From positions 730,829 through 794,828 of the forward strand of contig NZ_JAAMPJ010000001.1 of assembly GCF_011067745.1 (NCBI RefSeq): a DNA stretch of 64,000 nt, given 5' to 3'. The notes beneath the pieces were generated by a model, which saw nothing but the letters and a program-made list of their open reading frames with translations, ran no database searches and was not told the DNA's origin. The position numbers were made by a program, and so were the translations under genes. Numbering within the stretch: the stretch's first letter is position 1; every line of letters begins with the position of its first letter. Positions 1-64,000 of the stretch are shown one piece after another. Origin of the DNA: Lentzea alba (GTDB lineage Bacteria > Actinomycetota > Actinomycetes > Mycobacteriales > Pseudonocardiaceae).

Positions 1-1
1 G

Positions 2-1213
2 TTCGTCGTGGAAGCCGACGCCGAGGGCATCACCGTCGAGAACCGCAACGCGTTCATGGGCCTGCGTGGCCTGGAGAACGGCGTCACGAGGTTCCACAAC
101 GTCCGAGTGCCCAAGAAGAACGTGATCGGCAAGGAGGGCGCCGGCCTCAAGATCGCCCTGGCCACCCTGAACACCGGCCGCCTCAGCCTCCCCGCCCTCT
201 GCGCCGGCAGCGCCAAGTGGTGCCTCAAGATCGCCCGCGAATGGTCCACCGAACGCATCCAGTGGGGCCTCCCGGTCGGCAAGCACGAGGCCATCGCCGG
301 GAAGATCGCCTACATCGCCGCGACGGCCTACGCGCTGGAAGCCGTCCTGGACCTCAGTTCCGAGCTCGCGGACGCCGGCAGCCACGACATCCGCATCGAG
401 GCCGCGCTGGCCAAGCTCTACGCGAGCGAGAAGGCCTGGCTGGTCGCCGACGAACTCGTCCAGGTGCGCGGCGGGCGCGGTTACGAAACAGCGGAAAGCC
501 AGGCAGCGCGCGGAGAACGCGGCATCGCGGCCGAGCAGGTCCTGCGCGACCTCCGGATCAACCGGATCTTCGAAGGCTCGACGGAGATCATGCACCTGTT
601 GATCGCCCGTGAAGCCGTCGACGCGCACCTGTCGGTGGCCGGCGACATCATCGACCCGGACGCCGACCGGCAGAAGAAGATGAAGGCCGCGGCGAAAGCA
701 GGAGGGTTCTACGCCAAGTGGCTGCCGACGCTCGTGGTCGGCAAGGGGCAGAGTCCGGCCGGTTACACGGAGTTCGGGCCGCTCGCGAAGCACCTGCGGT
801 TCGTCGAACGGTCGGCGCGCAAGCTGGCGCGGCAGACGTTCTACGCGATGTCGCGGTGGCAGGGGAAGATGGAGCGCAAGCAGCGGTTCCTCAGCCGGAT
901 CGTGGACATCGGCGCCGAGCTGTTCGCGATCAGTGCCGCCTGCGTGCGGGCCGCGCAGGACAAGAACCCGAACTCACAGGTGCTCGCGGACGCGTTCGCC
1001 AAGCAGGCGCGGATCCGGGTCGACGAGCTGTTCGAGAAGCTGTGGACGAACACCGACGACAGCGACGTGCTGCTGGCCAAGCAGGTCATGGACGGCGACT
1101 ACACGTGGCTTGAGCAGGGCGTGGTCGACGCGTCCATCCCGGGGCGGTGGATCGCGGACTCGGCTCATCGCGAGTCGACGGCGACGAACGTGCACCGGCC
1201 CACGCCCCGTTAG
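2..1213 (+). CDS. Acyl-CoA dehydrogenase, VLCAD-like (5' truncated by window edge)
   Basis: C-terminal part of an FAD-dependent acyl-CoA dehydrogenase, which would oxidise acyl-CoA to trans-2-enoyl-CoA in beta-oxidation or a related catabolic path. The frame is open to the left edge, so the N-terminal and part of the beta-barrel domain are missing. Visible marks are the end of the middle domain (RVPKKNVIGKEGAGLKIAL), the RGGRGYE segment of the all-helical FAD domain, and IFEGSTEIMHL, whose Glu aligns with the catalytic base in MCAD-type enzymes. About 190 residues follow this motif, a C-terminal extension like that of VLCAD/ACAD9-type dehydrogenases. It is followed by two hairpins and faces the ROK gene convergently. 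Family assignment is firm; the substrate is unknown. Confidence 0.9.
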   Translation, partial: FVVEADAEGITVENRNAFMGLRGLENGVTRFHNVRVPKKNVIGKEGAGLKIALATLNTGRLSLPALCAGSAKWCLKIAREWSTERIQWGLPVGKHEAIAGKIAYIAATAYALEAVLDLSSELADAGSHDIRIEAALAKLYASEKAWLVADELVQVRGGRGYETAESQAARGERGIAAEQVLRDLRINRIFEGSTEIMHLLIAREAVDAHLSVAGDIIDPDADRQKKMKAAAKAGGFYAKWLPTLVVGKGQSPAGYTEFGPLAKHLRFVERSARKLARQTFYAMSRWQGKMERKQRFLSRIVDIGAELFAISAACVRAAQDKNPNSQVLADAFAKQARIRVDELFEKLWTNTDDSDVLLAKQVMDGDYTWLEQGVVDASIPGRWIADSAHRESTATNVHRPTPR

Positions 1214-1239
1214 TGGCGTGTCGCTGCTAGGCCGTTGAC

Positions 1240-1284
1240 TGCACTGGGCAGGCTGATGGTGCGGGCGCGGCACTGCCCAGTGCA
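1240..1284. terminator. Perfect 11-bp inverted repeat between convergent genes
   Basis: TGCACTGGGCA at 1240-1250 is repeated inverted at 1274-1284 with a 23-base loop. It sits 26 bases after the acyl-CoA dehydrogenase stop, between convergent genes. The long loop and lack of a U-run make a protein-binding site equally possible. Confidence 0.35.
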
Positions 1285-1288
1285 CGGC

Positions 1289-1323
1289 CGGTAGGGGGCT
1301 ACGTCCCCCGCATCCCCCTACCG
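1289..1323. terminator. 10-bp GC-rich hairpin, probable bidirectional terminator
   Basis: CGGTAGGGGG at 1289-1298 pairs perfectly with CCCCCTACCG at 1314-1323, loop 15 bases. It lies just beyond the preceding inverted repeat and before the 3' end of the ROK gene at 1449. No clear T-run on either side, as is common in actinomycetes. Confidence 0.45.
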
Positions 1324-1448
1324 ACTCCCCTTGCAACGGAAGGACACAACACCCTCCAGGAGGAGGTGCCGGTAACGCTAAGCCACAAATCACCGTTCAC
1401 AGATACGACATATGAGTGAATTACCAGGTGAGGTCTGCTCAACTACTC

Positions 1449-2618
1449 TCAGAGAGTAACTTCGAAGACCAATTCACGGGCCGCGTCCAGGCCCATCGCG
1501 AGGGCTCCGGAGAGCACCGCGCCGTCACCCAGCGCGCCGGCCACGATCGGTGGAGCCAGCGGGGTCATCGTCCGCAGCGCGGCCTCCAAAGGCGACAGCA
1601 GCAGGTCCACGTTCGACCCGACGCCGCCACCCAGCACGACCAGTTCAGGATCGACCACCGCGGACACCGCGGCCACCAGGAACGCGAGCCGTTCCGCCTC
1701 CACCCGCACGACTTCGAGTGCTTGTGCGCCACCGGATCGCGCTGCCGTGAACACCTCACGAGCCGAACGCGCCGGCAGTCCGCGCTCACGAGCCAGCGCC
1801 ACCACGGACTCCGCCGCGGCAGCGTCCTCGAACTGTCCACGTTGGACGTCCGTTGTGGACCTGCCGAACGGCAGGAAGCCGACCTCGCCCGCCGCCCCGT
1901 GCGCGCCGCGGAACAACACGCCGTCCACGACGATCCCCATGCCCACACCGGTTCCGACCGTCGCGCACACGAACACGCGTGCGTCGCGAGCCGCCCCGTA
2001 GACGTGCTCCCCCAACGCCGCCAGGTTGGCGTCGTTCTCCACGACCACGACCGGCCCGAGCGACGTCTCCAGCCCGTCCAGCACGCCGGCGGACTCCCAG
2101 CCCGGCAGGTTCGGCGCGTGCCGCACGACCCGTGAGCGCTGGTCGATGACACCGGGACTGCCGATCACCTTCACCACGACGTCGGCCAGAGCGAGCCCCG
2201 CGTCCGCCGCGGTGCGCGACGCCAGCTCGGTGACCGTGCGCACCAGCGTGGGGGCCGACCGGGCGCGGTTGCGCTCGTCCACGCGGGCCACCACCGACCC
2301 GCCCAGATCGGCGACGGCCGCCCGGATCCGTTCGCGGCCGATGTCGACGCCCAGCACGTATCCCGCGGCCGGGTTCGGTTCGTAGACCACGGCGGAACGG
2401 CCCGGACCCGACGTCGTACGGCCGATCGGACGTACCAGCGCGTGGCGTTCGAGATCGAGGAGAGCCTGTCCGACCGTCGGCTTGGACAACCCGGTGTCCT
2501 TGGCGATCTGCGGCCGCGTGGCGGCACCCAGACGGCGCAACCGATCCAGTACAGCGCGTTGGTTGAGCACGCGCATGCCCGCTGGTGTACCCACCTCTGG
2601 CGGCTTGCGGTCGGTCAC
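1449..2618 (-). CDS. ROK-family transcriptional repressor / sugar sensor
   Basis: 389 aa. Residues about 15-75 form a winged helix-turn-helix (NQRAVLDRLRRLGAATRPQI, then GLSKPTVGQALLDLE); the rest is a ROK sugar-kinase fold with the phosphate loop VLGVDIGRERIRAAV and the HGAAGEVGF segment. Such proteins bind DNA and release it on binding a sugar. The Cys-rich zinc motif that normally follows HxxGE(x)GH in ROK proteins (CxCGxxGCxE) is absent here; the corresponding stretch is FGRSTTDVQRGQFED without any Cys. It starts with GTG at 2618 without a clear ribosome site; ATG at 2576 is an alternative. It is divergent from the GH92 gene, which it probably controls through the palindrome in the shared spacer. 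Confidence 0.88.
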   Translation of the reverse strand: MTDRKPPEVGTPAGMRVLNQRAVLDRLRRLGAATRPQIAKDTGLSKPTVGQALLDLERHALVRPIGRTTSGPGRSAVVYEPNPAAGYVLGVDIGRERIRAAVADLGGSVVARVDERNRARSAPTLVRTVTELASRTAADAGLALADVVVKVIGSPGVIDQRSRVVRHAPNLPGWESAGVLDGLETSLGPVVVVENDANLAALGEHVYGAARDARVFVCATVGTGVGMGIVVDGVLFRGAHGAAGEVGFLPFGRSTTDVQRGQFEDAAAAESVVALARERGLPARSAREVFTAARSGGAQALEVVRVEAERLAFLVAAVSAVVDPELVVLGGGVGSNVDLLLSPLEAALRTMTPLAPPIVAGALGDGAVLSGALAMGLDAARELVFEVTL

Positions 2619-2630
2619 CGATCGAGTCTA

Positions 2631-2666
2631 GGTCTTGACCAATGGTCCACGCGCGCGACTGTTGAT
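2631..2666 (+). promoter_or_regulatory. Candidate operator/promoter between ROK gene and GH92 gene
   Basis: GACCA-A-TGGTC (2637-2647) is a perfect 5-1-5 palindrome overlapping a -35-like TTGACC (2635-2640), with AT-containing GTTGAT about 20 bases on. Its place in the divergent spacer fits an autoregulatory ROK operator. The assignment rests on position and symmetry only. Confidence 0.4.
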
Positions 2667-2769
2667 AGGACAGGTTCGAAGACAGTTTCCGTTCGATCCC
2701 TTGACAACGATGTCAGCTGCCGAAACGCTCCCACGCGAACGGGGCAGGTCAGGCGGCGGAAGGGTTGCA

Positions 2770-5700
2770 ATGAGGCAACTGGGGCAAAGACGAACCAGGA
2801 CTCTGTTGAGCGTTGCGATCACTGCGACACTGGTGTGCGGCGTCACCAACGGCCACGCGGCCGCCGCACCAGAGGAGTCAGGCGTGGGCTTTTCGTCGTC
2901 CTTTGAGGACGGTCAACCGCAACCGTCGTGGGCGAACACGGTCGAGACCGATGCAGCCGGCAAACCGAAGTCGGCGGGCGTGACGGGTTCGAACGGCACG
3001 GACATCCCCGGCAACGTGTCCGAGAAGGTGCTCGAGGTCCAGGCCAACGGCGAGTACGAGGAATCCAACGAGGTGAAGGAAAACCTCGTCGACGGCAGCA
3101 TCAACACCAAGTGGCTGGTCTTCGCCACCACCGGCTGGGCGACGTTCCGGTTCCCCCAGCCGCAGATGATCAGGAAGTACTCGCTCACGTCGGCCAACGA
3201 CGAGCCGGGACGCGACCCGAAGAACTGGACCCTGCAGGGCTCCGCCAACGGCACGGACTGGACCGTGCTCGACACCCGCACCGGTGAGACGTTCGCCGAG
3301 CGCCTGCACACCAAGATCTACGACATCGCGGCGCCGCAGGAGTACGCGCACTACAAGCTGGACATCACGCTCAACAACGGCTCCACCAACATCGTGCAGC
3401 TGGCCGAAGTGCAGCTCTCCGACGGATCCGACAACCCTCCGCCGCCGAACATGCGCAGCGCCCCCGGCAAGGGCCCGACGACCGGCTACACGTCGAAGTC
3501 CCGCGTCGGCTGGACGGGCGTGCGGGCGTTCCGGGCACAGGGCCGGCACCTCGCGGAGGGCCGGGGCTACAGCTACAACAAGGTGTTCGACGTCGACATC
3601 CCCGTCAAGCCGAACACCGAGCTGTCGTACCTGATCTTCCCGGACTTCGTGACCGACAACCTGAACTACCCGAGCACGTACTCGTCGGTGGACCTGGCGT
3701 TCTCCGACGGGACGTATCTGAGCGACCTCAAGGCGGTCGACCAGCACGGCGCGGTGCTGTCGCCACAGGGCCAGGGCGCGGGCAAGTTCCTGTACGCCAA
3801 CCAGTGGAACAAGGTGGCGTCCACGATCGGCACGGTCGCGGCCGGCAAGACGATCAAGCGGATCCTCGTCGCCTACGACGGCCCCAAGGGCCCGACGGAG
3901 TTCGGTGCCTGGTACGACGACATCAAGATCGGCGATGTCGTGCACAAGCAGTACGCGAAGCCGTCGGACTACGTGCTGACCACGCGCGGCACGAACTCGA
4001 ACGGCACGTTCTCCCGGGGCAACAACTTCCCGGCGACCGCGGTGCCGCACGGCTTCAACTTCTGGACGCCGATGACCAACGCGGGCTCGGCGAGCTGGCT
4101 GTACGAGTACCAGCAGCGCAACAACGCGCAGAACCTCCCGACGCTGCAGGCGTTCACCGCGTCGCACGAGCCGAGCCCGTGGATGGGTGACCGGCAGACG
4201 TTCCAGGTGATGCCGTCGGACAAGGCCCCGACGCAGGACCGCGCGCTGCGGGCGCTGCCGTTCAAGCACGACAACGAGATCGCGAAGGCGCACTACTACG
4301 GCGTGACCTTCGAGAACGGCTTGAAGACCGAGATCGCGCCGACCGACCACGCGGCGGCCTTCCGGTTCACGTTCACCGACGGCGCGCAGAAGAACCTGGT
4401 GTTCGACAACGTCAACAACTCCGGCGGCCTCACGCTGGACGCGGCGAACGGTGTCGTCACGGGCTTCTCGGACGTGCGGATCGGGTCCGCGGGCACGACC
4501 CGGTTGTTCGTCTACGGCAAGGTCGACAAGCCGGTGACGGCGAGCGGCAAGCTCTCCGGCTTCGGCCGCGACAACGTCGGCGGCTACTTCTCGTTCGGTG
4601 ACAAGACCGTCGAGCTGCGGATCGCCACCTCGTTGATCTCGGTCGACCAGGCGAAGTCGAACCTGGACCAGGAGATCAAGCCCTCGGACTCCTTCGACGC
4701 CGTGCGCGACCGCGCGCAGGCCGCGTGGGACAAGATCCTCGGCATCATCTCCGTGGAGGGCGCCTCCGAGGACCAGCTGATCACGCTGTACTCCAACATG
4801 TACCGGCTCTACCTGTACCCGAACTCGGGTTACGAGAAGGTCGGCGACAAGCTGCGGTACGCGTCCCCGGTGTCGCCGGCGGTCGGTGAGAACACGCCGA
4901 CGAAGACCGGCGCGAAGATCGTGGACGGCAAGATCTACGTCAACAACGGCTTCTGGGACACCTACCGCACCACCTGGCCCGCCTACAGCCTCTTCACCCC
5001 GTCCAAGGCGGGCGAGATGGCCGACGGCTTCGTCGAGCAGTACCGGGAGGGCGGCTGGGTGTCGCGCTGGTCCTCCCCCGGTTACGCGGACCTGATGACC
5101 GGCACGAGCTCCGACGTGGCGTTCGCGGACGCGTATTTGAAGGGCGTCAACAACTTCGACATCAAGGCCGCCTACGACGCGGCGGTGAAGAACGCGTCCG
5201 TGCTGCCGCCGAACAGCGCGGTCGGCCGCAAGGGCATGGACCGGTCGATCTTCCTCGGCTGGACCGGCCACGACCAGATGGAACACGAGGCGTGGTCGTG
5301 GGCGATCGAGGGTTACCTCAACGACTTCGGCATCGCGTCGATGGCGAAGTCGCTGCACGAGAAGACTGGTGAGAAGCGGTACCTGGAAGAGCACGAGTAC
5401 TTCCTCAACCGCGCCCAGAACTACGTGCTGACGTTCGACCAGCGGATCGGCTTCTTCCAGGGCCGCAACACCGACGGCTCGTGGCGCGTCGAGGACCCGG
5501 CGAAGTACAACCCGCAGGACTGGCGCTACGACTACACCGAGACGAACGGCTGGAACATGGCGTTCACGGTGCCGCACGACGGACAGGGCCTCGCGAACCT
5601 GTACGGCGGGCGGGACAAGCTGGCCGCCAAGCTCGACTCGTTCTTCACGACGCCGGAGACCGCGAAGTTCCCCGGCGGCTACGGCGGCGTGATCCACGAG

Positions 5701-7002
5701 ATGGTCGAGGCGCGGGACGTGCGGATGGGCCAGTACGGCCACTCCAACCAGCCGTCGCACCACATCGCCTACATGTACAACTACGCGGGCAAGCCCTCGG
5801 GCACCCAGGAGAAGGTGCGCGAGATCCTGTCGCGCCTGTACGTGGGCTCGGAGCAGGGCCAGGGCTACGCCGGTGACGAGGACAACGGCGAGATGTCCGC
5901 GTGGTTCCTGTTCTCGTCGCTGGGCTTCTACCCGCTGCAGATGGGCAAGCCGGCCTACGCGATCGGTTCGCCGCTGTTCAAGAAGGCGACGGTGTCGCTG
6001 GAGAACGGCAAGAAGCTCGTCATCAACGCACCGAAGAACAGCGCGAAGAACATCTACGTGCAGGGCGTGAAGGTCAACGGCAAGACGTGGAACAAGACGT
6101 CGCTGCCGCACGACGTGCTCGCGGCCGGTGCCACGATCGACTTCGACATGGGCCCCCAGCCGTCGGCGTGGGGCACGGGCGTGAACGACGTGCCGGACTC
6201 GATCACCAAGGGCGACGCGGTTCCGACGCCGCTGCGTGATGTCTCGGCCGGGGTAGGTGTCGGTGCGCTCGTGGACAACAACTCCACGACGTCCGCTGTG
6301 GTTCGTTCGTTCGACTTCAAGGCGGCGGACGCCAAGGAGAAGGCGGAGTTCTACACGCTGACCAACGCGAAGACGGGCAAGTCCCCGTCGTCGTGGGAGC
6401 TGAAGGCCTCCTACGACGGCAAGACGTGGGCGACCGTCGACAAGCGCTCCGGTGAGAACTTCCAGTGGCAGCAGTACACCCGGTCGTTCAAGATCGCCTC
6501 GCCGGGCCGCTACAACTTCTACCGGGTGGAGTTCTCGGAGGACGTCGCGCTGGCGGAGTTCGAGCTGCTGTCGAAGCCGCTGCCGGCGCCCACCACCACC
6601 GTGACGGGCACGGTCAACGGCCCGCTGCAGGTGAAGGGCGTGACCTATGTGGACGGTGCCACTATCAACGGTCCGGTGACCGTCGCCCGCGGCGCGACGC
6701 TGTACGTCTTCGGCGGCGAGATCAAGGGCCCGCTCTCCGCGGCGGACGCGGCCTCCGTGGTGCTCGTGGGCACGCGCGTGGGCGGCCCGGTGACGGTCCA
6801 CGGTTCGTCGACGGAAGCCGCCGTGGAGAACACCTCGGTCGGTGGCCCTGTGTCACTGACGTCGAACAAGACCAGGTCCGTCGTGGCCTTCTCGACCGTC
6901 GGCGGCCCGCTGTCCTGCACGGGCAACAACCCGGAGCCGTCGAACAACGGCTTCGCGAACGACGTGAAGGGGCCGAAGGCAGGACAGTGCACTGCTCTGT
7001 AG
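2770..7002 (+). CDS. Secreted multidomain GH92 enzyme (alpha-mannosidase family) with Gln at the catalytic-acid position
   Basis: 1410 aa. The ATG at 2770 has GGAAGGG upstream and opens a Sec signal peptide (MRQLGQRRTRTLLSVAITAT, cleavage near HAAAAP). Order: discoidin-like F5/8C module (about residues 60-185), GH92 N-terminal beta domain, (alpha/alpha)6 catalytic domain with DTYRTTWPAYSL, GHSNQPSHHIAYMYNYAG and GDEDNGEMSAW, a second discoidin-like module (about 1160-1270), and a C-terminal stretch of about seven short repeats such as INGPVTV and VGGPVTV, probably a beta-helix. The two Asp that act as base are present (D1036, D1038). The motif normally read as NEPSHH has Gln994 instead of Glu, the residue serving as general acid in GH92 mannosidases. 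This suggests a substrate whose leaving group needs no acid, such as mannose-1-phosphate linkages. Divergent from a ROK regulator. Confidence 0.92.
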   Translation: MRQLGQRRTRTLLSVAITATLVCGVTNGHAAAAPEESGVGFSSSFEDGQPQPSWANTVETDAAGKPKSAGVTGSNGTDIPGNVSEKVLEVQANGEYEESNEVKENLVDGSINTKWLVFATTGWATFRFPQPQMIRKYSLTSANDEPGRDPKNWTLQGSANGTDWTVLDTRTGETFAERLHTKIYDIAAPQEYAHYKLDITLNNGSTNIVQLAEVQLSDGSDNPPPPNMRSAPGKGPTTGYTSKSRVGWTGVRAFRAQGRHLAEGRGYSYNKVFDVDIPVKPNTELSYLIFPDFVTDNLNYPSTYSSVDLAFSDGTYLSDLKAVDQHGAVLSPQGQGAGKFLYANQWNKVASTIGTVAAGKTIKRILVAYDGPKGPTEFGAWYDDIKIGDVVHKQYAKPSDYVLTTRGTNSNGTFSRGNNFPATAVPHGFNFWTPMTNAGSASWLYEYQQRNNAQNLPTLQAFTASHEPSPWMGDRQTFQVMPSDKAPTQDRALRALPFKHDNEIAKAHYYGVTFENGLKTEIAPTDHAAAFRFTFTDGAQKNLVFDNVNNSGGLTLDAANGVVTGFSDVRIGSAGTTRLFVYGKVDKPVTASGKLSGFGRDNVGGYFSFGDKTVELRIATSLISVDQAKSNLDQEIKPSDSFDAVRDRAQAAWDKILGIISVEGASEDQLITLYSNMYRLYLYPNSGYEKVGDKLRYASPVSPAVGENTPTKTGAKIVDGKIYVNNGFWDTYRTTWPAYSLFTPSKAGEMADGFVEQYREGGWVSRWSSPGYADLMTGTSSDVAFADAYLKGVNNFDIKAAYDAAVKNASVLPPNSAVGRKGMDRSIFLGWTGHDQMEHEAWSWAIEGYLNDFGIASMAKSLHEKTGEKRYLEEHEYFLNRAQNYVLTFDQRIGFFQGRNTDGSWRVEDPAKYNPQDWRYDYTETNGWNMAFTVPHDGQGLANLYGGRDKLAAKLDSFFTTPETAKFPGGYGGVIHEMVEARDVRMGQYGHSNQPSHHIAYMYNYAGKPSGTQEKVREILSRLYVGSEQGQGYAGDEDNGEMSAWFLFSSLGFYPLQMGKPAYAIGSPLFKKATVSLENGKKLVINAPKNSAKNIYVQGVKVNGKTWNKTSLPHDVLAAGATIDFDMGPQPSAWGTGVNDVPDSITKGDAVPTPLRDVSAGVGVGALVDNNSTTSAVVRSFDFKAADAKEKAEFYTLTNAKTGKSPSSWELKASYDGKTWATVDKRSGENFQWQQYTRSFKIASPGRYNFYRVEFSEDVALAEFELLSKPLPAPTTTVTGTVNGPLQVKGVTYVDGATINGPVTVARGATLYVFGGEIKGPLSAADAASVVLVGTRVGGPVTVHGSSTEAAVENTSVGGPVSLTSNKTRSVVAFSTVGGPLSCTGNNPEPSNNGFANDVKGPKAGQCTAL

Positions 7003-7028
7003 TGACCAACTGATCTCGTACACACCGG

Positions 7029-7061
7029 AAAGGCCGCGTTCCGTCACGGAGCGCGGCCTTT
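7029..7061 (+). terminator. Rho-independent terminator of the GH92 gene
   Basis: AAAGGCCGCG (7029-7038) pairs with CGCGGCCTTT (7052-7061), with TCCG/CGGA extending the stem inside; TTTCTC follows. It begins 27 bases after the GH92 stop. Confidence 0.85.
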
Positions 7062-7261
7062 CTCATTCACCTGAAAGGATCTATCCCCTTCAGACATACT
7101 TCGATGAGATCTTGGCATTCATCTGCGGTGACTGGGAGGCTGTTGTGGTGCCGTTCGAGCGAGGCCGCGTCTGGGCCGCCGTGCCACCACCCCGCAAACC
7201 AGTTGTTCCGTCACGGACCGGCGCCCCGTCCACCAAGGACGTCATCCGCGACCTGCCCGCC

Positions 7262-8170
7262 TCACCACGAAAGCTCCCGGCACCGCTGCGCTGACGAGCC
7301 ACCCTCGACCTGCAGCGTCGCGTGCTCGATGTGGTACTTGCCGGCCAGCAACGACTGCGCGGCCTTGAGCACGCTCTCATGATCGGCGTCCTCAGCCGTC
7401 GCGAGGTGCGCCGAAGCCACCTCCATCCCGCTCGTGAGCGTCCACACGTGCAGGTCGTGCGCCTCCGTGACACCGGGAAGTTCGGTGAGAGCCTTCTGGA
7501 TCTCGGTGACGTCAAGGCGTTCCGGCGCGTGCTGGAACAGGATGTGCAACGCGTTCTTGGCCAGCCCGTACGTCCGCGGCAGCACCCACACACCGATCAG
7601 CACACCCATGATCGGGTCCGCGTACTTCCAACCCGTGGTGATCGTGACCAGCGCGGAGATCAGCACACCCACCGACCCGATGAGGTCAGCGAGCACCTCC
7701 AGGTACGCACCCTTGACGTTGATGCTGTCCTTGGCGCCTTCCTTGAGCACGCCGAAGCTGACGAGGTTCGCCACCAACCCCAAGCTCGCCGCGATCAGCA
7801 CCGGCCACCCGGGCACCTGCGGCGGGTCCTGAAACCGCCCGACCGCCTCGTAGATCACGTACCCGGCAACCCCGAACAACAACACCGCGTTGGCGAGCGC
7901 CGCCAGCACCTCGGCCCGGTAAAACCCGAACGTGCGGTTCTTGCCGGCCTTGGCTCGTTTGGCCACGAGGATCGCGGCCAGCGCCATCCCGATACCGAGC
8001 ACGTCGGTGAGCATGTGCGCGGCATCGGAGATCAGGGCCAGCGAGGACGTCGCGAACCCCACGACGAACTCGACCACCATGAAGACCGCGCCGATCCCGA
8101 ACGCGATCCACAGCTTGCCGGCGTGCTTCCCGCTCGCAGACACCGTTCCGTGCCCATGCCCGTGGCCCAT
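7262..8170 (-). CDS. Cation diffusion facilitator (CDF) metal exporter
   Basis: 302 aa, inner-membrane antiporter for Zn2+ or a similar divalent ion. His-rich N terminus MGHGHGHG; six membrane segments; metal-site motif SLALISDAAHMLTDV in TM2 and VLADLIGSVGV in TM5, each with the paired acidic/His ligands typical of the ZnT/CzcD group. The cytosolic C-terminal domain (VTEAHDLHVWTLTSG, KYHIEHATLQVE) has the usual His/Glu metal ligands. I chose the ATG at 8170 because a good -10 box ends ten bases upstream, which would place transcription start within a few bases of it; the ATG at 8182 lies inside that -10 box. Transcribed away from the tRNA-Arg gene. Confidence 0.93.
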   Translation of the reverse strand: MGHGHGHGTVSASGKHAGKLWIAFGIGAVFMVVEFVVGFATSSLALISDAAHMLTDVLGIGMALAAILVAKRAKAGKNRTFGFYRAEVLAALANAVLLFGVAGYVIYEAVGRFQDPPQVPGWPVLIAASLGLVANLVSFGVLKEGAKDSINVKGAYLEVLADLIGSVGVLISALVTITTGWKYADPIMGVLIGVWVLPRTYGLAKNALHILFQHAPERLDVTEIQKALTELPGVTEAHDLHVWTLTSGMEVASAHLATAEDADHESVLKAAQSLLAGKYHIEHATLQVEGGSSAQRCRELSW

Positions 8171-8179
8171 GTCCAGCAA

Positions 8180-8207
8180 CATATAGCGACATGCGCATGA
8201 GTGCAAT
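8180..8207 (-). promoter_or_regulatory. Promoter of the CDF gene with a 10-bp palindrome in the spacer
   Basis: On the minus strand: ATTGCA (8207-8202) as -35, 16-base spacer, TATATG (8185-8180) as -10. Inside the spacer lies CATGCGCATG (8190-8199), a perfect palindrome, well placed for a metal-responsive repressor. The start point would fall at about 8173, giving a leaderless or near-leaderless mRNA for the ATG at 8170. Confidence 0.5.
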
Positions 8208-8272
8208 CGGCGGCATTCCCGACCAGGCGCGGAGGTGACGGACACCACCTTCGGCCGTCCTGCCGGGGTCCG

Positions 8273-8303
8273 TGTCAAACGAGGCGCGAACGTGCGCTAG
8301 GAT
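8273..8303 (+). promoter_or_regulatory. Probable promoter of the tRNA-Arg gene
   Basis: TGTCAA (8273-8278) and TAGGAT (8298-8303), spacer 19 bases, 17 bases before the tRNA 5' end. A plausible housekeeping-type promoter, spacing slightly long. Confidence 0.4.
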
Positions 8304-8319
8304 CTTCCACGTAGCTACG

Positions 8320-8394
8320 GCCCCCGTAGCTCAGGGGATAGAGCACCGCCCTCCGGAGGCGGGTGCGCAGGTTCGAATCCTGCCGGGGGCACCA
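8320..8394 (+). tRNA. tRNA-Arg (anticodon CCG)
   Basis: Complete cloverleaf: acceptor GCCCCCG (8320-8326) with CGGGGGC (8384-8390); D arm GCTC/GAGC; anticodon stem CCGCC/GGCGG with loop CTCCGGA, anticodon CCG at 8353-8355 reading CGG; T stem GCAGG/CCTGC with loop TTCGAAT. Discriminator A at 8391 and an encoded CCA at 8392-8394. A hairpin terminator follows. No repeat of its 3' end, and hence no integrated element, was noticed nearby. Confidence 0.97.
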
Positions 8395-8431
8395 CGCAGG
8401 CCTGCTCACCACGAGCAGAGCGTTGCTTCGG

Positions 8432-8462
8432 AAGGGCCGCGACCGCCTCGGTCGCGGCCCTT
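8432..8462 (+). terminator. Terminator downstream of tRNA-Arg
   Basis: Perfect 14-bp stem AAGGGCCGCGACCG (8432-8445) with CGGTCGCGGCCCTT (8449-8462), 3-base loop, ending in TTTCT. Confidence 0.9.
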
Positions 8463-8797
8463 TCTGCTGCTCCGACCGTGTCTCCGGTCAGGGTGATTCG
8501 ACATGGCAGTCCTCGTTTCGCAGTCGTAGTGGATCTCTAGCCGAAGCGCCTCGAACAGTGGGCGAACCTGATCCTCGAAGGCCGCACAGCAATCACCGCT
8601 GCCGCGTCCTCGTCTCAGACGAGCACGATCATGACGCCGGCGAGCCCTCACCGACATCCAGCGGACGATGCCACCCGCTGCTGCCTGAGCAGTTCATCCA
8701 CATGTCCAGTCCCCCACCACCGACCATGACCCGAGTTCAACCGAAAGGCTGACGTTCGCGACGTTGGGCTTGACGTGCCACAGGGTATTCAGCGGTT
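8463..8797. other. Gene-free stretch after the tRNA terminator
   Basis: 335 bases with no frame showing a start with ribosome site, family motif or RNA fold that I can support. It may hold the promoter of the small membrane-protein frame at 8798. Confidence 0.5.
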
Positions 8798-8971
8798 GTG
8801 TGGATCGCGCTGTTCACTCCGCTGCTTCTCATGGCGTTCGCGTTGGCCATGGAAGGCGTTGAACGCCCCATTCACCAGGCAGGACGTCCAAACAGGCCGA
8901 CCGCCGCCAGCCGTACCGATCATGAGCGCCGCCGGGTGGCGACTGGAACCGCGGCGAGGAACTCCCGTTGA
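8798..8971 (+). CDS. Possible small single-pass membrane protein (57 aa)
   Basis: GTG start at 8798, 57 codons. Residues 2-18 (WIALFTPLLLMAFALAM) form one hydrophobic helix followed by EGVERPI and a basic, Arg-rich tail. Short proteins of this shape, a helix ending in a ME-x-VE-like sequence, occur widely in actinomycetes, which is why I list it. Only a weak AGGG lies 12 bases upstream of the start, and the tail reads like unselected sequence, so it may be decayed or not expressed. Function unknown. Confidence 0.4.
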   Translation: MWIALFTPLLLMAFALAMEGVERPIHQAGRPNRPTAASRTDHERRRVATGTAARNSR

Positions 8972-9285
8972 GGTACCGCATCCCAGGCGATCAGGGCACT
9001 GGTCTGGAACCACGCCGTGTAGTTGGGCGTTTAGTTGGGCGTTCGTCGTTGTCGTCAAGGTTCCCGGTGGCGCCCGGCGCTGGTGATGATCTCGGCGTTG
9101 ATCACACGCGGATGTCCTGGTGCGAATGATCCTGTGCCACAACGACTTCACGGGTGGTGACAGGTGGTGCACGCAACGGAGTTGTTCGCAGAGCAATGAT
9201 CCTGGCCGACTGTTCTGGCAGGAACTCCGTTGTCCGTTTCAGCGCCTTGGCAGCCAGACCAACGCTTAGCCACACGGCATCGGGG
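8972..9285. other. Gene-free stretch before the broken subtilisin gene
   Basis: 314 bases. The only structure seen is a perfect 12-bp tandem duplication at 9020-9043. No coding frame with a credible start or motif. Confidence 0.5.
9020..9043 (+). repeat. 12-bp perfect tandem duplication
   Basis: TAGTTGGGCGTT occurs twice in a row (9020-9031 and 9032-9043) in non-coding sequence; probably replication slippage. Confidence 0.8.
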
Positions 9286-10827
<1,542 letters not shown>

Positions 10828-11139
10828 TGTTGATCTCCCCTGCGGTATCGGGCTCCCTGTCGAAGGGCTTGATCGGCGGATACCCCTGACGCCGGCACGT
10901 TCGGTTGCAGTACAGGTGCAACTCGGTTGCAAGGGTGGGTGCACGCTGTTCGCATCGGTCTACATAGGACATCTACGACAATCACCCGGAGTTGCAAGGT
11001 TTGCAGCACGGCTGCCCCGCCACCGCAGCCAGACCGCGCGCGAGGCCCATCCGCCCAACCGCAGCGTTCCGCGGAACACGGCGCAGACGGTGCGAGCGGC
11101 GTGGCCGTTCCGGTCATCTTCCGTTCCGGGCCGTCATCA
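10828..11139 (-). promoter_or_regulatory. Upstream region of the broken protease gene with GTTGCA boxes
   Basis: 312 gene-free bases. GTTGCA occurs at 10904-10909 and 10926-10931, with the inverted form TGCAAC at 10917-10922, making the symmetrical TGCAAC-TCG-GTTGCA (10917-10931); another copy lies at 10991-10996. A regulator site is possible. The hybrid kinase upstream region (15078-15083) has the same box, and in both places a GCTGCCCCGC sequence follows, which may be coincidence. Confidence 0.3.
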
Positions 11140-14100
11140 TCAAGCTCTGGTGCCGACGCACCACTCGTCGAGGGCGCGCTGCAGCTTGCTGGTGTCGATG
11201 GGTTTGGTCAGGTAATCGTCCATGCCCGCGGCCAGACAGCGCTGGCGGTCCTCGGCTAGTGCGTGTGCTGTCATGGCGATGATCGGAATGCGCCTGCCGC
11301 CCCCCTCGCGCCTGCGCAGCTCGGCAGTGGCTGTGTAGCCGTCCATTCTGGGCATCTGACAGTCCATCAGGATCGCCACGTACGGCTTGGTGCCCGCCAG
11401 TTCGAGGACCTCGTGTCCGTCCTGGGCCACGTCCACCTGGTAGCCCATCCTGGTGAGGGTTTCCACGGCGACCATCTGGTTGATCTCGTTGTCCTCGGCC
11501 AGCAGGATCCGGCCGCGGCTCACGGTGGTGATCGTCTCCACCGAGCCTCGCGGAGGCGGGGGCGACGCGTCCGGGGTGACGATCTCGAGCAGGCAGTTGT
11601 AGAGCTGCGACGGACCGATCGGTTTCGGCAGGATGGCCGCCGCGCCCGCGTTCTCGGCGTGCCGGTCGTCGTGGTACGAGCCCGAGGTCAGCAGGACGAC
11701 CTGGACGGGCGGGATGTTCGCGTCAGCGGCGATGGCGTGGATCAGGCCGACGCCGTCCAGGTTCGGCATGTGCTGGTCTACGACGGCCAGCTCGAACGGA
11801 CGGCTGGCGCGTGCCGCCTCGCGCAGATGTTCCAGGCCGGCGAGACCGTCGGACACCGCGGTCGGGTTCATGCCCCACGCCTTGGCGTGCCTGCTGATCA
11901 GGTGCAGGTTGGTCGGGTTGTCATCGACGACGAGCAGCCGGTTGCCGGTCATGTGGTTGCGCAGCGGGACGCGAGTGTGCTTGGCCAGCGGGTTTTCTTG
12001 GGGCGCGAACTCGACCGTGAACCAGAAACGACTGCCCTGCTTGAGCTGGCTGGTCATTTCCAGGGTGCCGCCCATCAGTTCCACGAGCTGCCGGGTGATC
12101 GTCAGACCGAGACCTGTGCCCCCGTACCTGCGGGTACTGGCGGCGTCGGCCTGGGAGAACGGTTCGGTCAGGCGAGCCAGGTCCTCCGGGGCGATGCCGA
12201 TGCCGGTGTCGAGGACGGTGAAGGTGACCTGGCAGCTGTCGTCTGCCAGCGGTTCCGCACGCAGCAGCACGCTGCCCTCTTCGGTGAACTTGACGGCGTT
12301 GCCCAGGAGATTGAGCAATGCCTGGCGCAGCCGGCCGTCGTCGCCTCGGAGTGCGGTGGGCAGGTTCGGCGGGTAGTCGCAGACGACTTCGACGTGCTTG
12401 TCGCGGGCGGCTTGGGCTACCGCCTGGACGACCTCCTCGAGGACCTCGTCCAGCTCGAAGTCGGTTTCAACCAATTTGAGCTTGCCCGCTTCGATCTTGG
12501 AGAAGTCCAGGATGTCGTTGATGATCGACAGCAGTGCCCTGCCGGAGGTGTGGATCGCCTCGACGTAGCGTCGCTGAGTGGACGCCAGCGGGGTGTCCAG
12601 CAGGAGGTCGGCCAGGCCGATGACGCCGTTCATCGGCGTTCGGATCTCGTGGCTGACCATGGCGACGAACTGCGACTTGAGCTCCGCGGCGGCCACCGCC
12701 TTGTCGCGGGCGTCGGCGAGCTTCTGTTCGGCCTCACGACGTTCGCTGATGTCGCGGATCGCCGCCGAGACCATCGTGCCCTGTTCGGTGTCCAGTGGTG
12801 CGAGGCTGATCTCCACCGGGATCTGGCTGCCGTCACGGCGCAGGCCGGCAAGTTCGATGCCGGTGCCCATCCGGCGGTGGCGGGGGTCCTTGAGGTAGCG
12901 CTGCCGGTGACCGACGTGCGTCTCCCGCAACCGGGCCGGGATCAGCAGTTCGATCGACTGGCCGACCAGGTCCTCACGGCCATAACCGAAAAGGCGCTCT
13001 GTCTGTTCGTTGACAAGAGCGATCGTGCCGTGCTCGTCGACGATCAGCATCGCATCGGGCGCGGCGAGGACGAGTTGCCGGAACCGTTGTTCGGCCTTGA
13101 TGCGCTCGGTGACGTCACGGGCTATGGACGACACGCCGACGATCTTGCCGGTGCTGTCGCGAATCGGCGACACGCTCACCTCCACGTGCACCCGGCTGCC
13201 GTCCTTGCGGACTCGCACGGTGTCGTGCAGCCGGATCGACTGTTCGCCGTCGGTGTGCTGGAGCCGCGCGAGCTCCTCTCGTTCGTTGACGGGCACGATC
13301 AGCTCGATGGACCGGCCGATGGTTTCCTCGGCGGTGTAGCCGTACTGACGTTCAGCGGCAGGGTTCCAGCTGGTGATGACGCCGTCGAGGGTCTGGCCGA
13401 TGATGGCGTCGTCGGTGCCGTTGACGATGGCGGCCAGGCGTGCGCCCGCGTCGTCGGCCGCACGCTGTGCCGTGGTGTCGCGGGCCACGGCGTAGACGAG
13501 TCCCTCACCCTCGATGGGGACCGCGTTCCAGCTGAGCCATCGGTAGGAGCCGTCGCGGCAGCGATACCGGTTCTCGAACATCACCGTGTTCTGGCTCAAC
13601 GCGATCTGCCGGACGCTTTCGGCCATCGTCCTCGCCACGTCATCGGGATGGATGAAGTCGAGGTACGGCCTGCTCATCAGTTCCTCGACGGTGTAGCCGA
13701 GTGCGCGTTCCCAGGCGGGGTTGAGGTGCTTGAAGTAGCCATCGGTGCCCGCGATGCACAGCAGGTCCGTCGAGATGTCGAAGAAGTGGTCGAGTCGCTC
13801 AGCGGCCCGTCGCCGCTCAGCCTCGGCCTCGTTGCGCGCGGTGAGATCCCGATAGCTGCTCACGACCAGCCGGATCCCCTCCCCATCGCGCACCTTCGCG
13901 GTGGTCACCTGAACGGCGATCTCACTCCCGTCGTGGCGGCACAGGAGTACGTCTTCCTCCACGTCATCCGCGGCAGGTGCGCCGGAGCTGAGCGGCAGCC
14001 ACGGGTACGGCGGTTCGACACCGACTGCTTTCTCCTTGGGATGTCCGGTGATCTCGCACCAGCGGGGGTTGACTTCCAGCACCCTCCCGCTGGGATCGGC

Positions 14101-15054
14101 GATGAGCACGCCTTCGCGCAGTGACCGCAGCACCGTGCGGTTGAAGTCCCGTTCCCCGCGCAGCTCGGCGAGCAGTTTCCGCTGCGTCCGAGCCGCTCTG
14201 TCCAAATCGGACCCCGCGCGCAGGAACACCACGTACAGGATCAGGACCGTCGCAGCGGTGGACACCGTGATGACCGCGTTCCGGGAGTCGGCGTCCTTGC
14301 TGCCCACCGCGTTCAGCAGCAAGCCGAACAGCACGAGCAGCGCGGTAATCGCCAACCTCAACTGGCGCAACACCTCTCCGCTCTCCGCACCGCCGAGGTA
14401 CACCCTGGCCGTCGTCCGGTTCGGACGGCAGGCCAGCAGGCCGACGGACAGGGCGATGTGGCTCACCGCCGTGCTGAACGACATCTGACCGATTCGCGAG
14501 TCACCAGAGAGGTACACCAGGCCATAGGCGTGGCCGAGCAGCGCGACGACGGCCACCAGAGCACCGGCCGGCGCCAGGACGGCGGCCGGCCGGTGGCCAC
14601 GCCTGCCGTCGATGTCCAGCAACGCCAAGGCGAGACCGGTCAGCACGAACGCGATCGCGGTGTGCGGTGACGGACGTCCGGGGAAGTCGGTGACCGCCCA
14701 CTGCGCCACCCGGTCGGGGAACAGCAGCGTGTCGACACCGAGGTGCAGCCCGGTCTGGTACTCGGCCAGCACCAGCGCCCCGACCAGCGTCACGAGCAGG
14801 CCCAGTGCCTGCCCCGTGCGTCGCCGTGCCGTGCCCGTCGTCTCGGGCGCGATCAACCACAACGCGATCCCCGAGAGCGCGAGCATCAGCGCCACGACAG
14901 GCCTCATCGGAGAGGCGCCGGGAACGATCGACGCCAGCATCCGCAGGCCCGTGGCATGCCCGAGCAACGCGATGCCGTTGATCACGACAACGATCACGAC
15001 GGTCGCCCGGACGACGCGCGGTGAACGGAGCGACACCCTTGCCGAGTACTCCAT
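11140..15054 (-). CDS. Hybrid sensor histidine kinase: membrane sensor, four PAS, HisKA, HATPase, two receivers
   Basis: 1304 aa from the ATG at 15054 (MEYSARVSLRSPRV). Residues 1-275 hold about seven membrane helices, a MASE-like input domain of undefined ligand. Four PAS domains follow at about 315, 425, 538 and 665. The dimerisation box FVAMVSHEIRTPMNGVIGL carries the phospho-His at about residue 801; the ATPase domain shows NLLGNAVKFTEEG and DTGIGIAPEDL. Two receivers end the protein: VVDDNPTNLH (about 1041, Asp in VVDQHMPN) and LLAEDNEINQ (about 1186, Asp in LMDCQMPRMDG). All residues for autophosphorylation and internal transfer are present. No output domain, so it must pass phosphate on; the divergent Hpt protein at 15113 is the obvious partner. 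Confidence 0.93.
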   Translation of the reverse strand: MEYSARVSLRSPRVVRATVVIVVVINGIALLGHATGLRMLASIVPGASPMRPVVALMLALSGIALWLIAPETTGTARRRTGQALGLLVTLVGALVLAEYQTGLHLGVDTLLFPDRVAQWAVTDFPGRPSPHTAIAFVLTGLALALLDIDGRRGHRPAAVLAPAGALVAVVALLGHAYGLVYLSGDSRIGQMSFSTAVSHIALSVGLLACRPNRTTARVYLGGAESGEVLRQLRLAITALLVLFGLLLNAVGSKDADSRNAVITVSTAATVLILYVVFLRAGSDLDRAARTQRKLLAELRGERDFNRTVLRSLREGVLIADPSGRVLEVNPRWCEITGHPKEKAVGVEPPYPWLPLSSGAPAADDVEEDVLLCRHDGSEIAVQVTTAKVRDGEGIRLVVSSYRDLTARNEAEAERRRAAERLDHFFDISTDLLCIAGTDGYFKHLNPAWERALGYTVEELMSRPYLDFIHPDDVARTMAESVRQIALSQNTVMFENRYRCRDGSYRWLSWNAVPIEGEGLVYAVARDTTAQRAADDAGARLAAIVNGTDDAIIGQTLDGVITSWNPAAERQYGYTAEETIGRSIELIVPVNEREELARLQHTDGEQSIRLHDTVRVRKDGSRVHVEVSVSPIRDSTGKIVGVSSIARDVTERIKAEQRFRQLVLAAPDAMLIVDEHGTIALVNEQTERLFGYGREDLVGQSIELLIPARLRETHVGHRQRYLKDPRHRRMGTGIELAGLRRDGSQIPVEISLAPLDTEQGTMVSAAIRDISERREAEQKLADARDKAVAAAELKSQFVAMVSHEIRTPMNGVIGLADLLLDTPLASTQRRYVEAIHTSGRALLSIINDILDFSKIEAGKLKLVETDFELDEVLEEVVQAVAQAARDKHVEVVCDYPPNLPTALRGDDGRLRQALLNLLGNAVKFTEEGSVLLRAEPLADDSCQVTFTVLDTGIGIAPEDLARLTEPFSQADAASTRRYGGTGLGLTITRQLVELMGGTLEMTSQLKQGSRFWFTVEFAPQENPLAKHTRVPLRNHMTGNRLLVVDDNPTNLHLISRHAKAWGMNPTAVSDGLAGLEHLREAARASRPFELAVVDQHMPNLDGVGLIHAIAADANIPPVQVVLLTSGSYHDDRHAENAGAAAILPKPIGPSQLYNCLLEIVTPDASPPPPRGSVETITTVSRGRILLAEDNEINQMVAVETLTRMGYQVDVAQDGHEVLELAGTKPYVAILMDCQMPRMDGYTATAELRRREGGGRRIPIIAMTAHALAEDRQRCLAAGMDDYLTKPIDTSKLQRALDEWCVGTRA

Positions 15055-15112
15055 GCGGCGTAATGTAGATGCGAAAAGTTGCAAAACCGCTGCCCCGCAA
15101 GGGTGAATCGAC

Positions 15113-15475
15113 ATGGCTATTTCGGACCAGGATCTGCAGACGGCGATCGCCGAACGGCTCGCCCAACTCCGGTTCGGCCGCCCCGCCGAACCAGGCGACC
15201 TCGCCGCGCGCGTGCTCAGCGCGTTCCACACCGCGGGGCCCCGCCACATCGACGCCATCGCGGCGGCCGTCGCCGCCGGTGACAGCCAGACGGCCAGGGA
15301 GCAGGCACACGACCTGACCAGTCTCGCGGGTCACGTCGGCGCCATCGACGTGGTGAACGCCTGCGGCGAGCTCAGCCTGCGGCTCAAGGCCGGCGACCTC
15401 GCGGGCGCCGCGGCGGTGGTCACCGATCTGCGCATCGGTTACGAGCGCGCCAGCCGCGCCACCGCGGGGATGTAG
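15113..15475 (+). CDS. Stand-alone Hpt phosphotransfer protein
   Basis: 120 aa. Four-helix Hpt domain, with the phospho-accepting His66 in AREQAHDLTSLAGHVGA, matching the family pattern AHxLKGSAxxLGA except that the usual Lys is Thr. N terminus has AAR-VLSAFHTAGPRHIDAI, the helix that precedes the site in Hpt proteins. ATG at 15113 follows AAGGGTG. It is divergent from the hybrid kinase and upstream of the REC-PAS-kinase gene at 15556, so it most likely relays phosphate from the hybrid kinase receivers to a receiver protein nearby. Confidence 0.8.
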   Translation: MAISDQDLQTAIAERLAQLRFGRPAEPGDLAARVLSAFHTAGPRHIDAIAAAVAAGDSQTAREQAHDLTSLAGHVGAIDVVNACGELSLRLKAGDLAGAAAVVTDLRIGYERASRATAGM

Positions 15476-15555
15476 CGCTCCGTACAAGATCGAGTTGCAC
15501 GCCGACCCGGCGTTCATACGGTGTGGGAAACCTCGACGCACCAGGAGATGAGCGC

Positions 15556-17148
15556 ATGGCGACTGTCCTGATCGTCGACGACCTCCCGATCAACCTCGAC
15601 CTGATGCGCACACTGCTCACGCACCACGGGCACCGGGTGCTGGAGGCCGGCGACGGTGTGGAAGCGCTGGATCGGATCGCCGACGAGATTCCCGACCTCG
15701 TGGTGACCGACGTGATGATGCCGCGGATGGACGGCTACCAGCTCGTGCGTGAGCTGCGGGCCAAACCGGAGACGGCCGGAGTTCCGGTGATCTTCGCGAC
15801 GGCCAACTACCTGGACCACGAGGCAGCTCCGCTCGCACTCGGGTACGGCGTCCGCCACGTCCTGACCAAGACCGACGACCCCGGCAAGCTGCTCGACGTC
15901 ATCAACGCCGAACTGGGCGGCGAGCGGACCTGCACACCGGTCCCGATCGACGAGGGCCTGACGCGCGAGCACCTGCGCATCGTCAACACCAAGCTGGTCG
16001 AGAAGGTCCGCGAGACGCAGCGCAGCGAACAACAGTTCCGGTTGATGGCCGAGTCGGCCCCGGTGGGGATTCTCCTCGTCGACGCGGAAGGACAGGCGGT
16101 CAACGTCAACAACCGGCTCGCCACGATCCTCGGCCGCCCGGCGGATCAGCTGACCAGCCTCGCCTGGCAGGACGCCATGGGTCTGCGTGGTGACGGCGAA
16201 CTCGCGGAGGTGCTCGCGGGCAGGCAGGACGGGCTGATCCGCAACCAGTGGCAGGTCAAGCGTCCCGGCAACGACCGATGGCTCGACATCAGCCTGCACA
16301 ACGCCTACGACGAACACGGACGGATGCTTCAATGCGTGGGGGTCGTCGACGACATCACGGAGAAGACCCGGGCGGAGCAACGCCAGCGCGAACTCGACCA
16401 CCGGCTGCGGGTGGCCGAGCGGCTCGAGAGCCTCGGTCAGCTCGCCGCCGGCGTAGCGCACGACTTCAACAACATCCTGACGTCCATCCTCGGGCACGCG
16501 AGCATCGCCCAGGAGACGGCCGAGGCGGGAGCGGACAACGGCGCCGTGGACGCCGCGGTCGCCGAATCACTGCGGAAATGCCTTGACGGCGTGATTCGGG
16601 CGGGCACCAGAGCCACTCGCCTCATCTCGCAGCTGCTGGCGTTCGGCCAGCCCGACATCGCCCGTCCAGAGCCGGTGGACGTGAACGCGTTCCTCGCCGA
16701 GATCGAGACGCTGCTCGAGCCACTGCTCAGCTCGATGATCGAGATCGTCGAAGACCAGGACCCGGGTCTGTGGCGGATCTTCGTCGACAGCAGCCAGCTG
16801 GGGCAGATCGTGCTCAACCTCGCGGTGAACTCACGGGACGCGATGCCCACCGGCGGCACCCTCGTCCTGCGCACCCGCAACCACGTCGTCGACGCGGACA
16901 CCGGCCCGCTCGCGCCGGGCCGCTACGTCCAGCTCACCATGGCGGACTCCGGACACGGCATTCCCGCGGACGTGCTCGAGCACGTGCTCGATCCGTTCTT
17001 CACCACCAAGCCGGTCGGGCAGGGCACCGGGCTCGGGCTGGCCACGGTGTACAGCATCGTTCGCAAGTACGGCGGCGAACTGGTCATCTCCTCGACCGTC
17101 GGCGTGGGCACGACGATCGACGTCTACCTGCCCGCCGTGGACGGTTGA
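15556..17148 (+). CDS. Receiver-PAS-histidine kinase (REC-PAS-HisKA-HATPase)
   Basis: 530 aa; ATG at 15556 with AGGAG nearby upstream. Residues 1-120 are a receiver (VLIVDDLPINLDLM; acceptor Asp in LVVTDVMMPRMDGYQL; a Thr-Lys-Thr pair in place of the usual Lys-Pro). PAS at about 165-285. The kinase box QLAAGVAHDFNNILTSILGH is of the HDFNN subclass used by cytosolic NtrB-like kinases, His at about 300. ATPase signatures NLAVNSRDAMPTGG, DSGHGIP and GQGTGLGLATVYSIV are intact. No membrane segment, so it is cytosolic and takes its input through the receiver, probably from the Hpt protein just upstream. Its 3' end overlaps the convergent GGDEF-EAL gene by 25 bp. Confidence 0.9.
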   Translation: MATVLIVDDLPINLDLMRTLLTHHGHRVLEAGDGVEALDRIADEIPDLVVTDVMMPRMDGYQLVRELRAKPETAGVPVIFATANYLDHEAAPLALGYGVRHVLTKTDDPGKLLDVINAELGGERTCTPVPIDEGLTREHLRIVNTKLVEKVRETQRSEQQFRLMAESAPVGILLVDAEGQAVNVNNRLATILGRPADQLTSLAWQDAMGLRGDGELAEVLAGRQDGLIRNQWQVKRPGNDRWLDISLHNAYDEHGRMLQCVGVVDDITEKTRAEQRQRELDHRLRVAERLESLGQLAAGVAHDFNNILTSILGHASIAQETAEAGADNGAVDAAVAESLRKCLDGVIRAGTRATRLISQLLAFGQPDIARPEPVDVNAFLAEIETLLEPLLSSMIEIVEDQDPGLWRIFVDSSQLGQIVLNLAVNSRDAMPTGGTLVLRTRNHVVDADTGPLAPGRYVQLTMADSGHGIPADVLEHVLDPFFTTKPVGQGTGLGLATVYSIVRKYGGELVISSTVGVGTTIDVYLPAVDG

Positions 17149-19862
17149 CCGATCGGCAGGCGGTCCGGCGAGGTGGGCTTGCCGATGCGGAAACCCTGCA
17201 CCTGATCGCAGTCCAGCCGGCGCAGCACGTCGAGCTGGCAGGCGTTCTCCACGCCTTCGGCCACGACGGTGAGGTTCACCGCGTGCGCCATCATCACGAT
17301 GCTGCGGACGATCGCCTCCGCCTCACGACACTCGCCCAGCGCCGAGACGAAGGACCTGTCGATCTTCACCTGGTCGAGCGGCAGCTTGCGAAGCTGGGCG
17401 AGCGACGAGTAGCCGGTGCCGAAGTCGTCGATGGCGAGCCGCACTCCCAGGTCACGCAGCGCGCTCACCGTGCGGGCGGCGACCGCCGGATCCTTCATCA
17501 ACGCGTTCTCGGTGATCTCGAGCCAGAGCGTGTTGGGGGCGATGCCGGTCGTACGCAGCGTGTCCCGCACGGCGGCCACCAGCCGGGGGTCGTCGAGCTG
17601 GCGTGGCGACAGGTTCACCGCCAGGTGGCAGTCCTGCCCGACCCGTGAGCGCACGAGGGGCGCTTGCCCGATCGTCGTGCGCAGCACGTAGTCACCGATC
17701 GGGTTGATCAGATCGCTCTCCTCGGCCAGTGGGATGAACTCGGCCGGTGAGATCGCCCCGTGGATCGGGTGAGTCCAGCGCAACAGCGCCTCGACGCACA
17801 CCACCCGGCCGCTCCTGAGGTCGGCGATCGGCTGGTAAACGACCGAGAGCTGCTCGTTCGCCGCGGCATCGCGCAGGTCCTGTTCGAGCAGGAGGCGGCG
17901 CTGCATCTTTTCGCGGAGGTCGACGTCGAAGAACACGTGCCGGCCTCGCCCCTCGGACTTCGCCTCGTACATCGCCAGGTCGGAGTCGCGCAGCAGGTCC
18001 TCACCACTGCGTGGATCCTCTGGATGAGCGGTGGAGATGCCGATGCTCGCGTCGAGGTGGAGCTGCCGCCCGTCGACGTGGAGTGGGGCGGCAACGGCGT
18101 TGCGCACGTGCTCGGCGAGCCTGCCGAGGTCGCGATGAGACATACCGCGGGCGACGAGCACGAACTCGTCGCCGCCGAGCCTGCCGACGAGGTCGCTGCC
18201 GCGGACGCACCTGCGCAGCCGCTCGCCGACGATCCTGAGCACCTTGTCGCCGACGGTGTGCCCGAGCGAGTCGTTGATGACCTTGAACTTGTCGAGGTCG
18301 ACGAACAGCACCGACATCGTGCCCGCTCGCGACGTCAGGTGCCGGATGACCAGCGTCCGGTTGGCGAGCCCCGTCAACGCGTCGTGCGTGGCGTCGTGCT
18401 CCAGCCGGGCGGCGATCGACCTCCGCTCGGTGATGTCGGTGAACGAGACCACCACGGTGGCCGGGTACGTGTTCACCTGGTTGAGCGGACGACAGCTCAC
18501 CGACAGCCAGATGTCCCGGCCGTCGGGCCTACGCAGGCGGACGACGCGCCCGTTCTCGGGCAGTCCCGTCCGCCGGGTCCGCACACACGGGTACTCCGAG
18601 CCGCGCAGCCGGGCTCCCTTCTCGTCGAAGAGCGGGCACTCGGTCGTGGGTGAGCCGACGATGCGTTCCTCGCGGATGCCGAGGAGGCGTTCCGCCGCCG
18701 GGTTGGCAGACTCGACCAGGCCGGTCGAGCCCACCACGAGGACTCCTTCCTCCAACGAGGCGACCACCGTCGTGAAGTGCTGTTCCGCCCGGCGGCGCGC
18801 GGTCTCGTCCGCACACACCAGCACGTAGCCGGTGTCCATCTCGGCGGCTGACACCCTGATGACGAGGGTGGCCCCGTCGGAACGCCGGTGCACCGCTCGG
18901 GTCATGCCACCCTCACGCACGATTGCGGCGGGATCGAGCCTCGCACCGACCAGGTCGGCGACCGGCTCGCCGACGGCGTCGGCCGCCGCCCGGCCGTACA
19001 CGGTCTCGGCGGCGGGGTTCCACGTCGTCACGACGCCCTCTGCGGTGGTCGCGATGATCGCGTCGCTGACGTGCGCGACGAGCGCCGCCTGGTAGTGCAG
19101 GGTGGCCGCCGCGGCTTTCTGCGCGGTCACGTCGCGCAGGATCACCTGGAAGGCGGGCCTGCCTTCCCACGTCGTCCGCACGGACACGACCTCGACGTCG
19201 ACCGTGCCCCCGTCGAACCGAAGGATGCCGGCCTCGGCGGGCTCGGAGGCCGCGCCCGGTGTGGACAGTGCGCTGATCCGGCGCATCATCTCCGGCACCG
19301 AGGCCGGATGGACGAAGTCGGTGATCGGGTGGCCGACGATCTCGTCGGCCGAACGCGCGCCGAGGAAGCGGATCCCCGCAGGATTGGTGTAGGTCAGCAC
19401 GCCCGCCTCGTGCACCACGATCGCGTCGGGGCTGAGCTCGACGAGCAGCCGGTAGCGGTCGGCGAGATCGGCGAGCGCCTGCCGGTCCACGTGCCGCTTC
19501 GTCACGTCGGTGGCGACGCCCGTCAGGCTCTTCGCCGTGGCGTCGCCGGACACGCAGGCCCGCAGCTGGATCCACTTCGTGGTGCCGTCCGGCAGCACGT
19601 GCGGTTGTTCGAGGGCGAAGTCCTGCCACACCGCGGCGGTGCGGGCGGCGACGACCAACGGTTCGAGGAGGGCCACCAGCCGGGGACGAATCTCGGCGTC
19701 CGTCTCGTGCGGTGTCCCGAGCAGATTGGCCATACCGGACATCCACGTGGCGCAGTTCGTCGTGAGGTCGAACCACCACATGACCGCGGCATCCGCGGAC
19801 GGCGCCAGATCGACGACGCCCTCGCCGAGCTTCGCTCCCTCGTCCAGCTTCGCTGTGTCCAT
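17124..19862 (-). CDS. PAS-GGDEF-EAL protein, cyclic di-GMP synthase/phosphodiesterase
   Basis: 912 aa from ATG 19862. Four PAS-like domains occupy about residues 20-500 (for example SPDAIVVHEAGVLTYTNPAG, SDAIIATTAEGVVTTWNPAA). The cyclase domain has an intact RLGGDEFVLVA at about 564. The phosphodiesterase domain has EALLRW, LEITENALM, DDFGTGYSSL and KIDRSFV, so the metal ligands and the catalytic Lys are present. Both halves may therefore be active, with direction set by PAS ligands. No membrane segment seen. Gene ends 25 bp inside the convergent kinase gene. With the kinases next door it forms a signalling block likely to control surface or developmental functions. ATG 19910 would add 16 residues but overlaps the divergent gene. 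Confidence 0.92.
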   Translation of the reverse strand: MDTAKLDEGAKLGEGVVDLAPSADAAVMWWFDLTTNCATWMSGMANLLGTPHETDAEIRPRLVALLEPLVVAARTAAVWQDFALEQPHVLPDGTTKWIQLRACVSGDATAKSLTGVATDVTKRHVDRQALADLADRYRLLVELSPDAIVVHEAGVLTYTNPAGIRFLGARSADEIVGHPITDFVHPASVPEMMRRISALSTPGAASEPAEAGILRFDGGTVDVEVVSVRTTWEGRPAFQVILRDVTAQKAAAATLHYQAALVAHVSDAIIATTAEGVVTTWNPAAETVYGRAAADAVGEPVADLVGARLDPAAIVREGGMTRAVHRRSDGATLVIRVSAAEMDTGYVLVCADETARRRAEQHFTTVVASLEEGVLVVGSTGLVESANPAAERLLGIREERIVGSPTTECPLFDEKGARLRGSEYPCVRTRRTGLPENGRVVRLRRPDGRDIWLSVSCRPLNQVNTYPATVVVSFTDITERRSIAARLEHDATHDALTGLANRTLVIRHLTSRAGTMSVLFVDLDKFKVINDSLGHTVGDKVLRIVGERLRRCVRGSDLVGRLGGDEFVLVARGMSHRDLGRLAEHVRNAVAAPLHVDGRQLHLDASIGISTAHPEDPRSGEDLLRDSDLAMYEAKSEGRGRHVFFDVDLREKMQRRLLLEQDLRDAAANEQLSVVYQPIADLRSGRVVCVEALLRWTHPIHGAISPAEFIPLAEESDLINPIGDYVLRTTIGQAPLVRSRVGQDCHLAVNLSPRQLDDPRLVAAVRDTLRTTGIAPNTLWLEITENALMKDPAVAARTVSALRDLGVRLAIDDFGTGYSSLAQLRKLPLDQVKIDRSFVSALGECREAEAIVRSIVMMAHAVNLTVVAEGVENACQLDVLRRLDCDQVQGFRIGKPTSPDRLPIGQPSTAGR

Positions 19863-19908
19863 ACCGCTCTCAACGGCAGGCCGGGGACGAACCTGACGAG
19901 AATTGGGC

Positions 19909-20316
19909 ATGCAGGTGGTGAGCGGGACGAATTCCGCGCTGGAGGAGTCGCTGCGGGCCGGACGGCTCAGCTGCCCGGCGTGCCGGGGAGCGTTGCGGCC
20001 GTGGGGCACCGCACGCGAACGCGTGGTGCGGTTGCGGGGGGTCGCGGATCGGAAGGTCCGCCCGCGCAGGGCCAGATGCGCCGGCTGCCGCCGCACTCAC
20101 GTGCTGCTGCCCGATTGGATGCTGCCGCGGCGGGCGTACGCGGCGCCCGTTGTCCGGGAAGCGGTCACCGCACACGTCGGCGGTAAGGGCTATCGGCGGG
20201 TCGCGCTGAGCCTCGGACTGCCCGAGACCACGGTGCGGGACTGGCTGCGCGCGTTCCGCCGCAACACGAGTCCGCCCCATGTCACCGCGTGGTTGTCGTC
20301 AGGTCTGCGCAACTGA
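19909..20316 (+). CDS. DUF6431-like zinc-ribbon helix-turn-helix protein
   Basis: 135 aa. A four-Cys zinc ribbon (CPAC near residue 24 and CAGC near residue 58) is followed by HVLLPDWMLPRRAYA and a helix-turn-helix GYRRVALSLGLPETTVRDWL. This layout fits the DUF6431 family of actinobacteria, which resembles the DNA-binding front end of IS transposases and is often found as an orphan; no transposase catalytic domain follows here. I took the ATG at 19909; TTG 19903 and GTG 19918 are alternatives. The start is only 46 bases from the divergent GGDEF-EAL start, so the two share a promoter region. Confidence 0.7.
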   Translation: MQVVSGTNSALEESLRAGRLSCPACRGALRPWGTARERVVRLRGVADRKVRPRRARCAGCRRTHVLLPDWMLPRRAYAAPVVREAVTAHVGGKGYRRVALSLGLPETTVRDWLRAFRRNTSPPHVTAWLSSGLRN

Positions 20317-20356
20317 GTCCGCTCTGACGGGCATGACCCCGAGGAAAGGACCGGAC

Positions 20357-21496
20357 ATGATCGGCATCTGTGGCATCGGCGTGGTCAGCGGGTACGGCTG
20401 GGGCCGTGCGCCGCTGTGGGACGGCCTGGTGAGCGGCAAACCCGCCGCCCACCTGGTCAGCGGATACGGACCGGGTGACGCGTGGGTGGCGCTCGTACCG
20501 GATGGCGGCGCTCCCGAGGACGGGCCGAGCCGGTTCGTCCGGGCGATGCGGGCCGCCGCACGCGAGGCGATCGTGGACGCCGGCCAGCACGGCTGGATCC
20601 CTGGTCGCCGGGTCGGCCTGTTGCACGCGGTGGTGCTGGGCGAAGTGGATCTCTGGCGGGACTTCTACCTCGCCCGCGACCGGCACGTACCGGTGCGGGA
20701 GTTCCTCGCCCTCATGCCGTCCACGCCGATGTCGACCCTCATGAAGGAGTACGGCTTCCACGGCCCGGCGATGAACGTGTCCGCGATGTGCGCCTCCGGC
20801 AACGCCGCGCTGATCACGGCGAAGTCGTGGCTCGACGCCGGCGTGGTGGACGACGTGGTGCTGGTGGCCACCGACCTCTCCGCCACGCCGGAGAACGTGA
20901 GCCACTTCGTGCGGCTCGGCGTCGCGGTCACCGACACCGACCCGCTGGACGGATGCCGTCCTTTCCAGGAGGGCAGTCGCGGCTTCACCGTCGGCGAGGC
21001 GTCGGTCGCGATGGTGCTGTCGAGCCACGCGTCCGCGCCGTACCTGCACCTGCTGGGTGGCGCGATGTCACACGACGCACACCACGTCACGTCGATCGAT
21101 CCCGGGCTGACGCAGGTGATGACCTGCTTCCGGGACGCGCTCGCCAACTCGGGCGTCGACGCCAACTCGGTGCGCTACCTGAACGCGCACGGGCCCGGCA
21201 CCGCGCAGTGCGACCGTGCTGAGTCGGCCGTGGCGGAAACGCTCTTCACGCCGCACACCGAGATCTACTCGGTCAAGCCACTCACCGCGCACTGTCAGGG
21301 CGCTGCTTCGGCGATCGAGGTGGCCGCCGCCGCCCTGGGGACCGAACGGGGCATCGTGCCCGCACCTCCGACAGTGGCGGCAGCCCACCCGCAACTGCTC
21401 GACGGTCCCACTCCCCTGTCGGACGGCATCACGGTGAAGTCGTCGCTCGGCATGGGCGGCCACAACTCCGTCGTGGTCCTGGCGCCGCCGTGCTGA
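20357..21496 (+). CDS. Stand-alone beta-ketoacyl synthase (thiolase fold, KAS II-like)
   Basis: 379 aa, slightly shorter than FabF (about 410). Catalytic triad intact: Cys145 in SAMCASGNAAL, His278 in NAHGPGT, His312 in KPLTAHCQGAA; C-terminal glycine loop SSLGMGGHNSV. It should catalyse decarboxylative condensation of an acyl thioester with a malonyl unit. AGGAAAGG precedes the ATG at 20357. There is no ACP, reductase, chain-length factor or acyltransferase nearby, so neither fatty acid nor polyketide synthesis is implied by context; the partner ACP must lie elsewhere. A strong hairpin follows. Confidence 0.87.
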   Translation: MIGICGIGVVSGYGWGRAPLWDGLVSGKPAAHLVSGYGPGDAWVALVPDGGAPEDGPSRFVRAMRAAAREAIVDAGQHGWIPGRRVGLLHAVVLGEVDLWRDFYLARDRHVPVREFLALMPSTPMSTLMKEYGFHGPAMNVSAMCASGNAALITAKSWLDAGVVDDVVLVATDLSATPENVSHFVRLGVAVTDTDPLDGCRPFQEGSRGFTVGEASVAMVLSSHASAPYLHLLGGAMSHDAHHVTSIDPGLTQVMTCFRDALANSGVDANSVRYLNAHGPGTAQCDRAESAVAETLFTPHTEIYSVKPLTAHCQGAASAIEVAAAALGTERGIVPAPPTVAAAHPQLLDGPTPLSDGITVKSSLGMGGHNSVVVLAPPC

Positions 21497-21522
21497 CCCA
21501 GCCCGGCCTGCCGAAACAGGTT

Positions 21523-21563
21523 GCCGTCATGACCACCCCCGCCGCGAGGGTGGCCATGACGGC
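21523..21563. terminator. Bidirectional terminator between ketosynthase and sigma factor genes
   Basis: GCCGTCATG (21523-21531) pairs with CATGACGGC (21555-21563), and CCACCC (21533-21538) with GGGTGG (21548-21553), with one internal A/C mismatch. Lies between convergent genes. Confidence 0.8.
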
Positions 21564-21566
21564 GGC

Positions 21567-22361
21567 TCAGGCGGCGAGACGACTGCGGAGCGTGCCACGG
21601 GTGGCCACCTCCGCGAAGTACGCCTCGCGTTTGCGCGCGGCCCTGCCGGACGGCGCCTCGGTCACCAGATCACGGTCGAGCTGCGCGTTGACCCCGTCAC
21701 GGAGCAGCACGAGTGCCTCGGCTCGGATGTGCGACACCCGTGACTCGCCGACACCCAGTTCCGCCGCGATCTCGGCCATCGAGCGCTCCTGGAGGAAGTA
21801 CCTGACGATGACGGTGCGCAGGCTGCTGGGAAGAGCATCGATCGCGTCCCGCAGATAGCCGAGTCGTTCACGCAGCAGCAGCACGTCCTCGGGACCGGGA
21901 GCCCGCTCGCGGACGAGCAGGTCCGCGGTCTCCGGAGTGATGCCCTGGAGGCTGATCGTCGCCGCCCGCCGCACGTCGTTGTGCCACGCCGCCACCTCGC
22001 GCTCGGACACTCCGAGCGCCTGTCCGAGCTCGGCCGGGGTCGGGGTGCGGTTGAGCGCCGCCACCAGGCCGTCCTCGACGGCCTGGAGCTCCCGCGCCCT
22101 GGCTCGCACCGAGCGACTCGCCCAGTCGAGGCCGCGGAGGTGGTCGATCAGCGCGCCGCGAACCCGGACGCACGCGACCTGCGCGAACGCTGCTGTACCC
22201 CGGTAGGTCCTGGCACACGCGACCAAGGCGGTCAGCCCGGCCGACAGGAGGTCCTCCCGGTCGACGTACGCGGGCAGCCTGCGAGCCAGCTGCCGAACCT
22301 CACGGTCCACCAGGGCGAGGTGACCTCGCACAAGTGCCTCGACTTCGCTGATCGGTGCCAT
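21567..22361 (-). CDS. WhiG/FliA-like alternative sigma factor (sigma-70 family)
   Basis: 264 aa from ATG 22361. Regions 2 (DREDLLSAGLTALVACARTY, VRGALIDHLRGLDW), 3 (ELQAVEDGLVAALNRTPTPA, GVSEREVAAWHNDV) and 4 (LPSSLRTVIVRYFLQERSMA, GVGESRVSHIRAEAL) are all present, the layout of sigma-28-type factors. No flagellar gene is in the window, so a developmental or surface role like that of Streptomyces WhiG is more likely. It is divergent from the WxL-like cluster and separated by 320 bases of unusually AT-rich DNA; control of that cluster is a guess. A slightly longer version from 22391 is possible. Confidence 0.85.
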   Translation of the reverse strand: MAPISEVEALVRGHLALVDREVRQLARRLPAYVDREDLLSAGLTALVACARTYRGTAAFAQVACVRVRGALIDHLRGLDWASRSVRARARELQAVEDGLVAALNRTPTPAELGQALGVSEREVAAWHNDVRRAATISLQGITPETADLLVRERAPGPEDVLLLRERLGYLRDAIDALPSSLRTVIVRYFLQERSMAEIAAELGVGESRVSHIRAEALVLLRDGVNAQLDRDLVTEAPSGRAARKREAYFAEVATRGTLRSRLAA

Positions 22362-22681
22362 GTCGGAAGTCTTCGACCGACCGGTGAGCACAGCGGTTTC
22401 CGCTCGGGTGCAGAACGGTTGCAGGCGTCATGACGCGCCGGCACGACATGACCGTCCCTGCACCATGACGATCATCCCTCAAATGCGGGATTCACCATTC
22501 GAAAAAAGGCACAACCACTGCTCATTACGCGTGTTTTCGAGGGATTCTTTTCATGCGATCAGGTCAATTTTTCGCCTGGTGCGCGTTTGGGGTGAGAAGT
22601 AGCATCCCAAATCAGGCCGGCCGACCTGTTGCAGGCAGCCGGAGGCCCTCGTGCAGCTCGTACGACAATGAGAGGCTAGCC
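22362..22681. promoter_or_regulatory. AT-rich divergent promoter region between sigma factor and WxL-like cluster
   Basis: 320 bases. From about 22470 to 22620 the sequence is clearly more AT-rich than its surroundings (for example TTCGAAAAAAGG near 22500 and TCAATTTTTCGCC near 22563), a type of region that Lsr2 tends to bind in actinobacteria. GTTGCAGGC occurs at 22418-22426 and again at 22628-22636. No exact promoter boxes can be assigned with confidence. Confidence 0.45.
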
Positions 22682-23248
22682 ATGCAAACCGGTACCGGTT
22701 TTGGAATTCGAACTACATTCGGCGCATTGGTCGTGGCGGCAGCCATGGTGATGATCAGCTCCGGGTCGGCCGGCGCCGTCGACGACACCACCTCGACGAC
22801 CTTCACCGTCTCATCGGGCACGCTGACGATCAATGCGCCCGCGGCGGCAGCGCTCGGTACAGGGGCGCTGGGAGCCACGATCACGGCGGAACTGGGAGAC
22901 GTGGTCGTCACCGACGCGCGTGCACTGGTGGCTGCCAGCTGGACGGCCACCGTCGCCTCCGGCGACTACACCACCGGCGGCGGGACAGCCAGTGAGACGA
23001 TCGCCAACGACCTCGTGGAGTACTGGTCAGGACCCGTGGTCTCGTCGACAGGCACCGGCACGACGTTCGTGCCCGGACAGGCCACGGAGGAGGACGCGGT
23101 GGCCCTGGACGTGTCCCAGCCGGCGGTCGCTCTCACCGCGGGAGTCGGAATCAACTCCGCGACCTGGACTCCGACGTTGGCCGTCAACGTCCCGCCGAAC
23201 GCGATCGCCGGCGGATACACCGGAACGGTGACGCATTCGGTGGTGTGA
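22682..23248 (+). CDS. Small secreted WxL-like domain protein A
   Basis: 188 aa. GAGAGG precedes ATG 22682; signal peptide ends near SSGSAGA. The mature protein is a single beta-rich domain with GALGATITAELGDVVVTDA, then SWTATV, a middle YWSGPVV, and a C-terminal box ATWTPTLAVNVP followed by YTGTVTHSVV at the very end. In Firmicutes WxL domains, two conserved Trp motifs and a terminal GxYxxTIxW segment sit in the same order; here W-x-L is W-T-A and W-T-P-T and the last Trp is His. I regard it as a divergent WxL-type wall-binding domain. The same domain ends the large protein at 24451 and forms the proteins at 29196 and 29773. Immediately followed by the DUF916-like gene. Confidence 0.75.
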   Translation: MQTGTGFGIRTTFGALVVAAAMVMISSGSAGAVDDTTSTTFTVSSGTLTINAPAAAALGTGALGATITAELGDVVVTDARALVAASWTATVASGDYTTGGGTASETIANDLVEYWSGPVVSSTGTGTTFVPGQATEEDAVALDVSQPAVALTAGVGINSATWTPTLAVNVPPNAIAGGYTGTVTHSVV

Positions 23249-23267
23249 CCGGGCTGCTCGGCTGCTC

Positions 23268-24260
23268 GTGGTGCTGGTGGTCGCCGTGCTCGTGCAGAGT
23301 GCGGCGACCACCGGGTGTTGGTCCGCCACACCGGCCGGGACGCCCGGCGACGGGATCGGTATCAAGCTGCTCGACGCCCCGACCAACAGGCGGGACGACC
23401 CCAGGGCCAAGACGTACATCGTCGACTTCCTCCCTCCCGGCTCCGTGATCAGAAGAAGGGTGGAGATCCGGAACACCACGGACGAGGCGAAGTCCGTCGA
23501 GGTCTATGCGGGCGCTGCCGACATCCAGGACGCCAAGTTCACCGTCGGCGACAATCGCGCGCACAACGAGTTGTCTTCCTGGGTTTCTTTCGACCGCACG
23601 CAGGTCGACCTGTCCGCCCACGGCACGACCACGGTGCTGGCGACGATCACCGTTCCCGCGCAGGCGACAGGTGGCGAGCAGTACGCCGCCATCTGGGCGC
23701 AGGTCGCCGCACCGCCGAGCGGCCCCGGGACAGTGCGCATGGTCAACAGGGTGGGCGTCCGGATCTACCTCAGCGTCGGCCCCGGCGGCGAACCCCGGTC
23801 GGACTTCGAGATCGAGAGCCTGACCCCGGCGCGCACCGCCGACGGACGACCAGAGGTCCTCGCGCAGGTGCACAACACCGGCGGGCGTGCGGTGGACGTC
23901 AGCGGTTCGCTGGTGCTCTCGGACGGGCCAGGAGGGCTGCGCGCGGGCCCGTTCCCGGTGTCCGTCGGCAAGACGATCGAGCCGGGAGGCACGGCACAGG
24001 TGTCGGTCCTGCTCGACCGGAGTCTGCCGGACGGCCCCTGGAAGACGGAGCTGAGTCTGACGAGCGGCCTGATCAACCGGACCGCGACCGCTGTGATCAC
24101 CTTTCCCAGTTCGCCCGGTGTCGGCGAGCCGGTCGTGCCGCAGTTGCCCTATTCGACCGTGCTGCTGGCGGGGCTGCTCGCGGCGGCGTGCACGGCATTG
24201 CTCTGGATCGGCATTCGTTCCTGGCGGCGCCGACGTGAGCGTGCTCGCCTTGACCAGTAA
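23268..24260 (+). CDS. DUF916/WxLIP-like membrane-anchored protein A
   Basis: 330 aa. N-terminal hydrophobic signal (VLVVAVLVQSAATTG), a first beta domain beginning GIGIKLLDAPTNRRDDPRAK and PPGSVIRRRVEIRNTTDE (DUF916-like, the peptidoglycan-binding half of WxL-interacting proteins), a second beta domain with VLAQVHNTGGRAVDVSGSL and LPDGPWKTELSL, then one membrane helix (TVLLAGLLAAACTALLWIGI) and an Arg-rich cytosolic tail. That is the layout of Firmicutes WxLIP. About half identical to the second copy at 30338. The start is uncertain: GTG 23268 leaves no positive charge before the hydrophobic core, while the codons just upstream read DRAARLL in both copies but contain no ATG, GTG or TTG. The gap to the upstream stop is 19 bases, so translation is probably coupled. 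Confidence 0.78.
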   Translation: MVLVVAVLVQSAATTGCWSATPAGTPGDGIGIKLLDAPTNRRDDPRAKTYIVDFLPPGSVIRRRVEIRNTTDEAKSVEVYAGAADIQDAKFTVGDNRAHNELSSWVSFDRTQVDLSAHGTTTVLATITVPAQATGGEQYAAIWAQVAAPPSGPGTVRMVNRVGVRIYLSVGPGGEPRSDFEIESLTPARTADGRPEVLAQVHNTGGRAVDVSGSLVLSDGPGGLRAGPFPVSVGKTIEPGGTAQVSVLLDRSLPDGPWKTELSLTSGLINRTATAVITFPSSPGVGEPVVPQLPYSTVLLAGLLAAACTALLWIGIRSWRRRRERARLDQ

Positions 24261-24450
24261 TCCGGCAGGAAAGCGCTGCGGCTGTTCCCGGACCGTTCTG
24301 ATTACGGCAAAAAATAGAAGATCACACCTTTTGGTGGTTGGCGTGACGGGGCAAAGCACGGTGGGCGTGCGGGACCGAATACTGACCTCGGTTGCGTGGG
24401 CGGAGCGCGGGCGTCAAGGGTCGCCCGTCGTTTCCTGACGAGTTGGGGTG

Positions 24451-27400
24451 ATGGTGTTGAAGCGGCGGGTTTTGGCCAGGCTGGTGGTCACAGTCTTGCT
24501 GGTGACCTTGCTGCCGCTCATCTTTCCCGGTGCGGCCACGGCATCGACACCACTCACGATCACCAGCGCGAACCACGCGGAATTCGCGGTTGGCCGGCCC
24601 GAGACCTTCACCCTCACCGCGACCCGTTCCCTGGCGCCTGTTCTCACCGCGGCCGGCGCATTGCCCGACGGCGTCGAGTTCGTCGACAACCATGACGGGA
24701 CAGCCACGCTGTCCGGAACACCCAGGGTCAAGGGCGCGTATCCCCTGACCGTCAGTGCCCGCGACACCGCCGGCCGAACCGCCGAGCAGAGACTCCTCCT
24801 CAGCGTTGGGGAGGGTTGGTACAACCCGAGCTGGCAACGCCGCAAGCCGATCACGATCGACCACGACCTGGTGGGCGCGACGCTGACCAACTTTCCCGTG
24901 AAGATCATGAGGTCCACCGACTCCGACCTGGCCGGCAAGGCGCAGTCGAGCGGCAACGACATCCTGTTCACCAACTCGGACGGCACCACCAAGCTCAACC
25001 ACCAGATCCAGTTGTACACGCCGGCAACCGGTGCGCTGATCGCGTGGGTGCAGGTGCCCACGTTGTCCAGCACGACCGACACGACGCTGTACATGTACTA
25101 CGGCAACGGTTCGGCCTCCAGTCAGCAGAACGCCAGCGCGGTGTGGGACTCCACCAACGCCGCCGTCTGGCACCTGTCCGAATCCGTCAGCACGTCTGCC
25201 GGCAACTTCAAGGACTCCACCAGCAACGCCAACCACGCCACGTACCAAGGCTCACCTGGCTTGACCACGGACCCCGGCGGTGGCCTCGTCTTCAACGGCA
25301 CGTCCAACTACCTGTCAACCGCGAACCAGCAGAACAATCCGCAGATCTTCACCGTCGAGGCGTGGGTCAAGACCTCCAGCGCGTCGGGTAAGCAGATCAT
25401 CAGCTACGAGAACGCACAGACAGGCACCGCGGCCACCAGGTACGACCGGGGCCTCAACATCGGAACCGACGGCAGAGCCTACTTCGGCGTGTGGGACGGT
25501 AGCGCCGTTCATGCGGTGCCCGCCGGTACCAACCTGGCCAACGGCGGCTGGCACCACCTCGTCGCCACGTACAGCAACGTCAGCCAGGTCCTCGTCATGT
25601 ACGTGAACGGCTCCCTCGCCGCCTCCACCGTCAGTCCCTCGGCCGAGATCATGAACGCGTGGTGGCGGATCGGCAGCTATCACCCGCCCGGCAACACCGT
25701 CGGTGTCGCCGGATACTTTCCAGGCAGCATCGACGAAGTCCGCATCGCCAACGTCGTGCGCTCGACCGGTTGGATCACCACCAACTTCAACAACCAGAAC
25801 GACCCCTTCACGTTCGCGCCGGTCGGCACCGAGCAGACCCTCACCGCACCGGCGATCACGAGTGCGAACAGCACCAGTTTCGCCCAGGGCTCAGCGGGCA
25901 CCTTCACCGTCACCGCGACCGGCACGCCAACGCCCACCCTCAGTCACACCGGCACGCTGCCCACCGGTGTGACCTTTGTGGACAACGGCAACGGAACGGC
26001 CACCCTGGCGGGAACACCCACGGTCGCGGGCTCCTACCCGTTGACCATCACGGCCAGCAACGCGGCCAGCCCCAACGCCACGCAGAGCTTCACCTTGACC
26101 GTCGCATCGGCTTGGTACAACGCAGGCTGGCTGTACCGCAAGGCGATCACGATCGACCACACGAAGGTGCCGGCCAACACGACCAACTTCACGGTCCTGG
26201 TCAGCAGAACCGACTCCGGCCTCGCCGCGCACGCCCACAACACCGGACGCGACATCCTGTTCACCGACTCGGACAGAGTCACCAAGCTCAGCCACGAGAT
26301 CGAGTCCTACACCTCGGCGTCCGGGATCCTGGTCGCCTGGGTACAGGTGCCCTCCCTGTCCAGCACGGTCGACAAGACCATCTACATGTACTACGGCAAT
26401 GCCGCCGCCAGCGACCAGCAGAACGTCAGCGGCACCTGGCGCTCGGAGTACAAGGGGGTCTGGCACCTGTCACAGAGCCCGACCGCCACCGCCCCGCAGT
26501 TCAAGGACTCGACCAGCAACGCCAACCACGGCACCGCGCAGGGTTCGATCGCCTCCGGCGCCCAGGTGGCCGGCAAGGTCAACGGCAGCATCAGCCTCGA
26601 CGGCACGTCCGACTACGTCTCGACAGCCGTCCTGCAGGCCAACCCCCAGGTGTTCACGGTCGAAGGATGGGTGAACACCAACACCCCCACCGGCGAGGCC
26701 TTCATCAACTTCGAGGACATCCAGACCGGCAGTGCCGCCACCAACAACTACGACCGCACTCTCTACGTGGGGTCCGACGGCAGACCTCGCTTCGTCTTGT
26801 GGGACGGCACGACGGCGCGTACCGCGACGGGTAGCAGCAGCATCGCCAACGGCGCGTGGCACCACCTCGCCGGCACTTACAACGGTTCGATCATGAGCCT
26901 TTACGTGGACGGCGTGCTCGTCTCGACGGCCGCCAGCGCCTCGGCTCAGGTGTTCAACGGCTACTGGCGCTTCGGCAGTTATCACGAGGTTCCCTACACC
27001 GCGGGTGCCGACGGCTACTTCCAAGGCGTCATCGACGAAATCCGGGTGTCCAACACGGCTTGGCCGGCGACGACCATCACCACCAGGTACAACAACGAGA
27101 ACTCGCCGTCCACGTTCTTCTCGCTGGCCGCGGAAGAGCAGTACTCCGCCGCGCCGACGATCACGAGTGCGAGCAGCACCACTTTCTCCTCGACCCTGCC
27201 GGGCTCGTTCACCGTCACCACGACCGGCAGCCCGACACCAACCCTCAGTGTGACCGGCACTCTGCCCAGCGGCGTGACCTTCGTGAACAACGGCAACGGA
27301 ACAGCCACCCTGGCCGGAACGCCGGCATCGACTGCCACGGGTGCGTACCCGCTGACCATCACCGCCGACAGCTCGGTCAACCCCGACGCCACCCAGAGCT

Positions 27401-29157
27401 TCACCCTCACCGTCGTGTCGGGGTGGTACAACTCCAACTGGCGTTACCGCAAGGCGATCACGATCGACCGCACCAAAGTCGGCTCGACCCTGACGAACTT
27501 CCCGTTCCTGGTCAGCAGAACCGACTCCGATCTCGCCGCACGCGCCCAGTCCAGTGGTAACGACATCCTGTTCACCAGCTCGGACGGCGTCACGAAGCTC
27601 AACCACCAGATCGAGACCTACACGTCGGGCACCGGCGTGCTCGTGAGCTGGGTCAAAGTGCCCAGTCTGTCCACCACCGCCGACACGGTCATCTACATGT
27701 ACTACGGCAACGCCTCGGCATCGGACCAGCAGACCGCGAGCGCGGTCTGGGACTCAGGCTTCTCCGGTGTCTGGCACCTGTCCGAGGGGCCCACGACCAC
27801 GGCCCCGCAGTTCAAGGACTCGACCAGCAACACCAACCACGGCACGGCGCAAGGAACGATGGCCGCGGGCGCGCAGGTGTCGGGCAAGATCGACGGTTCG
27901 TTGACGCTCGACGGCACTGACGACTACGTCTCCACCACGAACCAGCTGACGAACCCGCAGAACTTCATGGAGGGCGTCTGGTTCAAGACGAACCTGGCGT
28001 CCGGGCGGAAGGTGCTCGGCTTCGAGCAGGTGCAGGTCGGCACCGGCGCGGGCAGCTACGACCGGCACATCTACGTCGGCACCGACGGCAAGGTCTACTT
28101 CGGCGTGAACGACGGCGCGGGCAACAACATCGCCATCTCCTCCAGCGGCACCGTCACCGACGGGGCATGGCATTACGCCGTGGGCTACCGCGACGACGTC
28201 ACCGACACGATCGGCCTGTACCTGGACGGATCGCTGCAGGTGACCGCGGCCAGCCCTCAGGCGCAGCCGTTCAACGGCTACGTGCGCATGGGCGCCTACC
28301 GATCGCTCGGGCCCAACTGGCCGAGCGCGGGCGGTAACGGTTACTTCCCCGGCAGCATCGACGAAGTCCGGTTCGGCGCCACCGTGCGCAGTGCGGGGTG
28401 GATCACCACCGAGTACAACTCCCAGAGCTCGCCGTCGACCTTCTCGACCACGGCCAGCCAGGTCACCTACACCGCCGCGCCCGCGATCACGAGCGCGAAC
28501 AGCACCACTTTCACCGCGGGCTCGGCGGGCACCTTCACCATCACCACGACCGGCGTGCCGACACCGGCCCTCAGCAAGACCGGCGCGTTGCCCACCGGAG
28601 TCACCTTTGTGGACAACGGCAACGGCACGGCAACGCTGTCGGGAACACCCGCGGTCGCGGGCTCCTATCCGTTGACGATCACAGCCAGCAGTTCGACGAG
28701 TCCCAACGCCACCCAGTCCTTCACCCTCACCGTCAACGGAGGCTCCCTGTCGATCACCTTGCCCAGCACCGCGAATCTGGGCAGTGGCGCACTCGGCAGC
28801 ACGGTCAGCGGCGCACTCGGCTCCGTGCAGGTCATCGACAACCGCGGCAGCACCAGCGCGTCGTGGACCGCCTCGGTGTCCTCCACGACCTTCACCGGTG
28901 CCGGAAAGACGATTCCGCTCGCGAACCTGAGGTACTGGTCCGGGCCGTCGACCTCGACCACCGGCACCGGCACCTTCACGCCGGGACAGAACACCTCAGG
29001 AGCCGCGCAGGACCTCACCGCGTCTCGCACCTGCTTCACGCTGGCAGGAGGCAACGGCATCAACCAAGCCACGTGGAGCCCGACACTGGTGGTCACGGTG
29101 CCGATAACTCTGGTCCCCGCCACCTACAGCGGAACAGTCACGCACTCCGTCGTTTAG
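24451..29157 (+). CDS. Giant secreted Ig-DUF2341-LamG x3 protein with C-terminal WxL-like domain
   Basis: 1568 aa. Signal peptide VLKRRVLARLVVTVLLVTLL ending near GAATA. Three copies of a module of about 435 residues follow: a putative Ig domain (DNHDGTATLSGTPRVKGAYP type), a DUF2341 domain (WYNPSWQRRKPITID ... LYMYYGNGSAS) and a concanavalin-like LamG domain (FTVEAWVKT ... WHHLVATYS ... GSIDEVRIANVVRS). A fourth Ig domain precedes the C-terminal WxL-like domain (SWTASV, YWSGPS, ATWSPTLVVTVP, YSGTVTHSVV). There is no sortase signal or membrane helix at the end, so wall attachment must come from the WxL-like domain. LamG and DUF2341 domains suggest glycan or matrix binding. Placed between the two small-WxL/WxLIP pairs on the same strand. 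Start ATG 24451; GTG 24448 is equally possible. Confidence 0.88.
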   Translation: MVLKRRVLARLVVTVLLVTLLPLIFPGAATASTPLTITSANHAEFAVGRPETFTLTATRSLAPVLTAAGALPDGVEFVDNHDGTATLSGTPRVKGAYPLTVSARDTAGRTAEQRLLLSVGEGWYNPSWQRRKPITIDHDLVGATLTNFPVKIMRSTDSDLAGKAQSSGNDILFTNSDGTTKLNHQIQLYTPATGALIAWVQVPTLSSTTDTTLYMYYGNGSASSQQNASAVWDSTNAAVWHLSESVSTSAGNFKDSTSNANHATYQGSPGLTTDPGGGLVFNGTSNYLSTANQQNNPQIFTVEAWVKTSSASGKQIISYENAQTGTAATRYDRGLNIGTDGRAYFGVWDGSAVHAVPAGTNLANGGWHHLVATYSNVSQVLVMYVNGSLAASTVSPSAEIMNAWWRIGSYHPPGNTVGVAGYFPGSIDEVRIANVVRSTGWITTNFNNQNDPFTFAPVGTEQTLTAPAITSANSTSFAQGSAGTFTVTATGTPTPTLSHTGTLPTGVTFVDNGNGTATLAGTPTVAGSYPLTITASNAASPNATQSFTLTVASAWYNAGWLYRKAITIDHTKVPANTTNFTVLVSRTDSGLAAHAHNTGRDILFTDSDRVTKLSHEIESYTSASGILVAWVQVPSLSSTVDKTIYMYYGNAAASDQQNVSGTWRSEYKGVWHLSQSPTATAPQFKDSTSNANHGTAQGSIASGAQVAGKVNGSISLDGTSDYVSTAVLQANPQVFTVEGWVNTNTPTGEAFINFEDIQTGSAATNNYDRTLYVGSDGRPRFVLWDGTTARTATGSSSIANGAWHHLAGTYNGSIMSLYVDGVLVSTAASASAQVFNGYWRFGSYHEVPYTAGADGYFQGVIDEIRVSNTAWPATTITTRYNNENSPSTFFSLAAEEQYSAAPTITSASSTTFSSTLPGSFTVTTTGSPTPTLSVTGTLPSGVTFVNNGNGTATLAGTPASTATGAYPLTITADSSVNPDATQSFTLTVVSGWYNSNWRYRKAITIDRTKVGSTLTNFPFLVSRTDSDLAARAQSSGNDILFTSSDGVTKLNHQIETYTSGTGVLVSWVKVPSLSTTADTVIYMYYGNASASDQQTASAVWDSGFSGVWHLSEGPTTTAPQFKDSTSNTNHGTAQGTMAAGAQVSGKIDGSLTLDGTDDYVSTTNQLTNPQNFMEGVWFKTNLASGRKVLGFEQVQVGTGAGSYDRHIYVGTDGKVYFGVNDGAGNNIAISSSGTVTDGAWHYAVGYRDDVTDTIGLYLDGSLQVTAASPQAQPFNGYVRMGAYRSLGPNWPSAGGNGYFPGSIDEVRFGATVRSAGWITTEYNSQSSPSTFSTTASQVTYTAAPAITSANSTTFTAGSAGTFTITTTGVPTPALSKTGALPTGVTFVDNGNGTATLSGTPAVAGSYPLTITASSSTSPNATQSFTLTVNGGSLSITLPSTANLGSGALGSTVSGALGSVQVIDNRGSTSASWTASVSSTTFTGAGKTIPLANLRYWSGPSTSTTGTGTFTPGQNTSGAAQDLTASRTCFTLAGGNGINQATWSPTLVVTVPITLVPATYSGTVTHSVV
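24817..28460 (+). repeat. Three DUF2341-LamG coding repeats, period about 1300 bp
   Basis: Equivalent Trp codons of the WYN motif start at 24817, 26113 and 27424 (spacing 1296 and 1311 bp). The modules share long near-identical DNA stretches such as those coding for FKDSTSNANH and IYMYYGNA, so internal recombination may change copy number. Confidence 0.85.
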
Positions 29158-29195
29158 GAAGCACCCGTCGACTTCGAATGAGCTAGGAGGGTGTT

Positions 29196-29738
29196 GTGTC
29201 CGGTAAACGCATCGGGTCGCTCGTGGCCGGAGTCGCCATTGCGGCCGGTACTGCTGTTCCGGCGAACGCCGAGAATTCCACGGTGTCGTTCGCGACCACC
29301 GGCGGCACGCTTTCGGTGGTGGCGCCCGCCGCGGCGACGCTGACCGGTGGCAGCACCATTCCGGGCGGGACGGTGACCGGTGCACTGGGAACCGTCACCG
29401 TCACCGATGCGCGGGGCAATGCCGCCGGGTGGACCGCGAGCGTGTACTCGACGACCGGATTCACCGCCGCCCAAAGCACCGCGATCGCCAACAGCAGCGT
29501 CACCTACACGCCAGGAGCGACCACGAGCACCACTTCGCCCGGCAGCCCGACCATCACCGCGGGAACCGCCGGATCACCAGGCGCCAACGCCGGAGCAGCA
29601 CTCACCGCGTACACCTACGCCAACGCGACCGCCGGAGGAAACACCGTCGCCTGGAACCCCACCATCGCAGTCGTCATCCCGTCCAACGCGATTGGAAACT
29701 CGACCTACTCCGGGACGATCAGCCATCAGGTGGTGTGA
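29196..29738 (+). CDS. Small secreted WxL-like domain protein B
   Basis: 180 aa. AGGAGG five bases before GTG 29196; signal peptide with MSGKRIG and cleavage near VPANA. Domain core: GTVTGALGTVTVTDARGN, GWTASV, VAWNPTIAVVIP, and the C-terminal YSGTISHQVV, so it is the same WxL-like domain as at 22682 and 24451. It differs from protein A in having a long Thr/Ala/Gly-rich loop (GATTSTTSPGSPTITAGTAG) in place of the YWSGP region. Nearly identical to the next gene over most of its length. The stop TGA is followed by C, a weak termination context shared with the other small genes of the cluster. Confidence 0.77.
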   Translation: MSGKRIGSLVAGVAIAAGTAVPANAENSTVSFATTGGTLSVVAPAAATLTGGSTIPGGTVTGALGTVTVTDARGNAAGWTASVYSTTGFTAAQSTAIANSSVTYTPGATTSTTSPGSPTITAGTAGSPGANAGAALTAYTYANATAGGNTVAWNPTIAVVIPSNAIGNSTYSGTISHQVV

Positions 29739-30261
29739 CGTTGTTCCAGGCGCTGCCGAGAAAGGGAAAGCCGTGAGCATCAAGCGAATCTGTTTGCTCG
29801 GAGCGGGTGTCGCTGCCGTTGCGGTCGGTACCGCTGTTCCAGCGAATGCGGAGGACACCACCGTGACGGTCACCGCGAGTGCCGGCTCTCTTTCGGTGGC
29901 GGTGCCCGCCGTGGCGACGCTGACCGGTGGCAGCACCATTCCGGGCGGGACGGTGACCGGTGCACTGGGAACCGTCACCGTCACCGATGCACGAGGTAAT
30001 GCCTCGGGGTGGACCGCGAGCGTGTACTCGACGACCGGATTCACCGCCGCCCAAAGCACCGCGATCGCCAACAGCAGCGTCACCTACACGCCAGGAGCGA
30101 CCACGAGCACCACTTCGCCCGGCAGCCCGACCATCACCGCGGGAACCGCCGGATCACCAGGCGCCAACGCCGGAGCAGCACTCACCGCGTACACCTACGC
30201 CAACGCGACCGCCGGAGGAAACACCGTCGCCTGGAACCCCACCATCGCAGTCGTCATCCCG
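29427..30261 (+). repeat. Tandem gene duplication with 255-bp identical blocks
   Basis: Bases 29427-29681 and 30007-30261 are identical over 255 bp (offset 580), and a further stretch at 29333-29410 / 29913-29990 is identical too. The signal peptides, first strands and last 15 codons differ. This pattern fits recent duplication or gene conversion of the domain core. Confidence 0.92.
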
Positions 30262-30318
30262 CTCACCGCGAAGGCCGCGGTGACGTACTCCGGGACGGTG
30301 AGCCATCAGGTGGCGTGA
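29773..30318 (+). CDS. Small secreted WxL-like domain protein C (tandem copy of B)
   Basis: 181 aa. GTG 29773 preceded by AAAGGGAAAG; signal peptide SIKRICLLGAGVAAVAVGTA with cleavage near VPANA. Same domain and motifs as protein B (GWTASV, VAWNPTIAVVIP, YSGTVSHQVA); mature N terminus and final segment PLTAKAAV differ. The following WxLIP-like gene starts about 19 bases after its stop, exactly as after protein A, so this is the second small-WxL/WxLIP pair of the cluster. Presumably exported and bound to the wall or to the WxLIP-like partner. Confidence 0.77.
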   Translation: MSIKRICLLGAGVAAVAVGTAVPANAEDTTVTVTASAGSLSVAVPAVATLTGGSTIPGGTVTGALGTVTVTDARGNASGWTASVYSTTGFTAAQSTAIANSSVTYTPGATTSTTSPGSPTITAGTAGSPGANAGAALTAYTYANATAGGNTVAWNPTIAVVIPLTAKAAVTYSGTVSHQVA

Positions 30319-30337
30319 CAGGGCTGCCCTGCCGCTG

Positions 30338-31354
30338 GTGCTCAGCTGTCTGGTCGCCCTCGTGAACGGGGACACCGGCGCGGCGGCGCCCGGGGACCAA
30401 GCCACGAACAGCATCGGCATCCGGCTGCTCGAGATGCCCGCGAACCGCTTGGACGACCCTCGCGCACAGGTCTACATCGTCGACCACCTCGCGCCCGGCG
30501 CCGTCATCAAACGACATGTGCTGATCACGAACAATTCCTCTGTGCCGCAACACATCGAGGTCTTCCCCGGCGCGGCCAGCATCGACGACGACGCGTTCAA
30601 CGCGCTCGCCGGACGCACCACCAGCGAGCTGACCAGCTGGATCTCGCTCAACCGCGCCGCCGTCGACCTGCCGCCGGGAGGAAGCGAGAAGGTGCTGGTG
30701 ACGATCGCGGTCGACCCCACCGCGTCCACCGGCGAGCGCTACGGCGTCATCTGGGCGGAGACCAGCGCCCCGTCCAACACACCTGAGAACGTCCTGATGG
30801 TCACCAGAGTCGGCGTCCGGATCTACCTCGCCGTCGGACCCGGCGGTGACCCGGCGCCGAGTTTCGACATCAGCAGCCTCACCCCGTCGCGCGACGGCGA
30901 CCGCAGACCCGAGGTGCTGGCCACCGTTCACAACACGGGAGGCCGTGCACTGGACATGGCGGGCGAACTGACGCTGTCCGACGGCCCCGGAGGGGTGACC
31001 GCGGGTCCGTTCCCGGTCTCGACCGCGGTCACGGTGCTACCGGGCGACACCGCCGGAGTGCGCACGGTTCTCGACCAACGCTTGCCGGACGGTCCGTGGA
31101 AGGCGCGGCTGACGCTGCGCAGTGGCTTCATCGAGCGAGTTGTGACGGCCACCATCACCTTTCCGTCCGCTGCCAACGCAGTGGGGGGACCGGTGACCCC
31201 CGAGAACTGGTTCCAGGCGCACCCGTTGCTGGCAAGCGGGCTGGCCGCGCTGTTCGTGGCAGCGCTGTTCGTGGCGTTCTTCGTCGCGCGCCGGAGCATG
31301 GCTTCGCGTCGCCGGGAGAACGACGAGGCGGAGCCCCTCGCCGAGGGGCTCTGA
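30338..31354 (+). CDS. DUF916/WxLIP-like membrane-anchored protein B
   Basis: 338 aa. Same layout as the copy at 23268: hydrophobic N terminus, DUF916-like domain (SIGIRLLEMPANRLDDPRAQ, APGAVIKRHVLITNNSSV), second beta domain (VLATVHNTGGRALDMAGEL, LPDGPWKARLTL), one helix (LLASGLAALFVAALFVAFFV) and a basic then acidic tail (RRSMASRRRENDEAEP). The conserved blocks VGVRIYL, SLTP and LSDGPGG are shared by both copies. Start GTG 30338 is the first NTG-type start in frame except CTG; the preceding codons again read DRAA, as in copy A. Expected role: lipid-bilayer-anchored partner holding WxL-like proteins at the wall. The stop lies within a hairpin. Confidence 0.78.
   Translation: MLSCLVALVNGDTGAAAPGDQATNSIGIRLLEMPANRLDDPRAQVYIVDHLAPGAVIKRHVLITNNSSVPQHIEVFPGAASIDDDAFNALAGRTTSELTSWISLNRAAVDLPPGGSEKVLVTIAVDPTASTGERYGVIWAETSAPSNTPENVLMVTRVGVRIYLAVGPGGDPAPSFDISSLTPSRDGDRRPEVLATVHNTGGRALDMAGELTLSDGPGGVTAGPFPVSTAVTVLPGDTAGVRTVLDQRLPDGPWKARLTLRSGFIERVVTATITFPSAANAVGGPVTPENWFQAHPLLASGLAALFVAALFVAFFVARRSMASRRRENDEAEPLAEGL
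31331..31351 (+). terminator. Hairpin at the 3' end of WxLIP-like gene B
   Basis: GAGCCCCTC (31331-31339) and GAGGGGCTC (31343-31351) with a 3-base loop, ending right before the stop codon. May help transcription end together with the larger hairpin 18 bases on. Confidence 0.5.
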
Positions 31355-31368
31355 TCGAGACCAAAACG

Positions 31369-31404
31369 CCCCGCCCGGCTACCAGTGCTGGTAGCCGGGC
31401 GGGG
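31369..31404. terminator. Strong terminator between convergent WxLIP-like and protease genes
   Basis: CCCCGCCCGGCTACCAG (31369-31385) pairs perfectly over 17 bp with 31388-31404. Read on the minus strand it is followed by CGTTTTGG, a U-run suited to the protease transcript; it probably works both ways. Confidence 0.9.
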
Positions 31405-31430
31405 TGGTCGAGGCGGTGGTGGGATGGGTG

Positions 31431-33014
31431 TCAGAAGTTGAGTTGCCAGGCGTCGAGGTAGCCGGTGTCGGTGGTGCGGTAGTGGTCTTGGATGCGGAGT
31501 TTCCAGGTGCCGTTGGCGGGTTCGGTGGAGGCGTTGAGGGTGTAGGTGGCGGTGAGGTTGTCGGTGGTGTCGGTGAGGGTGGTGTTGCGCAGTCGGTAGG
31601 TGGTGCCGTCGGGGGCGATGAGGTCGAGTTGCAGGTCGCCGCGGGCGGTGTGCTTGATGTCGACGGTGATTTTGAGGGTGGTGGGGGCGTTGCCGGTGCG
31701 GCCGGTGACGGTGATGGGGCTGGTGAGGGTGCCGGTGCCGGGGATGGCGGCGTTGGTGGTGTTGGCGAAGGTCGTGGGAGCCGGAGCGGGAGCCGGTGCG
31801 GGAGCCGGTGCGGGGGTGGTGGTGTGGGTGCCGGTGTAGAGCAGGGTGTTGGGGGAGCCGGTGGCGGCGTTGCGGACGAGACCGGTGGTGGCGGTGCCGA
31901 CCAGGGCGGTGCGGACCTGCAGCGGTGTGGCGGCGGGGTTGGTGGCGAGGTGGAGTGCGGCGGCGCCGGCGACGTGGGGGGTGGCCATGGAGGTGCCGCT
32001 CATGGCACCGGCCGAGGTGTCGGAGGCGTAGGTGGCGGAGGTGATGGAGACGCCGGGAGCGAACAGGTCGACGCAGGTGCCGTAGTTGGAGAAGGAGGCC
32101 TTGGTGTCGGTCTTGTCCACCGCGCCCACGGTGATCGCCTCGGCCACGCGGGCGGGGGACACGGTGCAGGCGTCCTGCTGCACGCCCTGCGCGTTGCCGT
32201 TGCCGGCGGCGACGGTGTAGGTGAGGCCGGAGGCGATGGAGGTGCGGACGGCCTGGTCGATCGCGGAGTTCGCGCCACCACCGAGGCTGAGGTTGACCAC
32301 GGCGGGCTTGACGGCGTTCTGGGTGACCCAGTTGATGCCGTTGACGATCTGCTCACTGGTCCCGGAGCCCTGGCAGTTCAGGACCCGCACGGCGACGAGT
32401 TTGACCTGCTTGGCCATGCCGTAGGTGGTGCCGCCGACGGTGCCCGCGACATGGGTGCCGTGGCCCTGGCAGTCCTGCCCGTTCTTCCCGTCGCCGATCG
32501 CGTCGAACCCGACCCGGGCCCGCCCACCGAACTCGGCATGCGATGTGCGGATACCGGTGTCGAGGATGTAGGCGGTCACGTTGCTGGCGGTGGTGGCAGA
32601 GGTGTACTTGGTGTCCAGGGGCAGGGTGCGCTGGTCGGTGCGGTCCAGGCCCCAGGTGGCGCTGGTCTGGGTGTCGCTCATGTGGACTTCGGTGACGGGC
32701 TGCACGTAGGCGATGCGGGGGTCCGCGGCCAGCCGCCGGGCCTGGGCCTCGGTCATCTCCACGGAGAAGCCGTGCAAGGCGGAGGTCCAGGTGGTGCGGA
32801 CCTTGCCACCGAACCGGCCCGCCAGCTCGCCTGCGGCGCCGCTGTGGCCGTCTTTGAACACCGCGATGTAGCGGTCGCCCACGACCGTGGCGCCCGGCAC
32901 CGGCCGGATCTCGCCCTCGGCGGCCGAGGCGTTCGCCACGCCGGCCGTACCGAGCACACCGAGAACCGCGATACCGAACGTCGCCGCTGCCGCCACCACA
33001 CGCGTTGTGATCAC
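31431..33014 (-). CDS. Secreted subtilisin-like S8 protease with P domain
   Basis: 527 aa. GTG 33014 after AAGGGAG; signal peptide TRVVAAAATFGIAVLGVLGT, cleaved near ANA. I9 propeptide at about 45-110 (RYIAVFKDGHS, ALHGFSVEM). Catalytic Asp in AYILDTGIRTSH, His in GHGTHVAGTVGG, Ser in GTSMATPHVAGAA; the oxyanion Asn is in TVAAGNGNAQG. A Pro-Ala linker (TPAPAPAPAPAPAPTT) leads to a C-terminal P domain (DIKHTARGDLQLDLIAPDGT, ending WQLNF), as in aqualysin-like enzymes of actinomycetes. Extracellular protein degradation or processing. Intact paralogue of the broken gene at 9286-10827; convergent with the WxL-like cluster behind a shared terminator. Confidence 0.93.
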   Translation of the reverse strand: MITTRVVAAAATFGIAVLGVLGTAGVANASAAEGEIRPVPGATVVGDRYIAVFKDGHSGAAGELAGRFGGKVRTTWTSALHGFSVEMTEAQARRLAADPRIAYVQPVTEVHMSDTQTSATWGLDRTDQRTLPLDTKYTSATTASNVTAYILDTGIRTSHAEFGGRARVGFDAIGDGKNGQDCQGHGTHVAGTVGGTTYGMAKQVKLVAVRVLNCQGSGTSEQIVNGINWVTQNAVKPAVVNLSLGGGANSAIDQAVRTSIASGLTYTVAAGNGNAQGVQQDACTVSPARVAEAITVGAVDKTDTKASFSNYGTCVDLFAPGVSITSATYASDTSAGAMSGTSMATPHVAGAAALHLATNPAATPLQVRTALVGTATTGLVRNAATGSPNTLLYTGTHTTTPAPAPAPAPAPAPTTFANTTNAAIPGTGTLTSPITVTGRTGNAPTTLKITVDIKHTARGDLQLDLIAPDGTTYRLRNTTLTDTTDNLTATYTLNASTEPANGTWKLRIQDHYRTTDTGYLDAWQLNF

Positions 33015-33083
33015 TGAGACTCCCTTGTCAACATCGACCGCTTCGATGTCACAAGGTTCGAGGCCTCCAGTAGCGCGACCCGG

Positions 33084-35186
33084 TCACTCCCGGTTGCACA
33101 ACGGTTGCGGCGAATCCACCTCCGCGTCGGCCTCGGAATCGACCGGTAGCACGATCGTCACCATCGTTCCCTCGCCTGGCCGGGACGTCACCGAGATGTC
33201 GCCGCCGTGCCTCTCCACGATGTGCTTGACGATGGCGAGCCCCAGACCGGTGCCCTGGATCTCGTGCTCGATCGCGAGCGACGACCGGAAGAACCGGCTG
33301 AACAGTTTCGGAAGCTCGTCCTGCGCGATACCGATCCCGGTGTCCGCCACGGTGATCCGCGCCTCGGTTCCCACGCACCGCGCACGAATCACCACCGAGC
33401 CCGCCGGCTGGGTGAACTTGACCGCGTTGCTCAGCACGTTGATCAGCGCCCGGTCGAGCTGGTTCGGGTCGGCCTGCACCACGATCGGCTCGGGCCCGAG
33501 CTGGCAAACCAGGGTGATCGCCTTCTTGACCGCGGCCGGTTCGACGCTCTTCACGGCGGCTTCCACGAGAGCGACGAGGTCAGTCGGCTCCACGACAGGC
33601 TGGAACTGGCCGGAGTCGATCTTGCCGACGGTCAGGATGTCCTCAACGAGCCGCAACAACCGCCCGGTGTTGCGCTGGATGATCGAAGTCATCTCCAGCT
33701 GGTCACCGGTCAGCTCTCCGGCGACCCCGTCCACCAGCAGCTCCAGGTAGCCCGAGATGCTCGTCAGGGGCGTGCGCAGCTCATGGGACACGTTGGCGAC
33801 GAAGTCGGTCTTGATCTGGTCGAGCCCGCGCAGCTCCTCGACCACCTCCTGTTCTCGCGCGTACGCGTCACGCAGAGCGCGTTCGGCTTCCTTGCGCTCG
33901 CTGATGTCCCTGACGAAGGCGTTGAAGCGGTAGGGGCCGGTCGGCTCCGGCTGCCAGACGTACAACTCGATCGGGAACTCCTGGCCGTCGCGGCGCAGAG
34001 CGGCGAGCTCGACCTGCCGGCCGAGCACGGATGCTTCGCCGGTGGCCTTGAGGCGTGCGATCCCGGCCATGTGGTCGGCGCGGAACCGTTCCGGCACAAC
34101 GGTGTCCGCGAGCGCCCTGCCCATGATGTCGGCGCGCGGCCAGCCGAACATCCGCTCGGCCGCCGCGTTCCACTCGGTGACACAACCGTCCTCGTCCAAC
34201 GCGATGAACGCGTCGTGCGCGGTGCTGATGACCGTCCTCAGCTGATGCACGGTCTCCTGCAACATCGTCTGGCTCTGCAGCAGATCCGCACGGTCGGACA
34301 TCCGCGCGGCGGCGAGACCCACTTCCCTCCCGAGCTCGGTGACCAGGGCGAGCACACGCGGGCAGGGACGGCGGACATCGGGGTCGAAGAACTCCAGCAC
34401 GGCGACCACGCCGTCCTCGGAGTGCACGGGGAACGCGAACCCACTGGCCGCTCCGAGTTCGGTCAGGCCGATGTCGTCCATCCACTTCGGACGGAGGGTG
34501 GCCGCCGCCTCACCACTCAGGCCGACGCCAGGCGCCACCCTCGTGTTCTCCATGATCTCCCGCAACCGCCCGAAACGGCCGTCGTCCGCACCGTGCCACA
34601 GCTTCGCCGACATCAGCTCGCCAGTGCCGTCGGCGGCGGGAACGCAGACGTGCCCGACCGGCCACCCGGTGTGGGCGCACACCTCGTCCAAGCAGAACTG
34701 GAGCACCTCGGCCAGATCGGCCGCCCGATGCGCCTTCGACAACACACGGCTGCGCACCTCCACCGCCCGCGCCGCTCGCTCGGCGCCGAGCTCGCACTCG
34801 ACCTGCCACCCCAAGGCCAGCAACGCTTCCAGCGCATCGTGGTCGAGGTGCCGGACGTCGCGGGCGGCGACGAACAGCACGCCGACCGTGCGCAGGTCGT
34901 CGTCGCGGACAGGCACGCCCGTGTAGAAGCGGATTGCCCGGCCCTCGTACGGTCGTACCTGGGCGAACATGACCAGGTCGTCGGCTTCCACGGTCTGCCT
35001 GCACAACAACAGCAGCTCCTCCTGGCTGGGCGACACACCCCGCACGTCGTGCAGGGTCAGCTCGTGCCCTTCCAGCAGAGCGACACCCGCGATCGGGACC
35101 CGGGCGAGCGTGGCCGCGACCAACACCGCTTCGTTGAACCCCCGCCCTGTCACCGCAGACGGCCGGGTCGTCGACGTCCTGTTCAC
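33084..35186 (-). CDS. Cytosolic histidine kinase, GAF-GAF-PAS-HisKA-HATPase
   Basis: 700 aa. Start GTG 35186, with AGGAGG upstream; it shares GTGA with the stop of the preceding kinase, so translation is coupled. GAF domains at about 15-150 and 155-305, PAS at about 315-435 (AHDAFIALDEDGCVTEWNAA). Kinase box IKTDFVANVSHELRTPLTSI, His at about 468; ATPase signatures NVLSNAVKFTQPAG, DTGIGIAQDEL and GTGLGLAIVKHIV. No membrane helix. Last gene of the operon with two receivers, HEAT protein, GT2 enzyme and the membrane kinase; the REC-only proteins at the operon head are its likely partners. Confidence 0.93.
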   Translation of the reverse strand: MNRTSTTRPSAVTGRGFNEAVLVAATLARVPIAGVALLEGHELTLHDVRGVSPSQEELLLLCRQTVEADDLVMFAQVRPYEGRAIRFYTGVPVRDDDLRTVGVLFVAARDVRHLDHDALEALLALGWQVECELGAERAARAVEVRSRVLSKAHRAADLAEVLQFCLDEVCAHTGWPVGHVCVPAADGTGELMSAKLWHGADDGRFGRLREIMENTRVAPGVGLSGEAAATLRPKWMDDIGLTELGAASGFAFPVHSEDGVVAVLEFFDPDVRRPCPRVLALVTELGREVGLAAARMSDRADLLQSQTMLQETVHQLRTVISTAHDAFIALDEDGCVTEWNAAAERMFGWPRADIMGRALADTVVPERFRADHMAGIARLKATGEASVLGRQVELAALRRDGQEFPIELYVWQPEPTGPYRFNAFVRDISERKEAERALRDAYAREQEVVEELRGLDQIKTDFVANVSHELRTPLTSISGYLELLVDGVAGELTGDQLEMTSIIQRNTGRLLRLVEDILTVGKIDSGQFQPVVEPTDLVALVEAAVKSVEPAAVKKAITLVCQLGPEPIVVQADPNQLDRALINVLSNAVKFTQPAGSVVIRARCVGTEARITVADTGIGIAQDELPKLFSRFFRSSLAIEHEIQGTGLGLAIVKHIVERHGGDISVTSRPGEGTMVTIVLPVDSEADAEVDSPQPLCNRE

Positions 35187-37207
35187 GACGTTCCTCCTGT
35201 TCCGCCCGCAGGCAGAAGCACGGTCACCGTCGTGCCCGCGCCTTCGGTGGAGGTGAGCGAGACCTGCCCACCGTGCCTGTGCACGATCTGCCGCACGATC
35301 GCGAGCCCCAGCCCGGAGCCGGGTACCGCCTGCTCCGTCGCGTTGCTCGCCCGGAAGAAGCGGGTGAACGCGGCGTGTTGTTCGGCCTTCGGAACACCCA
35401 TGCCGGTGTCGTTGACCTGCACCTCGACCCAGCCGTCGCCACACCGGCGGGAGGTCACCCGCACGTCGCCTCCGGACGGGGTGAACTTGACCGCGTTCGA
35501 CAGCAGGTTGGTCAGCACCCGGTCGAGCTGCGCCGCGTCGCCGCACACCACCAGGCCCTGGGCGTTCTCGTGATCCAGGCGAACTCCGCCGACGTCCGCG
35601 GCGGGCCGCAACGCCTCCACCACACCGTCGACGAGCTCGCCGACGTCGACGGGCTTCTCCGCCATGATGACCGTGTCCGACTCGAGCTTGGCGAGCAGGA
35701 GCAGTTCCTCGATGAGCCCCCGCAGCCGGGTCATGTTGCGGTGGACGATGTCGAGCATCTTCCGCTGATCGCCGTTGATCGTGCCGCCGGCACCGTCGCG
35801 CAACAGCTCCACGTACCCGGCGATGCTGGTCATCGGTGTGCGCAGCTCGTGGGAGACGTTCGACACGAACTCGGTCTTGCTGCGGTCCAGCGCCCGCAGC
35901 TCCCGGACGAGCAACTGTTGTTCCTGGTAGAGCCGGGCCTGGTCGACGCCGCGAGCGAGGTCGGCCGCGACGTGCTCGAGCGCGTCCACCTCGACCGCCG
36001 GCCAGCCCGCGCCGGGACGGGCGAGGACCAGCACTCCGAGCACGGTCTCCCCTCGCCCGAACGGCAGGACCAGCACCGCGCGGTCCCGCAGGGCGGCGGG
36101 GAGTCCGAGCCTTGCGGCTTCCTCGGCGTCAGCCACCTCCAGGCGGCGATGGCCGCCGGCGTACAGCCTGCGCAGCGGTGCCGCCGGCAGCACGCGCTCC
36201 TGCGGGGCGAGCGACGATCCGAGCGGAGCGACCTCCGGTCGATGCCACTCCGGCGTGACGAGGTCCGCGCAGGTGTCCTCGGGTGCGCCTTCCGCCAGCC
36301 AGACGCACACCCGCTCGGCGTCGAAGTGCTTCCCGGTCTCCGAGGTGGCCAGTTCGACGACGGCGTCGACGTCCAGATGCTCCCTGATCTTCAGCCCGAT
36401 GTCGGCGGCGATCTCGCGATGGTGCTGCCGTTCCTGCTCCACCTCGTGGACCTTGGCGGCGTCATCGGCCAACGCGTTGATGGACCGGGTCACCTGCTGG
36501 AGCTCCGCGATTCCCTGTTCGGGAATGCGGGCCTGCGCCTCTCCCGCGGCCCATCTCGTCACCGTGTTCCGCAACGCGGCGATCGACCTGCCGAGCCGCT
36601 GCGCGGTGACGATCGCCGAGCCGGTCGCCAGCAGGACGGCCACGGCGCCACAGCTGATCAGGGCGAGCATCACCTGTTGCCGGGTGGCGATGCTGCTCTG
36701 CCTCAACGAGGTGCTCGTGGCGTCGAGTGCCTCGCCAAGCCGGGCGCTGGTCTCGAGAAACTCGTCCATCACCGCCACAGCGGCCACCAGCCGCGCGGAC
36801 GTGTCCGCCGTCCCCGGCGGAGCCTCCCGGACGGCGGCCGTCACGGCGAACCACCGATCCGCCAGCTCGGCCACCCTGCGCGCCGCCTGCTGCTCGTTCG
36901 CCACGGCCAACCCGACCAGCTCGTCCTTCACCTGGACGTAGCTCTGGCGGCCTCGGTCGTAAGCGTCGCGGAACGCCGCGTCGCCGTTGTAGGTGTACCC
37001 GCGCAAGCCGCGGGAGCTGTCCAGCACGGTCCCGCGCAGCTCGGCGTTCAGCTGCTGCATCGGCTGAACGCGGGACGCCAGTTCCTCCACGGAGCTCGCG
37101 GCCACCGAGACGGCTCCGATGCCGAGCACGAGCAGCAGGAGAACGACGGCCACGAGCGGCCCGAACGTGAGGACGAGCAAGCGCCGGAAGGACTGTCCTG
37201 AGCTCAT
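35183..37207 (-). CDS. Membrane histidine kinase, CHASE3-like sensor-HAMP-GAF-HisKA-HATPase
   Basis: 674 aa from ATG 37207, which overlaps the GT2 stop as ATGA. TM1 at about 10-32, an extracellular helical bundle of about 150 residues (CHASE3-like, with LNAELRGTVLDSSRGLRGY), TM2 near 190-210, HAMP, GAF at about 275-420. Kinase box SKTEFVSNVSHELRTPMTSI, His at about 452; ATPase domain with NLLSNAVKFTPSGG, DTGMGVPKAEQ and GSGLGLAIVRQIV. It should sense an envelope signal and phosphorylate the REC-only proteins of the same operon. Its position directly after the glycosyltransferase suggests it reports on polysaccharide export or wall state. Confidence 0.92.
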   Translation of the reverse strand: MSSGQSFRRLLVLTFGPLVAVVLLLLVLGIGAVSVAASSVEELASRVQPMQQLNAELRGTVLDSSRGLRGYTYNGDAAFRDAYDRGRQSYVQVKDELVGLAVANEQQAARRVAELADRWFAVTAAVREAPPGTADTSARLVAAVAVMDEFLETSARLGEALDATSTSLRQSSIATRQQVMLALISCGAVAVLLATGSAIVTAQRLGRSIAALRNTVTRWAAGEAQARIPEQGIAELQQVTRSINALADDAAKVHEVEQERQHHREIAADIGLKIREHLDVDAVVELATSETGKHFDAERVCVWLAEGAPEDTCADLVTPEWHRPEVAPLGSSLAPQERVLPAAPLRRLYAGGHRRLEVADAEEAARLGLPAALRDRAVLVLPFGRGETVLGVLVLARPGAGWPAVEVDALEHVAADLARGVDQARLYQEQQLLVRELRALDRSKTEFVSNVSHELRTPMTSIAGYVELLRDGAGGTINGDQRKMLDIVHRNMTRLRGLIEELLLLAKLESDTVIMAEKPVDVGELVDGVVEALRPAADVGGVRLDHENAQGLVVCGDAAQLDRVLTNLLSNAVKFTPSGGDVRVTSRRCGDGWVEVQVNDTGMGVPKAEQHAAFTRFFRASNATEQAVPGSGLGLAIVRQIVHRHGGQVSLTSTEGAGTTVTVLLPAGGTGGTS

Positions 37208-38640
37208 GGCCGTTTGCCCCCTTGGGGTGTGCGAACGTCGAATCCTCGCCGGGGCATGACCCCCCACGAGCGCTCGGACCGGCGCAGCGCGGCCCACACG
37301 CCCCACATCCGCCAGCGTGCGGTCCGCTGCCGGTAGCCGATGTTCTCCGCGAGCGCCGCGACGAGCGCCATCCCGAGGTCCGCCCACCGGTGGTACCTGC
37401 GGAACGAGTACTCCTCGACGGTGAGGGCGAAGACGGAGATCAGGAACGCGAAGCCGTACGCCGTCGCCGAGAGGGTCACCGCGAACGACAGGGTGATCGC
37501 ACCCGTCGCGAGGCCGAGCACCAGCACGAGCGCCGCCACGAACTCGGCCAGCGGGGTGATCAGTTCGAACAGCATGTGGTACGGCAACGTGAACAGCCCC
37601 ACGACGCCGTACCTCGGGTTGCCGATCATCCGCCGGTGCTTCAGCAGGATCTCGGCGAGGCCGCGATTCCACCGCTTCCGCTGGCGGCCGAGCACCAGCG
37701 CGGTGTCCGGCACCTCCGTCCACGACACCGGTTCGGCCACGAACACGATCCGGTAGTCCCGTCCCTCGTCCCGCATCCTCCGGTGGATCCGGACCACCAG
37801 CTCCGCGTCCTCGCTCATGCAGTCCGGGTCGAGTCCGCCCACGGCCACCACGACGTCCCGGCGGAACAGCCCGAACGCTCCGGAGATCACCAGCAGGCCG
37901 TTGAAACGCGACCACGCGGTGCGGCCGAGCAAGAAGACCCTCAGGTACTCCACGGCCTGGATCGCGGGCAGCAGCGTCCTCGGCATCCGCACGTCGACCA
38001 GCCGGCCCGCCACCACTCGGCACCCGTTGGCGACGCGAACGGCACCACCGGCGGCGACGACCCGGAACGGGTCGTCGAGGAACGGCCTGGCCACGCTCAT
38101 CAACGCGTCCGGGTCCAAAATGGAGTCCGCGTCGACCATGCACACCAACGGATGCCGGGCAAGGCACAGCCCGGTGTTCAGCGCACGGGTCTTGCCCCCG
38201 TTGTCCTGACGCACCACCACGAGCGGGATCGCACGGACGGCGGGAACGTGCACCGAACGCACGACTCCTCGCCGCGGCAGCTCGGCGGAGACGACAGCGG
38301 GCAGGCTCACGAGCTGGAACTCGGCTTCGAGCTGGGCGAAGGTCTCGTCCGTGGACCCGTCGTCGATGACCACGACCTCGAACACGGGATAGCGCAGAGC
38401 GAGCATGGCCCGCACCGCCTCGACGATGCCCGCCTCCTCGTTGTGCGCGGGCATGAGCACCGACACGGCGGTGGTCAGCGGACCCGAGTACAGCTCGTCC
38501 ACCGCCAGGAACGGTTTTCGCCTGCCCTCCCTCGTGAACTCCACCGCCGCGACCGACAGGAACACGAGGTAGCTGCAGTTGATCAGCAGGAAGTAGCACG
38601 CCACCGCGATGCCCGCCACCTCGACGGCGTTCAGAATCAC
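37204..38640 (-). CDS. Membrane GT2 glycosyltransferase, processive polysaccharide-synthase type
   Basis: 478 aa from GTG 38640. One N-terminal helix, a cytosolic GT-A domain, then about four helices. Nucleotide-sugar and catalytic motifs of BcsA/PgaC/HasA-type synthases are present: VVIDDGSTDET (about 93), MVDADS (about 170), SEDAEL (about 275, catalytic base) and GRQRKRWNRG (about 322, the Q/RxxRW motif of processive enzymes). Product likely a beta-linked extracellular polysaccharide; the sugar cannot be read from sequence. No PilZ domain. Overlaps the next kinase by 4 bp and follows the HEAT protein by 34 bp. Confidence 0.9.
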   Translation of the reverse strand: MILNAVEVAGIAVACYFLLINCSYLVFLSVAAVEFTREGRRKPFLAVDELYSGPLTTAVSVLMPAHNEEAGIVEAVRAMLALRYPVFEVVVIDDGSTDETFAQLEAEFQLVSLPAVVSAELPRRGVVRSVHVPAVRAIPLVVVRQDNGGKTRALNTGLCLARHPLVCMVDADSILDPDALMSVARPFLDDPFRVVAAGGAVRVANGCRVVAGRLVDVRMPRTLLPAIQAVEYLRVFLLGRTAWSRFNGLLVISGAFGLFRRDVVVAVGGLDPDCMSEDAELVVRIHRRMRDEGRDYRIVFVAEPVSWTEVPDTALVLGRQRKRWNRGLAEILLKHRRMIGNPRYGVVGLFTLPYHMLFELITPLAEFVAALVLVLGLATGAITLSFAVTLSATAYGFAFLISVFALTVEEYSFRRYHRWADLGMALVAALAENIGYRQRTARWRMWGVWAALRRSERSWGVMPRRGFDVRTPQGGKRP

Positions 38641-38674
38641 GCCAACCCCGCGGGTGTGCCGGCGGCCACGGTTG

Positions 38675-39754
38675 TCATGTGCGGCCCCGAGCCGCCGCGA
38701 CCAGGCGCGCGTGGGTGATCTGGTCCCACGCCAACGCCTCGACGGCGTGCGCGGCGGCGGCTGGACCGAGGCTGCCGCCCGCCACGCGCGCGAGAATGTC
38801 GCGACCGTGGTCACCGAGCCGCAGCAGGGAGCGCGACGCGTTGTGCGCCAACCGATGCGGCTCCTCGGCGAGGAGGAAACCGAGGGTGTCCGCAGCGGCC
38901 GGATCGCCCAGCACGCCGAGCGCCTCCGCGGCCGCGATCCGCAGTTCGGCGGGTCTTCCCCTGCCGACGAACCCGACCAGCACCGCGGCGGTGGCCGGTG
39001 TCCCCGTCCGGGCGAGCGCGCGCAGGGCGGCCAGCCGGACCGGCAGTTCGGCGTCCTCACGCAGGAGTTGGACGAGCAAGGGGAACGCGGCCACCACGCC
39101 GCCGAATCCCAGCACCTCCACCGCCACCGCCCGGACCGTCGCGTGTGGATGGCGCAGCGCGTCGACGATCACCGGATGCGCGGCGGCGCCCAGCGCCAGC
39201 AGCGCGTGCGCCACGACGTGCGCAGGCACCGGCCGGGAGCAGCTGAGGCCACCCAGCAGCGGCCGGGCGGCCCGCGCGTCCGCGAGGCTGCCCAGTGCCC
39301 TGGCTGCTGCCACCCGGACCTCTGGACGCGAGTCCCCCATCAGCGACACCACCTGCGGCAGATCCTCTCCGCTGCGCAACAACCCCACCACGTGGACGGC
39401 CTTGACTCGCACGTGCGCGCGTCTGGCTCGCAGTCCACGACGCGCCGAGTCGAGGACCCCGCGACGCGTGAGCAGGTCGACCAGCTGCTCACGCGTCGCG
39501 CCGCTCACGTTGCCCAGCAAGGAGATCACGGTCGGCTCCACCGCTGCCCACATCCGGCGGTCCAGCGCGACGAGCTCCGGCAGCACCCCCGGATCGCCGA
39601 GCAGCCGGAAGACCAGCGGCCGCAACCGCTGTGCCTCCTGCTCACGGTGATTTCGGCGGCGCACCGAAGCCACGTGGTGCGCCGTGATGAGGACCCCCAG
39701 CACCAGGCTCGACACCGCGCCCGCCAGCACGACGGCGGTGCCCACCGAACTCAC
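38675..39754 (-). CDS. Membrane-anchored HEAT-repeat protein
   Basis: 359 aa. One N-terminal helix (GTAVVLAGAVSSLVLGVLIT), then about seven to eight HEAT-like alpha repeats (for example PEVRVAAARALGSLADARAA and ELRIAAAEALGVLGDPAAAD), so the solenoid lies in the cytosol. HEAT solenoids are protein-binding scaffolds. The GTG start overlaps the stop of the receiver gene as GTGA, and the GT2 gene follows, so it probably links receiver output to the polysaccharide synthase. No catalytic motif. Confidence 0.85.
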   Translation of the reverse strand: MSSVGTAVVLAGAVSSLVLGVLITAHHVASVRRRNHREQEAQRLRPLVFRLLGDPGVLPELVALDRRMWAAVEPTVISLLGNVSGATREQLVDLLTRRGVLDSARRGLRARRAHVRVKAVHVVGLLRSGEDLPQVVSLMGDSRPEVRVAAARALGSLADARAARPLLGGLSCSRPVPAHVVAHALLALGAAAHPVIVDALRHPHATVRAVAVEVLGFGGVVAAFPLLVQLLREDAELPVRLAALRALARTGTPATAAVLVGFVGRGRPAELRIAAAEALGVLGDPAAADTLGFLLAEEPHRLAHNASRSLLRLGDHGRDILARVAGGSLGPAAAAHAVEALAWDQITHARLVAAARGRT

Positions 39755-40125
39755 GGGCCGACCCTGGCCAGCACGGCGTGCACCCTGCTGAGCAGTTCGC
39801 GGGGACTGAACGGCTTCGTCACGTAGTCGTCGGCACCCACGCCGAAGCCGGACTCGATGTCGGCCTCCTGGGCGCGAGCGGTCAGCAGAATCACCGGCAG
39901 GTTCTTCGTCACCTGCTCTGACCGCAGTCGCTGGCAGACGTCGAGTCCGGACATGCCGGGCATCATCACGTCGAGAATGACGAGATCCGGGCGCTCCGCC
40001 GCGACCGCGTCCAGCGCCGCCGGTCCGTCGCCGACGGCCGTGACCTCGAACCCGTCCTGCCTCAGCTTGAACACCAGCAGATCACGAATGTCGGCGTCGT
40101 CCTCCGCGATGACCACGGCGGTCAT
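39751..40125 (-). CDS. REC-only response regulator 2
   Basis: 124 aa from ATG 40125, overlapping the preceding stop as ATGA. Complete receiver: acidic pair in VVIAEDDADIRDL, acceptor Asp in LVILDVMMPGMSG, Thr in ILLTARAQ, Lys in DDYVTKPFSPREL. No output domain, so it acts by protein contact or as a phosphate carrier. First partner by position is the HEAT protein immediately downstream. Confidence 0.92.
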   Translation of the reverse strand: MTAVVIAEDDADIRDLLVFKLRQDGFEVTAVGDGPAALDAVAAERPDLVILDVMMPGMSGLDVCQRLRSEQVTKNLPVILLTARAQEADIESGFGVGADDYVTKPFSPRELLSRVHAVLARVGP

Positions 40126-40472
40126 GACACCCTCCCAAGAGCCGCCCACACGGCGGCGCGATCGAACGGCTTGAGCAGCATTCCGTCGACGTCGTCGACG
40201 CGGATGTCACCGGGATCGAGCATCGACGTGACGACGACCTGACAGTGGCGGGTTCGCGGATCGGCCCGCAGCTCGCGGATCACCCACCGGCCGTCCTTGC
40301 CGGGCAGCACGATGTCGACGACCACCACGTCCGGTGGATCGGCGCGTGCCAGGTCGAGTCCTCGCTCTCCGGTCTGCGCCAGCACGACCTCGTGTCCCAT
40401 GTCCTGGAGGTGGCGCGCCAGCAGACCGAGGATGTCCTGATCGTCCTCGATCACCAACACCTTCGAGACCAC
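40122..40472 (-). CDS. REC-only response regulator 1
   Basis: 116 aa. GTG 40472 preceded by GGAGG. Receiver with VLVIEDDQDILGL, acceptor Asp in VVVVDIVLPGKDG, and Lys in LLKPFDR; the region before it is short (VDDVDGM). No output domain. Heads a six-gene operon whose junctions overlap by 4 bp or are very short. Two single-domain receivers with two kinases in one transcript suggest a small phosphorelay or competing phosphate sinks. Confidence 0.9.
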   Translation of the reverse strand: MVSKVLVIEDDQDILGLLARHLQDMGHEVVLAQTGERGLDLARADPPDVVVVDIVLPGKDGRWVIRELRADPRTRHCQVVVTSMLDPGDIRVDDVDGMLLKPFDRAAVWAALGRVS

Positions 40473-40589
40473 GGGACACCTCCGGTCACTCTGCTCACAC
40501 CTGCCGGAACCGCCCGGGAATCCGATGCTGACACAGGGTTCGTGCGGCGGGGCCGCTCAATACCGCAAACTGGTGACCGTCCACTGTGG

Positions 40590-41228
40590 TCACGCGCTGC
40601 GCAGGCCGATCAGCCCGCGGTCCAGGGCCGTCATCAACGCCTGCGCGCGGCTGGAGGCACCGAGCTTCTCGTAGAGCCGCGCCACGTAGGTCTTGGCCGT
40701 CGACGTGCTCATGTGCAGCGCCCGAGCCACGCCTGGCACGGACAGCCCGTCCTGCAGCAGCCGCAACACCTCGGCCTCACGCGGGCTCAGCGGGGAACGC
40801 GCACGCGACTCCCGCAGCCGGGTGAACGCGTCGGCCAGTCCCGTGGCGGTGAAGGACGAGGCCGCGACAGCGGCGTGCCTGATCGCGCCGACGATCTCTA
40901 CCAAGGTCGAGGTCTTCGGCACGAAAGCCGACACACCGGTTTCCATCGCGCGGAACAGCACGTCGTCCTCGCCGTTGGAGGTGAGCACGACGATGCCGAG
41001 CGACTGCCAGCGGTCCCGCAGCTCGCGGGCGAGCGTCAGCCCGTTGCCGTCGGGAAGCGTCACGTCGACGGTCACCACGTCCGGCTTCGTGGTGGCGATC
41101 AGACCGAGTGCCTCGGCCGCCGTGGTGGCCTCGCCGACGATCTCCACGTCCGTCTCACCCTCGATCAGCCGGGTGAGCCCGAACCGGGCGAGGGGCTGAC
41201 CGTCCACGACCACGAGTCGAATCGACAT
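40590..41228 (-). CDS. NarL/LuxR-type response regulator
   Basis: 212 aa. Receiver at 1-120 with RLVVVDGQPLARFG, acceptor Asp in VVTVDVTLPDGNG, Ser in VVLTSNGEDD and Lys in FVPKTS. The normal second acid of the metal pocket is Gly (DGQ rather than DDH), so phosphorylation may be weak. LuxR helix-turn-helix at about 145-205 (LSPREAEVLRLLQDGLSVPG, MSTSTAKTYVARLYEKLGA). Lies between the Tad locus and the polysaccharide operon on the same strand with gaps of 94 and 117 bases; control of either is plausible. Confidence 0.9.
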   Translation of the reverse strand: MSIRLVVVDGQPLARFGLTRLIEGETDVEIVGEATTAAEALGLIATTKPDVVTVDVTLPDGNGLTLARELRDRWQSLGIVVLTSNGEDDVLFRAMETGVSAFVPKTSTLVEIVGAIRHAAVAASSFTATGLADAFTRLRESRARSPLSPREAEVLRLLQDGLSVPGVARALHMSTSTAKTYVARLYEKLGASSRAQALMTALDRGLIGLRSA

Positions 41229-41322
41229 GACGTCCTCTGCTTCCCGCTGACAACCGTGTGCCTCAATGAAGCGGCACTTCTGGTGTCACGCCGGGTGCCG
41301 GACGGTTGCCGTTCGGTTGCGG

Positions 41323-42240
41323 TCAACCGGCGACCAGACTGTCGTAGATCTCGATGCCCGCCGGTCCGACGATGATGATGAACAACGCCGGGAAGATGCA
41401 CAGGAGCAGTGGAAACAGGATCTTCACCGGCACCTTCTGAGCCTTCTCCTCGGCCGCCTGACGACGCTTGACGCGGATCTCACCGGCTTGTTCGTGCAGC
41501 ACCCGTGCGGTCGGGATGCCGAGTTCGGACGCCTGGATCAGCGACGAGGCGAACGTGTGCACCGCGTCGACGGTGGTGCGGCCGGACAGCGCCCGCAGCG
41601 CCTCCACCCTGGACTTGCCCAGTTGCATCTCCTGCAACACGCGGGAGAACTCCACCGACAGCGGGCCGGAGGTGTTGCGGGCGACCTGGGACACCGCCGC
41701 GTCGAAGCCCAGCCCGGCCTCGACGCACACCGTGAGCATGTCCAGCACGTCCGCGAGTTCCCTGCCGATGAGCGCCTGCCGCTTGGTCGCCGCGTTGTGC
41801 ACCAGCAGGTCCGGCAGGAAGAAGCCGACCGCGGCACCCACCAGGGCGTAGGCGACGAGGGTCAGCGTGGACCCGAGCCCGTACAGGGCACCGATCGGCG
41901 CCAGCGCCAGCAGACCGATGCCCTTGAAGGCCATCACCCGTTCGGCGGTCCACCGGGACGGGTTGCCCGCCAGGTCGAGCCGGTGTTCCAGCGACGCGAT
42001 GGTGGCGCCGGGTGAGAGCCGGGCGGCCAGCGCGCGCAACCGTTCCAGGGCGGGGGGCAGCACTCCCTCGTCCGAGGCGGCGGCGTCGGTGGCGCCCTGG
42101 CCGTAGGTGGCCTCGATCTGGGCGAGCCCGCGTGACACGCGCGCCGTGCTCGTGGCGGCCGCGGCGAGCTGGACACCCGCCAGCGCCAGCGCACCGGCGA
42201 TGGCACCGACGCCGGTCAGGAGCAGGAGCGTTCCGTCCAC
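41323..42240 (-). CDS. tadC: Tad pilus platform protein TadC
   Basis: 305 aa, type II secretion F-domain family. N-terminal helix, a helical cytosolic domain (LPPALERLRALAARLSPG), two central helices, the F domain (ELADVLDMLTVCVEAGLGFD, SELGIPTARVLHEQAGEIR) and a final helix (ILFPLLLCIFPALFIIIVG). It forms the inner-membrane platform with TadB, on which the TadA ATPase acts to assemble Flp pili. GTG start one base after the TadB stop. Last gene of the Tad locus. Confidence 0.93.
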   Translation of the reverse strand: MDGTLLLLTGVGAIAGALALAGVQLAAAATSTARVSRGLAQIEATYGQGATDAAASDEGVLPPALERLRALAARLSPGATIASLEHRLDLAGNPSRWTAERVMAFKGIGLLALAPIGALYGLGSTLTLVAYALVGAAVGFFLPDLLVHNAATKRQALIGRELADVLDMLTVCVEAGLGFDAAVSQVARNTSGPLSVEFSRVLQEMQLGKSRVEALRALSGRTTVDAVHTFASSLIQASELGIPTARVLHEQAGEIRVKRRQAAEEKAQKVPVKILFPLLLCIFPALFIIIVGPAGIEIYDSLVAG

Positions 42241-42241
42241 C

Positions 42242-44113
42242 TCAGACCTCCACCTTGATCATCTTCTTCATCCAGAACCAGCCGACGCAGAGGCAGACAG
42301 CCGTCGCACCGAGCATCATCCAGCCAGCCGGGCGGGTGTAGAGCGGTTCGATGTAGTCCCGACGGCTGGTGAACAGCCACAGGCCGAGCCCGATCGGCAG
42401 CGAGATCAGCACGTACGCCGACATCCGGCCCTCGGCGGTGAGCGCCTTGATCTGCCTGCGCACGGTCGCCCGCTCCCGCATGGTGTTGACGGTGGTCAGC
42501 AGCAGCTCGGCGAGGTTTCCGCCGACCTCGCGCTGGATCCGGATCGCCATGACCACCCAGGAGAGGTCCTGGCACCGCATCCGGTCAGCGGCCTTGCCGA
42601 GCGCGTCCTCCACCGAGACGCCGAGCCTGGTGCGAGCCAGTGACCGGGCGATCTCGCCCGCAATGGGCTGGGTGCCCTCACGCACCATGCTGTCGAGTGC
42701 CTGCGCCAGCGAGAAACCGGACCGCAGGGCCCCCGCGACCAGCTGGAGCGTGTCCGGGAGCTGCTCTCCGAACAACGTGCGCCGCCTGCTGATCCGGAAC
42801 TTCAGGAAGAAGCGTCCGCCGAACCATCCGAGCAGAACCGCGAGCGGTCCACAAACCATCGGGGCACCGATGACCGCCGTGAGGACCACCCCGAGCACGA
42901 CGGCGATGCCGAACCGGACGAGCAACCACTCCGCGGGGCGCAGCCGGATGCCCGCCAGGTCGAGGTCGAACTCCATGCGCGCACGCAGGCCGCGGCCGTC
43001 GATGATCCGTTCACTGAGCGTCAGCAACAGGCGCATCGGCCGCGACGGCTCCTGCACGGCGCCTGTCTCCGGCTCCGCACCGTCGCGCACCCGGTAGCGC
43101 CGCACCTCGGCCAGCCGGCTGGGCCGCGCACGCCGGACGACGCGACGGCGGCCGAACCAGAGCCAGCCCATTCCGGAGAAGACGGTGAAGATCACGCCGA
43201 GCACCGCACCGAACATCCAGGCCGGTACGGCGGGCATGACGGCGCCGCGCCGGTCCGGCGCGTGCACGCCGGTCTGCGCGACGAGTTCCCCGACCCGGAC
43301 CGTCAACCGCACCTGCCTGCCGGAGAACTCGTCGGGCACGACAGCGCTGACCTCGACCCGTTGGGGAGCGGCCGGGGTGAACAACGCCGCGCCCGCACGC
43401 GCGTCGCCGACCGCGACCAGGTGACCGCCGCTGCCCTGCGCGAGCCGGTCCCGACCTGCGGCCGCCCCCGCTGTCGCGAGGTCGAGCGTCACCACATCGG
43501 CGGTGACGCCTGTTTCGGACAGCACCTTCAACGTGGCGTCGAGCGACGCACCACCGTCGGCGTCCTCACCATCGGACAGCACGAGCACCCTGCGTGCGCC
43601 GGGCACTCCCGCCAGGCTGCGGGCGGCCAGCGTCACCGCGTCGTTGAGCGCGCTGGTCCCGCCCGCGCTCACCCCGGCGAGCGCGGCCGTCACCTGCCGC
43701 CGATCCGCGGTGAGCGGCACCGTCAGCGCGGACCGGTCCGAGAAGGTGACCAGTCCGGTGTGGACGTTCGCGGGCAACGCCGACAGGTAGTCGGAGATCA
43801 CGCCGCGTGCCGTTGCCATCGGAACACCGTTCATCGTCCCGGTCGTGTCGAGCACGACGAACGCCGCCCGCGCCGGCTGCGGCTCGCCGAGCATCTTCGC
43901 GGTGGCGGGCACCGGCGTGCCGTCGACCTCGACCCGCACTCGGTCCAGGTCGAGCGGGGCGGGTACGTCGCGTGCGGTGAGCGTGACGTGTGCCTGCCCG
44001 TCCTCGACCGACACCTCGCCGAGCTCCACGACGGGGTCCGCGCTCGCCGGGAGGATCGACACTCCACAGAGGACCAAGGTGACCCAGATCAGCCTGATGG
44101 TCATCGGCCTCAC
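42242..44113 (-). CDS. tadB: TadB platform protein fused to an N-terminal von Willebrand A domain
   Basis: 623 aa, about twice the usual TadB length. Signal peptide (IRLIWVTLVLCGVSILPASA), a short beta region, then a VWA domain (about 80-255: FVVLDTTGTM, GTSALNDAV, VLVLSDGEDA) outside the membrane. One helix near 300, a basic linker, then the TadB F domain (RTLFGEQLPDTLQLVAGALR, IQREVGGNLAELL) with its helices. The VWA metal site is altered: DxSxS reads DTTGT. The fusion puts a potential ligand- or pilin-binding domain on the pilus platform. GTG 44113 overlaps the TadA stop as GTGA; ATG 44104 is an alternative. Confidence 0.9.
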   Translation of the reverse strand: MRPMTIRLIWVTLVLCGVSILPASADPVVELGEVSVEDGQAHVTLTARDVPAPLDLDRVRVEVDGTPVPATAKMLGEPQPARAAFVVLDTTGTMNGVPMATARGVISDYLSALPANVHTGLVTFSDRSALTVPLTADRRQVTAALAGVSAGGTSALNDAVTLAARSLAGVPGARRVLVLSDGEDADGGASLDATLKVLSETGVTADVVTLDLATAGAAAGRDRLAQGSGGHLVAVGDARAGAALFTPAAPQRVEVSAVVPDEFSGRQVRLTVRVGELVAQTGVHAPDRRGAVMPAVPAWMFGAVLGVIFTVFSGMGWLWFGRRRVVRRARPSRLAEVRRYRVRDGAEPETGAVQEPSRPMRLLLTLSERIIDGRGLRARMEFDLDLAGIRLRPAEWLLVRFGIAVVLGVVLTAVIGAPMVCGPLAVLLGWFGGRFFLKFRISRRRTLFGEQLPDTLQLVAGALRSGFSLAQALDSMVREGTQPIAGEIARSLARTRLGVSVEDALGKAADRMRCQDLSWVVMAIRIQREVGGNLAELLLTTVNTMRERATVRRQIKALTAEGRMSAYVLISLPIGLGLWLFTSRRDYIEPLYTRPAGWMMLGATAVCLCVGWFWMKKMIKVEV

Positions 44114-45486
44114 CTGTCGAAGGAGAAGAGGCCGGCGGGCAGCGGGATACCGTGCTCCGCCAACCTGTCCGCGAAGGTCGGACGCAGACCTGTCGAACGC
44201 AGAGTGCCGCGGAACTTCCCGTTCTCGTCCACCCCCGCCGCGAAGTCGAACACGAAGAGGTCCTGGAGCGTGATCACGTCACCCTCCATGCCGACCACCT
44301 CGGTGATGTGCGTGATCCGCCGGGTGCCGTCCTTCAGCCTGGCCTGCTGGATGATCAGGTCGAGCGCGGAGTTGACCTGGTCGCGGATGGCGCGGCTGGG
44401 CAGGTCGACGCCCGCCATGAGCACCATCGTCTCCAGCCTCGACAGCGCGTCGCGCGGCGTGTTGGCGTGTGCCGTCGTCAGCGACCCGTCGTGCCCGGTG
44501 TTCATCGCCTGCAGCATGTCCAGCGCGGCGCCGTCACGGACCTCACCGACGACGATCCGGTCCGGCCGCATCCGCAGCGAGTTGCGGACGAGCTCGCGGA
44601 TGCTCACCTGGCCGCGGTTCTCGACGTTCGCCGGGCGGGACTCCATGCGCAGCACGTGGTCCTGCCGCAGTTGCAGCTCGGCCGCGTCCTCGATGGTGAC
44701 GATGCGCTCGTCTTCCGGGATGAACGACGACAGCACGTTGAGCGTCGTCGTCTTGCCCGAACCGGTGCCGCCACTGACCAGGATGTTCAGCCGCCCGCGC
44801 ACGCACGCCGACAACAGCTCGGCGACCGCGGGGCTGATCGTGCCGAACCTGATCAGGTCCTCGACCTGGAGCGGGTCCGTGGCGAACTTGCGGATCGTCA
44901 GCGACGAGCCGTCCAGTGCGATGGGCGGCACGACGGCGTTGACCCGGCTGCCGTCCGGCAGCCTGGCGTCCACCATGGGGCTCGCCTCGTCCACCCGCCT
45001 GCCGACCCGCGACACGATCTTGTCGATGATCCGGCGCAGGTGGCTCTCGTCGGTGAAGGCGGCATCCACCAGTTGGAGCTTCCCCTTGCGCTCCACGTAG
45101 ATGCGGTTCGGCCCGTTGACCATGACCTCGCTGACGTCCGGGTCCCGCAACAGCGGTTCCAGCGGACCGTGGCCGAGGATCTCGTCGGCGACCTCGGCGG
45201 CCATCCGGCCGCGGTCGGCCAGGGTCATCGGGGTCTCGTCCTGTTCGAGCACGGTCTGCAGCGAATTGCGGACCCGCAGTTCGAGCTCGTGCTCGTCGAG
45301 GCGCTCGTCGTAGAGCTTGGGTCCCAGGGTGTCCAGCAACGCCCCGTGCACCCGTTGTTTGACCGCGGCGAAGTGGTCGGGAGTGCGCTCCCTGCGCGTC
45401 TCGGGCACCGCGGTGGACGTCACCACCGGTTCGCCCTCGGTCCTGACAGGCGCGGTCAGCTGGACCAACCGGTCGCTCAACCTCAC
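44110..45486 (-). CDS. tadA: Tad pilus assembly ATPase TadA/CpaF
   Basis: 458 aa, hexameric secretion ATPase of the GspE/VirB11 superfamily. N-terminal domain with VSEVMVNGPNRIYVERKGKL, Walker A in LVSGGTGSGKTTTLN, Asp box IVTIEDAAELQL, Walker B in RPDRIVVGEVRDGAALDML and His box GSLTTAHANTP, all intact. It powers pilin insertion via TadB/TadC. GTG 45486 overlaps the TadZ stop as GTGA. Confidence 0.96.
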   Translation of the reverse strand: MRLSDRLVQLTAPVRTEGEPVVTSTAVPETRRERTPDHFAAVKQRVHGALLDTLGPKLYDERLDEHELELRVRNSLQTVLEQDETPMTLADRGRMAAEVADEILGHGPLEPLLRDPDVSEVMVNGPNRIYVERKGKLQLVDAAFTDESHLRRIIDKIVSRVGRRVDEASPMVDARLPDGSRVNAVVPPIALDGSSLTIRKFATDPLQVEDLIRFGTISPAVAELLSACVRGRLNILVSGGTGSGKTTTLNVLSSFIPEDERIVTIEDAAELQLRQDHVLRMESRPANVENRGQVSIRELVRNSLRMRPDRIVVGEVRDGAALDMLQAMNTGHDGSLTTAHANTPRDALSRLETMVLMAGVDLPSRAIRDQVNSALDLIIQQARLKDGTRRITHITEVVGMEGDVITLQDLFVFDFAAGVDENGKFRGTLRSTGLRPTFADRLAEHGIPLPAGLFSFDR

Positions 45487-46658
45487 CCGGACCGCCTCCT
45501 CAACCCGAACAACCCGCGCCGGGCGGCGGCCGGCTCGTGCTTCGCGCCCGCGAGGATCCGCGTGGCGATCTCCCGGAACCCGGCGCTCACCGGGTGGTCG
45601 GGCCGCTCGACGGTGATCGGCACACCCCGGTTGATCGAAGCGGGCACCGCGAGGCTTGCCGGAACGCGCACGGCGACGCTGGTCTTCACGACACTCTCGA
45701 CGTCGGACACGGTGAGCCCGACCCGCGAGTCCTCCCGGTTCAGCACGATCACGCGCCGGTCGCGCGGGTAGGACAGCATGTCGAGCATGTCGATGGTCAG
45801 TCGCAGGTTCTTGAGCGTCGGCACGTCGGGCGTGGTGAGCAGGACGTGGTGGTCCGCCTCGTCCAGCACTGCCAGCACGTGCTCGTTGAACTGCGGCGGC
45901 GTGTCGATGACGACGTAGTCGAACATGCGCCGCAGCAGCCGGAGCACATCCGTGATGAGAGAGGCGGGAATCTGCTCGGAGTCGCCCGGCTCCACCGGCG
46001 CCAGCACGCAGTCCAGACCCGGCCGGTAGCGCGTGAGCAGTCCGGACACGCCGGTCTCGTCCAGCTGACCGTCCATCGCCATCGCGTCCACCAGGGTGCG
46101 GAGCGGGGTGAGCTGCAGCGAGATCGCCACGTCACCGAAAGCCAGATCCAGGTCCACCAGGCAGACCCGATTGGCGCCGCCCGCGTGCAACGTGACGGCC
46201 AGGTTGGTGGCCGTGGTCGTCTTGCCGCACCCGCCCTTGGTGGCGAACACGACCGCGACCTTGCCCTCGGTCGACTGCTGAGCGGGAATCGTGACACCGA
46301 CGGGGGTCACCCGCGACAGATCCCGCGAACGCAGGCAGGACTGGGCGACCAGATCGAGGTCGGATTCGGGCACCACCTCGCGGACCCCGGCGCGGATGGC
46401 GAGGGCCAGCACGGCCACCTCGAGCCGCTCGCGCAGCAGGACGACGCCCAGCACGGGCCGCGCGAGTCGTTGGGCGGCGGTGAATTCGAGCGCCTCCGCC
46501 AGGTCCACGTCGGACCCGATGACCACCAGCGTCTCGAGCGGGTCGGACGCGAGCAGACGTTCAGCCGCGGCGAGGTCGTCCACCTGGGACACCTCACCTC
46601 CCATCGCTCCCGCCAGCGGTGGTACCACCGCTTTCGTGTTGGTGCACAGGATTGCCAT
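45483..46658 (-). CDS. tadZ: Pilus assembly ATPase TadZ/CpaE (MinD/ParA family)
   Basis: 391 aa. Residues 1-120 form a receiver-like fold without phosphorylation residues, as in other TadZ proteins; then a MinD-like ATPase with deviant Walker A VFATKGGCGKTTTATNLAVT, LVDLDLAFGDVA and VVIDTPPQFNE. TadZ marks the cell site where the pilus machine forms. ATG 46658 follows GGAAAGACC. Gap to the CpaB gene 13 bases. Confidence 0.94.
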   Translation of the reverse strand: MAILCTNTKAVVPPLAGAMGGEVSQVDDLAAAERLLASDPLETLVVIGSDVDLAEALEFTAAQRLARPVLGVVLLRERLEVAVLALAIRAGVREVVPESDLDLVAQSCLRSRDLSRVTPVGVTIPAQQSTEGKVAVVFATKGGCGKTTTATNLAVTLHAGGANRVCLVDLDLAFGDVAISLQLTPLRTLVDAMAMDGQLDETGVSGLLTRYRPGLDCVLAPVEPGDSEQIPASLITDVLRLLRRMFDYVVIDTPPQFNEHVLAVLDEADHHVLLTTPDVPTLKNLRLTIDMLDMLSYPRDRRVIVLNREDSRVGLTVSDVESVVKTSVAVRVPASLAVPASINRGVPITVERPDHPVSAGFREIATRILAGAKHEPAAARRGLFGLRRRSG

Positions 46659-46671
46659 GGTCTTTCCACTC

Positions 46672-47445
46672 CTACGTGGCCGGGTCGAAGACGGACTTGC
46701 TGTTCGTGCCGTTGCCCTGGCTGATCTGGGAACTGTCGGTGAGCAGTGCGAAGTGCAAGGTGCCGAACTGGGCGCGCTGGATCAGGCGCTCGGCTTCGGC
46801 CTGGGTCGCCGCGACCGTGACCAGCACGCCTGTCTGGCCCGCGCCGTCACCCGACTTCGCGTTCGGGACCGGGGGCGCGCCGAGCGCGAGCACCTCGACC
46901 TTCGGCAGCAGCAACCGGGTGACCTGCGTGCTCTCGTGCTGCTTCTCCAGCCCGGCACCGGACGGTGTGCCCGACTTCTCGTCCATGACGGTGTACGTGT
47001 CGAACACCGCGATCTGCGAGCCGGCCTTGACGTAGCCGGCCACTCGTTGCGGCGCGCCCAGCTCGATGCTGACGGCGACCTTCCCCTCGGGGATGGGCAG
47101 GCCGGACGACGTGGGTTTGGCGGCCGCGAACATGGGCTTCAGCACGAGCTGGCCCGCTTGGACGTCGGCGGTGGCCACCAGCTTGGCCAGGTCCGCGCCG
47201 ATTTCTCCCAGCGCGTTCTCCGGCACGGTCTCGGCAGGCATTTTCTCCAGCCGCAGCAAGCCGTTCCGCAGGGCGGCACCGGCACTCGTGCCCGCGGGCA
47301 CGCGCTTCTCCGCGACGACCACGGGGACGGCGCGTTTGCCCGCCAGGGCCCGAGCGTCGGCGCTGCGCACGTAGAGCAGCACCGAGATGGTGCCCACCGC
47401 GGCGAGCAGCAGCGTGAGGCCGATGGTGAGCAGGCGTCGTTTCAT
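46672..47445 (-). CDS. cpaB: Flp pilus assembly protein CpaB/RcpC (SAF domain)
   Basis: 257 aa. One N-terminal helix (LLTIGLTLLLAAVGTISVLL), SAF domain (VPVVVAEKRVPAGTSAGAAL ... VQAGQLVLKPMF) and the RcpC domain (VSIELGAPQRVAGYVKAGSQ, VLVTVAATQAEAERLIQRAQ). Wall- or periplasm-side part of the Tad machine thought to guide the pilus through the envelope. Between TadG and TadZ, as in many actinobacterial tad operons. Confidence 0.92.
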   Translation of the reverse strand: MKRRLLTIGLTLLLAAVGTISVLLYVRSADARALAGKRAVPVVVAEKRVPAGTSAGAALRNGLLRLEKMPAETVPENALGEIGADLAKLVATADVQAGQLVLKPMFAAAKPTSSGLPIPEGKVAVSIELGAPQRVAGYVKAGSQIAVFDTYTVMDEKSGTPSGAGLEKQHESTQVTRLLLPKVEVLALGAPPVPNAKSGDGAGQTGVLVTVAATQAEAERLIQRAQFGTLHFALLTDSSQISQGNGTNSKSVFDPAT

Positions 47446-47460
47446 GATCCCTCTCCGGTG

Positions 47461-48552
47461 TCAGCCGAGCATGTGGACGGTGGTCACGCCCATCTCCGGA
47501 CCACCGAGCACGGCGTCGGCGGGCAACAAGGCGGTCGTGAAGTAGCCGTAGACGCACTTTTCGTCGCCCTTGCAGTGGGACTGGGAAGTCAGCCGCGATG
47601 CGATCTTCAGGCTCGGCAGGTTGTAGCCGGTGATCACGAAGGAGGCGAAGCCCTTCAGGTGGAAGTACCCTTCGTGCCCGGTTCCGCCCGCGCCGTCGTA
47701 CACCGGCACCAGCAGGGTCGTGTTGCGAGTCCTGGCGTCGGCGAGTTCCTCCTTGCACGCGCTGGACGCGCTGACGCCGGTGTCGCCGCGGTAGACGCCG
47801 TCGAGGTCGACATAGGCCTGGCAGTCGCCCGTCGCGTCGGCCAGCCAGCCGAAGCCACCGGGCAGTACCCAGCCGGCCGGGTTGCCGGAACAGCTCGTGC
47901 CCGAGGTGGTGTGCAGCTTCAGCACGCGTTCGAAGCTCGCGGGGACCGTTCCGGACTCCGGCGCGAACGTCGTGCCACCGGCGGTCGCGGTCATCCACTC
48001 GCACAGCGAGATCGTCACGCCGAAGCCGTAGGTCGCCCTGGGACCGCCCCACGCCACGCGAGTGCAGGAGGCCACGCCCCTTCCTTCGTAGGCGGAGCCG
48101 AGCAGAACCTGCCCGAACGTCGCGGGCAGCAAGGTGGAACCGTCCGTCTGCCGGGTGCTCGTGCGGACCTCGACGAAATTCCCTTCCGCGGGCCGGTCGC
48201 CGAGACAGCCGGCCGCCTCTCCGTCGTCATCCCCCAGGCAGGGGTCGAGCAGTCCTCTCGCGTCGGCACCGCAGACCAGGTCCACTGTGGACGTTCCGTC
48301 GCCGGAGTTCGCGTTGGCGTAGTTCAGCGCGGTGCCGTCGGCACAACCCGTGCCCCCGGCACATGCCTGGGCGAGCGCCAGCGCCGCCGCGTCGGACGCG
48401 TTCTGCAACTGGGCGCGCTCGTTGTACAGCCGGCCGACGTCGATGACGAGCGCACCACAGCCCAGCAACAGCCCTCCACCCAGCAGTAGCGCTACCAGCA
48501 CGGTGGCCGCACCGCGGTCGTCACGCCGCGGTCGTGACATCAGCCGAGACAT
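47461..48552 (-). CDS. tadG: TadG-like pseudopilin/pilus assembly protein
   Basis: 363 aa. N terminus DDRGAATVLVALLLGGGLLL is the pseudopilin-type helix used for prepilin-peptidase processing, followed by VIDVGRLYNERAQLQNASDA typical of TadG. The rest is an extracellular Cys-containing domain (at least ten Cys, likely disulphides) with no named family. ATG 48552 has GAGAGGAG upstream and overlaps TadE by 13 bp; ATG 48540 is a second option forming TGATG. Confidence 0.85.
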   Translation of the reverse strand: MSRLMSRPRRDDRGAATVLVALLLGGGLLLGCGALVIDVGRLYNERAQLQNASDAAALALAQACAGGTGCADGTALNYANANSGDGTSTVDLVCGADARGLLDPCLGDDDGEAAGCLGDRPAEGNFVEVRTSTRQTDGSTLLPATFGQVLLGSAYEGRGVASCTRVAWGGPRATYGFGVTISLCEWMTATAGGTTFAPESGTVPASFERVLKLHTTSGTSCSGNPAGWVLPGGFGWLADATGDCQAYVDLDGVYRGDTGVSASSACKEELADARTRNTTLLVPVYDGAGGTGHEGYFHLKGFASFVITGYNLPSLKIASRLTSQSHCKGDEKCVYGYFTTALLPADAVLGGPEMGVTTVHMLG

Positions 48553-48968
48553 CGCATGACTCCTCTCCCGGTGAGGGTGATCGGGCCGACATCGGCACCG
48601 AACGTGTCGGTCATGGCCCCGATCGGTGTGACGAAGATGAACTCGTGGGTGACCGTCACGACGGCGTCCGCCGGCGCGAGGTTCGCGGGGCAGGCCGTGA
48701 CTTGGACGTCCACTCCGGACAGTGCTCCAGCGGCACCGAGGGTGCGGGTGACCACGTCCGGTTCACCCAGCGCCGCGAGCCGGGCACCCTCCCTGGCCGC
48801 CTGCGTCAGCACGACCTGTGCGTGCAGCGCCCGGCCGAAGTCGACGATGCCGCACATCAGCATCAGCAGGATCGGCAGCACGAGCGCGAATTCCACCGCC
48901 GCCGCACCACGATCGGGCTTCGCCCTGAGAGCCGATCCGTCGTGACCGGCTCCGAGCGGCGGCCTCAT
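48540..48968 (-). CDS. tadE: TadE-like minor pseudopilin
   Basis: 142 aa. Short basic leader, then DRGAAAVEFALVLPILLMLM: Gly before the cleavage point and Glu at +5 as required by the prepilin peptidase, followed by DFGRALHAQVVLTQAAREGA, the TadE signature. C-terminal beta region outside the membrane. Five bases after the pilin gene; overlaps TadG. Confidence 0.92.
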   Translation of the reverse strand: MRPPLGAGHDGSALRAKPDRGAAAVEFALVLPILLMLMCGIVDFGRALHAQVVLTQAAREGARLAALGEPDVVTRTLGAAGALSGVDVQVTACPANLAPADAVVTVTHEFIFVTPIGAMTDTFGADVGPITLTGRGVMRCLG

Positions 48969-48973
48969 CGCGA

Positions 48974-49180
48974 TCAGGCTCCAGCGGGCGCGGCAGGCAG
49001 CTGGTCGCTGACACCGTCGAACAGGCCTTCGAGCTGACCGCCGAGCGTCATGACGACACCGATGACAGCGACGGCGATCAAGCCGACCATCAGTCCGTAC
49101 TCGACGGCGGTAGCACCACGCTCCCGCTCGTCGAACCGGGCGCTGATCCAGAGCTGCACGTAAGCGATCGCTGCGAACAT
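48974..49180 (-). CDS. flp: Flp-type major pilin
   Basis: 68 aa, usual length for Flp pilins. ATG 49180 with GAGGAG upstream. RGATAVEYGLMVGLIAVAVI carries the processing site (Gly then A-T-A-V-E-Y with Glu at +5) and the hydrophobic assembly helix; a short Ala-rich end (QLPAAPAGA) follows. First gene of the tad operon and divergent from the prepilin peptidase gene, which should process it. Confidence 0.94.
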   Translation of the reverse strand: MFAAIAYVQLWISARFDERERGATAVEYGLMVGLIAVAVIGVVMTLGGQLEGLFDGVSDQLPAAPAGA

Positions 49181-49371
49181 CTTGTTCTCCTCTTGGGGTT
49201 TGGGCGATCCGTCACCGCCCGACGTGGACAACTGTGCGGCACGGGCAACCCCCGCGGACAGCGGGCGATTGGTCAGAAGAATTCGCGAAACACCCGATGG
49301 AGACGACGCCTTGTCGTGCGAATGGAGGACAAAACGCCGTCCCGTGTGGACGTTGACCTAACGTCTCGGGC

Positions 49372-50091
49372 GTGCATCTCACGACGGCCGTGGCCGGAAC
49401 GGCGGCAGGTCTGCTGACCGGGCCGTGGATCCGCGCCGCGGTCTTCCGGCTCTCCGTACCACCGGACACACCCGACCGGACCGCGTGCCCGCGCTGCGGC
49501 CGCCGGCTGCGTCCCGCGAGCGCCGACCGCTGCCCGTCCTGCCACGAGCGCGTGGCTTTGCCTTGCGGCGTAACGGAAATCGCGTCCGCGACAATGCTCG
49601 GCACCATCGCGGGCGCGGTGGGGCCACGCCCCGAGCTGATCGCCTTTGCGTGGCTTGCCGTTCTGTGCGTCGCGCTCGCGACGATCGACCTGATCGTGTA
49701 CCGGCTGCCGGACCGGCTCACTCTCCCCGCCTACCCGGCGCTCGCCGCTCTGCTGGCGGGCGCGGCGCTGCTGAACTCCGAGCCCGGCAAGTTCCTTCGC
49801 GCTGTGCTGGCGGGCGCGGTGCTCGCAGCCGGCTATCTGCTGCTGGCGCTGATCAGGCCGGGGGATCTGGGGCTGGGCGACGTCAAGCTGGCCGGACCGC
49901 TCGGCATGGTGCTGGGATGGGTTGGATGGCCGTCAGTACTGTTCGCGACTGCTCTTTCCTTCGTCCTGTGTGGACTCGTCGGCGTGGTCCTGCTGGCAGT
50001 GCGACGTGCGGACGCTCGCACGGCCCTGCCGCTCGGGCCGTTCATGGTCTATGCCACGTTCGTGGTCCTACTGGTCACACCAGGCCAATAA
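49372..50091 (+). CDS. Prepilin peptidase, A24 family (TadV-like)
   Basis: 239 aa, membrane aspartyl protease. A cytosolic zinc ribbon with two CxxC pairs (CPRCGRR and CPSCHER), then six or so helices; active-site Asp in ATIDLIVYRLPDRLT and in GLGDVKLAG. The N-terminal ribbon is the full-length type also able to methylate in other bacteria. Start GTG 49372. Divergent from the flp-tad operon, whose pilins are its substrates. Confidence 0.93.
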   Translation: MHLTTAVAGTAAGLLTGPWIRAAVFRLSVPPDTPDRTACPRCGRRLRPASADRCPSCHERVALPCGVTEIASATMLGTIAGAVGPRPELIAFAWLAVLCVALATIDLIVYRLPDRLTLPAYPALAALLAGAALLNSEPGKFLRAVLAGAVLAAGYLLLALIRPGDLGLGDVKLAGPLGMVLGWVGWPSVLFATALSFVLCGLVGVVLLAVRRADARTALPLGPFMVYATFVVLLVTPGQ

Positions 50092-50267
50092 TCCGCATTC
50101 CCTATCACTACGCCGGCCACTCGTTCGTGTGACAAATGCGCCACTCTGGAGGCCCACCACGCGAAATCGTCACCATGTGAACAGGGGTCAGTCACGGACG
50201 GGTGACGAGAAGGTGATCTTTCTGCTGCGCACATACGTTGATCGTGAGTGAAGCACCAGGAGGGACC

Positions 50268-50999
50268 ATGCCACGTGTACTCGTAGTCGAGGACGATCCG
50301 GACATCGCCCGGATCGTGGCCCTGCTCCTGGCCAGGAACAACTATCAGGTGGACCGCGCGTCCGAGGGCAGGGCCGGGTTGCGGGCGGTGTACGACTCCA
50401 AGCCGGACCTCGTCGTCCTCGACATCGGACTGCCCGGCATGGACGGGCTGAGCGTGCTCGAACGCGTCCGTGATCTCAGTGATGTACCGGTCCTGCTGCT
50501 CAGCGCACGCGACCAGGAGTCGGACAAGATCCGCGGCCTACGCGCCGGCGCTGACGACTACCTGACCAAACCCTTCACCACCGGCGAACTGCTCGCCAGG
50601 GTCGAGGCGCTGTTGCGCAGGGCGCGCCCCGCGCAGTGGTCGGAGCGCGTCTACGACGACGGCTCACTGAAGATCGATCCTTTGTCCCGGCTCGTCCACG
50701 TGGACGACCGCGAGGTTTCCCTCACCCCGATCGAGTTCCGGTTGCTGAGCATGTTGACCCGCAACGCGGGCGCCACGCTGTCCACCGGCCAACTCCTCGC
50801 CGAGGCGTGGGAGGACCCGACCGGCATCGGGGCGGAGCGGGTGAAGTTCACCGTGCTCAGGCTCCGCCGCAAGCTCGGCTGGGACGACTCGGCGACCTCG
50901 CCGATCGAGTCGGTTCGCGGTGTCGGGTACCGCTACCGGCCTCCGCTGCGCACGCGTCCGCGTGTCGAGAGCGGGATCAGCGGCCGCCCCGGCCGTTGA
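50268..50999 (+). CDS. OmpR/PhoB-family response regulator
   Basis: 243 aa. AGGAGG before ATG 50268. Receiver: VLVVEDDPDIARIV, acceptor Asp in LVVLDIGLPGMDG, Ser in LLLSAR, Lys in DDYLTKPFTTGEL. Winged helix at about 135-230 (VSLTPIEFRLLSMLTRNAGA, VRGVGYRYRPP). No kinase gene adjoins it, so its partner lies elsewhere. Followed 30 bases later by a small membrane-protein gene. Confidence 0.94.
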   Translation: MPRVLVVEDDPDIARIVALLLARNNYQVDRASEGRAGLRAVYDSKPDLVVLDIGLPGMDGLSVLERVRDLSDVPVLLLSARDQESDKIRGLRAGADDYLTKPFTTGELLARVEALLRRARPAQWSERVYDDGSLKIDPLSRLVHVDDREVSLTPIEFRLLSMLTRNAGATLSTGQLLAEAWEDPTGIGAERVKFTVLRLRRKLGWDDSATSPIESVRGVGYRYRPPLRTRPRVESGISGRPGR

Positions 51000-51029
51000 C
51001 CAACACGTTGAGCGCACAGGAGGTTGGGC

Positions 51030-51239
51030 ATGGCCAGCATCAACGGGCAGACTTCGGCGACCGGCCTCGACAAGCGCCGCGCCAAGATCGTTCTGTCGGC
51101 GGTCTACGGGCTGTTGAGCGCCGTCAATCTGGTCATGATGATCACGGAACCCACCGCGTGGCAAGGAGTTTTCGCGGCGGTTCTGCTCGGCGTCGCACTG
51201 TGGATGTGGTTCAGCACGCACCCGAGCACGACACCATGA
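51030..51239 (+). CDS. Small two-helix membrane protein
   Basis: 69 aa. AGGAGG six bases before ATG 51030. Basic N terminus (GLDKRRAK), helices IVLSAVYGLLSAVNLVMMI and WQGVFAAVLLGVALWMWF, short end. Thirty bases after the OmpR-type regulator, so co-transcribed. No family recognised; could be a small regulator of a membrane kinase or just a housekeeping peptide. A strong hairpin follows. Confidence 0.75.
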   Translation: MASINGQTSATGLDKRRAKIVLSAVYGLLSAVNLVMMITEPTAWQGVFAAVLLGVALWMWFSTHPSTTP

Positions 51240-51623
51240 GCAATCGGGATTTCTGACCGACCTCGAGGCCCACCGGACCTCACCACGACCCGGTCCCGGT
51301 GCCGACAGACAGATCCGCGCCCCCTGTCGGCACCGGGGCCTGCCACGTCGTTGTGGAGACAGCGGTCCGGCACGCAGGACGACGGCGCCGGGGAACCCTC
51401 TCCACCGTCGGCCACGTCAATTCCCTGATGCAACCTTCGCCCAGTCGACCGATCCGATGCCGTCGACCTCAAGGGCAGCGCGCCGCGCCTCGACCACTTT
51501 TACGCAAAAGAGATCGGCGCGCAATTGCCGAAGCGAGCCGGATCCGGCACCCCGGCCGCAATGATCCCCAATTTTGGGTATTATGTTCATCACGCCGGCC
51601 GCCGATGACACATACTGCGTGGT
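51240..51623. other. Intergenic stretch with terminator and AT-rich promoter-like end
   Basis: 384 gene-free bases. It holds the hairpin at 51295-51337 and, near 51570-51585, CCCCAATTTTGGG followed by TATTATG, a palindrome next to a -10-like element 40-50 bases before the methyltransferase start. No coding frame is credible. Confidence 0.5.
51295..51337 (+). terminator. Terminator after the regulator/small membrane protein pair
   Basis: Perfect 14-bp stem CCCGGTGCCGACAG (51295-51308) with 51324-51337, loop 15 bases, 56 bases after the stop. Confidence 0.75.
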
Positions 51624-52463
51624 GTGATCAATCCAAAAACGCCCGCCTCGCCAGAAGTGCCGCCCATCTGGGCGCCCGGCATCATCGGCGCTCCAACACC
51701 CAAACCCGCCCGAGTTCGCGACTACTGGTTGGGCGGCTCACATCACTCCGCAGCAGACCGGCGACTGGCGGAACAGTTCACCCTGTGCGCGCCCCAACTG
51801 CCGTACCTGGTGCGCACGCATCGAGATTTCCTGCGCCGCGTGGTCACCCGGCTCGTGCGTGACGGAGTTCGCCAGTTCGTCGATCTGGGCTCCGGAATGC
51901 CGACCGTCGGCAACGTGCACGAGGTGGTGCAGCGCCTCGCTCCCGAGTGTCGCGTGGTCTACACCGACGTCGACCCCGTCGTGGTGGCGGAGTCGCGTGA
52001 GCTGCTGGCGGGCGACGACCGCACCGTCTACCTCCACGCCGACCTGCTCCGGCCCGAGGAGATTCTGGACTCGCCGGACCTGCGCGGCCTGCTCGACCTC
52101 GACGAGCCCGTGGCTCTGCTCGCCATCGACGTGCTGCACCACGTTCCCGACTCCGCCGAGCCGGCGGAGCTGCTGACCACCTACGCGAACGTGCTGGGTC
52201 CGGCGTGCCAGGTCGCCCTCTCTCACACCTGCCGCGACGAGCAGTTGCTCGACGCCATCAGGCTCTACAGCGACATCTACCACGAGGCGCTGCCCGAATG
52301 CGCCTTCCGCAGCGCGGCGGAGGTCGGCGACCTCCTGAGGGGATTCGAGCTCACCGAGCCGGGCCTGGTGCCCATCCCGCTCTGGCTCCCGGACGCCGAC
52401 ACCGAACCTGACCAGAACCCCGAGTACTTCAGCGGCTGCGCCGCACTCACACGCAGGCGGTGA
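51624..52463 (+). CDS. SAM-dependent methyltransferase, DUF574/Methyltransf_19 type
   Basis: 279 aa. N-terminal signature PKPARVRDYWLGGSHHSAAD of the large actinobacterial DUF574 group, SAM-binding motif I FVDLGSGMPT, VVYTDVDPVVV for the ribose, and LLAIDVLHHVPDSAEP. Streptomyces and relatives carry dozens of these; substrates are mostly unknown. Start GTG 51624 lacks a clear ribosome site. No biosynthetic neighbours, so no role can be inferred. Confidence 0.88.
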   Translation: MINPKTPASPEVPPIWAPGIIGAPTPKPARVRDYWLGGSHHSAADRRLAEQFTLCAPQLPYLVRTHRDFLRRVVTRLVRDGVRQFVDLGSGMPTVGNVHEVVQRLAPECRVVYTDVDPVVVAESRELLAGDDRTVYLHADLLRPEEILDSPDLRGLLDLDEPVALLAIDVLHHVPDSAEPAELLTTYANVLGPACQVALSHTCRDEQLLDAIRLYSDIYHEALPECAFRSAAEVGDLLRGFELTEPGLVPIPLWLPDADTEPDQNPEYFSGCAALTRRR

Positions 52464-52871
52464 AGCTCCGCGCGGACAAGCCCCCGCCGTGACCTGAGGC
52501 CGGCACCCAGCACGGACGAAGCGGCGACGGAGAGCTGCGAGCACCACCCGTCACCGCCTGTCCGCGGACACGCAGCGCACCGAGGAACGCACGGCCGCGG
52601 CGATGTCCCGTCGATGCCGGCGCCGACCTGACCGTGAAACAGCCAGAGTGCGCCAGGACGCCATTCAAAAATGAAACCACCATTTTTCGCGAGATTTGTG
52701 ACTCTGCGCGAATGGAATTTGGTTTTCACCACACGTCTGAGCGGCGAACGAACCGCGACGGACCCCGATGCACACCGGCACGCGTTATGGCTTCACCCTT
52801 TTTCGCGACACCACACCCCCCAGTGCGCGACGTAACCTTGACGAACAGACCCGCTCGAGTTCGGAGCTCCG
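52464..52871. other. Gene-free stretch with AT-rich promoter-like DNA
   Basis: 408 bases. AT-rich section around 52660-52740; TTTTTCGCGA occurs at 52683-52692 and 52799-52808. Probably upstream control of the small gene at 52872. No coding frame with start and motif. Confidence 0.45.
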
Positions 52872-53117
52872 ATGTCAAGTGCACTGGAATCGGTTTACCC
52901 AACAGGCGTTCCGCTTTACGATCTCACGCTCGTCGGTATCTTCTTCCTCGCCTGCGGAACCGTTTTGAGGCTGGCTGCACGACCAAAGCCCCGGCCCATC
53001 ACGCGAAAGCGGAAGCCGGCCGTGCCGGAGCACGTCGAAGTGCCGAGACAGCGCACGCGGACAGCGCTCACTCGGGTTTGGGAGGCGGTTCGAGGAGACC
53101 ATCACACTGCTGCATGA
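52872..53117 (+). CDS. Small single-pass membrane protein, basic cytosolic tail
   Basis: 81 aa from ATG 52872. Short outside part (SSALESVYPTGVPLYD), one helix LTLVGIFFLACGTVLRLAA, then a strongly basic tail (RPKPRPITRKRKP). No family recognised. Its last 50 bases overlap the 3' end of the convergent Lsr2 gene, a fairly long overlap, but both frames look genuine; an earlier stop is not available. Confidence 0.55.
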   Translation: MSSALESVYPTGVPLYDLTLVGIFFLACGTVLRLAARPKPRPITRKRKPAVPEHVEVPRQRTRTALTRVWEAVRGDHHTAA

Positions 53118-53457
53118 TGTCGTCCGGAGAACTTTCGTGCGCGGCCTTGAAAGCCGCGATCAGCGCATTCGGGACACGACCTCGGCCGCACACGCCGACG
53201 CCCTGTTCCTGTGCCCACGCACGAATGCGGGCCATGAGGTCGTCGTGGCTGGAGTAGTAGGAGGTACAGGCGCTCCACTCCACCCGGCGTGCTGCCGGGA
53301 GGTACGGCGCCAGTGCGGCGCGGAGCCGTTCCTGGTGAGCCGCGTTCAGGTCGATCTCGTAGTGAACCCCGTCCACGCCGAAGGAGACCGTGTCCACGTC
53401 TTCACTGCTGACCCCGTCCAGATCGTCCGTCTTGTTGATGATGATCCTCACCACCAT
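53068..53457 (-). CDS. lsr2: Lsr2-family nucleoid-associated protein
   Basis: 129 aa from ATG 53457. N-terminal dimerisation domain (DDLDGVSSEDVDTVSFGVDG, HYEIDLN) and C-terminal DNA-binding domain ending GVCGRGRVPNALIAAFKAAH, with the RGR minor-groove clamp that selects AT-rich DNA. Lsr2 silences AT-rich and foreign genes in actinobacteria. Slightly longer than Mycobacterium Lsr2 (112 aa), with a 15-residue acidic end (SSPDDIMQQCDG). Probably one of several copies, since the main chromosomal lsr2 has different neighbours in relatives. AT-rich patches in this window (22.5 kb, 52.7 kb) are possible targets. Confidence 0.9.
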   Translation of the reverse strand: MVVRIIINKTDDLDGVSSEDVDTVSFGVDGVHYEIDLNAAHQERLRAALAPYLPAARRVEWSACTSYYSSHDDLMARIRAWAQEQGVGVCGRGRVPNALIAAFKAAHESSPDDIMQQCDGLLEPPPKPE

Positions 53458-53566
53458 TGCGTTCACCTCGCCGACGACATGTGGCAGCACCTGACACGGG
53501 TGCGGGGAGCATGAAGCCCACCGCACCCGCTCGACCGGCAACTCACGACCGGTGCCCAGGCGCAGA

Positions 53567-54556
53567 TCAGACCGCGATGGCCGATCCGGTCGGGATGCCG
53601 GCGGCGTCCGCCGGGCAGGTGTTCGCAGCGTCCGCATCCGTGCCCGGCCACTCGCTCATGGCGTCGGCCGAGACATCCACATCCGCGACGGCGACCGCCT
53701 CGGCGTCGACTGCCACACCCAGGCCGAGGGCGAGGGCCAGGTCGACGTCGAGACCGACCTGAGCGGCCACGTCCAGCCCGATGCCCAACCCGACGCCCGC
53801 GGCGACGTCCACATCGGCGGCGGCGGCAACGCCGACGCCCACCGCGACATCGGCGTCCGCGTTCGCGACGACCACCACACCACCGTCCGCATCCGCGGAC
53901 GCCGTGTCGGCATCCGCATCCGCGCCGGCGCTGGTGCCGTCGCAGTCGGCCTCCGCGACGTCGGCCGCGTCCACGTCGTCGCCAGCGCAGGCGGCATCCA
54001 CGCCGGTGCTCGTGCTGGATGCGGCGTTCGCGTCGACACCGACGCCCACACCCACGCCCACGCCGGCGTCAACGCCCAGACCCAACCCGACACCGACACC
54101 GACACCGGCATCAACGCCCACTCCCACACCGACCCCCGCGGCCAGGGCGAGGTCGGCATCGACGGCGGCGGCGACCGCGAGGTCGACATCAGCGGCGGCG
54201 GCGACCGCGAGGTCGACATCAGCGGCAGCAGCGACGGCAACGTCGATGCCGGCGTCCGTGCCGGCCGCGTTCACGATCATGTCGTCGCAGACCGACTCCG
54301 CCTCCACCGTGCAGGTCGGCTCGTCATCAGGAGTCGAGGCGGTCGTCACGACATCGTCATCGGGGGTGTCTTCGGGAGTGCCCGTCATCGTCGCGTCAGG
54401 ATTCTGCGGCGTCTCCGCGATCACCGGCGCTTCCTGCGGAGCGGGCGCCATGTGGTTTTCCTGCACCTGCGCGTTGGCAGTCCCGAACCCGTTCGCGAGA
54501 ACCGCGGCACCTGCCGCGGCGACCGCGATGAGGCCCTTGTACAGCTTCTTCTGCAT
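53567..54556 (-). CDS. Secreted low-complexity Gly/Val/Ala/Asp repeat protein
   Basis: 329 aa. AAGGGAAACGG before ATG 54556; signal peptide MQKKLYKGLIAVAAAGAAVL, cleavage near TANA. Residues 30-90 are acidic and Thr/Pro-rich. Most of the remaining protein alternates a small or Asp residue with a hydrophobic one: ADVDLAVAAA repeated, then GVGVGVDAGVGVGVGLGLGV, and similar blocks to the end. Strict alternation favours extended beta-strands, and Asp recurs at near-regular steps, so a fibrous or metal-binding surface polymer is possible. Four to five Cys occur. No known family. Downstream of the ECF sigma gene on the same strand, 233 bases apart. I reject the open frames opposite it because only this strand has signal peptide and ribosome site. 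Confidence 0.75.
   Translation of the reverse strand: MQKKLYKGLIAVAAAGAAVLANGFGTANAQVQENHMAPAPQEAPVIAETPQNPDATMTGTPEDTPDDDVVTTASTPDDEPTCTVEAESVCDDMIVNAAGTDAGIDVAVAAAADVDLAVAAAADVDLAVAAAVDADLALAAGVGVGVGVDAGVGVGVGLGLGVDAGVGVGVGVGVDANAASSTSTGVDAACAGDDVDAADVAEADCDGTSAGADADADTASADADGGVVVVANADADVAVGVGVAAAADVDVAAGVGLGIGLDVAAQVGLDVDLALALGLGVAVDAEAVAVADVDVSADAMSEWPGTDADAANTCPADAAGIPTGSAIAV
54171..54220 (-). repeat. 30-bp tandem repeat coding for ADVDLAVAAA
   Basis: GCGACCGCGAGGTCGACATC at 54171-54190 recurs exactly at 54201-54220, with AGCGGCGGCG between them, so the unit is 30 bp and ten residues. Neighbouring units diverge gradually. DNA-level identity suggests recent slippage within the repeat protein gene. 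Confidence 0.85.
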
Positions 54557-54789
54557 TCCGTTTCCCTTGTTTCACATTCTCGGAACGAGGTCGACAGCCT
54601 CGTGATTCGACGGAAGATGCGCGCAACGCCGCAGTGAAAAATTCACGTCAGAACCTCGGCAGCGGCGCGCAGGAGAACACTAGCCACGAAGAAAGGCGGA
54701 AACCAAGCCAGATCACCAATTATGGGGATGCGTGAGCCCGCTTTTGGGGATGCCCGACCCGAATCAGCCTGCTGACGGAAGGGGGTTCG

Positions 54790-55602
54790 CTACGCACGAA
54801 AAGAATCGACCAACCGCGGGTTCGGAATCTCGGGCACCGCGAGGGTCAACGGTGCCGACCGGCGCAGCTGCGTCAACAGCTCGGAGACCTCATGGGCCGC
54901 GCTGGTGCATCGGCTGCACGTGGCGATGTGCCGCTGGACGCGGACCCGCAGTCCCTGTCCGAGCCGGCCGCACAGCCACGCGGCGAGGTTGCTCGCGGAC
55001 AGCTTGCACTCCGCCGCCCCCGTCGACTTGACGTGCATCTGCACGTAGGCGACCCGGAGCCCCTCACGTGCCCGGAAGGCGAGGGCCGCCAGCGCGTTCG
55101 GATGAATGCCGAGCACGCCTGCCACCGCCGAGGTCGGCTTCTTCTCGATCTCCAACTGGACCAGCACGGTCCGCCACCGGTCCGGCAGGCTTTCCAACGC
55201 CCGCAGCGCGAGGTCCGCGTCCAGCCTTTCGATCAGGAGATCCCGGTCGACGACCGGCATCACCTGCTCGGAGAGATCAGCCTGACGATCGACCAGGCGA
55301 TCGACCGCGAGTTGCTTGTAGAAGGTGGTGCGCACCGTGGTCAGCAGGTAGGCGCGGAACAACGTGGCCGGCCCACCACCGGACACGATCCGGTTGAGCA
55401 CCTTGGTGAAGGCCTCCGCGACGAGGTCGTCCGCTCCCTGCGACGTGCCCAGCAGCCGGCACGCGAAACTGTGCGCACAGGCGTGGTACCTGCGGTACAA
55501 CTCACCGAAAGCATCCCGGTCGCCGGCCCGGACGGCGTGCAGGAGAGACGAGTCCGAACTGCAGGCGTTCTGCTCGTCGCGGCCGTCGAGGTCCTCGATC
55601 AT
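54790..55602 (-). CDS. ECF-type sigma factor with fused C-terminal zinc-finger (ZAS-like) domain
   Basis: 270 aa from ATG 55602, GGGGCAGGTGAG upstream. Sigma region 2 (DAFGELYRRYHACAHSFACR, DDLVAEAFTKVLNRIV) and region 4 (LESLPDRWRTVLVQLEIEKK, VAGVLGIHPNALAALAFRAR) are present. The last 90 residues contain RHIATCSRCTSAAHEVSELL, an Hx3Cx2C motif as in zinc-containing anti-sigma factors. Instead of a separate membrane anti-sigma, the inhibitor-like domain is on the same chain; no membrane helix follows. It may be redox- or ligand-controlled in cis. The next gene on the strand is the repeat protein, a possible target. Confidence 0.85.
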   Translation of the reverse strand: MIEDLDGRDEQNACSSDSSLLHAVRAGDRDAFGELYRRYHACAHSFACRLLGTSQGADDLVAEAFTKVLNRIVSGGGPATLFRAYLLTTVRTTFYKQLAVDRLVDRQADLSEQVMPVVDRDLLIERLDADLALRALESLPDRWRTVLVQLEIEKKPTSAVAGVLGIHPNALAALAFRAREGLRVAYVQMHVKSTGAAECKLSASNLAAWLCGRLGQGLRVRVQRHIATCSRCTSAAHEVSELLTQLRRSAPLTLAVPEIPNPRLVDSFRA

Positions 55603-55834
55603 CTCACCTGCCCCTTGTTCTGCGATCCTGACTGACAATGCGCAAGGCAAAACTACAACCAGACCCAACGGAACGCAGCACGCGAGCCTTCGCCTGGTGG
55701 CAAATTCCCCTCGGTCGGCGTGCCGCGGTAACGCAGCCGGACGAAGTAGGCAGACCTCTCATGAGCAACAGCCCCAATGGGATGATAATAGAAACTCAAT
55801 GTTGTGCATTGACTTCACGATCGGGCACGGACTT

Positions 55835-56218
55835 TCATCTCTGGTCATTCATCACGAACATCGACGACGTCGGGCGGAGCAATCTCGGCGCCATCGGGTG
55901 ATCGGGATCCGGCAACGCGAGCAGCTCGTCGATGGCGTCGCTCAACGTGCCGGTGTACTCCCAGAGGACACCAGGCACCGACGAGTACCGCGGCCCGCGG
56001 CAGTCGTCGTTCCGCAAGCGGGCCACTGTCACGTCGTCCATCGCGCGCACGGTGATCGTCTCAGTGACGGTCCGCCGCTCGCGAGTGCCGCCGATGCAGT
56101 GGACACCGGCGATGACCACCGGCAGGAAGGTCCAACCGGTACCCGTCCGCGCCATCATTGCCAGCTTCGCCAAGGCGGGGTGGAGGTCAACCGCTTCAAG
56201 GTACTCAGGACTGATCAC
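55835..56218 (-). CDS. Protein of unknown function, operon with PTPS-like enzyme
   Basis: 127 aa, start GTG 56218. Mixed alpha/beta protein without signal or membrane helix. Readable features are a segment LHPALAKLAMMARTGTGWTF, basic and Thr-rich RERRTVTETITVRAMDDVTV, and DDCRGPRYSSVPGVLWEYTG. I do not recognise a family. It begins 18 bases after the PTPS-like gene, and is third in a three-gene operon. It may be exclusive to relatives of this organism. Confidence 0.65.
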   Translation of the reverse strand: MISPEYLEAVDLHPALAKLAMMARTGTGWTFLPVVIAGVHCIGGTRERRTVTETITVRAMDDVTVARLRNDDCRGPRYSSVPGVLWEYTGTLSDAIDELLALPDPDHPMAPRLLRPTSSMFVMNDQR

Positions 56219-56236
56219 TGCGACACCGCTTCCCTG

Positions 56237-56644
56237 TCATCGATGACTGTTGCCGTGGCCCCTGGACACCAGGTATCGGCCCCGCGACGTCCGGCCGGCC
56301 GACACCGAAACGCCGTGCAGCGTCTCGACCACGTAGGCAGCCAGGTGGCAGCGGCACCAGCCGGCCAAATGACCGGCGAGCCTCGCCGGCGTCGGATCAC
56401 CCACCAGCAGATCGTTGAGGTGACGACCTTCCAGCTCGCTCACGACATAACGCCGCAGCGGCTCGAGGGCCGCGGTCTCGGCCGGCGCGTCGGTGGGCAG
56501 CAGACCGGCCGAGTGCAGGACGACCTCCACCGACCACTGATGCATGTGCACACCGTGGCAGGGATGAGTCGGACGCAGGCCTGAAATCTCGTGCGTGGCA
56601 ACGAAGTTGTAGTGCTCGACGATCTCGTACATGTCCCACTTCAC
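56237..56644 (-). CDS. 6-pyruvoyl-tetrahydropterin synthase / QueD-like protein
   Basis: 135 aa, usual family length. YNFVATHEISGLRPTHPCHG VHMHQW carries the family pattern: a first His (ATH), the Cys nucleophile and the HxH zinc ligands (HGVHMHQW, usually HGHNY). The later LNDLLVGDPTPARLAGHLAG matches the conserved LN-x-PTxE segment, but the Glu after PT is replaced by Ala, and the final ETLHGVSVSAG fits the E-T substrate loop. It may act on a dihydroneopterin-type substrate, or be a non-catalytic relative. GTG 56644 overlaps the preceding stop as GTGA; ATG 56632 is an alternative. No other queuosine or folate genes are in view. Confidence 0.75.
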   Translation of the reverse strand: MKWDMYEIVEHYNFVATHEISGLRPTHPCHGVHMHQWSVEVVLHSAGLLPTDAPAETAALEPLRRYVVSELEGRHLNDLLVGDPTPARLAGHLAGWCRCHLAAYVVETLHGVSVSAGRTSRGRYLVSRGHGNSHR

Positions 56645-56937
56645 GAGCGTCGCGCGAACGGGTCCGCCGCGGCGTACAGCCGACTTCCATCGCCGGCCAA
56701 CTGGGTGGCGGCATCCTTGAGCGCCGCACGCATGCGACCTACCTGCAGCGGTGACAGGTAGACGGGACCGAAGGACGCTCCCTCGACCGCGACGCAGCCG
56801 CGGCCGAGCCGGACCACCACGTTCGCCTGACGCCGCTCGTCGATCCCTGCCCTGGAGGTGGATGACACCGAACGTCGGCACCGACCCAGCCTCATCAACA
56901 TCGACAACCGTGGCCACTTTCGAAAGTGGTGCCTCAT
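56641..56937 (-). CDS. Small basic protein of unknown function, first gene of the PTPS-like operon
   Basis: 98 aa. GAGGAGCTGTTG before ATG 56937. A basic N-terminal part (RHHFRKWPRL, GRCRRSV) is followed by a compact beta-hairpin/helix region: NVVVRLGRGCVAVEGASFGP and VYLSPLQVGRMRAALKDAAT. I do not recognise the family. Tight coupling to the PTPS-like gene (4-bp overlap) suggests a regulator or partner of that enzyme. Confidence 0.65.
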   Translation of the reverse strand: MRHHFRKWPRLSMLMRLGRCRRSVSSTSRAGIDERRQANVVVRLGRGCVAVEGASFGPVYLSPLQVGRMRAALKDAATQLAGDGSRLYAAADPFARRS

Positions 56938-57159
56938 CAACAGCTCCTCGTCGGTCCGACCGGGAACGCGCACAGAGGAGCCGTGGTGGCGAGGAAGGAG
57001 AGGAACTCGCCACCACGGCCCCGGGGGAGCGACGGTGTGACGACCGGTGAACCCCGAAGGGACCGGCCGCAACGGGGGCATCCGTCGCGTGAATGTGGAC
57101 CTCGGGGCCACGACCTCATTACGGCCCCGCCAGCTGCGTCACCCGGAGGGGTTTTCGCT

Positions 57160-57849
57160 TCAGCGGGACAGCAAGGACATCTCGAAGGCCTTCGCGACGG
57201 CGTGTGCCCGGTCGCGTGCCTCGAGCTTGCGCAGCACGTGGTTCACGTGCGTCCGGACGGTCTCCGTGCCGATGCCGAGACAGTCGGCGATCTCCGCGGC
57301 GGTCCGTCCCTTCGCAACGTGGTGCAGCACTTCGAGCTCCCGACGCGACAACGGCTTGCCGCCCCACACGACCGCGGACAGTCGCACGGGAGCGAAACAG
57401 CCGCGCAGCTGCGGATCGACGAAGTCGCCGAGATCGACACCTAGCCTGATCGCTGTCACCAGGCGGTCGGAGTCCGCCTCGATCGGCACCAGCGACCGTG
57501 CACCGTGCAGACGTGCACGAGCCATCGCCTCGGCGCCTCTCGCCTCCGGACCGATGAGCACCACGACGATCATGCCGTTGAACAGACGCGTCAGCAGTTC
57601 GCAGAGCTTCCAACCGGGATCGCTGACGGACGTGATCAGGACCGCGTCCGGCGCTCCTCTGTCGCACATCTCGACAGCGGCCGGCGCGCCGCTCACCGCG
57701 CCGATCCAGGTGAGACTCGGGTTCGCGGCGACGACAGCCTGGACACCGCTGCGGAGCAACGGCACCGAGTCGACGAGTGCGACGCGGAGCGGTCTGTCCC
57801 GGTTCCGCTGGCAGGTGTCCAGCCTGGTCGCGGCCAATGACTGCGTCAT
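57160..57849 (-). CDS. LuxR-type regulator with degenerate receiver
   Basis: 229 aa from ATG 57849. N-terminal receiver-like fold (LRVALVDSVPLLRSGVQAVV) lacks phosphorylation residues: the strand expected to carry the acceptor Asp reads AVLITSVSDPGW, and the conserved Lys region reads SLVPIEADS. The LuxR helix-turn-helix is intact (LSRRELEVLHHVAKGRTAAE, GIGTETVRTHVNHVLRKLEA). Activity must be set by ligand or protein binding, not by a kinase. Related in the N-terminal domain to the HTH-less protein at 58575. TGAAGATG junction: start lies 2 bases after the stop of the membrane protein upstream. Confidence 0.88.
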   Translation of the reverse strand: MTQSLAATRLDTCQRNRDRPLRVALVDSVPLLRSGVQAVVAANPSLTWIGAVSGAPAAVEMCDRGAPDAVLITSVSDPGWKLCELLTRLFNGMIVVVLIGPEARGAEAMARARLHGARSLVPIEADSDRLVTAIRLGVDLGDFVDPQLRGCFAPVRLSAVVWGGKPLSRRELEVLHHVAKGRTAAEIADCLGIGTETVRTHVNHVLRKLEARDRAHAVAKAFEMSLLSR

Positions 57850-57851
57850 CT

Positions 57852-58376
57852 TCACCCGCAACGCATCGATCGGCCGGGGCGGGATTCCTCGTCCCCGTCC
57901 CGATTCTCCCCTGAGCGTCCAGGTAGGACGTTCACCGACATGCTGGCAGCCGGCGGTTCCTTCGATGCGTGCGATCCAGTGTCACGTGCCGCGACGCAAG
58001 GCTCGGCAGGCAATGCCTCACTGATCGTCCGCTGCGGCGCGGCGACCGCTGTCTGTTCGGTGGACGAGGCTGTGACGGCCGGGTCCGGTGCGGCCGCTGC
58101 GGCCGGTGCGGACGAGGACCACTCCGGACGCGTCGGAATCGCCACCGTCGTCGTCACGATCACGGTGTGCGACTCGTCGGCGCCGACGCTCTCGATCACC
58201 TTGGCGACCGCGTCGGGCGCCTGGGTGACGGAGTCGAACAACGCCCCGGCCAGTATCGCGAGCGGCACGAGAAGAGCACCTACGAGCCCCCTCTTCGTAC
58301 AGTCACCGCACCTGGAGCGCACCTCCTTCTTCGGTCGCACCAATCGATGTTTGCCCGCTGCCTTCCGGCGCGACAT
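57852..58376 (-). CDS. Single-pass membrane protein with Ala/Pro-rich exterior, operon with LuxR regulator
   Basis: 174 aa from ATG 58376, GGAG upstream. Very basic cytosolic start (SRRKAAGKHRLVRPKKEVRS) with CGDC, one helix GLVGALLVPLAILAGALFDS, then an extracellular Ala/Ser/Pro/Thr-rich part without recognised domain. Two bases before the LuxR-type gene, so co-translated; it could present a signal to that regulator, but this is inference. Confidence 0.7.
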   Translation of the reverse strand: MSRRKAAGKHRLVRPKKEVRSRCGDCTKRGLVGALLVPLAILAGALFDSVTQAPDAVAKVIESVGADESHTVIVTTTVAIPTRPEWSSSAPAAAAAPDPAVTASSTEQTAVAAPQRTISEALPAEPCVAARDTGSHASKEPPAASMSVNVLPGRSGENRDGDEESRPGRSMRCG

Positions 58377-58574
58377 GCCGACTCCTTCACCACGTTGCTC
58401 ACCGCGCGTTGATCGACGCACAACGTTTGATGACCTTGGTGAGCGAGCCCCTTACGCGGCCCGACCGGAGTTCACCGAAGCGGGCGAACTTCGGCGGACA
58501 CGCATAAGCGAGTCGCAAAGCCGGTGTCTACCAACGTCGTTGCGGCGTGTGGCCGCGGCAGGAGGAGACCAGTC

Positions 58575-59000
58575 GTGATCAGTACCATCCCGGCTCGCGT
58601 GTTGCGCGTCGCCGTGATCAGCCCCGCGTCGTCGCTGGAGCGAGGCGTCGCCCCGATCATCCGGGAGAGCCGGGAGCTGATGTGGATCGGCTCGGCCTCC
58701 GACAGCGACGCCGCGATCCACCTGTGTCAGACGGACGAACCCGACGTGTTGCTGCTCGATTCGGCGAGCGACCCGCGCTGGGACCTGTCGCTGCTGCTGA
58801 CCTCGATGTTCCCGGACGTGGTGATCGTGGCGCTGTTGCGCAGGAACACCCGCAACTCCGTGGCCGCGGCGTGGGCCCGGCTGCACGGTGTCCGCGGCCT
58901 CGTCGGGCTCAACGCGGACGGCCCGGCGCTGCTCACCACGATCCGCACGACTGTCGAGATCGGACGGTTCGTGCACCCGGACGCCATCCGCTCCAGCTGA
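58575..59000 (+). CDS. Stand-alone pseudo-receiver protein
   Basis: 141 aa; GGAGGAG before GTG 58575. Same fold and spacing as the N-terminal half of the LuxR regulator at 57160: VLRVAVISPASSLERGVAPI, VLLLDSASDPRWDLSLLLTS, MFPDVVIVALL, ARLHGVRGLVGLNADG. It lacks the acidic pair of true receivers and carries no output domain. The paralogues lie 0.7 kb apart on opposite strands with the membrane protein between them. It may compete with or dimerise with the LuxR regulator. Confidence 0.78.
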   Translation: MISTIPARVLRVAVISPASSLERGVAPIIRESRELMWIGSASDSDAAIHLCQTDEPDVLLLDSASDPRWDLSLLLTSMFPDVVIVALLRRNTRNSVAAAWARLHGVRGLVGLNADGPALLTTIRTTVEIGRFVHPDAIRSS

Positions 59001-59014
59001 CGCACCGTGCGTCA
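58998..59014. terminator. Small hairpin covering both stop codons of convergent genes
   Basis: TGACGCA-CCG-TGCGTCA (58998-59014): 7-bp stem whose two ends are the TGA of the pseudo-receiver gene and, on the other strand, the TGA of the surface protein. The only structure in the 11-base gap. Confidence 0.5.
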
Positions 59015-62000
59015 CTCGGTTTCGCGACGGCGAGCGGCGAACACCAGCAAGCTTCCCGCGAGGAGCAACGCGAAGCCGACACCGCAGATCGACCTGAGGT
59101 CCATGCCGGTCGCGGCGAGTTCGTCGACGGGAAGCGGCGCACAGGCCTCGGTGGTCAGCGCGGTCCCGTTGGCGGTCACCGTCGCCTCGTCCCACAGGCC
59201 ACTGTCGTCCTCTCCCGGATCCGGTGCGCAGTTCGGTGCATCGCCGTCCACCTCATCGGGCACGACACGCGCGGTGACCACGTAGCTGTGGCCGAAGCCC
59301 GACGCGAGATGCACGCCGCGAGCGATCCAGAAGTCGGAGCGGCCGTTCCAGCTCGGGTTCGTGGGAGCCACGTCAGGACTCATCCGCACCACCAGGTCCG
59401 TCACCTCCGTCCCGTTCCTGAGATGGAGCCGGTCATCCAGGTCGTAGGTGATGTCGGCAGCGCCACCGTTCACCACGGTGATCCGGTAGTCCACGACGAG
59501 GTCACCATCGGGTCCGACCTTCGGCGAGCCGGGCAGCACCTCCTTGGTGATCGTCACTCCGGGGAACGGGGCGCACGCACTGGCCGACTTCACGACGCCG
59601 TCGACCACCACCGCCGCGGTGTTCAACGCACCGGTGCCCTCCTCGTCGGGGTCGAGCACGCAGTCGAACGACTCGGCACGAGCGTTCGAGGGAGGCGCCG
59701 CGACGACCTTCACGTCGTAAACATGCCGTTCTCCCGCCGTCAGCGGAACGTCGGTGCGCACGACGGGCTGGAGAGCGCCGTTCCACTCCGGCGCGCCGTC
59801 GATCACGGCGGAGCGGACCGCGGTGCCCACGCCGTACCTCAACGTGTCGTGGAGACTGTAGGTGGCCGATGCCGCGCCCTCGTTGGCGACGGTGATCCGG
59901 TAGCTGATCTCCTGGTAGCCGTCGCCGAGCGGAGTCGTGCGGACGACGTCCTCCGCCACCGAGACCCCGGCGATCGAACGACACCCGACCGCCTGCTCCG
60001 TGACGCCGTTGGTGAACATCGTCGCGACGTTGCGGAGACCGGTTGTGCTCTCCTCCGGATCCACGACGCAGTCCGCGGCCTTGCCCGTGGCCTCCGATGT
60101 GAGCGTGACCGTGACGCGGTACACATGGGTGTCACCGCCATCGATCCGCGCGCCTGAAACCAGCCAGCCGGCACCGCGCCACCCGCTGTCCGGGACCGGA
60201 GCGTCGTCGATCGCGCTCGCCGCGGCCTTGACGACTTCGATGCCGGATCCGAACCGAAGTTCGTCGGACAGGTCGTAGTGGCCCGATCCGGCACCGAGGT
60301 TGATCACGGCGATCTCGTACACCGCGGTGTGGGAACCGTTCTCGTGCGGAGTGAGCCCCACCATCGTGTGATTGATCGACAAGACGGGGGCCTCAGCGCA
60401 CGCCAAAGCCTTGTGGGACATGCCGAGGCCCGTCGCGGTGGCGCGGCCGGCGAACCCGGATCCGGTCTCCCCGTCATCGATCAGGCAGTCTGTGGTGGTG
60501 CTCGTCGCGTACACGACGTTGACCACGTACACGACCGTCAGCAGGTAGGTGTCACGCTCCCCTGCGCCGATGGCGACGCCGTTCGCGATCTTCTGCTCAT
60601 CGGCGCCGTTCCAGTCGGGATTCGCCTCCGTGGCCGCCGAGACGACCTCGATTCCCTTGCCGGGCAGGAGTTCTTCGGTCAGGTCGTAGGTCGTCGGCGC
60701 GGCGCCGGAGTTTCGCACGTCGATCTGGTAGGCGACGGTGAACGTGGCGTCGCCGTTCGCCTTCGGTGAACCGGGCAGCACCGTCTCCGTGATCGAGAGA
60801 TGTGCCAAGGCGGCACACGCGGTGGCGCCCTTCACGACACCGTTGCTCGTCACCCTGGCGGTGTTCCGCGTGCCGGTTCCGCTTTCGCCCGAGTCCAGCG
60901 AGCAGTCCAGTGCGCCAGGAGCCGGGTCGTCCGGTGGCGCGGCGACCACGGTCATCGTGTAGGCGTGGCTCGAGTTGCCTTCAATGGTCACGTTCCTCGC
61001 GACAAGGGCGTCGTTCGTGCCGTCCCACCCCGTGCTCGGACCCGCGACGAGCGGGGTGGCGACATCCGCGCTGACCAGTTCCACGCCGGCGCCGTACTCC
61101 AGGGAGTCCGTCAGGTCGTAGTGGTCGGCACCCGCGCCGTTGTTCGTCACCACGATCTCGTACGCGATCGTGTAGGTGCCGTCGCCGTTCGGCACGGTGG
61201 CCGTCACACCCTTGGTGACCGAGATCGCTGATGGCGCGGTGCACGCGACTGCCTGCTGTGCCCGGCCGTTGTGCGACAGGGTGGCGATGGCTCGGAAGCC
61301 CGTGCCCGTCTCACCGGGATCGAGGTCGCAGTTCGCGGCCGCGCCGGTGGTGGCGTCCGGATCGGGAGTGACCACCACGGTGACGCGGTAGACGTGCGTG
61401 GTGCCGCCACTGATCGCGACCGCGCTCGCGAGCACGGCGTCCGCCCCTCCGTCCCACGAGGGGTTGACCGGCAGAGAACCCGGCGTGGTGTTCACCGCCG
61501 CGGCGGACTCGACGACGACCCCCTTGCCGAACCACAGCTGGTCGGCGAGACCGTAGACGGCCGGACCCGCACCGCGGTTGCCGACGGTGATGTCGTAGGT
61601 CTGCGTGAAGGTGCCGTCCTCGCCAGGGACGGGAGTCCCGACGGACTGCTTGCCGACGACGAGGTCCGGCGCCTCGACACACCCGTCCACCTGCTGAGCC
61701 TGGCCGTCGCGGACCAGCGTCGCGACGCCGGAGAAAGCGGTCCCGCTGTCGCCTGCCGCGACCGGGCAGTCCGTCGGCGCGCGTCCGGTCTCCGGTTCTA
61801 CCGTCGCGTGCACGATGTGCAGAGCGCGCGGCGTCGTGTCCACATCAGACGCGAGGATCGTGGAGGTCGCTCCGTCCCGTGCGGGATCCGTGACCACGGA
61901 GTCCGGCGCGGTGGCCTGTGTGGACGTCGGCTCCACCGACAGGCCGGCGCCAGGGCGCAGCGCGCCGGAAAGGTCGTGGTCCCCCTCTGCCATCGGTGAC

Positions 62001-64000
62001 TCCGGCCGCGCCGCCTTGCCGGAGGCGAGCTGTCGAATCGGCTCGCAGGCGCTGGCGCTGCGGACTCCGCCGACGCCGGTCACGGTGGCCGTGTTGTGGA
62101 AGGCCGTGCCGGTTTCTCCCGCGTCCAGCGAGCAGTCGGTCGCGGCGCCCGTTGCGGTCGCACCCGGTGTCGCGGTCACGGTCAGCCGGTAGGTGTGGCT
62201 CGCACCTGGAGCGATGCTCACACCGGTCACCACCGACGGCTCGCCGACGCCGTTCCAGCCGACGCTGACGGTGGACCCGCTCAGGTCGAGCGCGCTCGTC
62301 GCGTGCACCGTGACACCCGCGCCGAACCAGAGCGAGTCGCTGAGGTCGTAGGTGGACGGAGCCGTGCCACCGCCGCTGACCGTGACGTCGTAGACGAGAG
62401 TGACGGAACCGTCCGGGTTCGGTGTCGTGGCGAACACCTCATTGCTCACCGAAACGACGCTGGATGGCAACTCGACCTCGCACACGGTGCAGGTCAGCGC
62501 CACCCCGGGCATCCCGGTCGTGGTGTTGCGGAGAACCCCGTTTCCGGTGCCCGCAACGGCCACGGCAACCGGGTAGGTCATCGACGCGGTCTGGCCGACG
62601 CCCAGCGGACCGGTCCACGTCAGCACGGGCGAGGTGAAGTCGATGGCACCCGAGGACACCGTCACCTCGTCCGCGGAGAGCCTCGCGTCGTCGAGAACGT
62701 CGGTGAGGTCGTCGGAAAAGCTCGCCGGATCGCTTGCAGTGAAAGGAACCTGACCGTCGTTGGTCACCGTGACCGTGTAGAGGACGGTGTCTCCCGGTTC
62801 GAAATCGGCCCGGTCCGCGGTCTTGGTGATCTTCAGGCTCGGCACGTCCACGACGGTCGCGCAGGCCGGATTCACCGACGCCGCAGCGCAGTCGGTGCCA
62901 TGGGTGTCGGACGTGACGGCGGTGACGAGCCTTCTGTCGCCGAGGTCCGGCTGGTTCACCCGCACCGAGTACGTGATCGTCGCCTTTTCCCCTGGCGCCA
63001 GCGGACCCGACCACGACACCACCGGCGACGCGAAGGACGCCGTGCCGGCGGTCGCCACCGGCAGGACCTCCACCTTCGCGTCGTCGAGCACACCGGAGAG
63101 GTCGTCGGTCAGCTCGACCGGATCGGTGACGGGGTGGACGTGGTCGCCCGTGTTCTCCACGTTGATCGTGTACGTGACGACGTCGTCCTGCCACGCGGTC
63201 GACCTGCTCGCGGTCTCGGTGATCCGGATGTCGCAGCCCGGCACCCGGACCGTGTGTGTGATCAGAACCGGGGCGTACGTCCACTCCTCGATCGCCCGCA
63301 GGTCACCCCACGCTCCGCGGACGCCGTCGTTCGCGTTGGCACCGGCAACGCTGCCACAGGTGCCCAGATCCCAGCGGTGCACGCCACCGGCGCTGCCGAT
63401 GCCCGCGCGTTCGTCGGTGACCGGAGCGGTGCCGCACCGGTCGGGGTCGGGCTCGGGGAAGTCGGTGTCGTTCCAGTGCAAGGTGCTTCTGCCGAGGGGC
63501 GGACCGTTGAGCCGGAGCACTTCGATGCCGCCGGTGCGCAACTCGACGTCGGAGTTGATGAAGTGGATCTCGGCGACTCTGTCGACGACGATCTCGAACG
63601 AGAAGGACTGCCCTGCCGGAATGGGAGCTCCGCTGCCGTCGAGCCCGTCGAACGGCACCACGACGGCACCGGCGTCCGCGGTGACCGGAAACCTCCGGTC
63701 GACCGAGTCGATGTGATCACCGTCGTCGTTGACGTCGACGTGCACCGCGAGCGGACCGGTGTAGCCGCTCAGGTCGAAGGACAACGTGCCGGCGCTGCCA
63801 TGCGGCGCCGAAGGCGTGAACGTGCCGCCGGTGATCACCGGAGTCACGGGTACCGGCGGCCTGATCCAGTCCGTCACGCCGTTCCAGCGCGTCGCGGCCG
63901 GCGGAAGGTCTGGCGCGGGAGCCTCGAAGAAGATCTTGAACGTGCCGCCGCACGCGCCGGCTGCGGGCCGCAGCACGGCGCTGCTCCGGTAAGCGGGCGT
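59012..64000 (-). CDS. Giant sortase-anchored surface protein with DUF11-like repeats (5' truncated by window edge)
   Basis: At least 1660 aa; the frame runs off the right edge. Visible from the N-terminal side: a domain of about 250 residues of no clear family (SGYTGPLAVHVDVNDDGDHI and similar), two DUF11-type domains (VVTYTINVENTGDH, TVLYTVTVTNDGQV), then about eight repeats of roughly 125-150 residues with YDLTDSLEYGAGVEL-like, HxYxVTV-like and DCSLDSGESGTGTRN-like motifs, each with paired Cys. The end is LAATG, a helix (ICGVGFALLLAGSLLVFAA) and RRRETE: a sorting signal of the LAxTG kind used by class E sortases in actinobacteria. Probably a stalk or adhesin. Repeats on DNA level are diverged. 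Confidence 0.9.
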   Translation of the reverse strand, partial: TPAYRSSAVLRPAAGACGGTFKIFFEAPAPDLPPAATRWNGVTDWIRPPVPVTPVITGGTFTPSAPHGSAGTLSFDLSGYTGPLAVHVDVNDDGDHIDSVDRRFPVTADAGAVVVPFDGLDGSGAPIPAGQSFSFEIVVDRVAEIHFINSDVELRTGGIEVLRLNGPPLGRSTLHWNDTDFPEPDPDRCGTAPVTDERAGIGSAGGVHRWDLGTCGSVAGANANDGVRGAWGDLRAIEEWTYAPVLITHTVRVPGCDIRITETASRSTAWQDDVVTYTINVENTGDHVHPVTDPVELTDDLSGVLDDAKVEVLPVATAGTASFASPVVSWSGPLAPGEKATITYSVRVNQPDLGDRRLVTAVTSDTHGTDCAAASVNPACATVVDVPSLKITKTADRADFEPGDTVLYTVTVTNDGQVPFTASDPASFSDDLTDVLDDARLSADEVTVSSGAIDFTSPVLTWTGPLGVGQTASMTYPVAVAVAGTGNGVLRNTTTGMPGVALTCTVCEVELPSSVVSVSNEVFATTPNPDGSVTLVYDVTVSGGGTAPSTYDLSDSLWFGAGVTVHATSALDLSGSTVSVGWNGVGEPSVVTGVSIAPGASHTYRLTVTATPGATATGAATDCSLDAGETGTAFHNTATVTGVGGVRSASACEPIRQLASGKAARPESPMAEGDHDLSGALRPGAGLSVEPTSTQATAPDSVVTDPARDGATSTILASDVDTTPRALHIVHATVEPETGRAPTDCPVAAGDSGTAFSGVATLVRDGQAQQVDGCVEAPDLVVGKQSVGTPVPGEDGTFTQTYDITVGNRGAGPAVYGLADQLWFGKGVVVESAAAVNTTPGSLPVNPSWDGGADAVLASAVAISGGTTHVYRVTVVVTPDPDATTGAAANCDLDPGETGTGFRAIATLSHNGRAQQAVACTAPSAISVTKGVTATVPNGDGTYTIAYEIVVTNNGAGADHYDLTDSLEYGAGVELVSADVATPLVAGPSTGWDGTNDALVARNVTIEGNSSHAYTMTVVAAPPDDPAPGALDCSLDSGESGTGTRNTARVTSNGVVKGATACAALAHLSITETVLPGSPKANGDATFTVAYQIDVRNSGAAPTTYDLTEELLPGKGIEVVSAATEANPDWNGADEQKIANGVAIGAGERDTYLLTVVYVVNVVYATSTTTDCLIDDGETGSGFAGRATATGLGMSHKALACAEAPVLSINHTMVGLTPHENGSHTAVYEIAVINLGAGSGHYDLSDELRFGSGIEVVKAAASAIDDAPVPDSGWRGAGWLVSGARIDGGDTHVYRVTVTLTSEATGKAADCVVDPEESTTGLRNVATMFTNGVTEQAVGCRSIAGVSVAEDVVRTTPLGDGYQEISYRITVANEGAASATYSLHDTLRYGVGTAVRSAVIDGAPEWNGALQPVVRTDVPLTAGERHVYDVKVVAAPPSNARAESFDCVLDPDEEGTGALNTAAVVVDGVVKSASACAPFPGVTITKEVLPGSPKVGPDGDLVVDYRITVVNGGAADITYDLDDRLHLRNGTEVTDLVVRMSPDVAPTNPSWNGRSDFWIARGVHLASGFGHSYVVTARVVPDEVDGDAPNCAPDPGEDDSGLWDEATVTANGTALTTEACAPLPVDELAATGMDLRSICGVGFALLLAGSLLVFAARRRETE

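What the first reader, a model, noticed from the sequence alone, without database searches (positions are those of the whole stretch)
22682..31354. A WxL-like surface complex in an actinomycete, with W-T-A / W-x-P-T in place of W-x-L
Seen: four proteins (A 22682, giant 24451, B 29196, C 29773) share one C-terminal domain with an SWTATV-type box, a W(T/S/N)PT(L/I)xV box and an end Y(T/S)GT(V/I)(T/S)H(S/Q)V. Two further proteins (23268, 30338) have two beta domains, one membrane helix and a basic tail, like DUF916-type WxL-interacting proteins. Known: Firmicutes WxL operons encode exactly this trio of small WxL, large multidomain WxL and WxLIP. Inference: this is a diverged, possibly uncharacterised actinobacterial version that holds the LamG/DUF2341 giant on the wall without sortase. 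I know of no experimental description.
Basis: partly seen in the sequence, partly recalled or inferred. Interest (0 to 1): 0.85.

Follow-up and report, generated by a model that had tools for sequence, protein, structure and literature searches.

The report
Actinobacterial WxL-type wall-anchor gene cluster
A Lentzea-like actinomycete carries a six-gene cluster whose proteins match, by sequence profile, and for the membrane partner also by predicted fold, the WxL surface complexes known mainly from Firmicutes; it likely uses them to hold a giant, probably sugar-binding protein on its wall without sortase, although the motif that names the family is partly lost.

The parts
22682..23248 (+). A: small WxL-like protein (188 aa), module 1
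   Evidence: GAGAGG 6 nt before the ATG. No Pfam hit alone; aligned with B, C and the giant
23268..24260 (+). IP1: WxLIP-like protein, C-terminal hydrophobic stretch and basic tail; 19 nt after A
   Evidence: PF06030 19.6 bits, below cut-off 27.3; family profile match to Firmicutes WxLIP
24451..29157 (+). giant (1568 aa): three DUF2341 and three LamG_3 domains with He_PIG domains, ending in a WxL-like domain
   Evidence: Pfam LamG_3 x3, DUF2341 x3, He_PIG x4
28651..29154 (+). WxL-like domain at the end of the giant
   Evidence: E 2.2e-51; alignment
29196..29738 (+). B: small WxL-like protein (180 aa)
   Evidence: PF13731 27.1 bits, cut-off 25; model pLDDT 87.7
29773..30318 (+). C: small WxL-like protein (181 aa), near-duplicate of B
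   Evidence: PF13731 25.3 bits, cut-off 25; 484 of 546 aligned nt identical to B, 100 of 100 in one block
30338..31354 (+). IP2: WxLIP-like protein; 19 nt after C
31369..31404 (.). 16-pair hairpin between IP2 and the convergent subtilase gene; its T-rich tail is on the - strand, so it fits the subtilase transcript best and marks the cluster's edge only indirectly
   Evidence: 4 terminator-like sites found, 4.3 expected from shuffles, so weak evidence

Best explanation
The six genes at 22682-31354 encode an actinobacterial variant of the WxL-WxLIP (Csc) cell-surface complex: four proteins end in a WxL-related domain and two are WxLIP-like membrane proteins, which likely clasp those domains and so would hold the giant LamG/DUF2341 protein at the cell wall. 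Shown by sequence, profile or model: domain sharing, relation to WxL and WxLIP, the long C-terminal helix, gene order and co-occurrence. Inferred steps: (1) all are exported by Sec; (2) IP1 and IP2 stay in the membrane by the C-terminal helix, with the two Ig-like domains outside; (3) the first (DUF916-like) domain pairs with a WxL domain, as the title of the solved entry 9i25 (WxLIP bound to long WxL) implies for E. faecium, possibly by adding a strand; (4) the WxL domains also touch peptidoglycan, as reported for Firmicutes WxL; (5) the LamG/DUF2341 repeats reach outward and bind polysaccharide. The two modules (A-IP1 and B-C-IP2) diverged as units, so each WxLIP is probably cognate to the small WxL gene next to it.
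Confidence: 0.72

Rival explanations
1. Chaperone-pilin-like fibre: WxLIP acts as a membrane-tethered PapD-like chaperone, and small WxL proteins chain by donating their N-terminal strand (TxTFTxTGG) to the next subunit, with the giant as the tip.
Confidence: 0.12
2. The proteins are mainly released or matrix polysaccharide binders: the WxL-like domain itself binds insoluble glycans, and WxLIP is only a folding or export helper.
For: L. brevis single-domain WxL proteins bind cellulose and xylan (PMC12691797, passages). WXL proteins are found both on the surface and in the medium (PMC5817068, passage). The giant has LamG domains.
Against: The domain is at the very end in each of the 14 of 120 large hits that carry it, as expected for an anchor. 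Tight pairing with a membrane protein.
Confidence: 0.1
3. No kinship: a convergent Ig-like sandwich with chance motif resemblance to WxL.
For: W2 lost, PF13731 hits close to the cut-off, weak fold matches.
Against: Profile match with the DxRGxxxGW block in register, plus an independent match of the partner family to WxLIP and their genomic pairing.
Confidence: 0.05

Closest known systems
WxL domain proteins (Pfam PF13731; CscB/CscC), Lactobacillales and Bacillales
   Same: Small stand-alone and large multidomain forms; C-terminal domain; GxL strand, DxRG block, W1, Y-x-x-T end strand; ConA-like cargo also occurs in CscC (PMC1534035, passages)
   Different: L1 mostly Ala, W2 His/Gln, L2 mostly Val; the protein ends with the last box; separate actinobacterial clade of the partner
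WxLIP / CscA (DUF916-DUF3324, PF06030-PF11797; PDB 9i1y, 9i25)
   Same: Two Ig-like domains plus C-terminal helix and basic tail, 330-338 aa; first-domain profile; fold; next to WxL genes
   Different: The NQIDKxxxYFDLK block (paper) is N-R-x-D-D-P-R-A-x-x-Y-I-V-D here; below Pfam cut-offs; second domain not recognisable by sequence alone
csc gene cluster (cscA-D) of L. plantarum and others (PMC1534035)
   Same: cscA + cscB + cscC content
   Different: No LPxTG cscD; two WxLIP genes and three small WxL genes around one giant
Periplasmic pilus chaperones (PapD/FimC/Caf1M)
   Different: Membrane-anchored, in an actinomycete, no usher seen in the cluster, lower Z than WxLIP

Membership tests
WxL domain (PF13731) | Passes curated Pfam score | tested here: inconclusive
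   Met by B (27.1) and C (25.3) vs 25; not by A or the giant
WxL domain (PF13731) | Two W-x-L motifs | tested here: not met
   L1 Ala 45 of 63; W2 His 48, Gln 12, Tyr 2, Glu 1 of 63
WxL domain (PF13731) | D-x-R-G before the first Trp | tested here: met
   D and R 63 of 63, W1 61 of 63; G is absent in A and some other rows
WxL domain (PF13731) | Domain at the C-terminal end, small and large forms | tested here: met
WxL domain (PF13731) | Profile homology to Firmicutes members | tested here: met
   97.1%, E 5.9e-11 vs small forms; only 46.7% vs large forms
WxL domain (PF13731) | Binds peptidoglycan / cell wall | not testable with these tools
   none
WxL domain (PF13731) | Fold match to solved long WxL (9i25_A) | tested here: inconclusive
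   Not among the 50 rows shown
WxLIP (DUF916-DUF3324) | PF06030 above cut-off | tested here: not met
   IP1 19.6 vs 27.3 bits, IP2 no hit; met by the distant actinobacterial group in L206, L207, L208
WxLIP (DUF916-DUF3324) | PF11797 (DUF3324) second domain | tested here: not met
   No Pfam hit listed at E <= 10; profile of this domain alone 17%
WxLIP (DUF916-DUF3324) | Two-domain Ig-like fold of WxLIP | tested here: met
   9i25_C and 9i1y rank first for the IP2 model
WxLIP (DUF916-DUF3324) | C-terminal transmembrane helix | tested here: met
   Helix 296-330 in the IP2 model; hydrophobic stretch in IP1
WxLIP (DUF916-DUF3324) | Clustered with WxL genes | tested here: met
WxLIP (DUF916-DUF3324) | Binds a WxL domain | not testable with these tools
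   No complex prediction available
[quoted passage not shown]
   2 WxLIP-like and 4 WxL-like, under the looser homology definition
csc cluster | LPxTG protein (usual, not obligatory) | tested here: not met
   None of the six ends in a sortase signal; the giant's one LPxTA string lies inside the WxL-like region

The most novel reading that the evidence does not exclude
WxL-WxLIP is a Gram-positive, sortase-free counterpart of chaperone-pilin assembly. The membrane-tethered PapD-like WxLIP completes WxL subunits that lack a strand; free N-terminal strands of A, B and C link subunits by donor-strand exchange; and the giant, whose corresponding strand is used by its He_PIG domain, is the lectin-bearing tip, as FimH is in type 1 pili.
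Probability: 0.12. Interest if true: 0.88.

Novelty: new variant of a known kind. Interest (0 to 1): 0.52.

Why it matters
WxL complexes have been described almost only from Lactobacillales and Bacillales. A deep, separate actinobacterial lineage, with its own cargo (LamG/DUF2341, FG-GAP, ice-binding-like, haem-type HtaA domains), would show that this non-covalent anchor is a general Gram-positive device. It also gives a natural test of which residues matter: W1 and the D-x-R block are kept, while W2 and mostly both Leu are replaced. It supplies two likely cognate pairs in one genome (A-IP1 and C-IP2) for testing specificity.

Tried and rejected
Degenerate DNA patterns for Firmicutes WxLIP and WxL in viral contigs found nothing. 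tblastn of B in plasmids found nothing. Sequence searches of the PDB with B and IP2 gave only hits at E >= 0.027. The B-family profile gave E >= 0.43. The IP-family profile gave one entry, TLP-IPT (21nr_A), at E 8.2e-7, summed over four weak repeat copies (each 2.2 or worse alone), set aside as not informative. A profile of 11 Firmicutes large WxL domains did find 9i25_A; a single Firmicutes large WxL did not. The B model did not list 9i25_A among its shown matches; viral structures gave no match at E <= 0.001. The NCBIfam scan gave no hit near a cut-off. No Rfam match in 20000-34000. No sigma-70-like promoter in 21400-31500. The last large-protein search mostly hit the He_PIG domain; only 14 of the 120 listed rows (of 546) carry the WxL-like domain, one of them the window's own giant.

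P0054, a 512-aa apparent WxL-WxLIP fusion, was rejected as natural linkage: its WxL end box is lost in what looks like a frame error. It was not put in a fold job.

W/L counts in the regex-picked Firmicutes set are true by construction, so they were recounted on HMM-found domains (rows not made non-redundant, and the HMM was built from the regex set). The co-occurrence P value (7.7e-18) ignores shared ancestry. In the WxLIP tree one Firmicutes row and one actII row are long branches and the bootstrap had not settled. The 19 pairs were chosen by me as strong-group pairs with a WxL upstream; left out were one extra IP gene in L203, L198 (cut before its IP), L209 (no WxL found) and the distant group L206-L208.

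Full report
WHAT IS THERE. The window lies in a 10.2 Mb genome (G000) whose closest named protein relatives are Lentzea. Six same-strand genes fill 22682-31354: A, IP1, giant, B, C, IP2. Gaps are 19 nt (A-IP1), 190 nt (IP1-giant), 38, 34 and 19 nt. A 16-pair hairpin lies at 31369-31404; its T-rich tail is on the minus strand, so it fits the convergent subtilase gene best. Flanks are unrelated in kind: a ketoacyl synthase and a sigma-70-type factor upstream, a subtilase with P-domain downstream on the other strand.

THE SHARED DOMAIN. A, the giant's last 168 residues, B and C align end to end. In the 63-row family the invariant or near-invariant positions include G37, L39, D71, R73, W79, W153, P155, Y171, G173, T174 and V179. 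B and C pass Pfam's WxL cut-off (27.1 and 25.3 against 25); A and the giant do not.

THE FIRMICUTES YARDSTICK. The actinobacterial family profile against 21 Firmicutes small WxL gives 97.1%, E 5.9e-11; against 11 large WxL 46.7%, E 2e-4; against its own partner family, a negative control, 3.1%. A profile of the same 11 large domains finds the solved long WxL 9i25_A, so the yardstick is the right family.

WHAT HAPPENED TO W-x-L. The alignments put GWTA on GWTL and YSGTITHSV on Y(T)xTLTWTL. This agrees with the published distal motif YXXX(L/I/V)TWXL (PMC5817068, passage), and with the Asp at W-8 and Arg at W-6 of PMC9772566 (section 3.5 read); that spacing holds in 32 of 63 rows including B and C, is one longer in 17 including A and the giant, and two longer in 14. 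So W1 is kept (61 of 63), L1 is Ala (45 of 63), and W2 is His (48), Gln (12), Tyr (2) or Glu (1) of 63, with L2 mostly Val (58). In HMM-found Firmicutes domains W2 is Trp in 183 of 185 and 162 of 165 rows.

CO-OCCURRENCE. In 246 Actinomycetota genomes, 23 have the WxLIP-like profile (E <= 1e-10) and 21 the WxL-like one (E <= 1e-4), 17 both; only a capped number of candidates per genome was scored, so these are lower bounds. Strong WxLIP matches (E < 1e-40) have a WxL within 2 kb in 14 of 17. The misses are a second copy 2.2 kb away and two overlapping pieces in G207. Strong WxL matches (E < 1e-20) have a WxLIP within 2 kb in 17 of 18 (miss: G169). Weak matches: 5 of 17 and 6 of 15. In 200 family genomes all 10 strong WxLIP matches (6 genomes) have a WxL within 2 kb; of 30 WxL matches 23 have a strong WxLIP within 8 kb, and four of the seven others have a weaker one in the fetched locus. 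The cluster is patchy: 4 of the 12 same-genus genomes shown have the strong WxLIP. The full order A-IP1-giant-B-C-IP2 is kept in two of them and up to a contig end in a third. In the 19 strong-group pairs that I listed the WxL gene lies next to and upstream of the WxLIP gene on the same strand (see Tried and rejected for what was left out). In Firmicutes 39 of 85 WxLIP genes have a motif-picked WxL gene within 400 nt upstream; 6 of the other 46 lie near a locus end.

HISTORY. In a tree of 47 WxLIP proteins the 20 strong actinobacterial ones form one side of a branch (97/99), the 20 Firmicutes ones another (100/98), and IP1 and IP2 belong to separate subclades, each shared with other Lentzea-like genomes (bootstrap not settled). 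A and IP1 each resemble their counterparts in the relative G398 more than their paralogues in the same genome (WxL 0.73 vs 0.28, WxLIP 0.87 vs 0.46 score ratios); distances of the 19 pairs correlate at rho 0.59, reached by 0 of 2000 permutations, which does not correct for common descent.

CARGO. Of 120 listed large hits, 14 carry the domain, each at the very end and each ending THSV plus one residue (one is the window's own giant). Other anchored modules seen: FG-GAP repeats (L194), an ice-binding-like domain (L195), and in the distant group an HtaA domain (L208). Siezen et al. describe ConA-like lectin domains in Firmicutes CscC (PMC1534035, passages), which the LamG giant resembles in kind.

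MECHANISM. Shown: kinship by profile and fold, long C-terminal helix, pairing of genes. Inferred: the WxLIP first domain clasps the WxL domain. The 2023 paper reports an AlphaFold2 prediction of a DUF916 hairpin strand inserted into WxL (PMC10599100, abstract), entry 9i25 is titled WxLIP bound to long WxL (title only), and a review tells of in vitro binding of two E. faecium WxL proteins to their transmembrane partner and of non-covalent wall binding (PMC5817068, passage; the primary papers were not read). Also inferred: wall contact in this organism and outward display of the LamG units. None of the six ends in a sortase signal, although the genome has four sortase-family matches over the cut-off, so the sortase route exists in the cell but these proteins carry no signal for it.

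LITERATURE. Seven searches of the open library listed no paper that by title or start of abstract treats WxL complexes in Actinomycetota; one search listed 40 of 112, most listed papers were not opened, and subscription papers are not covered. A paper on bee-gut lactobacilli and bifidobacteria places its WxL genes in the lactobacilli (PMC4449606, passages). PMC9772566 says over 91% of 938 WxL sequences are in Firmicutes. PMC12537917 (passages) reports DUF916 genes near Actinomycetota-restricted Ang-2 genes. NCBI names some B relatives 'WxL domain-containing protein' and the WxLIP relatives 'hypothetical protein', 'COG1470 family protein' or 'peptidase'. So the domain name is partly known, and the complex is not described in what I could search.

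VERDICT. New variant of a known kind. Under the strict definition (two W-x-L motifs, Pfam cut-offs for WxLIP) the Lentzea proteins fail membership; by homology and organisation they very likely work like a WxL-WxLIP complex.

Noticed in passing
L208:4634-7267; also L206:5226-7983, L207:4324-6874: A second, more distant actinobacterial group: about 500-aa proteins ending in a WxL-like domain (W2 replaced by Phe or Leu) next to WxLIP genes that do pass PF06030. One carries an HtaA domain.
   Followed up: partly
L195:3807-4979 and L194:5317-7413: Ice-binding-like domain, and FG-GAP repeats, each on a protein ending in the WxL-like anchor, in one related genome.
   Followed up: partly
window 29196-30318: B and C are 484 of 546 aligned nt identical, with 100 of 100 identical in one block but diverged ends: recent gene conversion or an assembly effect.
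   Followed up: partly
window 29274-29306 (B residues 27-37): Conserved alternating N-terminal segment D-T-T-V-T-F-T-x-T-G-G right after the likely signal peptide of small WxL proteins, not in a strand in the model: a possible donor strand.
   Followed up: partly
window 21567-22391 (-); L191, L193: Sigma-70-type factor gene next to the cluster; homologues lie beside the cluster in two relatives, on the opposite strand in L193 and in two frames in L191.
   Followed up: partly
L203, L205: In two genomes of one family the WxL-WxLIP pair sits close to a gyrA gene (with intein-type domains in L203).
   Followed up: no
P0054: 512-aa database protein that looks like a WxL-WxLIP fusion but is probably a frame error.
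   Followed up: partly
window 17124-20096: PAS-GGDEF-EAL protein (c-di-GMP signalling type) a few genes upstream.
   Followed up: no
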